In this document: positions 1 to 64,000 of the stretch, piece after piece
Layout: the number at the start of each line of letters is the position of its first letter
How positions within the stretch are numbered: the first letter of the stretch is position 1
Assembly (NCBI RefSeq): GCF_039555335.1
Contig: NC_092640.1
Coordinates: 31,006,204-31,070,203 of the forward strand
DNA from: Amphiura filiformis
Taxonomy: Eukaryota; Echinodermata; Ophiuroidea; Amphilepidida; Amphiuridae
Reading direction: 5' to 3'
Length of the DNA stretch: 64,000 nucleotides
Translations under genes and position numbers: made by a program
The notes under the pieces: generated by a model
Databases searched by the model: none
What the model was told of the DNA's origin: nothing
The model's input: the letters and a program-made list of their open reading frames with translations, nothing else

Positions 1-1606
1 AGTTTGTGCTTGCATGTTTGTTGGGGTTGGACATGTGGGTGACTGGATGGATGTTTGTTTTTTGCTTCCACGTATCTATTTTCTTTAGCCCGTTTGGAGG
101 CATTTCGGATTTTTTCTACGCGCTTTCTCCGGTTTTTCACTAGTTACTTTCTTTTCTTTTTTCAATTGATTTTTTTTTCTCACAAGAATTTAATTTTGAA
201 AATACTTCCAAAATTGGGCTAAAAATACACAATTTGTACCGAATATTTCCATTCCGTAAACAAAACCAGTCAAATCTGTAATAAAATGATAACAAGCTGA
301 CAGCCATATTGCCAGAATCTGCTGGTTTTTGCTAGGCCTCTCGGTTGTTTGATGGCATGTAAACGGTAGTCATTTTAAAGAAAAGGTGAACAATGATGGC
401 GCTATTAAGGTGAAATGTTGTTTGCATCTTTTGAAGGGGTAGACACTTGCAGTTGTATAATGCCATTAGAACATCAAAACGAAGAAGAAAAAACAACAAC
501 TAACAAGTGGCAAGGAAATTAAAAAAAAATATTTATCATTAAATGTAAGAAATAACTCATATAATTTGGTTAATTTAGATTTAAAATGTATGTGAATAGC
601 GCCCTCAATTTTCACACAAATGTGCATATATAGAATAAAAATTACCACAAAAAAGCAGGAAAAGATGAATAATTTGATTTAGAAACGAGAATCTGTGTTA
701 ACGGGTTAGGCCATTTTAAATCGCTTTGCGAAAAGTTTTTTGATACGTTCATTAATTTCTCAAAAAGTAAAAATCGCAGTTTAATAAATAACGGTTCAAA
801 TGAAAGCCATTATTGGTGGCTAACTGTTGTATCACTATGAATGACCTGACACCAATATAAACATTTGTTTCGGTGACCCAAGTTCATGGTCATATTTGCT
901 CACGCACTTTTTTACAGATGGCCTGGAATTTCATATTTCGGTTTCAGCGATTGCCCAAAAAAGGTGGTATGTTATTGAAAAGCGTTTCCGCTTGGAATGC
1001 AGATAGTTATTGTTGCTATTACTGTTCGCGATTATAATTTATGCACTTTTTAGCTGACAATTTTCAATGCATTTTACACACTAGAAATGTCGCTGGCATA
1101 AATACCGATATTTTTAACAGTATCGTTTTTATAAACCAAAATACCATCCACATTAGTTCCCAATACTTGGATGAAACCATAGATACCAAATCGGACTGCA
1201 GGTGATGAACAGATTTTAAACTAGAATTATTAAAAGAACCAGCGTAGGCCCTCTCAAAATGTACTTTTTAAAAATATCGAGTTGTAATAAAAAGTTTAAT
1301 TTTGGAATGCTTTTTCCTTGTTTTTTATAACAAGAAAATGCTTTACATACCCCAAACTTCTCACATAGTCTTGGCTCAATGTTCGTTACTGGTTGATATT
1401 ATTAAAATTAACCGATTTTCATTATAAACTTACTTTTTACCGCAATGTTTTCCCACGCAATGTTCAAGTATATTCCAAAAATGGCGCTGCTTTCAGTATC
1501 ACATTAATGACAAACCTTGTCCTAAGATGTGTGACAGTTTCTGACACTATATTCACGAGTTTTCACTAGCTATTCAAACATATGACAAATTTGGCTGGTT
1601 TGCGAA
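1..1606. other. AT-rich stretch, no gene recognised
   Basis: Open frames are short, low-complexity and carry no recognisable motif. I see no tandem repeat, terminal inverted repeat or convincing splice-flanked exon. Probably intergenic or intronic. Confidence 0.5.
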
Positions 1607-1781
1607 TATACCATTTTCACCCTGATGTGGATGTACTGTGTGAATTTCATTACACTCGCTAGCGTTCGATCAAAGCGCTGGTGTACACACGCACTCGCTT
1701 AAAGACGCCGCATAGATGCGCGAGCGAAACAGCTGCTTCAACGCGTTGACGCACTGCCACATCGGGGTGCAAAATGGTATA
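1607..1781. mobile_element. Small MITE (~175 bp), TA-flanked
   Basis: The left end TATACCATTTTCACCCTGAT and the right end (TGCAAAATGGTATA, preceded by CCACATCGGGG) form terminal inverted repeats of about 24 bp with one indel. Both ends finish in TATA, compatible with a TA target. The interior is more GC-rich than the flanks (GCGCGAGCG, ACGCGTTGACGC) and has no open frame. Non-autonomous; superfamily not assigned. Confidence 0.6.
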
Positions 1782-4630
1782 GGTAATAGATGACTATGAA
1801 AACTGAAACTCGTCCCCCGATAAAGGTTGGCAATTGAAGCAGGCGTCGGTTTAGCGAACTTTGCCTGTTTAATGCGAGTACAAGCGCCGCCCGGACTGTA
1901 AAAAGTTTCCGCATAGCGAATATGGGTTTAGCCTATTTAATGGCCTCTAGGCCCTATGATTTATTTTTCAAAAAGAAAGCCTAATCCTGGAGCCTAATCA
2001 ATTGAGAAGGGAATGGATTTTGTCACAATAATATCAAAATTAATACTTGTCGTCCATAACAAGAAGGAATGCATCACAATTTTTTGATATCCAGCTATAG
2101 TATTTTAATTGATTTACACTGAACATGAAGCTATAATATCTCTACTATATTCTTCATGCACTGAACATTTGCAGACCGGCCTACTCCATGTAGCGAGTAC
2201 CACATTAGATTGTGTTTACAAGAAATAATAAGCGCCACCTCCACGGAATATCCTATGTCAGCAACTTTGATGATAAAATATTATCTACAACCTCACACCT
2301 GTTTTTCAAGACCTCTCTTTTATCTATAATTGACCTCAAAGAAAGGATTAGAATTATTATAATAGAATCCCTGACCTGATCCAACGCATTATTAATGAGT
2401 CGCTGAGGGACTAGAATACTTTTATGGTTGAATGAACAATGTATGACCACTACACAGGTCAATGGCCTTATTGTGATCTGGCGGTTTTTTTAAAAGGACG
2501 GTCCCTGATGGTTGGGCATTATTTCCAGACAAGGAACAATAGGGACAAATTGCCTGGCAATGACGTCACATATAATCCCAGTCTATAGTGTGATCAGAAC
2601 ATTATAGGCTGGTGGTCATTTATAGTATGATCAGTACGAAAAGTCCAATGCGGTTTTTAATGTATTTTCAAAAATTAAAAGAACCACTTTATAGCGAGAA
2701 TTTTTGTAAGTTACACAGCTGAAGTTGTGAAATGGTTGAAATACTACAATATTACGGCGTAAACAAGAATATGTTTGTTTGGTCTTTATTCCTATAGGCA
2801 CATCCCTTAAAATAGCTATAAAATATAATTATCTGTATGTTAATGTCATAACCGTTGATTTTGTCAAGGTCTGAAAATGAACATTATACAATGTTTTGTT
2901 AGAAAAATCAATAAATGATCACATCAAACAACAGTGGCCTACATTATGGTTTTTAAGCTTATATTGCGTTCACGTTTTAAGACTGATAAATTTTGTAACA
3001 TTTTCTAAAAATGTTTGTAAACAAGAAAATAATTGGATGGATCGATATATTAGCTCAATTCATTTTGGCGTAGATACGCGCGCGTTTTTGTTTTTTTATG
3101 CCGAATGAAATATCTTATGGAAGGGGTTTAGTTGGTACAACCGCTTCCCCGTTCGTAGTACTAGGGTTAATGTTAAGATACCAAAATAGTACTCTTAAAG
3201 TTATATTTCCTGACATCATCAGCTTCCTTTTCTCGCGTTAGTACAGCATAATGCAGCATATACACATAATAATGCACACTGTGATTTATTTTGTCATGAG
3301 TGACTTCATTTGTATAAAAGTGGGTCATTCGCCCATATTTCAAGTTTTAAAAGGGTTGTTCCCATTATATGAGATCTTTAATTGTATGAAAATCAAGATT
3401 TGGATTTTTGACCCCTCATACACGAAATTAAATAAAAGCTTGGTTTTCAAGTGGCTGTCAGATTTCATCAAATTTGCGCACTTAATGTAGTCCTTTTTTA
3501 CATATATTTATAATATTAATCACCATCGGAAGCACTTAATCGATGTCCATCTGAAGAAGGCTAATTAAATTAAATGACGAATCCTGAACTAAATTTGATA
3601 TGTGTTTTATTTCAATTGTTATAAATTTGTTTCTGTAAATTGCTGCTCATACACGAGATGTGGGCACTCTGATAAACCTTTTTGGGTTCTCTAAAAGAAT
3701 CGAACCTGTAATGGTTCTCCAAATGGTTCTTAGTTTTTAGGAAGTGGTACCGAAGGGGCACTTTAGCATGTTAAGAACTCTTTGATTTTGATTTGATTTG
3801 ATTTGATTTGTTCGGGTTTTGACAACCCTGGATAACCCAAGAAACCCTAAGATTATTTCCATTGGAGTCTATTTGAACACCGGGGCGGGTTGGGAACAGT
3901 CAGTGGTTAACACCCTACTCTTTTCGAAACTGGCTGCGAAATACGTACAAGTATAGCTCTTTATACACTTAACCGACGGCTTAACACTACATATCTCAGA
4001 AAACAGTACAATATAGCAAAATCTAGGAAAAGAGGGATCAGCATTTTTTACTCATATTTTGAAGTTTCATTAGGTTCCCTAAAGTATTCATGAAAATGGT
4101 GATGAAAAATTCTCATATCCCCCCTGAGCAAGATACCAGACCCCCCTAAAACCGCCCTAAAATTGGCTTCTGCTAAGCCCTGACAAATTTGAAAATATTG
4201 AATTTTGCACACATTTCAGATGACATGTTTGAATATAACACAATGGTTTATCACTTTACTTTTTCTGTCATGTAATATTACATATTTTTACAATATAAAA
4301 ATGCACAGAAAGCTTTAAAAATGTTTGGAATGTTCTATTTTCAGCATGAGGGGTGAGACTATATTCTTGTATTTTTAAAATGTTAAAAATGCCTAATTTT
4401 CCCCAATCTTTGAGGGAAAAAATAAAAACCTCCATATCTTTTTTTATTTTTTATTTTTTTGTCATAAATTACCCCACTATTGATGTTTACAAAAATGCAT
4501 TCTAAATCATGGAGACTTCTTTAATATTTTACTTACATATCCACCAATTCAGGGCACTTTTAACAATTAGTCAAATTAGACATTTTTGTTACTTACGCTT
4601 CTACTTCCATATCACTGCATATAGTGATGA
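1782..4630. other. AT-rich stretch with a short ATTTG microsatellite
   Basis: No supported gene. The only clear structure is an imperfect (ATTTG)n microsatellite at about 3782-3811. Frames of 60-80 codons here have no family signature. Confidence 0.5.
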
Positions 4631-5273
4631 CTTCAAGTCAAAACTGCAACATTTTAGTTTATCACTCTATACCACATGACTACGGTGATACAAACATGTG
4701 ATATTAGCAAGGGTTAGTCCATTATTTCAAATGGGTGTTTGTAGAAAACTGGGGTGTCGTGGTTTTTGCTATATTCCACTGTGTAAAATGGCTGATATTG
4801 AGCAGATAACAGCTGTACGGGTATGCTAAATGCTCATATCTCTACAATATGATGCTAATTAGGAGAGTTGTATTAACTTGGTCAAACTTGACAAATATTG
4901 TTATAACAATAAGCAAAGAAAGACTTAAAAATGTTTTTTTTTAAACATCCAGGTCTCCATGTTTAAAATGCTTTAGTTCCTAATTTTAGGAACTGCATAT
5001 GGAAAGGACTTCAATTCAAAATTGCAATATTTTGTTTATCACTCAATACCACATGACTACGGTGACACAAACATGTGATATTAGCCAGGGTTGGTCCATT
5101 TTTTTCAAAGGGGTGTTTGTAGAAAACTGGGGTATCGTGGTTTTTGCTATATTCCACTGTTCAAAATGGCCGATATTAAGCAGATAATAGCTGTGCGGTA
5201 TGCTAAATGCTCATATCTCTACAATATGATGCTAATTAGGAGAGTTGCATTAACTTGGTCAAACTTAATAGCA
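4631..5273. repeat. Direct duplication, unit ~378 bp
   Basis: The segment starting CTTCAAGTCAAAACTGCAAC (4631-4895) recurs at 5009-5273 with scattered substitutions. Both carry the string ACATGACTACGGTGA and end with ACTTGGTCAAACTT. It abuts the left arm of the large inverted repeat, whose internal unit has a similar length (~360 bp), but the two units are different sequences. Confidence 0.75.
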
Positions 5274-5276
5274 AAT

Positions 5277-6550
5277 GTTTTGAAATCTTTAATGTGACTT
5301 AAAACACAATTCTGTATGTTTTTAAAGTAAAAATTCTAAAAATCTGTATTTTGACCATTTTATCAGTATTTGGTGAGCTAATGATGTCTTTTTGGTGTCA
5401 AATTAAAGTTACGCAACTTTTCTTGACAATTATTTGTGATTTCTTTCATATAAAGTCATTTTAATGTTGAAAAAAGACAAAATTTGGGCAAAAATCATGT
5501 TTTTTATAATTTTCATTAATTCTTGGTTTTTCAAATGTTTTGAAATATTTATGTCACTTAAAACACAATTCTGTATAATAGGCCTAAGAGACAATATTCT
5601 GCTGATTACAAAAATGTCTTTTTTTCATGAAAATAGTGAATTTAAAGGTAAGAAATGTATTTTTTACCAAAAACCTTCATTTTAAAGTAAAAATTCTAAA
5701 AATCGGTATTTTGACCATTTGATCAGTATTTGGTGAGCTATTGATGTCTTTTTGGTGTCAAATTAAAGCTACACAACTTTTCTTGACAATTATTTGTATT
5801 TTTGTTTTCATTTAAAGTCAATTTAATGTTGAAAAAAGACAAAATTTGGGCAAAAATCGTGTTTTTTTATATTTGTTTTTATTAATTTTTGTTTTTTCAA
5901 ATGTTTTGAAATATTTATGTCACTTAGAATACAATTCTGTATAATAGCCTAAGAGACAATATTCTGCTGATTACAAAGATGTCTTTTTTTCATGAAAATA
6001 GTAAATATAAATGTGCGAATTGGATTATTTACCAAAAACGCCCATTAAAAAAATCTAAAAATCAGTATTGTGACCATTTTCTCAATATTTGGTGAGCTAT
6101 TGATGTGTTTTTGGTGTCCAGTTAAAGCCATGTAACTGCTCATCACAATCAATTGTAATCTTTTTCACATGAAGTACTTCTAGTGTTCAAAAATACCAAA
6201 GCTGAGCAAAAATCATGGTTTTTACCACTTTAATCACCTTTGTTTCTTCTAATGTTTTTGAAACATTTAATGTGACTTGAAACATAATTCTGTATGTTTA
6301 CCGTAAAAGGCAATATTCTTTTGAGATTGCAAACATATCTTTTTTCATGAAAATAGTGGATGCAAAGGTGAGAAACGCATTTTTTTAACCGAACACCTTC
6401 ATTTAAAAGGAAAATGCTCAATTTCGTTATTTTGACCATTTTATCTGTACGCTGTTTGGTAAGCTATTGATGTCTCTTTGGTGTCACATGAAAGCCATGT
6501 AATTGTTTCTGGCAATACATCTGTAATATTTTGGACTATGAAGTACTTAA
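5277..6550. repeat. Left arm of large inverted repeat: ~360-bp tandem units
   Basis: The landmark TATTTGGTGAGCTA(T/A)TGATG recurs near 5370, 5730, 6090 and 6455, so the arm is about four tandem copies of a ~360-bp unit. Each copy also contains versions of AATTCTGTATAATAGGCCTA and GACAATATTCTGCTGATTAC. The whole stretch is the reverse complement of units in 9094-10675. The small open frame at 6230-6439 (minus) is matched at 9205-9414 (plus) only because the arms are copies of each other. Confidence 0.85.
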
Positions 6551-7782
6551 GGGGTACTACACACCATTGATTTTTTTTGCATTTTTTGCATTTTGTGAAG
6601 AAATTACAAAAACAAAATTGGACAAAGTGGTATGCAAAATGAAGGGGCAAATCTTCTCGTTTTATTGGTGGCATCGGTATCAATGTAGCTTACATGCTTT
6701 TGAAGATAGAAGCCAAAAGGAGGTACATCACTGATGATTTAAATTCACTTCATTTTGGAAAGCTTATTATCAACGGATAATTTTGGATATGTGTTGCTAA
6801 CACATTAGGGAAATAATGTTGATATGTAAAATGGGAATAAGTGGTCCCTGATTTCTTTTATGACTTCATGAACTTGGTGCTCCACAACTATCAAAAAACG
6901 AACCGGTTAAAATGCTTCTATTTTCAATGTCGAGCTATATTTTGTATTTTGAACTTGCAACACTATGTCACTGAAACTTAATTAAGCCATAGGTAACAGG
7001 TTACCACAACCACACTACAGCAATGTTGAAAAAGATTGTAATTTTTTGTCACCTATACCACCATATTAGGTAGTTTTCCGTAAGCTTCATTTTTGTGATT
7101 TTGGTAACAATTTTATATTTATTTGCCCAATCCAACTCAACTAGGCAATCTAAATTGTACTCACCATTTACATCCCAAGGTATTTTAGTATATCCACCTC
7201 ACACATTTCCATTATATATCCAGTAACAGACAAAATATCAAAATTGATGCCTCATTATGACATGTATTATATCACAGACTATCACATGTATTCAAAATTG
7301 ATGCCTGAATTTGACCTGAACCAATTGACCTATAACCTGACCTTTGATGACCTTATAGCCTTTTTTAATCTCTTTTCCTGACAACATATTATAGAAGATA
7401 CATACATGGTGTAGTATTAAATTGTCTATGTGGAAGAGATTATTTAGGCCTATTTAATTTGTTCAGTGTTATAATCAGTGAGTATATTTCTATAGATAGT
7501 ATAACAAAGGATTTAATGTATTCTATTCATGTATTCTACTTCGACATGTTCAATAGAATAAATAATGGTTTGTTATGAAACACACATCTCAGTTACCAGG
7601 ATACAGTAAAAAAAAAAATATATAGGGCTAAAATAATTTTCTAAAATGGTTTAAAACCACTTTGTATGTAGAGATATTTTATAAATTCAGGACATGAGAT
7701 GATGAACATATTTATATACTTTATAAATTTGCAACAAAAAAAAGAAGATGGGTACTGATGAAAATCAGGGTATTAAATCGCC
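6551..7782. mobile_element. TTAA-flanked 1.2-kb insertion inside the left arm
   Basis: The insertion starts GGGGTACTACACACCATTG immediately after TTAA (6547-6550) and is followed by TTAA (7783-7786). The opposite arm gives the uninterrupted site: read in reverse complement, 9090-9101 is GTAC-TTAA-TCTA with a single TTAA. The left terminus is a variant of the GGGGGTACTACACCCCTG terminus of the 54.0-kb MITE; the right terminus is degenerate. TTAA duplication is the hallmark of the piggyBac superfamily, but no transposase is visible. Confidence 0.7.
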
Positions 7783-7910
7783 TTAATCTAACTACCAAGT
7801 TAAAAGGCTATTATACTTTAAAATAATTTGACGAGGGCAAAATAAAAATCATGGAGTTTACTGTAGAAACCACTTGCGAGCTTCATTTACACCAACCCCT
7901 ATATGGTCAA
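7783..7910. repeat. Left arm of large inverted repeat, inner part
   Basis: Reverse complement of about 8970-9097, sharing TAACTACCAAGTTAA and ATCATGGAGTTTA. It continues the left arm beyond the TTAA insertion. At its inner end it carries the start of the same LINE-endonuclease-like fragment seen in the right arm. Confidence 0.7.
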
Positions 7911-8389
7911 CATTGAGGGTGGCCATGATGGGTTATCATTTTAAGGATGTCTACGTTTAGCTTTTGTCATTCAGTTAGTATGCCTGAGATGAAAAACATA
8001 AGGGGGGATCTACTACTTCAGGACTCTATGACGTGCCAGTGACGTTCTTATAATGTCTATCCTTGTTTATGGGGCAAATTTCAAACTAATTCCTCGCTTT
8101 AGAGTGTCTTTATTTGAGTAAAATCCACGTTTAGGGTTAGTTTGACACATTTTCAATATCCTAGTTTAGGGTCATTTTTGAAAGCAATTCACGCGGATGC
8201 TTACAACTTTTATACATGAGTGCCCTCCCCCCTCTGCGGGAACAGTTTGGAACATTGAAATACCGTAACCAGTTTAAGACCACATGAAGACTCTACACCA
8301 AATTTAAATTTATACCCATGATAGTGAATACCAGCAAGAAATGAAAAGCATGGTTGATTTTACAGGTATATAGCTGTGTATAAATTACC
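7911..8389. other. Spacer of the large inverted repeat, no gene
   Basis: Unique AT-rich sequence between the arms. No motif or exon recognised. Confidence 0.5.
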
Positions 8390-9035
8390 CGTCTCATCGG
8401 CTAGCTTGAGGTCCTCCATCTTCATCTGTTTGATGAGTGCATCAAGTTCATCCACTTTGTAGGATTCTTTCAGGCAGGCGTTCAAGTTCTTCCATCGTTC
8501 TTCTTGTCCTCGTCCCTTTCTATTTAAGTTTGATTGTCTTGTCTGAAACCCAGTTTGAATGAATGCTTGACAACTATTCTCTCTGCCACTTCTCGGATTG
8601 CGTTTTCAAAGATACCATACCTGCCAGAGATAGTTGATGATGTGTTATCCAAGTCCAGAGCTTAGAATTAGTTTGGCAGCTCCAACTGGAGCCTCAGAGC
8701 AGATTCTTGCAGCTTCATTCAGTTGAACTTGGGTCTTTTGGCAGGTTTCCTTTTGCTAGTTCGCAGACTTGTAAGAAGTATAGGATACTGAGGATACATT
8801 GGACGGAATCCAATTCTACTGTATTGTAGGAACTACAGTTGCAGAAATAATTACTCACACTATAACTTGCTGTAAAATAGAATGACGGTTTCTGGGCTGG
8901 AGAAAGCTCAACTGGGCAGGTCTAAGGTTGTATTCCTGGCACATGGTGATCAATCGGTCACCATTGTCGGTGTTTCTATAGAAGTGGTTGCGTAAATGAA
9001 GTTCGCAATTGGTTTCTACATTAAACTCCATGATT
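8390..9035 (-). pseudogene. Decayed LINE fragment, endonuclease-like region
   Basis: Read on the minus strand, about 9030-8880 translates without a stop through NTDNGDRLITMCQEYNL and a PRNRHSI string. This resembles the late part of apurinic-type endonuclease domains of non-LTR retrotransposons, where N-(D/E)NG-RL---C---L is followed by R(N/S)R-(T/S). Downstream the frame is broken by stops and at least one shift, but coding-like pieces continue (EAARICSEAPVGAAKLILSS at about 8720-8660; EERWKNLNACLKESYKVDEL at about 8500-8450), as expected for the linker before the reverse transcriptase. No RT motif follows before the region ends near a GT-like site at 8390. The family call rests on motif resemblance by eye; a decayed host-gene copy is an alternative. 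Confidence 0.4.
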
Positions 9036-10675
9036 TTGATTTTGCCCTTGTCAAATTATTCTAAAGTATAATAGACTTAACTTGGTAGTTAGATTAAGTA
9101 CTTTATAGTCCAAAATATTACAAATGTATTGCCAGAAACAATTACATGGCTTTCATGTGACACCAAAGAGACATCAATAGCTTACCAAATAGAGTACAGA
9201 TAAAATGGTCAAAATAACGAAATTGAGCATTTTTCTTTTAAATGAGGGCGTTTGGTTAAAAAAATGCATTTCTCACCTTTGCATCCACTATTTTCATGAA
9301 AAAAGATATGTTTGCAATCTCAAAAGAATATTGCCTTTTACGGTAAACATACAGAATTATGTTTCAAGTCACATTAAATGTTTCAAAAACATTAGAAGAA
9401 ACAAAGGTGATTAAAGTGGTAAAAACCATGATTTTTGCTCAGCTTTGGTATTTTTGAACACTAGAAGTACTTCATGTGAAAAAGATTACAATTGATTGTG
9501 ATGAGCAGTTACATGGCTTTAACTGGACACCAAAAACACATCAATAGCTCACCAAATATTGAGAAAATGGTCACAATACTGATTTTAGATTTTTTAATGG
9601 GTGTTTTTGGTAAATTAACCAATTCGCACATTTATATTTACTATTTTCATGAAAAAAATACATTTTTGTAATCAGCAGAATATTGTCTCTTAGGCCTATT
9701 ATACAGAATTGTCAAGAAAAGTTGTGTAGCTTTAATTTGACTCCAAAAGACATCAATAGCTCACCAAACACTGATCAAATGGTCAAAATACCAATTTTTA
9801 GAATTTTTACTTTAAAAAGAAGGTTTTTGGTAAAAAAAAATTAATTTCTTACCTTTAAATTCACTATTTTTTGAAATTTTTTTTTTTGTAATCAGCAGAA
9901 TATTGTCTCTTAGGCTTATTTTACAGAATTGTGTTTTAAGTGACATAAATGTTTCAAAACATTTGAAAAACCAAAAAATAAAATGATAAAAAAACATGAT
10001 TTTTGCCCAAATTTTGTCTTTTTTCAACATTAATGACTTTATATGAAAAAAAATACAAATAATTGTCAAGAAAAGTTGTGTAGCTTTAATTTGACTCCAA
10101 AAAGACATCAATAGCTCACCAAACACTGATCAAATGGTCAAAATACCAATTTTTATAATTTTTACTTTAAAATGAAGGTTTTTGGTAAAAAAAATAATTT
10201 CTTACCTTTAAATTCACAATTTTTTTGAAATTTTTTTTTTGTAATCAGCAGAATATTGTCTCTTAGGCTTATCATACAGAATTGTGTTTTAAGTGACATA
10301 AATATTTCAAACATTTGAAAAACCAAAATTAATAAAAATGATAAAAAAAACATGATTTTTGCCCAAATTTTGCCTTTTTTCAACATTAAAATGACTTTAT
10401 ATGAAAAAATTACAAATAATTGTCAAGAAAAGTTGCGTAGCTTTAATTTGACACCAAAAAGACATCAATAGCTCACCAAATACTGATCAAATGGTCAAAA
10501 TACCGATTTTTTGAATTTTTACTTTAAAATGAAGGTTTTTGGTAAAAAATGCATTTCTTACCTTTAAATTCACTATTTTTTTGAAAAAAATACATTTTTG
10601 TAATCAGAAGAATATTATTAGGCTAAATATACAGAATTGTGTTTTAAGTCACATTAAAGATTTCAAAACACATTT
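8970..10675. repeat. Right arm of large inverted repeat, five tandem units
   Basis: Contains the reverse complement of the left-arm unit (CATCAATAGCTCACCAAA) near 9172, 9538, 9750, 10106 and 10463. Spacings are about 366, 210, 356 and 357 bp, so there is one more copy than in the left arm and one copy is internally shortened. It ends near TTTCAAAACACA, matching the start of the left arm. The two arms differ by substitutions and copy number, so this is an old or gene-converted palindrome rather than an obvious assembly mirror. Confidence 0.85.
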
Positions 10676-11392
10676 TTTTTTTCAATAAATACATGTAACA
10701 AAAGTTGAAAACATATTTTCAAATTAGCAAGAATGCCTAGACTCTACTTTCAGCATATTTCCAGTTCAATAAAATTAAATTTTGCCCGAAATCGTATATT
10801 ATGGCTTTAACCACTATAAAACATTTGATGTCCTACCTAAAGATACTTCATGAATCCCGAACTAAATTTCTAACTTATGCATTTACAGCCTCACTCACAA
10901 TAATGTCTTTTATTTCAGTATTAAAACCTCGGTCGAGGTTTTCCAAAGTTTGAAAAATAACGGTTAGTTAATGAAATAACGGTTAGTTTATGAAAAAGAC
11001 AAAGTGGAATTTAGCAGCGCGACGAGGTTTATTTACCCGTTATAGAGTTCTATTGTATTCGCTATTGTATCCGCTGTTGTATTCTATTCATAAAAACTAG
11101 TGCGGGAATCGCGGGAATTGCTGAGATACACATTTTTTGCTGATCTCTACCGCCGGCGTTTCGCAATTATTAATTTTCAAAATGATCCCATACTTTTTGT
11201 TCTTGTTTTACTGGAAGATTTTTTTCGCTACTAAAAGTTTATGATCCCTACATATTTTCCAGCCCCACCAAAGTATTTCTGAACACTCCCTTATTTAGAA
11301 CTCTTTCTGAGTATCCAATCTATCAAAATAAAGGCAATGTTTTTATCTGATATTTTAGCGATATGTGACACGTTTTTTTTTTTTTTTCTCAG
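10676..11392. other. No gene; probable intron 3' part
   Basis: Contains a short palindrome (AAAACCTCGGTCGAGGTTTT, 10923-10942) and a duplicated AATAACGGTTAGTT. It ends in a long T-run followed by CTCAG, a good splice acceptor for the exon that follows. Confidence 0.45.
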
Positions 11393-11987
11393 TTGTCAGT
11401 GCAGTGTTCTCCTTGGTTTCGTTGATATGGGTAACCAGATCATGGTACGTGGACGAAGAGGACGACATTATCTTAATGGGAGCAGTAGGCCTAAACATCG
11501 TCGACATGTCAGATCAAACACTTTCAATACAATATATCAAAGATCTTTGGTGTAACATGTTAGATGGTAAATACAACAAATGGCTAGCTGCTCACGTTTG
11601 TCTGTTGGTGTGGCTTCTACTGACAATTTCTCCAACTGTGATATCAATGGCACTCTTTGCATCTTATTACACCTGGAAATTTTTTCCCGTTATCGCTGTA
11701 TATTGGGTGGTGATTTTTATAGAATTAACGATGTTTTCATATTATTATGGTCCTAATGAGGGCTATGATAATATATTAGGGATCTCTTGTATTATTTGTT
11801 TGAGACTTTAGTAATTAGCAGCTTCCCTAGCATGTTCATAGGTCCATTTTGGTGGTTCTTCTCCAGAATAAGCGATGTTTACTTCTCCTTCATATGGATG
11901 TGTGTTGCTCTGACTACACAATTCATAGCCAACATATCATTGTTCACTGCTTGGTATAACACCTTAAAATCTATAATGCTAAAATAA
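11393..11987 (+). pseudogene. XK-related-like multipass membrane protein exon, frameshifted
   Basis: After a T-rich tract and CAG, an open frame (codon phase 1 from the previous exon) begins VSAVFSLVSLIWVTRSWY. It then shows a hydrophobic span around LAAHVCLLVWLLLTISP, the string ISMALFASYYTWKFFPVIAV and a VYWVVIFIELTMF span. A small residue-ALFAS string followed by an aromatic-rich span and a -(H/Y)W- span is the pattern of the XK/XKR family (phospholipid scramblase-related membrane proteins). The frame stops at about 11811, but the adjacent frame continues at once with YYLFETLVISSFP and a further span (WMCVALTTQFIANISLFTAW) to 11987. One indel near 11785-11800 therefore separates two halves of one protein. 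It is either a pseudogene, a sequencing error or a null allele. Family call by motif resemblance only. Confidence 0.45.
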
Positions 11988-12881
11988 AATCTTCCACAAA
12001 ACAAATTTTTGCTGGCACAATAAATCACTACACCTTTAAAAAAATACTATTTCCGGAAAATTAAGAAAAAGTAGATGTAAATACATGTTTCACTTTTGGA
12101 ACTTGCGTTTAGGCATGCAATATATATTTTTATCTTTGTCAAAGTATTTTCACACAAATTTTCATAAGAAACTGCGGACTTCAACTATGTGGATTATAGC
12201 ATTCATATCAAGTGTTACTTTTTTCACATCAAAATGTTGCACCATACAGTCACCATATGGTGCTCTGTATTATTCTGCTATTTTGACCAGGTTTAACCAG
12301 AACTGCTCATGGAGTATTTTACATCCCTTATAAAAATAATGAATTGGTTACCTCTGCTAATTTCAATGATCTGTAGGTTTTAAACACAAAAAGACACTTT
12401 GCATCGAGGGATTAGTTGGTCTCATACCTTGACAAACTTTTTAAACATTTCTTCTATTTAGAATAAGTGACAAAATTTAAGGAGAAGTATCGTTCCAACG
12501 ATATGGGATTACATGACAAAGAATAACCTTATTTTTATATTATTCTTTTCCCCAAGATTGATTTATTTTCAGTACCATTATTGAATATAATATTTTAATT
12601 CAGCGATCAGTGCAGCAACATATGACAAGACATTCATCTTCTTGGATCAAAGTTGTGGTAGACGATTTTTTTAATAATTCCTCTGTTGTATCATCAACCA
12701 ATTGTTACCTTCAGTATTAACTTTTTAGCAGTAAACTATTTCCTTGCCATTTACTTTCAGGATAAACAATACCACTATTCCGATCCTTTTTGGGTACAAT
12801 ACCTATCTGATATTGTCTGCAATTATTCCAGTTCGACAATTTTCAGTTTGAACATGTCTTCGGCCAAATGCATAATTTGAA
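11988..12881. other. No gene recognised
   Basis: AT-rich; the frames at 12085-12333 and 12686-12880 have no motif. A lone satellite-like unit starts near 12828 and leads into the array. Confidence 0.45.
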
Positions 12882-13690
12882 AGGTGGACAATTGTCAACT
12901 TGAATTAGATTTTCATCTCAATGCAACATTTTTAGGGGTGGACAATTGTCTACCCTCAGCTCTAGACAATTTTAAATTTAAACCGATTTTCATCTCAATG
13001 CAACATGTTTAGGGGTGGACAATTGTCTACCCTCAGCTGTAGACAATTTTAAATTTGAACCGATTTTTATCTCAATGCAACATGTTTAGGGGTGGACAAT
13101 TGTCTACCCTCAGCTGTAGACAATTTTAAATTTGAACCAATTTTTATCTCAATGCAACATGTTTAGGGGTGGACAATTGTCTACCCTCAGCTGTAGACAA
13201 TTTTAAATTTGAACCGATTTTTATCTCAATGCAACATGTTTAGGGATGGACAATTGTCTACCCTCAGCTGTAGACAATTTTAAATTTGAACCGATTTTCA
13301 TCTCAACGCATCATTTTTACGGGTGGACAATTGTCTACCCTCAGCTGTAGACAATTTTAAATTTGAACCGATTTTCGTCTCAATGCATCATTTTTACGGG
13401 TGGACAATTGTCTACCCTCAGCTAGATGTAAAATGATGCATTGAGATGAAAACCAGTTTAAATTTAAAGGGGTGGACAATTGTCTACCCTCAGCTGAAGA
13501 CATTGTATATTTGAACTGGTTTTCATCTGAATGCATAATTTTAAGGGTGGACAATTGTCTACCCTCAGCTAGTTGTAGACAATTATGAATTGGAACTGGT
13601 TTTCATCTGAATTAATGCAATCAATGCATCATTTTAAGGGTGGACAATTGTCTGCCCTCAGCTGTAGACAATTAACAAATGTGGTCATAA
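12882..13690. repeat. Satellite A: 77-bp tandem array
   Basis: About ten units; GGTGGACAATTGTC occurs at about 12882, 12937, 13014, 13091, 13168, 13245 (variant), 13322, 13399 and on to about 13640. The central spacing is 77 bp. Each unit has the 18-bp near-palindrome GGTGGACAATTGTCTACC, then CTCAGCTGTAGACAATTTTA, then ATCTCAATGCAACATGTTTA. One unit near 13430 contains a short inverted piece. No coding potential. The same 18-mer anchors satellite B at 55.7-57.0 kb. Confidence 0.9.
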
Positions 13691-16265
13691 TAGATATGTG
13701 TCTCTCATTCAAAACAATAGCCTTTATTGTGCTTTACTTATTTTACTTTTCAAATTGACACTCCAAAATTGAATAGAGGAATCAAGAGAACAGCTTTTAG
13801 TTTTTCAAATTGATATTAATTCATCTGAACAATTAATACAAAGTAGCCTATGATAGTAACAACAGTGGTTAATAATAAAGGATATATTTGAATATAAATC
13901 CTACTATAAATATACTAATATAAATCCTACTTGAATATAAATCCTAAAAGCCTTAAGTCATAATAAAATGTAATTCTTACCTTTCAAAGTAAAAAGAAAT
14001 GTGTTATACTGCCCTCATTGTCACATAAATATACACTAATAGTATCTAGTTTTTCCTGTCAACAATTAAATGGTTATCCTCTTCTTGATATTATCAACAC
14101 TTCAGTTAAAGCAAAACAAGAAGGCTGGTCTTTACAAGTATTAAAATGTTATTCCAAAATTGTATGTCCCAGGCATAAATTTCTTATGATATTGTTAATA
14201 AAAATTGCTGATATAACTAAAACCAGTGGCCCCAATGAATTTAGCATAGGTCCCACTCATCTCAGCAAAGTTTTCACCATCGCTATCACAGAAAGTGCCA
14301 TGACTGGGAAGTCATTATTAAAGTAGTGTTGAGAGATTTTGTGAGAGTATCAAACAAGAAATTGTTACTTTATATAGACATAATTATTTCATAGTTCGAG
14401 TCCAATTAAAACAGCATTTACTGTGGACGTTTTGAAATCTGTCAGATTTCTTTATCAACACTCTGATGTTATTATTTTGTTTTAAAAGTATAGATACTCA
14501 AAAACCCTTTGAACAGTATATACTCAAAAAGCGTTTTGAACAATAATTCACTAACAGAATCCATTAGAAGGATTAAAATGCACATGAACATTATACATGA
14601 CTTGTATGCAAAACAGCTTTTGATTAAATGAAAGTACATTCCTTCTGAAATCTCTCAATATAATATATTATTTTTGTTCTTTTCAATGAAAATACAGCTA
14701 TGGTATACAAATTGTATTCTACTATATATGTGAACTTCCTAGCTCTTCTTGCCACTAGATATTATCATATTATTGTCTTAAGTGGACAACACTATGATCA
14801 ACATTTATCATTTTAACCACTATCATAATCATTCCACAAAACAATGAAAGTTCCAGTGTAAGACCATGAAAAAAAAACCTGTCTACCATTGAACAGACTT
14901 AAAACTCTGTGGACTAAATTAAAAAAAAAACTTTTGTGCAAATAACACTAAAAATAACCAAAATCTGTAAATATTTTGCAATTTTGTGAAATACCAAAAA
15001 AATTGTTCCTGAAATGTCCAAGATTTGGGTATTTATTTGCACAGGAAAAATTTTAAAAATCAAATTTAAAATTTAAAAATCTAGGTCGGTCAGGCTTGTA
15101 GAACAGGGGTTTTTTTGTGGCCTTGGTCTCAGTTTTCCCCTTCATTCCGCTACATGTAGTACAGTGTGTTCACTAAATGCATATTATAATAATTAACAAA
15201 TTTAGATCTACATCATAGGCCTGCAAACAAAGTATATATGTATGATCTTCCATTTGTCGATTCATGTTCATTAACTGAGAAGTGGGTCTTTTGAAAGAAG
15301 GGATTGGAATTACACGGTGCAACATGCAGTAAACATATAGTAGGCCTATATATAAATTTTCAGTCCTGTGAAATAAATTTCAATAGTTTGATGTTCTCAT
15401 ATTAAATACAAACTGTACATGCATTCATTTTTCAACCAAGTTACATGCAACATGTAGCTGCCATTTGCCAGCTCTAACACAAGCATGCTGACAAACTGTG
15501 TTTATATGCATAATGCATACATGTACATTATGCATGATCAATGTTACATGTTCAATTTTATATCATGACCATGGAAGTACACAAATTGATTTCATAGTAG
15601 TATACTCTTTTCATTACATCGATCTCATCAAAATAATTATAAAGGTGTGTGTCTGATACTCAAAACGAAATGGCTATATATCTCTGATCATGTCATTTGC
15701 ACTGTGTCAAACAAGAGCACCAATGGTGCTGTAGCTCATTTTCCTTAATTAAATATGCAAATTAGTTAATTAATATGCTTAACATTTGAGTATTTTTTGT
15801 TTAAATGAGCTAAAATGATGAGCATACAGGTAGGACTGGGCCAGCATTTTTCTACCGTCTTACCAACATCTCTTCCTAACAAAACTTTAAACCAATGAAC
15901 AAAGAATCTGCCAAGGAGTATGAAATAAATATACGTATATTTGAATCTCTGGTAACTGCATTCAGGGACATTTATACATAAGACATAAAGTTACTGAAAT
16001 CATCATACGATCACTGAATGATCCCACATGATATCAAATAGTATTTACTGATGTTCTTAGGGTCTTTTATTTGTATGATACATGTACTACACCCAGTGGC
16101 GGTGCCAGGGGGCATGAGGGGGCACATGCAGGTTGTTGTTAATAAATTAAACATATTGAAACTATAAACTCTGATTTCAAGGGAATGTAAAGCTTGCATT
16201 TGGAAGAGACAGGCTTTTCACTAAACATGAGACATGGTGGATACTAAGAGTGTTGATACAGTGTG
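13691..16265. other. AT-rich stretch, no gene recognised
   Basis: Open frames up to 102 codons (14018-14326) have no family signature or splice context I can support. One short hairpin (GAGCACCAATGGTGCT, ~15714) and an isolated hAT-like end (CAGTGGCGGTGCCAGGGGG, 16094) occur without partners. Confidence 0.45.
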
Positions 16266-16774
16266 TACAGGGTGTACCAAAATAGGTTATATGTGAAGTT
16301 TTAATATGATAGTTCAAGGGAAGCTTTGAACACAACATGGGAAGGGTGTCAAAAGCACCTACAATCCAAGTATTGCCTAATACAAAATTAACACAAGCAC
16401 CCATTTCTTTTTATTTTGCTACCTCAAAATCTTATTTTATGCTTATTTTTCATGTTTGAACTCATTGCCAAAAGAAAATTCAAAAATAAGATATTGCACA
16501 CCATAAATAATTGAATAAAACTCGCCCGCCCTGCTGATGAGGCCTTAGCAATTACCTTCCCTAATGCATAAAAGTGCTCACTGAACCTCATTTGCATATT
16601 ATGAGGGTAAACGGCTCGCTCAGGAATGTGAAGAATCAATGCAAACTTATTGTGCATTCTATGACCATTAGATTCACTGTGGTACTGGAAGAGGGTTCAA
16701 AGATTGGCATAAAAAGGAAATTTGACTTATTAAACAATAAAATTTAAATGTAACCTTTTTTGGGACACCCGGTA
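16266..16774. mobile_element. Tc1/mariner-like MITE (~509 bp)
   Basis: The left end TACAGGGTGTACCAAAATAG and the right end (TTTTTTGGGACACCCGGTA) are imperfect inverted repeats of about 28 bp, and both ends finish in TA. The CAGGGTGTCCCAAAA motif is typical of mariner-type elements. The two minus-strand open frames inside (75 and 77 codons) show no DDE transposase motif, so I regard the element as non-autonomous. Confidence 0.6.
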
Positions 16775-16945
16775 CATCCTATCGGTACATGCACACTGCT
16801 GCAGTGACAAAGCAACATAAAAGTACCGAGGCATATCACAACATAATGTTTAACAACTAAGGCCTACTACATATACTACAAAATGATCAGCTTTTAAATA
16901 TCAAAAAGGGTACAAATTGAAATAATCTGATTTGTATATACAGTT

Positions 16946-17939
16946 CCCAGTGGGCACAGGTTAGGATTTCGACGTTGTATCAACGTTGATACAACGTCGA
17001 AATATAACCTAACCTGATTTCAACCCGATTTCAACCTAGAGATTGGTTGAAATCAGGTCGACATTTCAACGTCGATACAACGTTGAAATTTCAACCTGAT
17101 TTCAACCATGTTTCAACAAACTTTCAATGCAAAATTAGGAGGTTGAAATCAGGTTGAAACTTCAACGTTGATACAACGTTGAAATTTCAACCTGATTTCA
17201 ACCAATGTTTCAATGCACAACTTAATGACCTTACATAAAATATTATTAGGACGAAATATGCATATGCCTAGTATAATACATGTTTAAAGGTCGATAGCAT
17301 TGAAATTTTAGCCAAGTTTTTCTATATATCCAGGCCGCATGATCTAACGATTTAAACCGAACTTCCGTTCCCTTCTTCAAGTGGCGCGCGCGGCGTGCAC
17401 TACCTCAAATACTTACGCGAAAACACCGGGTGGTACGGGGTACCCAGTGGGCACAGGTTAGGATTTCGACGTTGTTTCAACGTTGATACAACGTCGAAAT
17501 CTAACCTAACCTGATTTCAACCCGATTTCAACCTAGAGATTGGTTGAAATCAGGTTGAAATTTCAACTTCGATACAACGTTGAGATTTCAACCTGATTTC
17601 AACCATGTTTCAACCAACTTTCAATGCAAAAATTAAGGAGGTTGAAATCAGGTTGAAACTTCAACGTTGATACAACGTTGAAATTTTAACCTGATTTCAA
17701 CCAATGTTTCAATGCACAACTAAATGACCTTACATAAAATATTATTAGGACGAAATACGCATATGCCTAGTATAATACATGTTTAAAGGTCGATAGCATT
17801 GAAATTTTACCCAAGTTTTTCTATATATCCAGGCCGCATGATCTAACGATTTAAACCGAACTTCCGTTCCCTTCTTCAAGTGGCGCGCGCGGCGTGCACT
17901 ACCTCAAATACTTACGCGAAAACACCGGGTGGTACGGGG
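16946..17939. repeat. Duplicated left-terminal block, 2 x 497 bp
   Basis: 16946-17442 and 17443-17939 are nearly identical. Each runs from CCCAGTGGGCACAGG through the TTGAAATCAGGTTGAAA repeats and an AT-rich stretch to a GC-rich tail (GTGGCGCGCGCGGCGTGCAC) ending ACACCGGGTGGTACGGGGTA. The second copy leads directly into body 1. Body 2 lacks this block. Confidence 0.9.
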
Positions 17940-18299
17940 TATGCCCCGTCGCCGCTCAATTGGCGGGCTGATGTTGATATGGGAATTCCTACAACATGGT
18001 GAAGTTGGAGCAAAAGACGTTCACAAACACTTGTTAGGGGGGGGGGGGACTGATACAAAAGGGTGGGAGGGGCTTTAGTTTTGACCCTCCTAGGGGTAGA
18101 GGAGGGGCCTTGAAAAAAATGACCAAAAATTCTCCCAGGAAAATTGAGTTTATATGATTTTCTCTGGGATTGACCCATAATTTTCATGTCAAAGTGGGGG
18201 GAGGCTGAATTTTTAGAGATCTGAAAGGGGGCGAAAAACTGTGTTTGTGATCGGTCCCTAATATGCCTATTCGCATATCTTCTAACTATTTTACTAACC

Positions 18300-18480
18300 C
18301 GATCATATCGCCCCGGGGTATTGCCCGGGTATCACCGCGGCGGCATAGCCGGCGTCAGTAGCTACGAGATCGGCAGATCGAGGTCGGCACCCATACGCGG
18401 GAGGCAACCGGGTGCGGGAGTGGGTGGGCCGGCCGCATCATAGGCCTATGTTGTCGATCATAGTCGGAGAAAGCAGGGGA
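18300..18480. repeat. GC-rich block, inverted partner of 26.5-26.8 kb
   Basis: CGGCACCCATACGCGGGAGG (from about 18385), followed by CAACCGGGTG, is the near-exact reverse complement of sequence at about 26695-26727. The body therefore has an inner inverted repeat inside the terminal one. The matching block of body 2 is at about 27600-27665. Confidence 0.7.
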
Positions 18481-18557
18481 GAGTTAGGGGGGGCACGCCC
18501 TCTCTAATTTTTTTCATGGGGACGGCAAGTGTTTATAGGTAGGCCTATACCGCACGT

Positions 18558-19390
18558 TTGCAAGATATTGTGGGTGGGTACGTACACGCGTGCACAATTG
18601 TGTTAACAAGCGTTCGCAAATGTTTGCGAGTACGCACTCATGTTTACAAGTGTTCATGGGTACGCTTGCGTACATTGCCGGTACGCACACACGTTCGCAA
18701 GTGTTTGCGAATACGCACGCGCGTGCGCAATTGTTTATGGGTACGCATGCACATGTTCAAGTCTTTGTAGGTACGCACATGCGTTTGCAAGTTATTGCGG
18801 GTACGCACGCGCGTTCGCAAGTGCTTGCAAGTACACATATTATGCATACACAAGTGTTTGCAAGTACAAACGCACGTTGCGGGTACGCATGCCCGTTCCC
18901 AAGTGTTTGGGAGTATACGCACGCACGTTCGCAAGTGTTTGCGTGAATACACTAGTTCTCAAGTGTTTATGCGTACGCATGCACGTTCGCAAGTGTTTGC
19001 AAGTACGCAAGCGTATGCGCAAGTGTTTATGGGTACACAAGCGTATGCGCAAGTGTTTATGGGTACGCACACGCATGCGCAAGTGTTTATGGGTACGCCC
19101 TTGTGTTCGAAAGTTATTGCACGTACGTTACGCAATCGAATTTGCAAGTGTTTTCGAGTACGCATGCCCGTTCGCAAGTGTTTATGGGTGCGCGAAAGTT
19201 ATTACGGGTACGCATGCGAGTTCGCAAGTGTTTGCAAGTGCACACTCGCGTTCACAAGTGTTTATATGTACGCACGCACATTTGCAAATTATTGAAGGTA
19301 CGTACGCGCGTGCACAAGTGTTTGTGAGTACGCACGTGCCTTCACAAGTGTTTATGGGTAGGCCTACGCACACGCGAGTGCAAAACTGAT
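18558..19390. repeat. 36-bp GC-rich minisatellite, ~23 units
   Basis: The repeating core is CGTTCGCAAGTGTTTGCGGG followed by TACGCACGCA, with a unit of about 36 bp and many single-base variants. Because 36 is divisible by three and the unit lacks stops in several frames, it stays open in several frames on both strands (up to 249 codons). This is a property of the repeat, not evidence of a protein. A second copy lies at 27783-28570. Confidence 0.9.
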
Positions 19391-20599
19391 GCCACTGCCA
19401 CGAGCGGGATGGCGCATCAATCAATGACATAATGCCATGAATGTGTCCGTTTGTTTGAACTTGATGTAGGATCTGGATTTGGATCTGGATCTGTGGAGAT
19501 CATTTATAGGCGCGGCAAGCAGTGAATTAATTCTGCATCACGCTAGACTTGTAGGCTAGTCGGCCTAGGCCTATATCTGAAACATGTTGAAAAACTATTT
19601 CAAATTTTTGGATATTCGTTAGTTCTGGTCGCATTTTGACCTAAAAACATGTTTCTAATCCTAGATCACCATGTTTGGACATTCAAAAGTTTAAAAAATT
19701 TGGATTAAAATTGTAGTAGTATCGCTTTCGCCCAACACTTTTCCAGAACGGATATTGCCATCAGTAAGCAAAAGGAGTTGTACGCGACGTGTGTGACGAA
19801 CATGAACTTGAGGCCTAAATTTGCAAATAAAACAGGTTAGTAAACATTTAAATTTTCTTTAAAGGTCTACTTGACTTTTGGACACATTGCTGGATGATAT
19901 TTCAACTTGGTTTTCCATTATGTGTCATCAGGATATGTTAAAATAGTTAAGCTTACTGAGCAGTTAATACATGCCTGCTGCACATGACATGCATGCTGTA
20001 CAATCATGAATGCACCATTCGACAGACACGAAACAGTGCCTTGAAGTTGACATGCTTAGTATTTAAGGACTTGTACTTTGTACAAAACCCAGTCATGCCA
20101 GTTTGGAATATTTGCTGCGGGCAATCAGGCCCGTAGTCTGGATTATTTGGGGAAGTGGACTTTTTCAAAATTTGGAACTTTTTGGACTGGGCGGATTTGG
20201 ACAATTTTGAACGGACCAAGAAGGCATAAAAAAGGTGGTGCTGGCTACGGGCCTGGGGGAAATGCAAATGTTTATTGTATAATTAAGAAACTATGCCCCT
20301 AGGCCTAGCCCTAGCCTAGTCATATCGTGCAGCAATGCTCATGTTCTAGGTCATTACAATCGGCAATTTTTAATTTGCGATTGTACTGTTTTTGGTCAGT
20401 TTTTCTTCTTTCATTCTTTCTTCTGTCTAACCTATAACGAGCCATCGGCCCATCGTAACCATATGCTCTAGGCCAGTGTCCAACTCGGGGTCAAAGGTCA
20501 TAGGTCATTTATGGCCTAAATGTGATTTTCACTAAAAATGCTTCATCTTCCACAAATTACATAATACAATGACGTCACTTGCATACCTGCATCGCCTTA
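19391..20599. other. Unique body-1 sequence, no gene
   Basis: Includes a (GGATCT)n-like patch near 19465, AGGCCTA palindromes and a stretch that in body 2 is longer by a segment containing TTTTTCGCTCGCTGCGCTCG. Frames of 60-90 codons are unsupported. Confidence 0.5.
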
Positions 20600-20747
20600 T
20601 GCTTGTTTCATACTACCCTGCCGCTTGCCGCTGAGCGGCGTGGCGCACGCGTATTGCAGACAAATGGACACAATCAAGGCTTGTCATTGGTTGAAACACC
20701 CTGCCGCTTGCCGCAGCGGCAAGCGGCAGGAAAGTATGCTGGAGGCT
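20600..20747. mobile_element. 148-bp MITE with TTA target duplication
   Basis: Present in body 1 and absent from body 2, where the site reads CGCC-TTA-GCC (about 30281-30290). In body 1 the element is flanked by TTA on both sides (20597-20599 and 20748-20750). The ends TGCTTGTTTCATACTACCCTG-like and AGGAAAGTATGCTGGAGGCT are imperfect inverted repeats. The interior has the palindrome TGCCGCTTGCCGC/GCGGCAAGCGGCA. A 3-bp TWA duplication is the signature of PIF/Harbinger elements. Confidence 0.75.
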
Positions 20748-20769
20748 TTAGCCAGTGTCTAAAAGTTGT

Positions 20770-21400
20770 ACAAAGAATTGGGGTCAAAGGTCATTAAGGG
20801 GGTAAAATCTCACAATTGCATTATCTCGACATCCGTAATGGGTATGGGGCTCAAACTCGGTGACAACAAATCTCATGACCAGGGGAACATTTTACAGGGT
20901 CAGGTCAAAGGTCAAATTTTAGAAATGCATTTTCTGTACATCTGTAAGGGGTACGGGACTCAAACTCTGACAACAAACTTAATGACCAGGGAATATATTG
21001 AACACTTTGCAGGGGTCAGGTCAAAGGTTATCTTGGGTCAAATCTTATAATTTCTTCTTCTGGACTCAAACTCAGTGACAGCAAATCTCATGACCAGGGG
21101 AACATTTTGCAGGGGTCAGTGAGTTCAAAGGTCATGCAGAGGTCGAATTTTAGAAATGCATTTTTTGGACATCTGTAAGGGGTACGAGGCTCAAACTAGG
21201 TGACAACAAAATTAATGACCAGGGGGGATATGTTGGAACACTTTGCAGGGGTCAGGTCAAAGGTTAACTGGGGTCAAATCTTATACCGTAATTTCATTTT
21301 TTGTAATGGATATGGGGGCTCAATTTCGGTGACAACAAACCTCGTGACCCGGGAAACATTAAGGTCAAAGGTCAGGTCAAATGGTCATTAAAGAGTTACA
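20770..21400. repeat. Degenerate tandem array rich in AGGTCAAAGGTCA
   Basis: Units of roughly 110-130 bp contain ACTCGGTGACAACAAATCTC, ATGACCAGGG, ACATTTTGCAGGGGTCAGGT and CAAAGGTCA. Direct repeats of the AGGTCA half-site with one-base spacing occur or nearly occur at about 20775, 20901, 21016, 21124, 21254 and 21361. The last reads AGGTCAAAGGTCAGGTCA. The body-2 copy is at 30770-31385. Confidence 0.75.
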
Positions 21401-21763
21401 TGCCTTGCGATTGTCTGCGCTCTGTGAGCGCAAATCATTATCTCTAGTGTATTTTTTTTAGACATTAAGTTACTGGTAGGGCAGACTAGATGTGTCTTTG
21501 ATGATTTGACATGAATTTCAATGTCAAAATGACAATGAGTTTTAAAAATAATATACTGAGTGATAGTGATACCAAGTTTGTGGAAGTCCACATCCCACTG
21601 ACAAAATGATATTTTAATAAGCGCAGAATTATGAAGAATACAGGGCCCAGGAGCCTATAAATATGGCTAGGCGTAAATAGTAGTACAAGTAATATTTAGT
21701 TAGTAATCTTAGGACAAGGCTAGTGGAATTTGTGGAATAAAGCTTTTTTCAAATAAATAGAGC

Positions 21764-22635
21764 TTAAGAGCTCGGATAGCAACGTTTTCACGTATTTTGT
21801 GTGGGACCTGAGAGCACATCAGACATATCTAATTGCATTTTGATTTGAATACGAGGAGTGTCCTTCTAGTACGGTATCAAATAATTTTGATTTTTTGAAA
21901 TTCGAGATTAAAAATTGATATTTTTGAAACAGTCCTCGAAGTAAATTCTATAAATCTAATGATATATACTTAAAGTGTATGTAGCTGGGACGAAGATATA
22001 GATTGTTCCCCGACAAAATTTAGGTCTTTTGGGGAAAAATCTATATATGAAAGGTCAAAATTGTCAATTGATAGTTGGCTTTTCATCCCAGCTACATACA
22101 CTTCAAGTAGATATCATTCGATTTATTAAGTTTACTTTGAGAAAATTCTGTTAAATGTCAAAAATTGCCATTTTTAATAATTTGCCCCAAAATCTTTATT
22201 GCATCGCGAATTTCAATAAATTTAAATTATTAAATATATCAGAAGGACATCCCTCCCCCTATTCAAAATTATCGATATGTCTGATGAGCTCTGCTCTAAG
22301 CGCGCTTCAGACTCCGAGTATTGTACGTACAATATTGTATGTACAATATGTACGTTATTTAATCTATTGCCATTCTATTTCCAGTAATGTTTAAGTTCTA
22401 ACGAATGTTTGATGACGAAAAATCGATAATATGTTACATACAATATCTAGCAGAAATATATTATCGATTTTACGTCATCAAACATTCGTTAGAACTTAAA
22501 CATTACTGGAAATAGAATGGCAATAGATTAAATAACGTACATATTGTACATACAATATTGTACGTACAATAAAAAGTCTGTATACTGCTTAAGGTCCCAC
22601 AATAAATGTGCAAAGATGGGTGACCGACTCCTTAA
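21764..22635. mobile_element. TTAA foldback MITE, interrupted by a nested element
   Basis: TTAA-bounded foldback of the family seen complete at 54.9 kb. The left end has TTTTGTGTGGGACCTGAGAG and the right end CCCACAATAAATGTGC before TTAA (22632-22635). The middle is an inverted repeat (AGCTGGGACGAAGATATAGA on one side, TCTATATATGAAAGGTCAAA on the other). A 290-bp MITE interrupts the right arm. The body-2 counterpart is truncated on the right (31750-32290). Confidence 0.7.
22300..22589. mobile_element. 290-bp near-perfect palindromic MITE with TAA duplication
   Basis: The arms fold back almost completely: ATTGTACGTACAATATTG, TAATGTTTAAGTTCTAACGA and GATGACG on the left are matched in reverse on the right, with a small loop near 22430-22450. 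It is flanked by TAA (22297-22299 and 22590-22592). Other copies of the host foldback read GCTC-TAA-TGTCCC at this point, so they are empty sites. Fits PIF/Harbinger-type TWA insertion. Confidence 0.8.
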
Positions 22636-25163
22636 CATAACTTTAGGCTAGCTTGACATAAAATATCTATGCAATGAATAATAACTATACTACATGAGTA
22701 CTGGCCTACATTTACGTATCTTCTGCTTTAATCATGTTAATGTTCGCTTGTGCTTCCTTGGTAGGCCTAGTTGCAACCGCTTAGTAAACATAACGGGGGA
22801 GGCCTATATCTAATCTTTTCTGAGAGACTTAAGGTTAAATTACAAAGATAATCATAGGACCCATATATTAATAATCTACTTATCTTCGTTTTTAATAGGC
22901 TAAATGAATTATGAACTTTATTCAGTATTAGAAAGAAAGTGAGGCTATTTTTAATTTTTCATTAAACTTATCACTGCTCTATGTCAAAAATATCATGTTC
23001 TCTGAGTATGCCTACTTTAAACATGTGCAAGCATGAGCCAATTAGTGTTGAACTCTTTTTAGGTAGATTTTTTAGGCAGAAGATTTCACATCCCCAAATA
23101 ATGTCTCTAGTCTAAAGCATGTGTATAAAGGAGCAAAAATAAGTTATAATTTCCTCTTTTTGGTCCCAAGAATGGCCCTAAGAATTGTTCAGCAGAATGA
23201 CCCTAAACAGTCAGGAGTAACAGGTCTACCTTCAGTAGGCCTATGACTATTTTACATTAAGCATATTAATCGTGCTGCAAGTCTATGTCAAATATAATGT
23301 TTTTGTATGTGTATTTTTTAAATCCCTAAGTTGTTATTTTTGTCGTTACAGCTGACGTGTTGTTGTGCCACGTGACAATGGAATCAAAACAAGATTGGCC
23401 ATGCAATAGACAGACTAGTCCATGAAAATGTACAATGTATAAAGCATCAACAAAATTGACTTAACTTAGACAGTTTAGATGCAGCCAAAGATTTCGGATG
23501 AACTAACAACTTGAGAGAGCCATAATTGTAATACAAGAGCATGGTCAAATCAAAGATGGAGTAAACTGGCACGGCATGGCATGGACCAACTCCTCCCGGG
23601 CAACTCCTACACTGAATAAAGTCCATCGTTGAGCAGTTGCTGCCACATACTACTCATCCGTTCAAGATCTAACTTAAGTTGTTAGTCATCATTCATTCCA
23701 TATCGCCCGCAGATGGAATGAACTCACGCCTCACATTCCAGGAACTGTGAAATGGACCAGCTTCAAAAAGTGTTTTGGTCAAAAATGTGATTTTTGGTCA
23801 AAAAATGTGCAAACCCATCAGCTTAATGATAACAGCTGTTCTTGCCTTGATATGTGTCTTGACATAGAAAGAACTAAGCAAGCAAATACAGATTCTGGTC
23901 TAGATGTTCTTAATATTGGTATTGATGACATCATCAATGCGATATAAGCCTACTGATAGGGTTGACGTTTTCGATGCTTATCTCCTTCAGCTAAAACTGA
24001 GCACGACAAGGATCCTTTGAATACGTTGAAGGGTGGATTGCAAACGCAGAACAGCTATTGATCACACTATCTGTATTATTATGATCTGATCATCAGTCTA
24101 AGAAAGCTCTGTGAAGTTCTTCGATGAGAAAAATAGAAGTATTCAGTTGTATAATCTGTTAACAATTTTCAGTTTAGTTATACGTGTAAAAGTCAGGACT
24201 TAGAAACCATAATTATGTTAAAGATATGGTATCAGAAGTTTTAAGTAAATTGTAACGTGAAAAGAAGAAAAACTTGAGATTTTTACTCAAGATTTTTACG
24301 CAAGCCAGGGGAAACCCTATATTAACATTAAGTATAATGGGCACATTGCATCCAGTACATTCTTAAAAGGTTCCAAAAGGGTCAAGTTCTAAAGTGTCCT
24401 CCTAGTATATATATAGGCCTATGGATAACCCTCGCACTTTAACACAAACAGCTTTCTGAAAATTCACGAGTTCTTTTGAGAACCATCACAAATCTAATGT
24501 AGAGCTCTAACACTTTTTAAACAAATACACACGTTTTAAAGGAAGGCTCCGCCTATCACAACATTATTCCCTATTATATGTAAGAAAAATAATTATCATG
24601 CACGAATCACGTGGTTTTATCTAAAACAAACTCATGGCGACCATGTGATTCGTGCTTGATTATTATTTTTCTAACATAAATTTATAAGGCACGATGTTAT
24701 GATTGCCGGAGACTCCTTAAAGTGCTTAGGAATAAAAGAAAATACTGTTTTCCACATTTTCACGAAACGATAGGTATTTTTGGCAACTCCAACTCCTAAA
24801 CATCACAAATCACAAATAAAAAGCTTACGAGATCTAATTTCTAAAAGTTTAAAATGACTTTCAGCACAAAATTCCAAGCAGCCTTGAATTTTCGATGTGT
24901 GACACACATCTTCATGGTAGGAAGTCCTGTGATGTTGTTACTTGTTACATATCTAAACATGTATAGCTAAACGTTAGCAGTGTTGAAGACGGGGTATAAG
25001 TGTTCAGGATGCGTTTAGATACAAATTGTATCAAAGTATGATACATGTAACCATGGTAACGTAACTCTGGTAAGGACGGAGCTGATTTTATTTTGGATTT
25101 GCGATGTGTAGGAGAATATGTTTCAAAATATGAAACCATAACTTACCCTGAATTCAAACTCTA
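22636..25163. other. Unique body-1 sequence, no supported gene
   Basis: Matches about 32280-34898 of body 2. A 66-codon frame (23747-23947) is shared with body 2, but the three residue positions that differ are all replacements, so it does not look selected. One hairpin-like pair (GCACGAATCACGTGGTTTTA / ACCATGTGATTCGTGCTTGA) sits at about 24600-24660. Confidence 0.5.
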
Positions 25164-25510
25164 TTAAGGGATGGAGTATGAACGTTTGGACAGTATTTAT
25201 TGTGGGACTTTTGATTTGTTGCAATTTTGATTTGTTGAAATTCGCAATGTAATACACATTTTATAGCAAATCATTAAAAATTGATATTTTTGATATTTAA
25301 CAGTACTCGAAGTTAACTTCATAAATCTGATGATTTATACTTGAGGTGTATGTAGGTGGGATGAAAAAACCGACGATCAATTGAAAATTTTGACCTTTCG
25401 TATTGAAGATATAGATTTTTTTTCCCAAACACCAAAAAAATTGGTCTTTTTGGGAAAAAATCTATATCTTCAATATGAAAGGTCAAAATGTTCAATGTTT
25501 CAAGTGTTTT
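25164..25510. mobile_element. TTAA foldback MITE, right part missing
   Basis: Starts TTAAGGGATGGAGTATGAACG, continues TATTTATTGTGGGAC and reaches the central inverted repeat (GAAGATATAGATTTTTTTTC / AAAAAATCTATATCTTCAAT). It then jumps to unrelated sequence. The body-2 copy (34899-35462) keeps its right end. Confidence 0.65.
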
Positions 25511-25599
25511 TGGTGTTTTCCAGCTAAGGCGGCAGCCACTATGAAAGTGGCTATACCATCTTGAAAAATTACGTCATATCCAAAATTGTTCTGCAGCTA

Positions 25600-25810
25600 G
25601 AGCACTATAATATTCCTGGTTGATTTTATACCAATAATAGGTGAAAGAAGTGTCCTGTATGTACATGTTGTCAACTCTATAATAACATGTTAAAATATCG
25701 TGTATCTATTTTTCAAAAGTGTTTTTAGAACGTTATTAAAACGGTTTTATACCCTTTATATAAACCAACAATAAAACGTTATATGTAAAATGTTTTGTGT
25801 TTGCTGGGCA
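25600..25810. mobile_element. Right-end remnant of a CCCAGCAAACAC-type MITE
   Basis: Ends ATGTTTTGTGTTTGCTGGG, the complement of the CCCAGCAAACACAAAA left terminus seen at 60517. It is preceded by ACGTTATTAAAACGGTTTTA-like repeats. The left terminus is absent. The same remnant is in body 2, ending near 36045. Confidence 0.55.
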
Positions 25811-25984
25811 ACTCAACTTGCAGGCTCTGCGACGACGTTGAAAAATTGATATGATGATGATATCAAAAATAAATTTCAAAGTTCAAGGTAACTCGACTTA
25901 TTGAGGCTTTTACGATAAACTGATATAAAAAGGTGAGAAATTAGCAAAATCGAATACTAAGAAGATTGCCCAAAGTTGCATGTT

Positions 25985-26505
25985 TACTCAGTGGTGGCCA
26001 TCTTGAAAAAAAATTTGATTTTTGACAAAATGTGTTTTTGGTAAAATGTTATTTTTGGTCATAAAATTTATATTTATATGTGATTTTTGGTCAGGGGTCA
26101 AAAATGTGTTTTATGGTCAAAATGTGATTCATGGTCAAAATGTGATTTTTGGTCCAAAATGTTCTCTTGGTCAAAAATGTGATTTTTAGTCAAAAATGTG
26201 ATTTTGGGTCAAAAATATGATTTTCGGTCAAATATGTGATATTTGGTTAAAAATGTGATTTATGGACAAAAATGTACTCTTGGTCAAAAATGTGATTTTT
26301 GGTCTGAAATGTGATTTTTAGTCAAAAATGTGATTTTTGGTGAAAAATGTGATTTTGGTGAAAAATGCGATTTTCAGTCAAAAATGTGGTTTTTAGTCAA
26401 AAATAGGATTTTCGGTCAAAAATGTGATATTTGTTCAAAAAATGTGATTTTTTGGTCAAAAATGTGATATTTAGTCAAAATGTGATTTTTGGTCAAAAAC
26501 ATGAC
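25985..26505. repeat. 19-20-bp minisatellite TTTTTGGTCAAAAATGTGA
   Basis: More than twenty degenerate copies of TTTTTGGTCAAAAATGTGA. A single two-unit copy of the same string lies inside the body at 23771-23805, a possible seed. The body-2 copy is at 36285-36815. Confidence 0.9.
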
Positions 26506-26790
26506 CGCCGCGCACGGGCCCACCGACTCCACGCCCGCTTGCCTCCCGTGTTGCGGTGCCGACTTCACCGGCCCTCCGACGCATGCTCCACTGCACATGG
26601 CCAACCGACAACACACCCGGTAGACTCCCGCGTATGGATGCCGACTGCACCGTCCCTCTGCACCGACCACTGCGCGCGGCTCACCACGACTCCACACCCG
26701 GTTGCATCCCGCGTATGGGTGCCGCCTGCACCGGCCCTCTGCACCGACAACGACGGCGATACCAGTTACCCAGGGGGCGATACAAGGCCT
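26506..26790. repeat. GC-rich subterminal block with internal repeats
   Basis: Three or four degenerate copies of a ~95-bp unit containing CCCGCGTATGG(A/G)TGCCG and CTGCACC. They are inverted relative to the GC-rich block at 18.3-18.5 kb. Composition differs sharply from the AT-rich minisatellite just before it. Open frames here are repeat by-products. Confidence 0.7.
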
Positions 26791-26879
26791 AGCCTATAAT
26801 CATGAATTCATGATAATATTCTCCCAGACGGACCACAGCGGTGAGGTTCTACACGTGGGTACGTATAAATTTATTACTA

Positions 26880-27126
26880 TATAATAATTATATTTGAATA
26901 AATATCAGGTTAAAATCGGATTGAATTCAGGTTGAAATTCGGTTGAAATTTCGACGTTAATACAACGTGAAATTCAGGTTGAAATTAGGTTGAAATTTCG
27001 ACGTTGAATCAACGTTGAAATCGGGTTGAAATCAGGTTAGAGTCGATTTGCAAATACAACGTGATTTCAACGTCGAAACGTCAACCTGATTTCAACGTGA
27101 TTTCAACGTCGGGTGTGCCCACTGGG
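26880..27126. repeat. Right subterminal repeats and TIR of body 1
   Basis: Repeated TTGAAATCAGGTTGAAAT and TTTCGACGTTGAATCAACG strings end in GTCGGG and TGTGCCCACTGGG (27114-27126). They are followed directly by TATGCTATACGGC and the start of body 2. Confidence 0.85.
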
Positions 27127-27782
27127 TATGCTATACGGCCCCGTCGCCGCTCAATTGGCGGGCTGATGTTGATATGGGAATTCCTACAACATGGTGAAGT
27201 TGGTGCAAGAGACGTTCACAAACACTTGTTGGGGGGGGGGGCTGATGCAAAAGGGTGGGGAGGGGCTTTAGTTTTGACCCTCCTAGGGGTAGAGGAGGGG
27301 CCTTGAAAAAATGACCAAAAATTTTCCCAGGAAAATTGAGTTTATATGATTTTCTATGGGATTGACCCATAATTTTCATGTCAAAGGGGGAGGCTGAATT
27401 TTTAGAGATCTGAAAGGGGCGGAAAACTTTCGCGATGATTTTTTTTTGCATCAGCCCCTAACAAGTGTTTGTGAGCGGTCCCTAATATGCCTATTCGCAT
27501 ATCTTCAAACTATTTTACTAACCCGATCATATCGCCCCGGGGAATTGCCCGGGTATCGCCACGGTGGCATAGCCGGTGTAGTAGCTACAAGGTCGGCATA
27601 TCGAGGTCGGCACCCATACGCGGGAGGCAACCGGGTGTGGGAGTGGGTGGGCCGGCCGCATCATAGGCCTATGTTGTCGATCATAGTCGGAGAAAGCAGG
27701 GGAGTGTTAGGGGGGACGCCCTCTCTAATTTTTTTTTTTCATGGGGACGGCAAGTGTTTATAGGTAGGCCTATACCGCACGT

Positions 27783-28570
27783 TTGCAAGATATTGTGGGT
27801 GGGTATGTACACGCGTGCACAATTGTGTTAACAAGCGTTCGCAAATGTTTGCGAGTACGCACTCATGTTTACAAGTGTTCATGGGTACGCTTGCGTACAT
27901 TGCCGGTACGCACGCACGTTCGCAAGTGTTTGCGAATACGCATGCACGTGCGCAATTGTTTATGGGTACGCATGCACATGTTCAAGTCTTTATAGGTACG
28001 CACATGCGTTTGCAAGTTATTTCGGGTACGCACGCGCGTTCGCAAGTGTTTGCAAGTATACACATAATGCATACACAAGTGTTTGCAAGTACAAACGCAC
28101 GTTCTCAAGTGTTTGGGAGTATACGCATGCACGTTCGCAAGTGTTTGCGTGAATACACTCGTTCTCAAGTGTTTATGCGTACGCATGCACGTTCGCAAGT
28201 GTTTGCAAGTACGCAAGCGTATGCGCAAGTGTTTACGGGTACGCACACGCATGCGCAGGTGTTGATGGGTACGCACTTGTGTTCGAAAGTTATTGCGGGT
28301 ACGCACGCGCGTACGTTACGCAATCGAGTTTGCAAGTGTTTTCGAGTACGCATGCCCGTTCGCAAGTGTTTATGGGTACGCGAAAGTTATTACGGGTACG
28401 CATGCGAGTTCGCAAGTGTTTGCAAGTGCACACTCGCGTTCACAAGTGTTTATAGGTAGGCCTACGCACGCACATTTGCAAATTATTGAAGGTATACGTA
28501 CGCGCGTGCACAAGTGTTTGTGAGTACGCACACAAGTGTTTATGGGTAGGCCTACGCACACGCGAGTGCA
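27783..28570. repeat. 36-bp GC-rich minisatellite, body-2 copy
   Basis: Same unit and flanks as 18558-19390, with about two fewer units and different indels. Open in several frames on both strands. Confidence 0.9.
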
Positions 28571-29651
28571 AAACTGATGCCACTGCCACGAGCGGGACGG
28601 CGCATCAATCAATGACATAATGCCTTGAATGTGTCCGTTTGTTTGAACTTGATGTAGGACTAGGATCTGGATTTGGATCTGGATAGGCAAGCAGTGAATT
28701 CTGCATCACGCTAGAGTTGTAGGCTAGTCGGCCTAGGCCTATGAAACATGTTGAAAAATAATTTCAAATTTTTGGATATTCGTTAGTTCTGGTCGCATTT
28801 TTACCTATAAACATGTTTCTAATCCTAGATCACCATGTTTGGACATTCAAAAGTTTAAAAAATTTTGGATTAAAATTGTAGTAGTATCGCTTTCGCCCAA
28901 CACTTTTCCAGAACGGATATTGCGATATTGCCCAATGTACATCAGTAAGCAAAAGGAGTTGTACGCGTACGTGTGACGAACATAAACTTGAGGCCTAAAT
29001 TTGCAAATAAAACAGGTTAGTAAACATTTAAATTTTCTTTAAAGGTCTACTTGACTTTTGGACACATTGCTGGATTTATATTTCAACTTGGTTTTCCATT
29101 TTGTATTATCAGGATATGTTAAAATAGTTAAGCTTACTGAGCAGTTAAATTACATGCCTGCTGCACATGCCATGCATGCTGTACAATCATGAATGCACCA
29201 TTCGAGACACGAAACAGTGCCTTGAAGTTGACATGCTTAATGACTTGTACTTGTACAAGACCCAGTCATGCCAGTTTGGAATATTTGCTGGGGGCAATCA
29301 GGCCCGTAGTCTGGATTGATTGGGGGGATATTGATTTTGAAAAAGTGGACTTTTTTTTTTCAAAATTTGGAACTTTTTGGACTGGGCGGATTTGGACATT
29401 TTTGGACGGACCAAGATTACAGAAGGCATAAAAAACCTCTATTTTTCGCTCGCTGCGCTCGCAAATGGGACTTTTTGGGTTAAAAAAAGGGGAACTTTTT
29501 GGGCCTTTGGCATGGGGGGGTGCTGGCTACGGGCCTGGGGAAATGCAAATGTTTATTGTATAATTAAGAAACTAGGCCCCTAGAGCCTAGCGATTGTACT
29601 GTTTTTGGTCAGTTCTTCTTTCTTTCTTTCTTTCTTCTGTCAAACCTATAA
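28571..29651. other. Unique body-2 sequence, no gene
   Basis: Counterpart of 19391-20440. Ends in a (TTTC)n microsatellite at about 29617-29635. No supported coding region. Confidence 0.5.
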
Positions 29652-30128
29652 AGCTGAATTTATACTCGATCGCCGAGCGATGCGATTAATCGCTTTTGAA
29701 AAAGCGATTTGCAATCGCCGAATTTTGCGATGCATCGCCCGTCGCTTTTGCATTTATACTTATCACGGCGATAGCGATTGCAGACGACAATTAAAATATT
29801 CTAAATGCCACAAAATACATTTTTAAAACATCAGTTGCTGTCAATAATTATTACTTTGAATTAATTTATCACCAAAAGTTAAAAATCGAGAAAGGTAAAT
29901 TAATTAGCAAAATAATAGATCCAGTTGGTGGTATATGATTGGTTGACGCATTCACGTGTCAAGCGATATCGCTGGGAAGTTGAGATTTCTTCAACTTGCA
30001 AAAGCGACGTCGTTTTTGCCTCAGCGATTTGAATCGATTGATCGGCTTGACGCTCTGGAAATGTAAGTAAACATTGAGCATGCGTGAAAATCGCTTTTCT
30101 GCAAAAGCGATTGAGTATAAATTCAGCT
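29652..30128. mobile_element. 477-bp MITE with TAA duplication (copy 1)
   Basis: Ends AGCTGAATTTATACTCGATC and GATTGAGTATAAATTCAGCT form inverted repeats. It is flanked by TAA at 29649-29651 and 30129-30131. Body 1 has the empty site CCTA-TAA-CGAG at about 20430. The interior repeats the tetramer GCGA/TCGC in palindromes. No open transposase. Consistent with a PIF/Harbinger-type MITE. Confidence 0.85.
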
Positions 30129-30299
30129 TAACGAGTCATCGTAGCCATATGCTCTAGGCCAGTGTCCAACTCGGTGGGTCAAAGGTCATATGTCATTTAT
30201 GGCCAAAATGTGATTTTCACTAAAAATGCTTCATCTTCCACAAATTACATAATACAATGACGTCACTTGCATACCTGCATCGCCTTAGCCAATGTCTAA

Positions 30300-30754
30300 A
30301 GCTGAATTTATACTCATTTCACGCATGCTCAATGTTTACTTACATTTCCAGAGCGTCAAGCCGATCAATCGATTCAAATCGCGGAGGCAAAAACGACGTC
30401 GCTTTTGCAAGTTGAAGAAATCTCAACTTCCCAGCGATATCGCTTGACACGTGAATGCGTCAACCAATCATATACAACCAACTGGATCTATTATTTTGCT
30501 AATTAATTTACCTTTCTCGATTTTTAACTTCTGATGATGAATTAATTCAAAGCAATAATTATTGACAGCAACTGATGTTTTAAAAATGTATTTTGTGGCA
30601 TTTAGAATATTTTAATTGTCGTCTGCAATCGCTATCGCCGTGATAAGTATAAATGCAAAAGCGACGGGCGATGCATCGCAAAATTCGGCGATTGCAAATC
30701 GCTTTTTCAAAAGCGATTAATCGCATCGCTCGGCGATCGAGTATAAATTCAGCT
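30300..30754. mobile_element. 455-bp MITE, inverted second copy
   Basis: Same family as 29652-30128 but in opposite orientation 170 bp away. The empty site in body 1 is GTC-TAA-AAGTTG (about 20759-20770). Together the pair forms a large inverted repeat that could fold as a hairpin. A frame of 69 codons appears once in each copy and is a by-product. Confidence 0.8.
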
Positions 30755-30769
30755 AAAAAGTTGTACAAA

Positions 30770-31385
30770 GAATTGGGGTCAAAGGTCATTAAGAGGGGGA
30801 TCTCACAATTGCATTATCTCGACATCCGTAATGGGTATGGGGCTCAAACTCGGTGACAACAAATCTCATGACCAGGGCCGGGGACATTTTACAGGGGTCA
30901 GGTCAAAGGTCAAATTTTAGAAATGCATTTTCTGTAAGGGGTACGGCCTACGGGACTCAAACTCTGTGACAACAAACTGACCAAGGGAATATATTGAACA
31001 CTTTGCAGGGGTCAGGTCAAAGGTTATCTTGGGTCAAATCTTATAATTTCTTCTTCTGGACTCAAACTCAGTGACAGCAAATCTCATGACCAGGGAAACA
31101 TTTTGCAGGAGTCAGTGAGTTCAAAGGTCATGCAGGGGTCAAATTTTAGAAATGAATTTTTTGGACATCTGTAAGGGGTACGAGGCTCAAACTCGGTGAC
31201 AACAAAATTAATGACCAGGGGGGGATATGTTGAAACACTTTGCAGGGGTCAGGTCAAAGGTTAACTGGGGTCAAATCTTATACCGTAATTTCATTTTCTG
31301 TAATGGATATGGGGGCTCAATTTCGGTGACAACAAACTTCGTGGCCCGGGAAACATTAAGGTCAAAGGTCAGGTCAAATGGTCAT
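30770..31385. repeat. AGGTCAAAGGTCA-type array, body-2 copy
   Basis: Counterpart of 20770-21400 with the same unit order. AGGTCAAAGGTCA-like strings sit near 30776, 30899, 31016, 31124, 31249 and 31361. Confidence 0.75.
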
Positions 31386-31749
31386 TAAAGAGTTACATGC
31401 CTTGCGATTGTCTGCGCTCTGTAAGCGCAAATCATTATCTCTAGTGTATTTTTTTTTAGACATTAAGTTACTGGTAGGGCAGACTAGATGTGTCTTTGAT
31501 GATTTGACATGAATTTCAATGTCAAAATGACAATTATTTTTAAAAATAATAAACTGAGTGATAGTGATACCAAGTTCGTGGAAGTCCACATCCCACTGAC
31601 AAAATGATATTTTAATAAGCGCAGAATTATGAAGCATACATGGCCCAGGCCTATAAATATGGCTAGGCGTAAATAGTAGTACCAGTAATATTCAGTTAGA
31701 CTAGGCTAGTGGAATTTGTGGAATAAAGTTCTTTTCAAATAGATAGAGC

Positions 31750-32290
31750 TTAAGAGCTCGGATAGCAACGTTTTCACGTATTTTGTGTGGGACCTGAGAG
31801 CAAATCAGACATATCTAATTGCATTTTGATTTGAATACGAGGAATGTCCTTCTAGTACGGTATCAAATAATTTTTTGAAATTCGAGATTAAAAATTGATA
31901 TTTTGAAACAGTCCTCGAAGTAAATTCTATAAATCTAATGATATACTTAAAGTGTATGTAGCTGGGACGAGCGGCCGTCAATCATATGAACATTTTGACC
32001 TTTCCTATTGAATTAAGATATAGATTGTTCCCCAACAAAATTTAGGTCTTTTGGGGAAAAATCTATATATGAACAGATGAAAGGTCAAATTTGTCAATTG
32101 ATAGTTGGCTTTTCATCCCAGCTACATACACTTCAAGTAGATATCATTCGATTTATTAAGTTTACTTTGAGAACTGTTAAATGTCAAAATTGCCATTTTA
32201 ATAATTTGCCCCAAAATTTTTATTGCATCGCGAATTTCAAAAAATTTAAATTATTAAATATATCAGAAGGACATCCCTATTCAAAATTAA
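31750..32290. mobile_element. TTAA foldback MITE, right end missing (body 2)
   Basis: Counterpart of 21764-22635, starting TTAAGAGCTCGGATAGCAAC. The right terminus and the nested 290-bp MITE are absent and the sequence resumes at ATCATGTTAATGTTCG. Confidence 0.65.
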
Positions 32291-34898
32291 TCATGTTAAT
32301 GTTCGTTTGTGCTTCCTTGGTAGGCCTAGTTGCAACCGTTTAGTAAACATAACGGGTAGGCCTATATCTAATCTTTTCTGAGAGACTTAAGGTTAAATTA
32401 CAAATATACATCATATGACCCTAATATTAATAATCTACTTATCTTCGTTTTTAATAGGCTAAATGAATTATGAACTTTATTCAGTATTTGTATTCACGAG
32501 ATTTAGACCCTTAAAGCTATAGGCCTATACCTTCCAAGTTATTAAAGGTCGTAAAGATCTTCCTCAAATAGATTCAACATTAAGGTGCAATCTGCAGTTC
32601 TCTAGAAAGAAAGTGAGGCTATTTTTAATTTTTCATTAAACTTATCACTGCTCTATGTCAAAAATATCATGTTCTCTGAGTATGCCTACTTTAAACATGT
32701 GCAAGCATGAGCCAATTAGTGTTGAACACTCTTTAGGCAGATTTTTTTAGGCAGAAGATTTCACATCCCCAAAATCAATAATTTCTCTAGTCTAAAGCAT
32801 GTGTCTAAAGGAGCAAAGATAAGTTATACTTTCCCTCTTTTTGGTCCCAAGAATGGCCCTAAGAATTGTTCAGCAGAATTACCCTAAACAGTCAGGAGTA
32901 ACAGGTCTACCTTCAGTAGGCCTAGTATGCCTATTTTACATTAAGCATATTAATCGTACTGTAAGTCTATGTCAAATATAATGTTTTTGTATGTGTAAAT
33001 TATGGAAATAATTGTATTTTAAATCCTGAAATTGTTATTTTTGTCGTTACAGCTGACCTGTTGTTGTGCCACGTGACAATGGAATCAAAACAAGATTGGC
33101 CATGCAATAGACAGACTATAATCCATGACAATGTACAATGTATAAAGCATCAAGAAAATTGACTTAACTTAGAAAGTTTAGATGCAGCCAAAGATTTCGG
33201 ATGAACTGACAACTTGAGAGAGCCATAATTTTAATACATAAGAGCACGGTCAAATCAAAGATGGAGTAAACTGGCACGGCATGGCATGGACCAACTCCTA
33301 CACTGAATAAAGTCCATTGTTGAGCAGTTGCTGCCACATACTACTCATCCGTTCAAGATCTAACTTAAGTTGTTAGTCATCATTCATTCCATATAGCCCG
33401 CAGATGGAATGAACTCACGCCTCACATTCCAGGAACTGTGAAATGGACCAGCTTCAAAAAGTGTTTTGGTCAAAAATGTGATTTTTGGTCAAAAAATGTG
33501 CTAACCCATCAGCTTAATGATAACAGCTGTTATTGCCTTGATATGTGTCTTGACATAGAAAGAACTAAGCAAGCAAATACAGATTCTGGTCTAGATTGTC
33601 TTAATATTGGTATTGATGACATCATCAATGCGATATAAGCCTACTGATAGGGTTGACGTTTTCGATGCTTATCTCCTTCAGCTTAAACTGAGCACGACAA
33701 GGATCCTTTGAATACGTTGAAGGGTGGATTGCAAACGCAGAACACTTCCAAAGCTATTGATCACACTATCTGTATATGATCTGATCATCAGTCTAAGAAA
33801 GTTCTGTGAAGTTCTTCGATGAGAAAAATAGAAGTATTCAGTTGTATAATCTGTCAACAATTTCAAGTTTAGTTATACGTGTAAAAGTCAGGACTTAGAA
33901 ACCATAATTATGTTAAAGATATCTTACGTGGTATCAGAAGTTTTAAGTAAGTTGTAACGTGAAAAGAAGAAAAACTTGAGATTTTTACTCAAGATTTTTA
34001 CGCAAGCCAGGGGAAACCCTATATTAACATTAAGTATAATGGGCACATTGCATCCAGTACATTCTTAAAAGGTTCCAAAACGGTCAAGTTCTAAAGTGTC
34101 CTCCTAGTACATATATAGGCCTATGGATAACCCTCGCACTTTAACACAAACAGCTTTCTGAAAATTCACGAGTTCTTTTGAGAACCATAACTAAATCTAA
34201 TGTATTTAGGCTCTAAATGTCCAGCTCTAACACTTCTTTTTAAACAAATACACACGTTTTAAAGGAAGGCTCCGCCTATCACAACATTATGCCCTATTAT
34301 ATGTAAGAAAAATAATTATCAAGCACGAATCACGTGGTTTTATCTAAAACAAACTCATGGCGACCATGTGATTCGTGCTTGATGTTTATTTTTCTAACAT
34401 AAATTTATAAGGCATGATGTTATGATTGCCGGAGACGAAGTGCTTAGGAATAAAAGAAAATATTGTTTTCCACATTTTCACGAAACGATAGGTATTTTTG
34501 GCAACTCCAACTCCTAAACATCACAAATCACAAATAAAAAGCTTACATATCTAATTTCAAAAAGTTTAAAATGACTTTCAGCCCAAAATTCCAAGCAACC
34601 TTGAATTTTCGATGTGTGACACACATCTTCATGGTAGGATGTCCTATGATGTTGTTACTTGTTACATACATGTATCTAAACATGCATGTCACTTAGCCAA
34701 ACGTTAACAGTGTTGAAGACGGGATATAAGTGTTCAGGATGCGTTTAGATACAAATTGTATCAAAGTATGATACTTGTAACCATGGTAACGTAACTTGAA
34801 AATCAAAAGGACGGAGCTGATTTTATTTTGGATTTGCGATGTGTAGGAGAATATGTTTCAAAATATGAAACCATAACTTACCCTGAATTCAAACTCTA
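32291..34898. other. Unique body-2 sequence, no supported gene
   Basis: Counterpart of about 22735-25163 with small indels and a ~115-bp segment not in body 1. The 66-codon frame 33438-33638 mirrors 23747-23947. Confidence 0.5.
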
Positions 34899-35462
34899 TT
34901 AAGGGATGGAGTATGCACGTTTGGACAGTATTTATTGTGGGACATTAGAGCACATCAGACATATCGAATTGCATTCTGAATACGAAGAATGTCCTTCTGA
35001 TATTAAAAATTTTTGATTTTTTTTAAATTCGCAATGTAATACACATTTGAGCAAATCATTAAAAACTGATATTTTTAATATTTAACAGTACTCGAAGTAA
35101 ACTTCATAAATCTGATGATTTTTTCCCCAAAACACCAAAAAAATTAGGTCTTTTGGGGAAAAAATCTATATCTTCAATATGAAAGGTCAAATTTTTCAAT
35201 TGATCGTCGGCTTTTCCTCCCAGCTACATACACTTTAAGAATATATCATTAGATTTATAAAATTTACTTCGAGGACTGTTATATATCAAAATGTGAAAAA
35301 TATCAAATTTTAATAATTTGTCATAAAATTTGTATTATATCGTGAATTTAAAAAATGAAAATTATTTGATATCAGAAAGACATTCTCCGTATTCAGAATG
35401 CAATTCAGATATGTCTGATGTGCTCTCATGTCCCATAAAAATATTCATTCCAGATCCCTTAA
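34899..35462. mobile_element. TTAA foldback MITE (body 2)
   Basis: Bounded by TTAA (34899-34902 and 35459-35462). The left end is TTAAGGGATGGAGTATGCACG-like and the right end TTCATTCCAGATCCCTTAA. Part of the left arm around the centre is deleted. Confidence 0.75.
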
Positions 35463-35464
35463 AA

Positions 35465-35645
35465 TTGCATATTATGTTCTAAAGACACAAAATAAAATTA
35501 GAAACAATTTTCTCAATTTCTTGAATAAGGACCTTAAAATATCCCAAATTTTGGTCAAAATTTTTGACCCATATTTTTGATTAATATAAAATTATTGAGA
35601 GAACTGTTTCTAGTTTTGTGTCTTTAGAACATGCAGGTTTTTTTA
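35465..35645. mobile_element. ~175-bp foldback next to the TTAA element
   Basis: TATGTTCTAAAGACACAAAA on the left and GTTTTGTGTCTTTAGAACAT on the right, each extended by a further ~20 bp of complementarity (AGAAACAATTTTCTCAAT / ATTGAGAGAACTGTTTCT). Absent from body 1. No coding. Confidence 0.65.
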
Positions 35646-36284
35646 AGACACACAAAACTATTTAAGTGTTTTTGGTGTTTTCCAGCTAAGGCGGCAGCCA
35701 CTATGAACGTGGCTATACCATCTTGAAAAAAATAATGGATTACCTTGTTCTGCAGCTAGAGCACTATAATATTCCTGGTTGATTTTATACCAATAATAGG
35801 TGAAAGAAGTGTCCTGTATGTACATGTGTTTGTTGTTGTTTTCAACTAAGGCAGTTGCCATTTATTACTATTACTTGCATTATAAAGGTACAAAAATGCT
35901 TTGTCAACTCTATAATAACATGTTAATATATCGTGCATCTATTTTTCAAAAGTGTTTTTAGAACGTTATTAAAACGTTTTTATACCCTTTATATAAACCA
36001 ACAATAAAACGTTATCTGTAAAATGTTTTGTGTTTGCTGGGCAACTCAACTTGCAGGTTCTACGACGACGTTGAAAAATTTATATGATGATGATATCAAA
36101 AATAAATTTCAAAGTTCAAGGTAACTCGACTTATGGCCTAAAACGCGACGCTTACTTTGCACGTAAAATCTTTGGAAAGCTATTTAGGATTTGAAGGTTA
36201 AAAATCATCAAATTGAGGCTTTTACGATAAAAAGGTGAGAAATTAGCAAAATCGAATACTAAGAAGATTGCCCAAGTTGATTTT

Positions 36285-37090
36285 TGACAAAATGTGTTTT
36301 TTGGTAAAATGTTATTTTGGTCATAAATGTGATTTTTGGTCAAAAATATGTTTTTTTTCAAAACGTGATTTTTGGTCAGGGGTCAAAATGTGATTTATAA
36401 TAAAAAAATGTGATTCATGGTCAAAATGTGATTTTTGGTTTAAAATGTACTCTTGGTCAAAAATGTGATTTTTGGTCTAAAATGTGATATTTGGTCAAAA
36501 ATTTAATTTTGGTCAAAATAGGATTTTCCGTCAAAAATGTGTTATTTGTTCAAAATGTGATTTTTTGGTCAAAAATGTGATATTTGTTCAAAAATGTGAT
36601 TTTCAGTCAAAAATGTGATTTTTGGTCAAAAAATAGGATTTTCGGTCAAAAATGTGATATTTGTTCAAAATGTGATTTTTGGTCAAAATGCAATTTTGGT
36701 AAAATTGTGATTTTTGGTCAAAATGTGATTTTTGGTCAAAATGTGATTTTTGGTCAAAAATGTGTTTTTTGGTCCAAAATGTGTTTTTTGGTCAAAAATG
36801 TGATTTTTGGTCAAAAACATGACCGCCGCGCACGGGCCCGGGCGCACCCGATTGCCTCCCGCGTTGCGGTGCCGACTGCACCGGCCCTCCGACTCCGACG
36901 CATGCTCCACTGCACGAGGCCAACCGACACCACACCCGGTAGACTCTCGCGTATGGATGCCGACTGCACCGTCCCTCTGCACCGACCACTGCGCGCGGCT
37001 CACCACGACTCCACACCCGGTTGCATCCCGCGTATGGGTGCCGACTGCACCGGCCCTCTGCACCGACAACGACGGCGATACCAGTTACCC
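36285..37090. repeat. 19-bp minisatellite and GC-rich block, body 2
   Basis: The TTTTTGGTCAAAAATGTGA array (36285-36815) runs into the GC-rich CCCGCGTATGG repeats (36816-37090), as in body 1. The 177-codon frame across it is a repeat by-product. Confidence 0.85.
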
Positions 37091-37199
37091 AGGGGCGATA
37101 CCAATCCTAGCCTATAATCATGAATTCATGATAATATTCTCCCAGACGGACCACAGCGGTGAGGTTCTACAAGTGGGTACGTATAAATTTATTACTATA

Positions 37200-37434
37200 T
37201 AATAATTATATTTAAATAAATATCAGGTTAAAATCGGATTAAATTCAGGTTGAAATTTCGGCGTTTAATACAACATGAAATTCAGGTTGAAATTAGGTTG
37301 AAATTTCGACGTTGAATCAACGTTGAAATCGGGTTGAAATCAGGTTAGAGTCGATTTGCAAATACAACGTGATTTCAACGTCGAAACGTCAACCTGATTT
37401 CAACGTGATTTCAACGTCGGGTGTGCCCACTGGG
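37200..37434. repeat. Right subterminal repeats and outer TIR
   Basis: TTGAAATTAGGTTGAAAT and CGACGTTGAATCAACGTTG repeats ending TGTGCCCACTGGG at 37422-37434, then TTATATTGG of the right flank. Confidence 0.85.
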
Positions 37435-37950
37435 TTATATTGGTTTGTGATGTGGTACGTCACAAGGAGGTACTTCTGTGCAGGGGTCAGTTTTGAGTTT
37501 TTTACATATCGTACAGATAATTTCCACACTGCTTTTTGTTGTTGTTAGAATTGGATATTCCAAATTAAGCTAAGTTATGGAATTCCAAAGTTGGAGTGTC
37601 TTATATACCGGTATATTAAAAGTCAACATTTAGATATCGTCCTTATGTTAAATTAAATGTTTTGTGGGAAAGTGATCAAAGTTTACATCCAAAAGTGTAA
37701 AACAAAATGCAGGTTGCAGCAGATTAATTTCAGTCCCAACCTTAAGACAACATTAAACATTATCAGCATCATAAATTTGCAAAAAACTCAAAATTATATA
37801 AAAATCATCCATGGCTGGGTATTTAGCTGTTTCTCCACTCCCGTTCGTGCCCAGAAGTGCCTTTTTGACAAACCCTGTCACATGTACATATGCTATGTTT
37901 ACAAACCATGCAACAACAAAACAACAGGTTGGCTTAAGAACCACTAGACC
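37435..37950. other. No gene recognised
   Basis: Flank of the giant element. Short frames at 37657-37947 have no motif. Confidence 0.45.
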
Positions 37951-38131
37951 CAGTGGCGCAACTTTGGGTCAGGGTACCCTGGGTTGCAAGGGGTTAAAAG
38001 TGGATCGGGTGGGTGTTCCTGATGAAGGATGTACATGGTGCAGTGCAAAGCCATATTCCCAATTAACTGGGTGTCCCTTAGCCCGGGTATGTGGGTGCAC
38101 ACCGTTAGAGCACAAAGGAGTAACGCCACTG
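37951..38131. mobile_element. hAT-like MITE (181 bp)
   Basis: Ends CAGTGGCGCAACT and AGTAACGCCACTG are imperfect inverted repeats of the hAT-type CAGTGGCG form. The flanking 8-mers ACTAGACC and ACTGGATG agree at five positions, a possible decayed 8-bp target duplication. The two overlapping frames of 69 and 82 codons are not supported as genes. Confidence 0.6.
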
Positions 38132-38345
38132 ACTGGATGCATGTTTGTACCAAATTTTATGCATTTTTCATGCCAATTCCAAATATGGGCATGATATTTT
38201 ATGACAATTCTGATTTTTTTTTATTTAATTCTTTTAAAAAAATCATCTGCACTCGACATCTACCGACTCCCGAGTAATGAAACTGCATATTGTCTTTGAT
38301 ACTTTCATCTGTGTATCAGACTTGTATAACAGATAGTGAATAATA

Positions 38346-39825
38346 CACTCCTCAAAAGAATTAAAGGATCAGTTGAATATAATCAGCATTTTTGAAAACA
38401 TTGAATATGATGATAATATTATTGATAGTTGTGCTTGATCTTTCATTTCATCACTTGTTCCTTAAGGGATCTAGAATGAGCGTTTATGGCGTTTCGACAG
38501 TATTTTTTGTGGGACATGAGAGCACCTCAGACGTATCGAATTTGTATTTTGAATACGATCGAGCACGTCTTTCTGATATCAAATAATTTTCATTTTTTGA
38601 AATTCACGATATAATTCAAATTTTATGACAAATTATTAAAATTTGATATTTTCAAATTTTGATATATAACAGTCCTCGAAATGAATTTTATAAATCTAAT
38701 GATATATTCTAACAGTGTATGTAACTGGCAGGAAAAGCAGATGATCAATTGAAAATTTTGACTTTTTATATTGAAGATATGGATTTTTTCCCAAAAAGAC
38801 CTATTTTTGTTTGTGTGTTTTGGGACAAAAATCCATATCTTCAATACTAAAGGTCAAAATTTTCAATTGATCGTCGGCTTTTCATCCCACCTACATACAC
38901 TTTAAGTATAAATCATCAGATTTATAAAGTTTATTTCAAGTACTGTTAAATATCAGAAATATCAATTTTTAATGATTTGCCATAAAATGTGTATTACATT
39001 GCGAATTTCAAAAAATTATTTGATATCAGAAGGACATTCTTCGTATTCAGAATGCAATTCGATGTGTCTGATGTGCTCTAATGTCCCACAATAAATACCG
39101 TCCAAACGTTCATACCCGGCCCTTCCCTTAAGCTACAGACAAAATTCATTCATTACAAATATCTGCCATCACCCACATCGTGAGGAGTGAGGAAAATGGT
39201 GGCCAAAATTTCAATTTTGAAGCCATTTTTCAAATGTCATCACGGTCAAGGTCAAGTCGCATAACATGGTGGGTTTTTTCTAGAGTCTATGGTTTATGTA
39301 TGTGATGTGGGTGTGGGTCTATACGTCATATTAGTGGGTATAAGATGCCCTCAATGTATCTCCACGGGTGGGGAAATTCATAATGTAACCGTACAAAAGA
39401 TGACCACCCGGCCCCTCCTCGTTTCTCTGAGGGTAGGGTCTTAATTGTGCTCATTAAATGGTACAGAAAGACAGAACACATAGAGTATTCATTTATGCAT
39501 TACGTTGCACTATTAAGGGAGTTCAATTATGACCCCTACTCAGATATGTGAGGAGGGGGCGGGAGATCATCTTTTGTGCGTTTACATTAATGAGTTTCCC
39601 CACCCCGGGGATATATTGAGGGCATATTATACCAACTAATGTGATGTAAAGACCCAAACACACATCACATACACAAACCCATCTCAATATGTAATTTGAC
39701 CATGGTAACGTTTGAAAAATTACTTCAAAATCGACATTTTAGCCTCCATTTCCCCCTCCCCTTAAGATGTGGGTGATAGCGGATATTTGTAATGAGTGAA
39801 TTTTGTTTTGTTCTTTTGAGGAGTG
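38346..39825. mobile_element. ~1.5-kb foldback element with CACTCCTCAAAAGAA ends
   Basis: CACTCCTCAAAAGAA (38346-38360) and TTCTTTTGAGGAGTG (39811-39825) are exact 15-bp inverted termini. Inner arms at about 39140-39330 and 39640-39800 are also complementary (ACAAATATCTGCCATCACCC against GGGTGATAGCGGATATTTGT). The left arm is split by the TTAA foldback at 38462-39131. No transposase frame. Confidence 0.75.
38462..39131. mobile_element. TTAA foldback MITE nested in the CACTCC element
   Basis: Bounded by TTAA (38462-38465 and 39128-39131). The left end TTAAGGGATCTAGAATGAGC is followed by TTTTTTGTGGGACATGAGAG. The right end mirrors it (CCCACAATAAATACCGTCC). The central inverted repeat contains GATCAATTGAAAATTTTGAC and its complement. 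Confidence 0.85.
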
Positions 39826-40045
39826 CATATAATGTCATTTATAGAGGTTGATGTGTAATTTCTATTGAGACAAGTTTTCTGGAGAATACCCAATGATGCT
39901 GACATACTGTCATATTTTTGTGAGTTTGCTGGCTTCAAAAGGTCACATCATCACATGCATGGATGTATTGGCAATTAATGACCATGTACAATTTCGATCC
40001 CGTGTTTGCATTCAAGTGGAACTGTGTGTGTTTCTACGAAGCTTT

Positions 40046-40232
40046 ACCTTAGTTCACCTCAAGTTCTGTAGCGCTGTATGTGCATATTTCTTTGATCGCA
40101 GCACCGAATCTCCCGCGTAAAGTAGAGAGCTAGTACACATACACATACAAAGGAGGGTTGTTGCCACTCACGCTTGCAGCACAACACCGAAAACGCATTG
40201 ATGTTACTACCCAACTTGAGGTGAACCACGGT
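40046..40232. mobile_element. Small MITE (~187 bp)
   Basis: ACCTTAGTTCACCTCAAGTT and AACTTGAGGTGAACCACGGT form inverted termini with two mismatches. No coding and no clear target duplication. Confidence 0.5.
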
Positions 40233-40561
40233 CTAGCTGGAAAATTTCTCTGGCATTATCCAGCTTCCTTTGGAAGGATAAATTCTGGTGAAAATTCTCA
40301 CTACTATTAGCCCACTAATGGGGGACAATGTCCATATTTCTATTGAGTAAAGTCGTGGGAGATTAATTAATCTCTTATCTCTTATCTTATCTCTTAAAAA
40401 CACACTGAAAGTTGACATGCCATAGTTGCAAAATACATGCCTTTTGAGTGGCACTATAAGGGCCATTCAAGTGGCCTATATAATGAAGAGTTTGTTTCCA
40501 AACCATGGTAAGTCCACAACCACATGTTTCTCATTTACCTACAGTGTGATACAATCAAAAT

Positions 40562-41115
40562 TGGGCTATTCCAGATGTATTCCGCACCCCCTATGGAAGA
40601 CATTAAAAAAAAATACAATTCCAGCTGGAATTGAGATGTGTCTAGAATTCCAGCAGTCATTTTTAGCAAAGATTCCGGCTGGAGGGTATGGAAGACATTG
40701 AGATTAGGTGAAATTCCGGCTGCTAAAATAAACGAAAAAACAAGAGTGGGGATTGTGAAAGGCCATGATGTGCCTATGGAAGACATTCACATTTCTTAAT
40801 ATTCCGGCTGGAAAATGGTCAAAATGCTCCAATTCCAGCAGAATCTTCACTTATGATCACCATCTCGATTAACCTATGAAAGACATTTACTTGAATTCTG
40901 GCTGGAAACAAAAAATGTTCTAATTCCAGCTGGAACCCTATGGAAGACATTTACATTTACATGAATTCCGGCTTACCATATTAGACATATTACCACAATT
41001 CCGACAGTGTCTTCCATGGGTTTTTCCTGACATGTGAATTCCGGCTGTCAATTTAGCCCCGAATTCCGGAAGTGTCTTCCATAGGGGGGGTGCGGAATAC
41101 ATCTGGAATAGCCCA
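40562..41115. mobile_element. 554-bp MITE with internal GGAAGACATT repeats
   Basis: TGGGCTATTCCAGATGTATT plus CCGCACCCCCTATGGAAGAC at the left is the near-exact reverse complement of the right end (from CATAGG at about 41080 to 41115), giving inverted repeats of about 40 bp. The interior is a degenerate array of TATGGAAGACATT followed by AATTCCGGCTGG at roughly 60-90-bp spacing, about seven units. A shorter relative is at 59226-59442. Confidence 0.8.
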
Positions 41116-43486
41116 TTACCTAGGCAAGATTGTCATTATCAACAACGAGTTGCCATTATTTACCACAACAATGCTGGTTAACAATATGCAGACTATTGTT
41201 CTCATTTGGGAATCAAAGTCCTCACACAGCTGTGCATCCACCTACTGTTCAACTGAAATTAGTACACCTATAGCATCACAACTCATTGCAATATCGCGCA
41301 GGTAAATCAGAAACATGTGCTTGTAATCTACTTACTTAACATGGTTTGGAAGGAAGCTCTTCATAATCATCGAGCTAGTAATAGAAGGAGAATCCACAAA
41401 CGCTGTTCCCTTTGTACTGAATAATCGTTGAGTCGATACTGAGCAATCAGGTATTAATGTCAGACTATCGATTTGCTAAGCTTATTTTCAATTGAGCTTG
41501 GCTGGTTATCATGAACCACCATTATCGCGACTTCTGATGACCAGAATGACATCATTTTTACCCACAATGCATTGTAGCCGTGACCTCACGGTTTGCGTGA
41601 CAATGTCAATGAATAGATGATCTGTAGCTGAGTCGCATAATGATGATAAGCATCAAAGGCCGCATAATGAGGATAAACATCAAAGGCCGTGTTTGACTGA
41701 CTACACCCATTCAAGTGATGACTCAAGTGATAATCGGTTTATCCTCTCGAGTGGATTAGGAAATTGTGAACTCTCCTTCTATGAGTAGCTTGATGATAAA
41801 ATGGTGTGTTTATTAAAATAGTAGCAATTGCAAAGGTTCGGATGTGCAATCTCCTTCTTTTCATCTTCCCTGCTTATATATATCTCTTAACTATATCAAA
41901 TTATCACAAACAATTATTCAGAGTACTGGGCATTTAATCTAATCAGGTAGATAATCTATGGTGCACAGGGCTAATTCTGTCCACAAGTTGTGTTCATGGA
42001 CCACAACAAAATGATGCTATTCATTTTATGTATTAGCTTTATTCCATTAACTATAATGATTTAAGTATTACAGAAGAAAAACCTCCTGACAGCTCGGATT
42101 GCATGGCTGCATAAAGTGGCCTAAGTGATGATCTTGCAATCCCTAGATCGATGCATGTGGTTGAGCCAGTTAAAACTTTATTTATCATTTCTTAACACGC
42201 CATCAATAGACAATACACATGGTGCAAAAGGAAGATCCCAGAAAACATGACTACCGTGCACCAATGTTAGGCAAATAAAACTTGTTTCGTTGAGCCAACG
42301 TCATTTTTGCCGGTAGGCAAACAATCATACAATTTTAGCAGATCATAAAAATGCCTGTTTTCGTTGAAAAACAATGACTTTCAATCTCAAAGACTGAACA
42401 AGTGAAATAACAAGTTAATAACAAAGATTGCAAATGTTAATAATGCGGACTTTGGTGAGCATGCTATGAACATTAGACCAATATAGGCCCACCTGCAACA
42501 ATGACGATTGCTCGACCATGATATGGCGATAGAAGGCAATGTTGCCCCAATGTAGACTTGTTATCTTGGGTATTAGTATACAATTGTTGACTGCTCATGG
42601 GGAAAATAAGGTGAAAAACTCTCCCAAGTGATCAGGAACTATATGCCCAAAGTCATCAGGCTGATGGCATTTGTACGCCTAAATTCCAAGCTCACGCAGG
42701 TGCAGGAGTTGCACCATTTCCTGAATAAGAGCAGTCGATCAATATCTGTTTTATATGCCTCATTCATAGATTTTTTTGTCTTGTGATTGGTTAAAGAATA
42801 TTCAGAATAATACTGTCTAGTTCCAAATTCAACAGTTTTTTCACATCTGCCAAAAGTATAGTACTTGCTGCATTTAAGTATTCTTCAACGACCTTTGACA
42901 GTGCAAACTTTATTTGCTTCTTGGTATGACACTGTCTGCTTGAGCATCCAATGACAAGATATCCCGATCTTCCAGAAGCTGAAAACAGGCTTCGTTTGCC
43001 GTTTTGAGTCAGCCATTCTGTCGTCCGCTAGCCGAGGACACTGTTACAAACACAGCGGTTGGCGGTATTGTTGTAAAAAATGACTATTATCGCAGGGCAA
43101 TACTTCTTTTTCCAAATGTACTTTTGCCCAGCGATAAGAATGGTAATAATAATTTCATGACTCACTTTTAAAAATCTATAGATAAGGTATATAATAATGA
43201 ATAGCTGCTGCATGAAGTCATGAAAGTAGTTGTGGTACAGGAACAAAGCTTGTGGACGGAATTAGGCCTATATGCAACCAATGGCACAGCTATAGCTACT
43301 CCCGCTTTTGTATCTGTACCTCATACGCTACCATATGCCAATCATATCTGGAAATAATGTCTATAAGCTTGAACTTTATATGTTTTTTGTCTGAAGATCT
43401 TCCCATTTATCATGCCAATTACCTACTAAATCTGAACATCATCTGAACAGGTGATCAGCAGGTTTACTCCTCAGATCTTGAGACAA
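41116..43486. other. No gene recognised; probable 3' flank of the minus-strand gene
   Basis: Ordinary AT-rich sequence. Possible 3' untranslated region of the gene ending at 43487. I see no exon with both splice sites and no clear repeat. Confidence 0.4.
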
Positions 43487-45861
43487 TTATTGAGTTTCAT
43501 CATCATCAGCAGGACTAACACCATCTGTGCTACATGCACTCTTTCTCTCTAGTTTAGTACATAACTGATCGAACCTCGTCCATCTGTCTTCCACCGCAGT
43601 GGCATTATTCCCCTCCGCATATGTGCAGGAACATCGCTTAGTAGCTGTTGCTGCTATCCCAATGGCACCTGTACGAATACAAACATAATATTAGGCATGT
43701 CCACTAAAAATTGAAGTACTTTTAAATTGATTCGGACCTAACTTATTGGCTGGGAATTGATGAAAGAAACAGACGTTTCAGAGATATGGAAAGTATCTCC
43801 ATAGAGGAGCTGAACAATAAGTGCATTATTTCAAATGAATTCTGATGCATAGAATGGTGTCACTTCAACCTGTTGTAGTTCTCATCTCATTAAATTTTTC
43901 TTTAAAAAAAGTTGATCCTGTGATAAAGGAAGGTCCTCTCTATTTACTGACCAATCAGGAAAGAGTTTGGTTATGTTTTCTGGTGGAATCAAGAATTTCT
44001 TAAATCCCCTGTTATAGGTCTAAATTGGGCCAATGGAAGTACTCTACATACCATTTACCTTGTCTGGGACTTACTGCATAGAGCTGTGTTTGCATAGACA
44101 TTGTGAATGCGCACATAATGGGAAACCATTCTAGCAGCAAATGTATTGACAGTGGACATCCCTAATAATATCAAACACACCAGAGACCAATACAAAACTG
44201 CAATGTATTATACTCCCATCAATATTATTGTTTCTCAAACAAAATCCTTGCACTGGCTACCGTATTGCCATGGGGGAAGAAATCTTGCATGTTTAATTAA
44301 TATGCGCTAATTTACAAGTTTCATGTTGCAGATGCTTACCTGTATGTGAAGCAGGATCTAAAATCCGCTGGCCTTGAAATGAAAACTGTAGAATGAGATC
44401 CTCAAGAAGATCAATTGGTACCTTCACCTCACTGTCACACCTTCCCTCCAACTCCCTCTCCCTCTTCCCTGCCGCCACCTCCCAAAAATTATGCCTCCCT
44501 GACTCGGTGGTTAGTGGCATATTCACCTCGCTCTCCTTTGTGAACGCTGCCACAACACCACACCCCACTGCATTAGTCAGCAGGTGATCACTAGTTCCTG
44601 CAATATGAAAAGAAAGTCAGCTTCAATGAAATATTATTTTTAAGAAATATATGATCTCCTAAACTCTATTTAATTTGGTACCACTTTTTAGACTGTAGTT
44701 TGACGGCTTTGTCTAACCAGAGGTAAACCATCAGTCATGTGATATACAAACAAATAAAGTTTGTCATTGAGTTTGTGCCTGAGTTTCTGTCAGTCATTTG
44801 TTCAAGAGATAAATTTAGGCTCTGTTGTCAATTAAAGTACATCATTTGCCAATAAAGTTTTTAAGTAAAATGAACATTTGACATTCTTTTACTATACATA
44901 ATTCAAAAGCATGATGCCATTATGGGTTCATAATCAATTCCCATTTAAAATTATATGCCCTATCACAACAATATTGATATGTTCATATTGAAAAAATGTC
45001 ATTTTCATTGTAAAGCGACAAAATGAGTTCAAAGTCTTGTAGATGTATATAATGCAGCACCATGATCATGTGATACATCAAGACACACTCTGTTGCAGAT
45101 GTGCATGTTCCATTTAGTACCTTATTTATAAATCAAGGCTAGTATGCATTTCACAAGCCTTAGTTATCCATGGATGTATAGAAGTGTCTCGGTGTGATTT
45201 TGTTGATTCAGGCGATCCCGGTGTACATCATTTCCCATTGACTGATGGATTTAAAAAAAAGGCCCATTTAACAACAACGACAAGAAAGTAAAAGTTACAT
45301 AATAACTTTATGTACACACTCGTGTCTCGTAAACTGACCACCATAATGCGGCCAATGACTGGGGTTTAAAATGTCAAGCATTATTATTTTCTTAAAAAGG
45401 TTTGTTTATGCATCAAAGTATAGATCAATCAAGTAGAACTTTTCAGATGTCAAGCTAGCTCAATATTCAGTAAGGGGTGTTTACATTGACATTACATTTT
45501 CTCCAGTATAATCTTTATAGTTCAAAAATATTTTATATATGTTCAGAAAAAATCATGAATCTATACAATCAGATAACAGAAAGATGCATTCAAGGACTTG
45601 ATTATAATAATATTAATAGCCCACTGTGTGGACCACATTAAAAATTTAGTTGGCAAAAAACTCACCTGTTGTGGTATTATTGACATAGTAGAATATGTCA
45701 TTTGTTGACGTGGCCCCCTCTGCCTTGCATATGTCCTTTACCCCCTGTCTATTCTCCATCTTACAGATTGCCAAGATGTTGAACAGAAAGTTTTGCTCAT
45801 TTCTGTTGCCTGCTTTCACCTTAGTAATTAGATTTTGTAACTGTTCATTACTCCATTCCAT
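43487..45861 (-). CDS. Three-exon gene, C-terminal half like N4/N6 DNA methyltransferases
   Basis: Exons on the minus strand: 45861-45666, 44597-44340 and 43668-43487. Each intron has consensus GT-AG ends (GTGAGT, GTAAGC; TTGCAG, CGTACAG) and phases match (1, then 1). The exons total 636 nt, 211 codons plus TAA. The first exon opens with ATG directly after an AG acceptor, so this may be the start or an internal methionine; earlier exons may lie upstream. The C-terminal part reads KVPIDLLEDLILQFS, then ILDPASHTGAIGIAA, then KRCSCTYAEGN, then an R about 10 residues on. This follows the order K-P--L---LI--FS--G--(V/I)LDP--GSGTTG-AA----R---G-E-N of PF01555-type amino-methyltransferases, where the S-adenosylmethionine site (motif I) is C-terminal to the catalytic DPP(Y/W) motif. 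Here motif I is altered (DPASHTG instead of DPFxGSG) and no DPPY is present in these exons. The fold assignment is inference from motifs; activity is doubtful. Confidence 0.6.
44598..45665. other. Intron of the methyltransferase-like gene
   Basis: Spliced out between exons one and two of the minus-strand gene. AT-rich, no repeat or further exon recognised. Confidence 0.5.
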
Positions 45862-45958
45862 CTGCAAGTAAGTAGTTAAGACACACAACTTATGAATAAA
45901 AATTATGTTAACCTAAAACTATTAGATTCGATGGAACAAAACAAAACAAGAGGCTGCA

Positions 45959-47930
45959 TATTACCTGTTTACCTGTTTACCTGTCGTCTCAGGCACTCTT
46001 TTGGAAGGCTATAAAGCCTTATAACGCCCATCCAATTTCATCATTACTTGACTACAATAGAGAGAAAATTAATGTGTACTGCAAGTAATTTGTTCCAGGG
46101 TGGTGCTACCCTGTAATCATACTTGTCTATATGGTTCTCTAAGAAGGTGTCAATGCCGCTTTTAAAGCAGTTGGTAGACTTGGCATGCACTACGGTTGCT
46201 GGCAATCGATTCCAAGCATTTACGACCCTTAGGGTGAAACAATTTCTTCTAAGCGTGTCCTTGCTTCTTACTTTATTGATCTTTAAATTATGTCCCTCAG
46301 CCCTACCGTCCTCCTCTCCATATCGAATAGATTATGGGGTTGGATGTCTGTCAGACCACTCATAATGCGATATACTTGGATGAGGTCTCCTCTGAGTCTT
46401 CTGAATGCTAATGAAGGGAGTTTTAGCCTTTTTAGACGTGCTTCGTATGGCTGATCTCTGATCTCGGGAATCAACTTAGTTGCTCTGCGCTGAACCTTCT
46501 CCAGTTTATCAATATCGCCTTTCAGAAATGGACTCCATACACAATTTGCATATATTCCAGATGTGGTCTAATCATGGTCTTGTATAGGGTTTTGAACATT
46601 GGAATATCCATATACTCAAAGGTTCTCCTCATCACTCCCACAATACGATTTGCTTTATTTGTGACTGCTCCTACATGCTTTCTGAAGGTAAGCGAACTGT
46701 CAAACAGGACTCCCAGATCCTTTTCTTCCTCCAGCTTCCCCAGTGGTCTTCTATGATCCCCATCTTTCATGGAATAACTATGGACTTCTCTGTCCTTGCC
46801 ATAATGCATCACTCCACACTTCCCTACGTTGAAATATATTTGCCATCTATTCGACCAATCTCCCAGCTTGTCCAAATCCTCCTGCAGCTTGGCACAATCA
46901 TCATCACTGTGAACTTGGGTAAAGACCTTAGTGTCATCCGCAAACATTCTTACTAAGCTTGAAATTTCATTAGGGAGATCATTGATGAAAATGATGAACA
47001 AGATCGGTCCCAGTACACTGCCTTGGGGGATACCACTTTTCACCTCTGCCCACGAAGATTTGACTCCATTTACAGAGACACGTTGCTTTCTTCCAAGCAG
47101 GAAGCTTCCTATCCAAGTTTGCCATCTATACCATGGGCCTCAACTTTCCTCAGTAAGCGTTGGTGTGGGACCGAATCGAAGGCCTTTCTGAAATCCAGGT
47201 AGACCACATCAATGCCATCACCCTCTTCAAGCATCCTGGTCCAGATATCCATGATTTCTATTAGCTGTGTAACGCAAGATCTTCCTTGCCTAAATCCATG
47301 CTGTTCATTGCAAATTATATCATTTTCTTTCATGAAATCCATCAGTTGGTCTCTGATAATTGACTCAAGCATCTTGCATACAACTGATGTCAAACTGACA
47401 GGTCGATAGTTACCAGCATCAGAAGGGCTTCCTTTTTTGTATATAGCTGTTACCTCTGCTATCTTCCATCTATCTGGGACGACACCTTCCTCCATAGATT
47501 TATTGAAAATAACAGCCAGGGGCTCTAAAATTTCCTCACATGCTTCTCTCAAGACCCTTGGATGCAGGCCATCAGGGCCTGGTGACTTTGACGGTTTTAA
47601 CTTCAGTATCTCCTTCCTGACATCTTCACACTTTATGTTGATATTCTCTAACTTTACATCTTGGTACATCTTATCTGGTTTAGGAATGTGCCTTGTGTCC
47701 TCTTCTGTAAAAACACTAGCAAAGAAGGAGTTGAGTACTTCTGCTTTATCACCATCAGCTTGTGCATAAGATCCATCCTCTTTTTTTAGATCCTTAATTC
47801 CAGCTTTCACCTTAGTTTTAGATCTTACATACTTCCAGAACGCCTTGGGATAGCCAAAAATAGGAAATGTTTCCTTTTGTTTCCGGTTGTTTTGGAAACT
47901 CTTTTTTAAAATTGCTTATATCTTTGGAAT
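45959..47930 (-). mobile_element. 5'-truncated CR1-like LINE with one frameshift in RT
   Basis: The minus strand encodes, in order: GYPKAFWKYVRSKTKVK (linker, ~47850); LKPSKSPGPDGLHPRVL; NYRPVSLTSVVCKMLE; EQHGFRQGRSCVTQL; VVYLDFRKAFDSVPH (RT motif A); GIPQGSVLGPILFIIFINDL; MFADDTKVF (catalytic FADD); then a C-terminal region with RPHLEY and LKRLKLPSLAFRRLRGDLI, stopping at 46044. One single-base shift near 47120 separates 47810-47109 from the downstream frame (which resumes about WIGSFLLGRKQRVS); the thumb region also changes frame near 46500. The endonuclease and ORF1 are missing. The 3' end is three copies of the 8-mer ACAGGTAA (plus-strand 45959-45984). CR1-clade elements are known for ending in short microsatellites instead of poly(A). 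Confidence 0.9.
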
Positions 47931-48137
47931 TCCTTGTTCAGTTTCTAAGGAGTTTTCTGCAAAATGCAGCTTTCTAGATGCTACTTACTATTCTATAAGA
48001 AACTGGAAATTTAACAAATTTCTATGTTGCGTCTGAGTTTGCTTGTTCGCATCAAATATATACTATTATGCCATAATTTGGCTGCTGAGTCAGTCATAAA
48101 AAACCTGATAATGCATTATCTCCCTCTCTCCCTTCAG

Positions 48138-51100
48138 TCCATTCCAGATATGACAACGGTTCCTGAGTGGGTAGAACCAATTCCAGAGAGAGTAAACCTT
48201 CCGGCTTTAAAAGTAGCCCTCCCACATCAGTATGGTGAAAGAATACCAGAGCATGATAGAATCAAGTGGTCAGAATTTCTGGAATCTGCACAGAAAAGAA
48301 TTCTAGAGGTAATATTTGTGGGTGTGTTGTTATGAGCAAGCTGAGTGAACATTTTTGAGGTATAAATTATTCATCAATTGGAACATCTCCCTCAGATGCA
48401 AACCTCTAAACATATAGCGATTTTTAATTTTACTGAATTGTTTAATCCTGCTTCATACATCCAATGCATAGATTATTGAACATTTCATATTACGAGTCCT
48501 TCCCTCCCATTGTAGGTGCATAGGCAAGCGAATAGGTGTGTTTGCCTACCACATTTCAATTTCTATTCCTCCTGTTGTACTTGACAAAAATCAGAAGAAA
48601 GTATTTTACAAGTCAGTATGTGAAACAGGAGGTGTTTTCTTCAATAGGCTGTCTGCTAAACACAGAAACCGAGGTTTGTAAAATGGCATAATAATTAAAT
48701 TTAAACACTGAAACATTGAATATTATACCTGAGGCAGGCAAGGCAACCGTTAGAGACAAAATGCAGTTCTGGTGTAATCTCATAATAATTTTACAATTAT
48801 TTGCTAATACGGGCATTGAAATGGCAAATGCTGTCCTTCAGATAGGTGATGTGTAGTAAATTTCACTATTAGATAAATTCACTATTATTTGCATAATTTG
48901 TTGACACAGGCAAATATTATTAGCAAAAACTACAAATATAGTCATCAAGTTAGGCTGGCAGCCTAACTTTTTTCTTTCTTGCCATTTCTTTCTTGCTTGC
49001 TTTCTTTCTCAAAATTTTGACCAAACTTAGTCACAAGCAGTATTAATGCAACCTTTGCTTGCATAGTATACCACAAATCTTATGTTTTTCACTTATGTTT
49101 TTCACATACCAAAACTCTTACCCTGATTAATAGCTATACATATGAATGATCCTGCTGAATATGATTCAAGAAAAATAAATTTTGTTTTCTGTTAATTACT
49201 CTGTATTTTCAGGTACCAGATAGTAAACCCAGCACATGGGACCTTGCAACATTGGCAGAGTTTGCAAACAACAGAAGAGTTGAGACAACAGATGTTTCTC
49301 CAGGGGTATCTTCAATCATGCGCAAAATGACAAAAACTATGAGAACGGTCAGTATAGTTAGTAATCAAAAGAGGGCATCATTGTTCATGGCATGCTTTTC
49401 CATGCAATAAATATTTTAAAGGGCAGGTCTATCATATCATTGGCAAGCTAATATTATGAGGACAATGAAAATGACTCCTTTTTTGAGAAAATAAGACGTT
49501 TAAAATTGATATTCCGCAAAAACCAACTTTTAAGCTTAAAAGCGGTGAGTTCCTTCGAACGAGACAGATTTGGCCTAGAAAAACGGTGATGTCATGAAAT
49601 GAGATGTGCCCGCTGTGAGAAAAGGGACTACAAACGCTCTCAATGGACAGAACGTATACTGTTGTTGTTCACAGAAAAAAATTCCAAATTAAGTACATGA
49701 CAAATTTCATGGTTTTTAAACATATGGATAAAATCAGCCGCTTCTTTTTTTTTATATTAGACAATTGTGATATTACAATTCATATGTATATCAATATCAT
49801 GAGAAATATTAGGCTTATAAAATAAATACATAATTTGAGCTTAAAATTTCATCTGAGACTAGCATATAAACCATGTTAAGTCCACAAACTCCTGTTTCCC
49901 TGTATATTGCAATGCTATAGTTTCAGTTGGATGAAATATTACAGATCAAACGCATAGTAACAATTACTGTGTGGGCTTTGTTCCTGAAAGAGAACAATAG
50001 CATGCATATTGTTATGCAGCATTGTTATGGTAAGTGATAGTACAACTCATTGTTGCTAATGTCAAACTTGTCAAAGTGATTGTGATTGTATGATTAGAGC
50101 ACGATAAAGTGCCCGCTTCATTTACCTACGTCATAAGTCAAACGGGGGGAGAACACGTACGAAGCTGAACTTTACCCACACAATTTATCCTTTTTCAGGA
50201 GAAATACGCACGAAAAATTGCAACAAGTGTCAACTTGTCATGTAATAATTGTTCTCTTCGAATAGAGATACACTTGTTTTTGCTATAGACCTGCCCTTTA
50301 AAAGAAATATAATTTTTTGCATAAAATATGAAGAAACTACAATAACATGTAACCTTTACAAATGAAATGAAATTATGTTGTGTAGCTCATAGAAGAACAG
50401 ATTTGCATATAACATACATGCTGGCTCATCTAGTTGCCCTTTTCATGGTCATTTCAGGGTCACCCAGGGGTCAGCTGAAGTCAAATTAGTAAAAATTGTT
50501 GTATGGGCACGCATGAAACTTGGTGGTTCCAACATTAAGAGCCAAATGTTTGTGGTCACCAATGGGTCATCTGAGTTGAGTTCAAAGGTCAATTTATCAA
50601 ATACTGTTGTATTGGCATTGTGAAAAAACTTGGTGGGTACAGTAAACATTTAGAACTTAATTTTTGGAAGGTCATTTTGGGGTCATCCGGGGTCATCTGA
50701 TGTCAAATTACTAAAATTGTTGTATGGGCATGAAACTTGGTGGTCACAGTCAACATTTTAGAGTCAAATTTTTGTAAGGCCATTTCAGGGTCATCCTAGG
50801 TCACCCAGGGGTCATCTGAGTTCAAATTAGTAAAACTGTCATATGGGCATGAAACTTGGTGGGTACAGTCGACATTAAGAGCCAAATTTTACTGCCTCCA
50901 CTCTGAGACGAATATACCTATGCGCGCTGTAGTCCACACAGGACCAACGCAATATAAAAGTAGCGATTTTGGTCAGATTTTGAGTTCAAGACTCACGGCC
51001 ATTTCTCAAAGCGCAAACTAGCGACTATCATATCTGTTCAACACGTATTTTCAAGTGTATGAGACCAGATCTGGTTTCTTGAGACGAAATCATTTACGGG

Positions 51101-52957
51101 AGATATTCATCATTTTCTAACCCGGTATCCGAAGATATTCGTCTGATATCAAAATCGTGCATAGCAATTCACGTGTATCGATCCCGTGTATTCATTTTAG
51201 TGTCTCTGCTGCACCAAATAATTATTAGCCAGGCGATGTCGGAGTGTGGTCTATATCAGTATGCTCAATGGGCCAGCATGCTCCACATAATTACAACACT
51301 TTTCAGAAGGCTGTTGCCCAGCTATTGCAGATATGATGCATAGTGTGGGCTATAATTAAAGACAGAGATAAAAAGAATTTATCGCGTCTGATGTCACTGT
51401 CAATTACGATCCTTGATTGGTTTACACAGGTTAATCAGCGCGTAAAAGGAAGACCGATCTATCTGGTGCTGATCAGAGAAAAGGAATAGCAGCAAATGGC
51501 GAAAAATTCTGTACTTTTACAAGGCAAAAAGCAGCTTTTCTAGGCATTGTGGACATGGTGCCTTCGCCAAAGAAAGTTTCCCACTATAAAGACCTAACTT
51601 TTGAGATGGTTTGCATGTCGAAAGGTGCAAAATTAACAATTCGGCGCCAGGTTATAAATCCGCGTTCAGCAAGTCATCATCACGACACTTGTAAACAAAC
51701 CGTGCTCGAATTTGATTCACAGTGACGTCAGACGTGATAAATTCTTTTTATCTGTGTCTTTAATTATACATGGATCGAATCCATGGGTTCCTACAGTCAC
51801 CCATGGACAACAGGGTACTGAAAACCAGTACACAATGTCCATATGGTCCATGAGTTGTTTTGTTTACATTGCAGTAATTCCTTTAGAATAGTCAATACAG
51901 ATTCCAAACAGATAAAACTTACCTCATATCAGTTTTAGTTGCCTCCAAATTGACATGACAATGCATTCTATTTGCTCAATTTCATACCAAAATCAAGGAA
52001 AACATGGTTTTGTTATTGCAAAATAACATGGAAATCAGACAGGGTTATATCTGGTCACTCCAGTAGGCCACTTGAAGTAATCAATATTGGTACTTGAATG
52101 GCATGACTCAGTGACTTTTTGCTCATTGTAAGACTGATGTGTTGTAAACTTGATTGCATAACATTAACATTGCCAACTGATATCCTTTGTATTTGAGTTG
52201 TCAATTATGGGAGTACTTCTGTCATTGATGTAAACATTTAAAAAAATGTCAACAAAACATGCTACTGCACAACTCTATGCCTGTATGTGTGTGTCTGAGG
52301 CTGATGACACACATTCGATGGGTGTAAGTGTGGGCAGTGTCAGCTGTTTACATATTTGTAGCTATGCAGCAAGTTCACATTAAATGGAAACTAGGTAGTA
52401 ATCTAACATTTATTGCACATTTTAACTTTTATGCCTTTTTTATTCTGTTTATTTTGTATTTGAAATAGGTTGAAGTGGTACCAAAGAAGAAGAAACGACA
52501 ACTCGCAACTGCCAACGACATAGTGAATACTCTTGTCAGTGGAGGAAATGAGGAGGAAGTTCAAATGGAAGAGGATATACATTTGGAAGTGCAAGAGGAG
52601 ATTGGGGTGCATGTGGAAGAAGTAGAAGAATTTGACATCACCATTGACTCTATCGTTGCATTCTACGATGAGAGAGAATCTGCACGTCCATGCTTAGGCC
52701 ATGTTGTAGAAGTGAAGACAGAAGATGACATTACTTGGATGAACTTACACTTATTACAAGGGGGTTATAAGAAAGCATTCAAACTTGCACAAAATGGAGT
52801 TGGTAAGAACCGTAAACCTGTAATGCAATGGTTTGATGTAAAAGCAGCCATCTGTTGGAATATAGTATTAACTAAAGCAAACAGGTTGTCACCACAAATG
52901 GTCAAGTATCTGCAGGCTCTGTACTCTGAACTAGAAGATGGACACAGTTCAGATTAA
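48138..52957 (+). CDS. Multi-exon gene for an unrecognised, probably nuclear protein
   Basis: Three exons are supported: 48138-48308, 49213-49347 and 52469-52957 (stop TAA). Acceptors are CTCTCTCCCTTCAG, TATTTTCAG and TTTGAAATAG; donors are GTAATA and GTCAGT. All three have codon phase 0, so they join without a shift. The first exon encodes MTTVPEWVEPIPERV and ends SAQKRILE. The second encodes DSKPSTWDLATLAEF and ends MRKMTKTMRT. The last begins VEVVPKKKKRQLATANDIV (a basic cluster like a nuclear import signal), has a Glu/Val-rich acidic stretch, then SIVAFYDERESARPCLGHVV, VKTEDDITWMNLHLL and a C-terminal ANRLSPQMVKYLQALYSEL. The V-FYDE---LG-V--V pattern resembles small beta-barrel (Tudor/SH3-like) folds, but this is a guess. 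An upstream in-frame ATG at 48024 exists; a 5' exon further left is more likely given the strong acceptor. Function unknown. Confidence 0.65.
49416..50302. mobile_element. ~885-bp foldback MITE in an intron
   Basis: TTTAAAGGGCAGGTCTATC at the left and TATAGACCTGCCCTTTAAA at the right are inverted termini, again with TTAA at both ends. Part of the interior also pairs (GTGATGTCATGAAATGAGAT region against TACGTCATAAGTC region, weakly). No transposase. It lies between the second and third exons of the plus-strand gene. Confidence 0.75.
50440..50890. repeat. ~125-bp tandem repeat rich in GGGTCA
   Basis: About four units with CAGGGGTCATCTGAGTTCAA, TTGTTGTATGGGCATGAAAC and TTGGTGGGTACAGTCAACAT. Contains many GGTCA half-sites but not the tight one-base-spaced pairs seen in the giant element. 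Intronic. Confidence 0.75.
51351..51768. mobile_element. ~418-bp MITE in an intron
   Basis: TATAATTAAAGACAGAGATA followed by AAAAGAATTTATC at the left is mirrored by GATAAATTCTTTTTATCTGT and GTCTTTAATTATA at the right. Inverted termini are about 40 bp and TA-flanked. No coding. Confidence 0.75.
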
Positions 52958-53044
52958 TCAGTTGAGGCATTAAAGGTATGCATATCAAACAGCCATATTT
53001 TAAGCATTTCTGTAATCACATCAATCCTTTCAGTCTAAGTAAAA

Positions 53045-53830
53045 CAATTCTGCAGGCAGTTCAAAATGATTGCATGGTCCACAGTATCAAACGCGGAACT
53101 TAGATCCAAGAGTACCATAAAGTCGATGTGATTGATGATGATGATGATGTCTCGCTCACTTTGATCAGAGCACTTTCTGTGCTATGCTTTGGGTGATATG
53201 CAGACTGCATCGGATCAGAAAGGTTGTTGCTATCCATGTGATCAACTAATTGGGATTCTGCACATTTCTCAATTACCTTAGCAGTGAAATTCAAATTGCT
53301 GACAGGCCTGTAGTTTTTTAAGTCATCTCTATCCAAAGATGGCTTTTTTTAGCAGTGGCTACACAATTGCTTTGTGTGGCAGAGTTGAAAATTCACCTGT
53401 CTGTAATGAAACATTTACTGTGGTAGTAAGGGCAGTTAGATTGATGTCCACAAACTGCTTCATAAGCCAAGTTGGTTGAGGATCCAGCACAGGTGAATCA
53501 TTTGATGCCTTTGAGATTACTCTGCGGACCTTGTCTGCGGTCATGTGACAAAACTGGGTGAGTAGTTCGCAAGAAGCAGGGCAACTGTCAACCAATTGAG
53601 AGGCGTCCACATTTTCACAGGTAGTTCTTTGCAAATTTTAATAGATTTTACACTTGAAAAACTGGGCAAATTTATTTCCCAGGTCTTTTGGGACATTGTG
53701 CACAGGCCATGGTTTAACTTTGCTTTTCAGTTTTTGTGTTTGCTCCCGAAAGTTTATCAGACTAGTAGAACTGTTTAGCTTAGACAATACATTTAGAGAC
53801 ATTATTTTAGGCAGTCGCATATTCTCGGAT
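53045..53830 (-). pseudogene. Truncated L2/CR1-type LINE reverse transcriptase fragment
   Basis: On the minus strand, pieces in order are VPKDLGNKFAQFFKCKIY, SPVLDPQPTWLMKQFVD, NVSLQTGEFS, LKNYRPVSNLNFTAKVIEKC, SAYHPKHSTESALIKV and, in another frame, DLSSAFDTVDHAI (motif A). The order matches the N-terminal half of LINE reverse transcriptases. The frame changes at about 53340 and within a (CAT)n-like tract near 53130-53150. The FADD/YADD box is missing. It starts ~90 bp after the stop codon of the plus-strand gene, so it may lie in its 3' region. Confidence 0.8.
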
Positions 53831-54008
53831 CGAGACTTGCGCTATTTTCTTTCTATTCTATGGCGGTCTTGACAAGCAGTATGGATGGATTGATTACACT
53901 ATGGGTGACAGTTTCTAATAGTCCAGGTTTCAGATACAGTTCTGTTGTACACCAATTGTATAGCTCACCAGGGGTAATTAACATAAGGAACAGGGTTCAG
54001 GTGATCGG

Positions 54009-54350
54009 TTAAGGGGGTACTACACCCCTGGCCAATTTTGTGCCTATTTTTGCATTTTCCTCAAAAATTATAGCGCATTGGTGACAAGTAAGATATGTAT
54101 ATTATAGGGGCAAGGACTACAACTACTGTACTGAAAATTCAGCAACTCAAGGAAAGTAGTTATTGATTTATTGATCATTTTTTACTGTAACTCCACAAAT
54201 GTTGTCTGTGCTGAAATAAAATTTCCAGTGCAGTAGTTTTAGTCCTTCCCCCTATAATATACATATCTTACTTGTCACCAATGCACTATAATTTTTGCGA
54301 AAAATGCAAAAATAGGCACATATTTGTGCAGGGGTGTAGTACCCCCTTAA
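54009..54350. mobile_element. 342-bp TTAA MITE, ends GGGGGTACTACACCCCTG
   Basis: TTAA followed by GGGGGTACTACACCCCTG, mirrored by CAGGGGTGTAGTACCCCC and TTAA. The arms pair along most of the length (CTATTTTTGCATTTTCCTCA against GCGAAAAATGCAAAAATAGG). TTAA at both junctions fits piggyBac-type insertion. The 6551-7782 insertion is a likely relative. Confidence 0.85.
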
Positions 54351-54872
54351 AGCCTGTGAAAGTGATGCACCATCAATGGATTGTTCTATGAAAAAGGATA
54401 TACATCCAGGCCCAATCACTGGTAATTACCACCTTTGACAAATTTCACTCCCAGCTGGACAAGCCCACCCCAATGATAAACCACAGTAGACAAGCCAAAA
54501 GGAGATTATGTAATAACGATTCATGAATGTTGTGTTGAAACAAAATCTGTCCTGTCAATAAAATATTCATGCCTCCCATGTGTGCTGTGTATGTATATAG
54601 TGCATGAATTTATAGTGCCAAATAATTCGCTCAGGTGAAGCAATGTGAATGCTTGAAGGGTGGGCCCAGCTTTAAACTGATGCCTGCATAAGATGGCACC
54701 TCCTTTATTAAAATTGATCAAGGCACTCAGATTTTATCAGTGAAAAGTAACAAATTATTTTTGTTTTTAAAATGTCTACAGATTGTTGTTCTAGTGTACG
54801 TTTTTGATGGATTATGATTAAAGCTTGGAATATGCTCTTCAGTGAAGGAAATTCAAATTATCAAAGGGTCCC

Positions 54873-55526
54873 TTAAGGGATCTGGAATGAGCGTTCATGG
54901 CGTTTCGACAGTATTTTTTGTGGGACATGAGAGCACCTCAGACATACCACATTGCATTCTGAATATGAAGCATGTCTTTCTGATATCAAATAATTTTCAA
55001 TTTTTTGAAATTCACGATATAATACAAATTTGATGACAAATTACTAAAGTTTGATATTTTTCACATTTTTGAACAGTCCTCAAAGTAAATTTTATAAATC
55101 CAATGATATATTCTTAAAGTGTATGTAGCTGGGAGGAAAAGCCGACGATCAATTGAAAATTTTGACCTTTTATATTGAAGATATGGATTTTTTTTCCCAA
55201 AAAGACCTTATTTTTTTGATGTTTTGGGAAAAAATCCATACCTTCAATACGAAAGGTCAAAATTTCAATTGATCGTCGGCTTTTCATCCCACCTACATAC
55301 ACTTTTAAGTATAAATCATCAGATTTATAAAGTTTACTTCGAGTACTGTTAAATATCAAAAATATAAATTTGACATAAAATGTGTATTACATAGCGAATT
55401 TCAAAAAATCAAAATTATTTGATATCAGAAGGACATTCTTCGTATTCAGAATGTAATTCGATATGTCTGATGTGCTCTTATGTCCCACAATAAATACTGT
55501 CCAAACGTTCATACCACTTCCCTTAA
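54873..55526. mobile_element. Complete TTAA foldback MITE (reference copy)
   Basis: TTAAGGGATCTGGAATGAGC at the left and CATACCACTTCCCTTAA at the right. The two arms pair over their whole length and meet at CAAAAAGACCTTATTTTTTTG. The junctions are TTAA. This is the cleanest copy of the family also seen at 21.8, 25.2, 31.8, 34.9 and 38.5 kb. Confidence 0.85.
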
Positions 55527-55679
55527 AGGTACCTTTGTTCATGTTAATTTTGTAAAATAAAGCAGGCTTGCAGTAGACATATACAATAATATTGTTTACA
55601 TTGTCACGTAAATGTGCTAGATACCTATATGGGCAATAATGTCTACTTTGCCAATATTATATTTTGCTCAGGTTAATTT

Positions 55680-57005
55680 TGTAAAATGAAGCAGGCTTGC
55701 GGTGGACAATTGTCTACCTTGTCACAAATATGCTAAGTGGCATATAAATACATGTATACATATCAGGCAGGCTTGCGGTGGACAATTGTCTACCTTGTCA
55801 AGATCACATTTTACTCTGGTTAATTTTGTAAAATGAAACAGGCTTGAGGTGGACAATTGTCTACCTTGGCAAGATTACATTTTACTTGGGTTAATTTTGT
55901 AAAATGAAGCAGGCTTGAGGTGGACATTGTCTACCTTGGCAAAAAGTGCTCAGTAGGCCTATAAAATCATGTATACATATCAGGCAGGCTTGCGGTGGAC
56001 AATTGTCTACCATGTCAATATTACATTTTACTCAGGTTATTGTAAAATGAAGCAGGCTTGAGGTGGACAATTGTCTACCTTGTCACAAATGTGCTCAGTG
56101 GCCTATAAATACATGTATACATATCAGGCAGGCTTGCAGTGGACAATTGTCTTCCTTGTCACAAATATGCTCAGTGGCCTATAAATACATGTATACATAT
56201 CAGGCAGGCTTGCGGTGGACAATTGTCTACCTTGTCACAAATATGCTCAGTGGCCTATAAATACATGTATACATATCAGGCTTGCGGTGGACAATTGTCT
56301 ACCTTGTCAAGATTACATTTTACTCAGGTTATTGTAAAATGAAGCAGGCTTGAGGTGGACAATTGTCTACCTTGTCACAAATGTGTTCAGTGGCCTATAA
56401 ATACATGTATACATATCAGGCAGGCTTGCGGTGGACAATTGTCTACCTTGTCACAAATATGCTCAGTGGCCTATAAATACATGTATACATATCAGGCTTG
56501 CGGTGGACAATTGTCTACCTTGTCAAGATTACATTTTACTCATGTTATTGTAAAATGAAGCAGGCTTGAGGTGGACAATTGTCTACCTTGTCACAAATGT
56601 GCTCAGTGGCCTATAAATACATGTATACATATCAGGCAGGCTTGAGGTGGACAATTGTCTACCTTGTCAAGATTACATTTTGCTTAGGTTAATTTAGTAA
56701 AATGAAGCAGGCCTGAGGTGGACAATTGTCTACCTTGTCACAAATATGCTAAGTGGCATATAAATACATGTACATATCGGGTAGGCTTGCGGTGGACAAT
56801 TGTCTACCTTGTCACAAATGTGCTCAGTGGCCTATAAATATATGTATACATATTGGGTAGGCTTGAGGTGGACAATTGTCTACCTTGTCAATAATGTGCT
56901 CGGTGGCCTATAAATACATGTATACATATTGGGCAGGCAGGCTTGAGGTGGACAATTGTCTACCTTGGCACAAATTGCAATTAAATCATGTCATAGTATT
57001 GAGCA
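55680..57005. repeat. Satellite B: 70-77-bp tandem array, ~18 units
   Basis: Unit: GCAGGCTTGCGGTGGACAAT, then TGTCTACCTTGTCACAAAT, then GCTCAGTGGCCTATAAATAC, then ATGTATACATATCAG. GGTGGACAATTGTCTACC occurs in nearly every unit in the same orientation. A shorter variant replaces the CTATAAATACATG part with AAGATTACATTTTACTCAGG. Frames of 65-67 codons starting MDNCLPCHK are repeat translations. Confidence 0.9.
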
Positions 57006-58319
57006 GGTTTCTGATGGACAATAAGTCTACCTTTGTCACATGTTAAAATGAGTTAACATTGCAGTTTTGTGTCTCCCTTGTCACAAACTTGATGCCCCAC
57101 CAACATAAACAAAGCTTCATTTTAATTAAGAAACTCATAGGAATAGCAGACTTTCATAGACGATTCCTTTTCAAATATAACCATAGATTTTGGGCATCTT
57201 TAAAGTAAACTGAAAGGGAAACTTCTATAGCAAATTGTGCAAAAGTGTTAAAACACCCATGCCATGTTTTAGGTATATATCATGAATTCTAAATTGTATT
57301 ATTGATTATCTTTTTTTAACAAGATTGTTGGAAATTGCTTGTTAACCAAAGTTTAAATTTCATAAATATTTTGGCTTCCTGTAGGGTGTTTTTATAGAGA
57401 AAAAATTTCACACATCAAATAAAGTGCATATATATATATTTTTATAATTCATAGGTATTTGTTAAGATGGATGTTTTAAATGCACCAATTATTTTGATAC
57501 AAATGTTTATGTCTGCATATTGGTAGAAGTAGAAAGATGTTTGAGCAAAATGTTGATTTTAAAAATAGTTAAGGTTTTTTCCCAAACATATCAATGTTTC
57601 TGAATTAATAATAATTAAAGCTGTTTTAGGGTTGGATATTATCTTTCAATCATTCATTTGTGTTGCCCCGCCAAATGTTGTGATTGATCATGCTCAACAT
57701 TTTGAGAATAAAACCCTGGAATGTATATATTGTTTCATCATAGTCAAAATGTATTAGTACAAAAGATAAATTTGTGTTAACATTGACAGAATTCTTGTTA
57801 TGACTAAATAAAAGTAAGTTTTTGGTAAATGCCCTTAAAAAGATGCACACAATTTCTCTATAAAACATACTTCAATAACAGGTTTCATAAAAACTGCAAG
57901 CCAGTATGTAAATTATAAAATTATCAGTGGTGCTTGCCCTACTTTGTGTATTTTACTAGTAAAGGGTAATTTTGGTAAATGTGCGTTTTAAGGTTTTATT
58001 GTAAATATGTTGGGAATTGTATATAGCCAGTTGTTTTAAATTGTATTGTAAAAAATATTGACCACAGAAAGTGATTGAATAAAAAATAATAATTTTATTA
58101 TGTAAATATATATGTTCCTGTTTTAGTCATTTCCTTGATTTTCACTGAAAAACCATGAGTAATGCTAATAAATTTGTAATTATCAGTAAAAAGTCTGATG
58201 TGTCCTGTGAAGATGTTGATATTCATATTTTTACCAAGTAAAATGTAAAAAGATACTGTACAAAAAGACTGATGAAAAGAAAAAATGCCAATCTGAAAGA
58301 TTTTAAAATAACATTTTAG
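57006..58319. other. AT-rich stretch, no gene recognised
   Basis: Includes a (TA)n patch at about 57430. May be intron upstream of the exon at 58320. Nothing else supported. Confidence 0.4.
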
Positions 58320-58714
58320 ATTTTAAGGTGTTGTATACTGTTGGTGGTTATAATACCTGGTACGGTATACCAACAGCCGCCGTAGTTTGCTGTGGATATA
58401 TTGTAGGCGTCATGTTCATGGGAATGCTATTTCATTTGACTGGAGCAATAAAAATGATTAAAGTTCCGTATTGTAATCTAGACCGATCCCCTACGCCCGG
58501 ATCCAGTGTTGTAGTCGATACCGGCGTATCAGAGACCGATACCGAGTCCGATCAGTCCGAGACCAAGACCGAAACCGAGACCGATCATTCCGAGACCGAG
58601 ACCGAGACTAAGACCGGCTGGTCCGACACTGAGACCAAGACTGCACCCGACAGGTCCGAGACCAAGACCGAGACTGAGACCTTGCTTGAAAATAGTATCA
58701 ATAATACATTATAA
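58320..58714 (+). CDS. Probable 3' exon: one membrane span plus Thr/Glu/Asp repeat tail
   Basis: Follows ACATTTTAG and is open from 58320 to the stop at 58712. It encodes YTVGGYNTWYGIPTAAVVCC, continuing through a strongly hydrophobic span (YIVGVMFMGMLFHLTGAIK), then LDRSPTPGSSVVVDTG and a repetitive acidic tail of ET, KT and DT dipeptides from a GAGACC-type hexanucleotide. A WYG-P-(A/L) string before a final span occurs near the C-terminus of XK-family proteins, and an XK-like exon lies on the same strand at 11.4 kb, so a shared gene or a paralogue is conceivable; splice phases did not give an obvious join. The tail is low-complexity and may be unstable in length. Real coding status is uncertain. 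Confidence 0.4.
58540..58690. repeat. GAGACC hexanucleotide repeat
   Basis: Degenerate (GAGACC)n/(AAGACC)n run. The block from CTAGACCGATCCCCTACACC onward is duplicated at about 58755-58835, and a third GAGACC-rich patch lies at 59130-59215. Confidence 0.8.
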
Positions 58715-59225
58715 CTATCTAAGTCATGTGTCAGACACCGAAGGTAAGGATTGTCTAGACCGATCCCCTACACCCGTGTCCAGTGCTGTAGTCGACATCG
58801 GCTTATCTGAGACCGATACCGAGACTGTTTCTATGTTTGCTGAAATTAACTGTAATGTTGCCACTTTTGGCAAACATTCTTATGTTTATTTGGGCAAATC
58901 CAGCAATGAAATTGAAAAAAAAAAGAAGATTTTAACGAAATTTATTCGGGAGAATGAGATAGATTTTGTTCACAATGAATTCATATGATGTTTCGAACAA
59001 TTACTAATCGGACCTAATAATGAGTAGGTCCCGTGGGTTTTTAAAAGTTAATATTTAATATTTAATGGTTCAATTTATGAAAACTGTTTGAGCAGAATGG
59101 CTGTCTGATAACCAGAACGATGCTATTTTGCCGGTCTCGAACATGAGACCAGGAGAGCCGAGAACAAGACCGAGACCAACAGGTCCGAGACCGAGATTGA
59201 GACCAAGACAAGGTTATTGCTCTTA

Positions 59226-59442
59226 AATTCCAGAAATTAATTGCATCCCCTAAAGAAGACATGGGATTCCCAACAATATAAGCATAAGTTCCCCTTGGTA
59301 ATTCCCAAGAAAATGATCGTCAATTAGGAGTGGGAATTCTCAAAAATGTATCATGTTCATTTCAAATGACTAGGTCACGGAATTCTCAAGTTTTAAAGTA
59401 AAAAAGTCTTTCTTAGGGGGTGCAGTTAATTTCTGGAATATT
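59226..59442. mobile_element. 217-bp relative of the 40.6-kb MITE
   Basis: ATTCCAGAAATTAATTGCAT and CCCCTAAAGAAGACA at the left mirror TCTTTCTTAGGGGGTGCAGT and TAATTTCTGGAAT at the right. The interior repeats GGGAATTCTCAA. It is followed by ATTCCATTACC, as at the 40.6-kb copy (GCCCATTACC). Confidence 0.65.
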
Positions 59443-60516
59443 CCATTACCTCGCCGCTAACAATGTGTATAACATTAAATGTACATTTGTAGCAGTTCTG
59501 CATTGTGTAATGTTATGCAATGAACTTGTTAACGATAATGATCTATAATATTACTATTTCTAAAGCATAACGTAGATAATTGCCCTGCATTAAATAATTG
59601 AATATGGTTTTCCTTTATGTAAAAAAATTATGAAACTCCATTATCCAGTGTTTATCAGTGATAGATTTTTGCCACTTTCTTTAAATAAGTACAATAAATG
59701 AATTAAGTTGACTTCAAAGCGTATTATAATAAATAGTATATAATATAATAAATGAACAAATGTTTGTAATACAATTCTGTGAGGTAGATACAAAATGCAG
59801 TCAAAAAGGATTTTTTTAGCAACCCCATACTTCAAGTTAAAGTACTGAATGGCCTTTGTATGTAAATATGTATTGTTTTATTTCTATTGCTTGTGTGTAT
59901 ATTTGGTTTATCCCGAATAACCATTATGTTATACAATATAACATGAAACAAATAATTAACCTTTATATGGTTGAAGCACAATTGAACATTAATAAACAAT
60001 GTAGTTAGTTATGTGTCAGATATGTACCCTAATAAAAAACTGTAAATGAATACTGACGTTTTATCGTAGTAACACACCAGGAACTAAATGTAAAATTTCA
60101 AATATATATTGTCAAGAAGAGCGATAGAATTAAGGAACATTATTCTAAAAAGAAAGAACCTCATTCTCTCATTAATATTTCGGAGCAACGACATCTCATA
60201 CATATATATTCTAAGAAAATGACCCTTCTAAGAAAAACGCTTTCGGAATAACAAACCTTTGAGATAAATCCGCTCTTCGGAACAAATAATTTTCCTGTTT
60301 ATTTATATCTACATGGAGAAATATGAGCTTTTCTTTTGATGCTAAAGTCTCCATCCATTTTGATAGCAAAAAGTGAAGGGGGGGGGGGGGTGAGGCTCTC
60401 GATCAGGCATGCATGCAGGTAATAATTATAGACATATGCAGGTAATTTATGCGTACTAGAAAAACTGATGAATGTACCCAAATAAAATTGTATCATCTTA
60501 TGGTGATCATCCCCTA
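59443..60516. other. No gene recognised
   Basis: AT-rich. Contains a run of 13 G at about 60378-60390. No supported exon. Confidence 0.45.
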
Positions 60517-60886
60517 CCCAGCAAACACAAAAATATATTAAAAACGTTATAAACAGGTTATAAACATCATGTTTCCGTTTTCAATGGTTTAAATGTCGAG
60601 TTATAATGCTAATGAACGCGTTTTTAAAAGGCTTTTTATGAAAAAAACTAAAAACAAAAACACTGCCACACATTTTAAAAATGTTTTCAAAATATCATTG
60701 TAATTTGTTTTTGACAAACCATTTTGCACAATATTTTGTCAAAACTTAAATAACATTATATTATGATGTGTTGAAGCAAGTTTACCAAAATGATTTGAAT
60801 AATATCTAAAGTTTTATCCCATTTTATAATATCCTTAATAACCCGACATTTAAACGCTATCTGCAAAATGTTTTGGATTTGCTGCG
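60517..60886. mobile_element. 370-bp MITE, CCCAGCAAACAC type
   Basis: Left CCCAGCAAACACAAAAATAT and right GCAAAATGTTTTGGATTTGC followed by TGCG form imperfect inverted termini. It is flanked by TA on both sides. The interior has AACGTT-type repeats. Same family as the remnants at 25.8 and 36.0 kb. Confidence 0.65.
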
Positions 60887-61715
60887 TATAGTCTTTTAAT
60901 TTAATTTGTTGTGTGTTATATAAGGTAATTTACATTTAATAAAAAAACATGTACATTTGCATTGTTAATCTTGAAATTATCCATAAAAATCTCAAGAATG
61001 TAATCCAAGCTTCATTTTGTTATAATTTTTAAGGCACCACATCGAATTTTGTCCTATAGAACTATCGGTAGCACTCTTAACATTACTCCCTGGAGATGTA
61101 ATAAATTGTAACAAGCATAATAATTAACAGTTGAATAGTGTTATTGTTTTTCATTCAGGGTACGATAAAAAGTGTCATCGGTACCTCTTCGGGCACCGAT
61201 GGTGCTATAAAAGATGTTGTACCAATATATTCATCACATTGTCATCTTCATCTCTACCCTCATTTTGTTCCCTTGCTGTGGGAATTTTTTTTTTAAATGG
61301 ACTTTTCATGACTAATCAGGTAACCTACACTACGCCCTCTTTATAATATGACAATTCCAAATTGCCGAGGAGGGCTTGAGATAGATGGAGCTGCACAAAC
61401 GGGGTCGGTAATGACATTCCCTGAATGCTATTTATATGTAATGGACAACGTACACTTTACGTAAGGAACTATTATAGGCAAGGGCAAAGACTGACAAGAA
61501 TACTTGTTATGCAATATATATCTCGGCCTGCCAAAAAATCTTTGTCCCCTTTGCACATGCGGCACATGCGAAACGTTTTGTTTCCAGATTTGCAAACTTT
61601 AAATGGACTATGCGAGCGTAGCGAGCAGGAAATTTTGCATATTTGAACGTTTCTGTAGAATTTTCCTAAGCCTTTTTAGAGCGTGTTATTTAAAAGGTGC
61701 CTCATATATTTAACG
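60887..61715. other. No gene recognised
   Basis: AT-rich. A small hairpin (ATCGGTACCTCTTCGGGCAC and CGATGG) occurs near 61180. No supported exon. Confidence 0.4.
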
Positions 61716-62003
61716 GATTTCGTAGATTTAACTGCTGCCTATGACACCGTATGGCACAGGGGCTAACTGCAAAGCTACTTCGTATGATACCGGACAGACG
61801 TATGGTTCATTATATTCTGAACCTGATCTCAAACCGGAGCTTCGTCCTGAAGACCAGTGACGGATAGCAAAGCAGACTTCGTCGTCTTAACAAGGGATCT
61901 GTACTGGCTCCTTTGCTATTCAACATCTACATCCATGACCTGCCTGAGACAACATGAAAGAAGTACGGCTACGCAGATGACATAGCCATCCTGGCAACGT
62001 TCT
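61716..62003 (+). pseudogene. LINE reverse transcriptase, 5' piece, decayed
   Basis: Encodes, over shifting frames, FVDLTAAYDTVWHRG (RT motif A), LLRMIPDRRMVHYILNLIS, the remnant of the GVPQGSVLAPLLFNIY box (here KGSVLAPLLFNIYIHDL) and YADDIAILATF (catalytic YADD). Several stops and at least one frameshift. The sequence breaks off directly after the YADD block, where the ~1.1-kb insertion begins. Its 3' piece resumes at 63098. Confidence 0.85.
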
Positions 62004-62120
62004 AAAAAGTTCTAAAAAGTAAGTTTACTTTTATATAGATTTGTGAAAGGGACAGATTTTACCCTTCAAATGTGATAAGTTTATCGCACGAGATATTACG
62101 GAAAGTATTCTCCGTAAAAT

Positions 62121-62161
62121 GAACTGCTCTTTTCAGAGCCACCAAAAGTTCAAAAAGAAAG
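62121..62161 (+). promoter_or_regulatory. Histone-type 3' stem-loop with purine-rich element (copy 1)
   Basis: GAACTGCTCTTTTCAGAGCC followed by ACCA. The stem GCTCT/AGAGC has a TTTC loop and the outermost pair is T-C instead of G-C. CAAAAAGAAAG follows 11 bases later, in the place and form of the histone downstream element bound by U7 snRNA. Replication-dependent histone messages end just after the ACCA. No histone coding sequence is nearby. Confidence 0.7.
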
Positions 62162-62243
62162 TCGGGTGACCAGCGAGTCTTCCGAGAAGTAGAAATTATT
62201 TATATAATTTTTACTTTATGCATAGGTCAGATATAGACCTTAA

Positions 62244-62326
62244 CAGTGCTACTGATGAGATCCCTTGAGGATCGAAACAGGCTTGTCTAGCTAACTGTAT
62301 GCTTTTATTCAAGCCGGTCGGCATGG
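62244..62326 (+). ncRNA. Hammerhead ribozyme candidate, type I layout
   Basis: Core CTGATGA (62252-62258), perfect 5-bp stem II GATCC/GGATC with a CTTGA loop (62259-62273), GAAA (62274-62277). Stem III pairs ACAGGCTTG (62277-62285) with CAAGCCGGT (62310-62318), one A-G mismatch, 24-base loop. GTC (62317-62319) is a canonical cleavage triplet, with the cut after C62319. Stem I is the weak part: T50, C49, G48, T47 and G46 can pair with G320, G321, C322, A323 and T324 only if A62251 is bulged. All conserved core residues are present. Activity is inferred, not shown. Confidence 0.75.
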
Positions 62327-62493
62327 ATATTTTATTTATAAGTACTAGTTATTACTTTTAATAAGAATAATTTATATAGTGTTTTTAAGTTTAAAAACAT
62401 GCAGACCTATACATATTTTAAAGTGATGATGTGTTTACACACTAAGTATAGGTTTCTCTATTTTGGTAAGGACGTTTTAAATTTATGATATTC

Positions 62494-62745
62494 AAAGTTC
62501 TGGAGAGGACTCACAGTCACCATCCTCAAGATTGAAACCTAGTCTGGTTTCATCATTCGGTATCAGGTCCTAGTCTGGACTTGATATCAAACAAGCTTGA
62601 TGTTTATTTCAAAGTTAGAGTCCAGGAAAGGACTCGCAGTCGCCACCCTCAAGATTGAAACCTAGTCAGGTTTCATCATTCGGTATCAGGTCCTAGTCTG
62701 GACTTGATATCAAACTCGAGTCCAAGAAAGGACTCACAGTCTTAA
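62494..62745. repeat. ~120-bp tandem repeat, two full units and a partial
   Basis: Units share GGACTC(A/G)CAGTC, CCTCAAGATTGAAACCTAGT, GGTTTCATCATTCGGTATCA and GGTCCTAGTCTGGACTTGAT. A third partial unit begins at about 62718. GAAACCTAGT--GGTTTC and GTCCTAGTCTGGAC are small hairpins. Confidence 0.85.
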
Positions 62746-62830
62746 CCATAAATAAGGTGGAAATAGATTTTTTAACCATAATACTAAAGTTTCTATAACA
62801 GAGACAGAAAAGGTTTTCGAACCGCAGAAT

Positions 62831-62872
62831 GAACGGCTCTTTTCAGAGCCACCAAACTTTACAAAAAGACAG
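62831..62872 (+). promoter_or_regulatory. Histone-type 3' stem-loop, canonical (copy 2)
   Basis: GGCTCTTTTCAGAGCCACCA (62835-62854) is an exact match to the classic sea-urchin-type histone mRNA 3' stem-loop: six-base-pair stem GGCTCT/AGAGCC, TTTC loop, ACCA tail, preceded by GAAC. ACAAAAAGACAG follows as a possible downstream element. The upstream ~20 bases also resemble those before copy 1. Confidence 0.8.
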
Positions 62873-63097
62873 ATATGATTGGTATAATCTTTTGCTTTGA
62901 TATTCACAGTTTTGAATATTATTAACCAAATAGCATGACTTTGGTCATTTGGTTTCACTACATAGGCTATTAGTATATAATTAAGAATTTCTCAGCGGAA
63001 GAATTCCTAATTAAATAGAGCAAGGTTTAAGTTTTATAACAAGGTTATTACTGGAAGCAGGTACCGTCTGTACCCCTCACTTTTTATAATTAAGGAA

Positions 63098-64000
63098 ATG
63101 GCAAAACATCGAGAAGGTCCTCAGCAATGACATGGATACCCTATCAACATATCTGAAGAACTGGCGCCTAAAGCTCGGTGAAGGGAAAACAGTTTCAGCG
63201 GCTTTCCACCTGAACAACAAGGAAGCTAAGCGGGAACTAAACATCATGGTAAATAAGAGTCAACTTTGCTTTCCAAGCTACCCCTACCTACCTTGGAGTG
63301 AAACTTGACAGAGCGCTTACCTACCGACAACACCTGGCAGGCCTCCGCGACAAAGTCACAGCACGGGGAGCTTTCATTCGACGCCTCGCAGGAACAGGTT
63401 GGGGAGCCAGCGTTTCCACTCTACGCACTGCAACCCTGGCTTTGGTTTACGCATCTGCCGAATACTGCGCACCTGTATGGAGTATGAGTGCCCATGCACA
63501 CCCAGTGGACACGAGCTTGTACAACTCTCTCCGCACCATAAGTGGTTGCCTTCGCCCAACCCCAGCAGAACAGCTGTCAGTACTAGCAGGTATTCCACCG
63601 GCTGATCTGAGGAGGAAGTCGCAGACCATGGCCCTGACTCGGCGTGCTTTGAACCCAGACCATCTTCTCCATGAAGTGGTCAACAGAGACGTTTAGCAAC
63701 CTCGTCTGAAGTCGCGGCACCAATTTACAATGGAGGCACATGCTTTGATCCATCAGGCACAGACCAAAAATACATCGGCTCACTGGACAGGCAATGAATG
63801 GCAGCAGAGATGGCAGTTGTCATCTTTGCCTCTAAATAGCTATATCCCAGATACTTCGAAATCCAGCCCTGGCTCGGATTTGGCACGCCATGCACGGGTG
63901 AAACTCAACCGCCTGCGAACAGAAGTAGGTCGCTTCAGGGCCAGTATGCATAGATGGGGCCTCACCCAAAGCCCACTTCGTGAGTGCGGAAATGAAGAGC
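63098..64000 (+). pseudogene. LINE reverse transcriptase, 3' piece, runs off the window
   Basis: Continues the LINE begun at 61716: WQNIEKVLSNDMDTLSTYLK, NWRLKLGEGKTVSAAFHLNN, a small frame change near 63260-63295, then an open frame 63298-63696 with KLDRALTYRQHLAGLR, LVYASAEYCAPVWS and SGCLRPTPAEQLSVLAGIPP. A TAG at 63694-63696 ends this frame, but the same frame resumes after it through ARHARVKLNRLRTEVGRF to the window edge. The order is that of the thumb and C-terminal region of Jockey/CR1-group LINEs. The element is not intact. Confidence 0.9.

Follow-up and report, generated by a model that had tools for sequence, protein, structure and literature searches.

The window analysed here (the whole stretch of 64,000 nucleotides) contains, on its plus strand, a short motif with the letters of a hammerhead ribozyme, placed in an insertion that interrupts a LINE reverse transcriptase. 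This raises the question of whether the motif is a hammerhead, which of two pairings that can be drawn on it would be used, and from what kind of element it came. The features on which our answer is based are collected in Table 1.

Table 1. Positions of the ribozyme candidate, its alternative pairings and the features of its carrier
Feature	Position	Strand	Basis or remark
Insertion of about 1.09 kb in LINE reverse transcriptase frame	62002-63089, ends +/- a few bases	+	LINE protein joined across
First histone 3' stem-loop and purine-rich downstream stretch	62120-62165	+	RF00032, 26.5 bits, below gathering score of 34
AGGTC/GACCT hairpin immediately preceding stem I	62224-62240	+	probability 0.75-1.00 in five folded transcripts; aligned to RAGATH-1 5' hairpin
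Type I hammerhead candidate, preferred register A	62243-62298	+	descriptor match, drawn helices
Core CTGATGA, stem II, GAAA	62252-62277	+	common to registers A and B
GTC cleavage triplet, register A	62285-62287	+	predicted cut 62287/62288
GTC of register B (original prediction)	62317-62319	+	cut would fall 62319/62320
Hairpin-rich 97-nt repeat, two copies (93% identical) and partial third	62496-62752	+	between ribozyme and second stem-loop
Second histone 3' stem-loop and downstream stretch, canonical stem	62830-62876	+	RF00032, 38.5 bits, above gathering score of 34

A complete hammerhead core

The core is intact. A complete CTGATGA box (62252-62258) is followed by a perfect stem II of 5 bp (GATCC/GGATC, 62259-62263/62269-62273), which starts with a G-C pair and carries the loop CTTGA, and by GAAA at 62274-62277, so that the three core elements named in the original prediction are all present. 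CUGAUGA, GAAA and a UH cleavage site, as expected of the hammerhead class, were found within 62252-62287.

The chance of such an arrangement was estimated with a descriptor, composed after the site had been seen, that combines CTGATGA, a stem II with a minimum of 4 bp, GAAA, a UH site, and stems I and III that both start from the core, the former with four or more Watson-Crick pairs. Across both strands of the window it matches one place, the register A site. Random sequence with the dinucleotide steps of the window yielded two matches in 1.814 Gb, or 0.00014 per window, the hairpin richness of the insertion not being copied in that sequence. With stem I relaxed to three pairs, the same 1.814 Gb gave eight matches (0.00056 per window). 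The stem I rule shuts out register B, the pairing of the original prediction. No second hammerhead core was found in the 64-kb window with up to one mismatch allowed.

The covariance-model search proposed along with the original prediction gave a divided answer. No Rfam hammerhead family reached its gathering score in the 64-kb window; with thresholds relaxed and the best model per clan listed, however, RAGATH-1 (RF03152) was the best hammerhead model, matching 62224-62292 with 31.5 bits against a gathering score of 56.3 (E 0.0056 for the 1.3-kb stretch, 0.27 for the whole window). The HH9 model matched 62248-62291 with 17.3 bits against a threshold of 52, and both models align the core to the upstream GTC, that is, to register A.

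The likeness to RAGATH-1 lies in the core and in a hairpin with GTC/GAC pairing that ends 11 nt before TACTGATGAG. Four scans of viral contigs and one of genome contigs with patterns from the ribozyme region, among them a strict pattern of hairpin and core in both collections, gave no match; a looser version of this pattern matched five viral contigs (L001-L005). Among these, L004 (100,726 bases) holds two RAGATH-1 matches in tandem at 2366-2537, one of 57.4 bits, above the threshold of 56.3, and one of 45.0 bits, below it. By eye, L001 looks similar, though it was unreported at threshold, and the GAAA part is missing in L002, L003 and L005. In both L001 and L004 the hairpin loop reads CCAGG, complementary to a CCTGG after the core; this was noticed by eye and is our own reading, with no published rule behind it. 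The window differs in this respect, its hairpin loop (AGATATA) and loop II showing, again by eye, no such complementarity. Membership of RAGATH-1 was rejected on account of this difference and of the score. The match is taken as support for the core and for register A, not for membership of the family.

Two pairings on one core

In register A, stem I is formed directly on the core by GCTA (62248-62251) and TAGC (62288-62291), and is extended beyond a two-base TA bulge by 5 bp (ACAGT/ACTGT); stem III has 3 bp (ACA/TGT) closed by a GGCT tetraloop. Register B, the pairing originally proposed, has a stem III with eight of its nine positions paired (62277-62285 against 62310-62318) and five stem I pairs that include two G-U wobbles; A62251 stays unpaired where stem I meets the core. 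A pair that closes the stem directly at the core is a usual requirement of hammerheads.

Neither energy nor chance separates the two registers. When the downstream sequence was permuted 20,000 times with the core given, register A recurred in 72 shuffles (4 with its stem I extension) and the stem III of register B in 66 (3 with its stem I), the cut-offs for both having been chosen after the sequence was seen. Drawn as helices alone, register B is the more stable (-16.5 vs -11.5 kcal/mol for A); the two come out nearly equal when the core is kept open and everything else may fold (A -20.5, B -19.8). Register A is probably to be preferred, a choice guided by how known hammerheads are built rather than by energy or chance. 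The nine-position stem III with one mismatch and a GTC exists as originally described, as does the unpaired A in a weak stem I, here corrected to five pairs with two G-U. It is probably not the main pairing, however, and the cleavage placed before 62320 is probably not at the main site, the GTC of register A having been missed.

Our folding of five transcripts bears on both registers. In the two transcripts that stop at 62302, the stem I pairs of register A had probabilities of 0.56-0.83, which dropped to 0.16-0.20, 0.06-0.07 and 0.01-0.02 in the three extending beyond this position; the stem III of register A had a probability of 0.00 in all five free folds, though it can be drawn with standard pairs. 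The stem III of register B is contained in three transcripts, where it reached 0.42, 0.65-0.77 and 0.77-0.89. Because the downstream strand competes and the short stem III is absent from the free folds, any cleavage may, on these models, be slow or limited to nascent RNA. The unconstrained minimum of 62240-62332 (-24.0 kcal/mol) has the stem I of register A and part of the core closed, and 62220-62302 is of unremarkable stability (z -1.0; 298 of 2000 shuffles equally stable).

A hairpin-rich insertion in a broken LINE

The carrier of the ribozyme lies between ...ADDIAILAT and RKWQNIEKVL... of the LINE reverse transcriptase. Joined across the insertion, the LINE protein gave 2213 protein matches (best E 2.9e-102), one named relative being from a fish. 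The bounds of the insertion were set at about 62002 and about 63089 because the joined protein, compared with ten relatives, aligns with a one-residue gap at the junction. Stops and frame changes also disrupt the reverse transcriptase gene itself. That a hammerhead motif lies in an insertion of a LINE is well supported. Support was also obtained for the view that the carrier lacks a reverse transcriptase of its own: the 11 frames scanned, out of the 22 frames of at least 30 aa listed for 61990-63100, gave no Pfam domain, reverse transcriptase or histone included.

No other copy of the insertion was found within the 64-kb window, and no clear target-site duplication at its ends. The longest word common to the boundary stretches is TGGCAA (61992 and 63099), which, taken as a duplication, would imply an empty site that breaks the LINE reading frame; worked out by hand, LATLRKW restores the frame best, at a TTAA-like site whose left side reads TTCT. 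With regard to DNA-transposon ends, a 14-nt imperfect inverted match near the insertion ends (12 of 14) was equalled in 32 of 500 shuffles.

The insertion contains 13 simple hairpins, compared with a mean of 4.2 and a highest count of 11 in 60 shuffles; equal stretches elsewhere in the window hold a mean of 5.7 and at most 17. The 97-nt repeat, itself rich in hairpins, contains no hammerhead core. Of 16 segments of 120 nt in the insertion, 10 were the more stable on the plus strand, relative to shuffles, and 6 on the minus strand, with mean z of -2.4 (plus) and -1.8 (minus) vs -0.5 and -0.3 in 200 control segments, the lowest 5% of which fell below about -2.5 on either strand. The strongest plus-strand values came from 62100-62279 (-4.4, -4.3) and 62520-62759 (-5.1, -3.5, -6.5), and in the segment of the ribozyme itself (62220-62339) the minus strand is the more stable (z -1.6 plus, -1.8 minus). 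Wobble pairs in the 13 hairpins gave no bias that would be a sign of selection at the RNA level (7 G-T vs 6 A-C). As modelled, folding suggests that the insertion is a structured sequence, and does not settle which strand is transcribed.

Other parts of the window are repetitive as well. A direct duplication links 17943-25336 with 27138-35121 in three large blocks of 88-91% identity, and a further block is duplicated at 25900-27127 and 36212-37435 (85% identity). A 499-bp unit is present in two copies, 97% identical, at 16943-17941, and its hairpins give sub-threshold Rfam matches to several families of miRNA precursors. Two tandem arrays (55630-57040 and 12908-13673) differ in unit length and have the motif GTGGACAATTGTCTACC in common. 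A fragment of an XK-related protein gene lies at 11359-11808 (Pfam PF09815, E 4.1e-08) and, on the minus strand at 46044-47915, there are long open stretches that look, by motif recognition, like a second, different LINE reverse transcriptase. The XK-related fragment and the LINEs point to an animal host.

Histone-type stem-loops beside the ribozyme candidate

Two histone 3' stem-loops, unmentioned in the original prediction and each followed by a purine-rich stretch, lie on the same strand, one on either side of the ribozyme. The first has a mismatched basal stem pair, and the second an E of 9.6e-08 for the window. The two copies share 51 nt at 86% identity. To their right the sequences align no better than shuffles (55 of 500; 259-409 of 500 over six settings), and the 110 nt to their left behave in the same way (366 of 500; 57-204 of 500 over six settings), the nearest 42 nt on that side being borderline (24-203 of 500 shuffles over six settings). 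A tandem or dimeric retrozyme is not supported, because the window holds no second core and the right flanks of the stem-loops align no better than shuffled sequence.

The arrangement invites the idea of a non-autonomous element RNA with a 5' end generated by the hammerhead (62288) and a 3' end made via the histone stem-loop pathway just after 62850, an idea that we consider very doubtful. If true, it would imply an RNA of about 570 nt between the hammerhead and the second stem-loop, structured, without a tail and tied to S phase. In titles and abstract openings of openly licensed papers, we found neither a mobile RNA bounded in this way nor a hammerhead and a histone stem-loop in one element, which is weak evidence of absence; the word histone is absent from the main text of three hammerhead and retrozyme papers (PMC7229834, PMC7761336, PMC6155905).

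Origin of the motif and alternative explanations

The explanation that we favour, and judge to be reasonably probable, is a type I hammerhead of standard animal layout, with the cut site of register A, that came from a non-autonomous mobile element. Self-cleavage of a plus-strand transcript would then fall between 62287 and 62288, with a 2',3'-cyclic phosphate at the end of the upstream product and a 5'-hydroxyl on the downstream one. The hammerhead would most likely have arrived as the processing signal of the element, retrozyme-like or Penelope-related, where it would have processed read-through RNA, and the remains of the element would now lie within the dead LINE. We infer all three of these properties, namely the cutting, the mobility of the carrier and the role of the ribozyme in processing its RNA. 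The complete core, the G-C start of stem II, the GTC triplet, the low chance expectation, the likeness of the drawn stem III and helix I extension to published animal motifs, the stem I probability in transcripts that stop at 62302 and the sub-threshold RAGATH-1 and HH9 matches are in favour of a type I hammerhead; the failure of every hammerhead family to reach its gathering score, the whole-window E of the best, the zero probability of the register A stem III, the fall of its stem I in longer transcripts, the lower energy of register B as helices alone, the ordinary stability of 62220-62302, the single core and single copy in the window and the five contig scans with no match count against it.

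Some of these latter points would also be consistent with a decayed hammerhead, descended from a working ribozyme and no longer able to cut, in which the competing downstream pairing wins. The window has one copy and one core, the surrounding LINE is broken, and the competing fold dominates the longer transcripts. Such decay is nevertheless unlikely in our view, as no letter of the core has been lost and three stems can still be drawn, which would be unexpected after long neutral decay. It appears quite unlikely that register B is the working pairing, with its bulged A and downstream cut, or that A and B compete as a switch. The probability of its stem III in the three transcripts that contain it, its stability as helices alone, its near equality with A when the core is held open and its rarity in shuffles once its stem I is included all argue for this possibility, and are set against an A62251 that stands unpaired between stem I and C3 and a stem I with two G-U among its five pairs. 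Finally, one short hairpin of a hairpin-rich insertion may have happened to carry the core letters. The excess of simple hairpins over shuffles and the lack of a hammerhead model at threshold would fit such a chance resemblance, but the expected number of descriptor matches per window, even if obtained with a post hoc descriptor and random sequence lacking this hairpin richness, makes it improbable.

Relation to known hammerhead elements

For animal type I motifs, a two-pair stem III capped by a tetraloop has been described (PMC7229834), and for those of newts and salamanders a helix I extended beyond an internal loop (PMC6155905). The favoured type I hammerhead shares the internally looped extension of helix I with the newt and salamander motifs (PMC6155905), and the type I order, a low G+C content (36% in the window) and, as far as it can be drawn, the short tetraloop stem III with the non-LTR retrozymes of coral, mussel and axolotl (PMC7229834). 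The retrozymes, however, are described there as short tandem repeats of 150-450 bp with one hammerhead each, whereas the window has one hammerhead in a 1.09-kb insertion for which no repetition was found. In retrozymes, the hammerhead has been proposed to process read-through RNA (PMC7761336).

Penelope-like elements and Terminons, which PMC7761336 presents as autonomous retrotransposons with minimal type I hammerheads lacking stem III or loop contacts, also combine a type I hammerhead with mobile DNA. The window differs from them in that a stem III can be drawn and in that none of the 11 frames scanned gave a reverse transcriptase belonging to the insertion itself, the one at this locus being that of the interrupted LINE. 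The insertion may be a non-autonomous derivative of a Penelope-like element.

Type I hammerheads are already known from animal mobile DNA, where they are abundant, and one more by itself changes little; the unusual part of this locus is its neighbourhood of histone signals. It resembles histone 3' ends (RF00032) in its two stem-loop copies next to the ribozyme, of which the second passes the threshold, and differs in that the 11 insertion frames scanned contain no histone domain. If the pairing of hammerhead and histone signal recurs in other copies, it would point to a mobile RNA that combines a ribozyme-made 5' end with a replication-linked 3' end.
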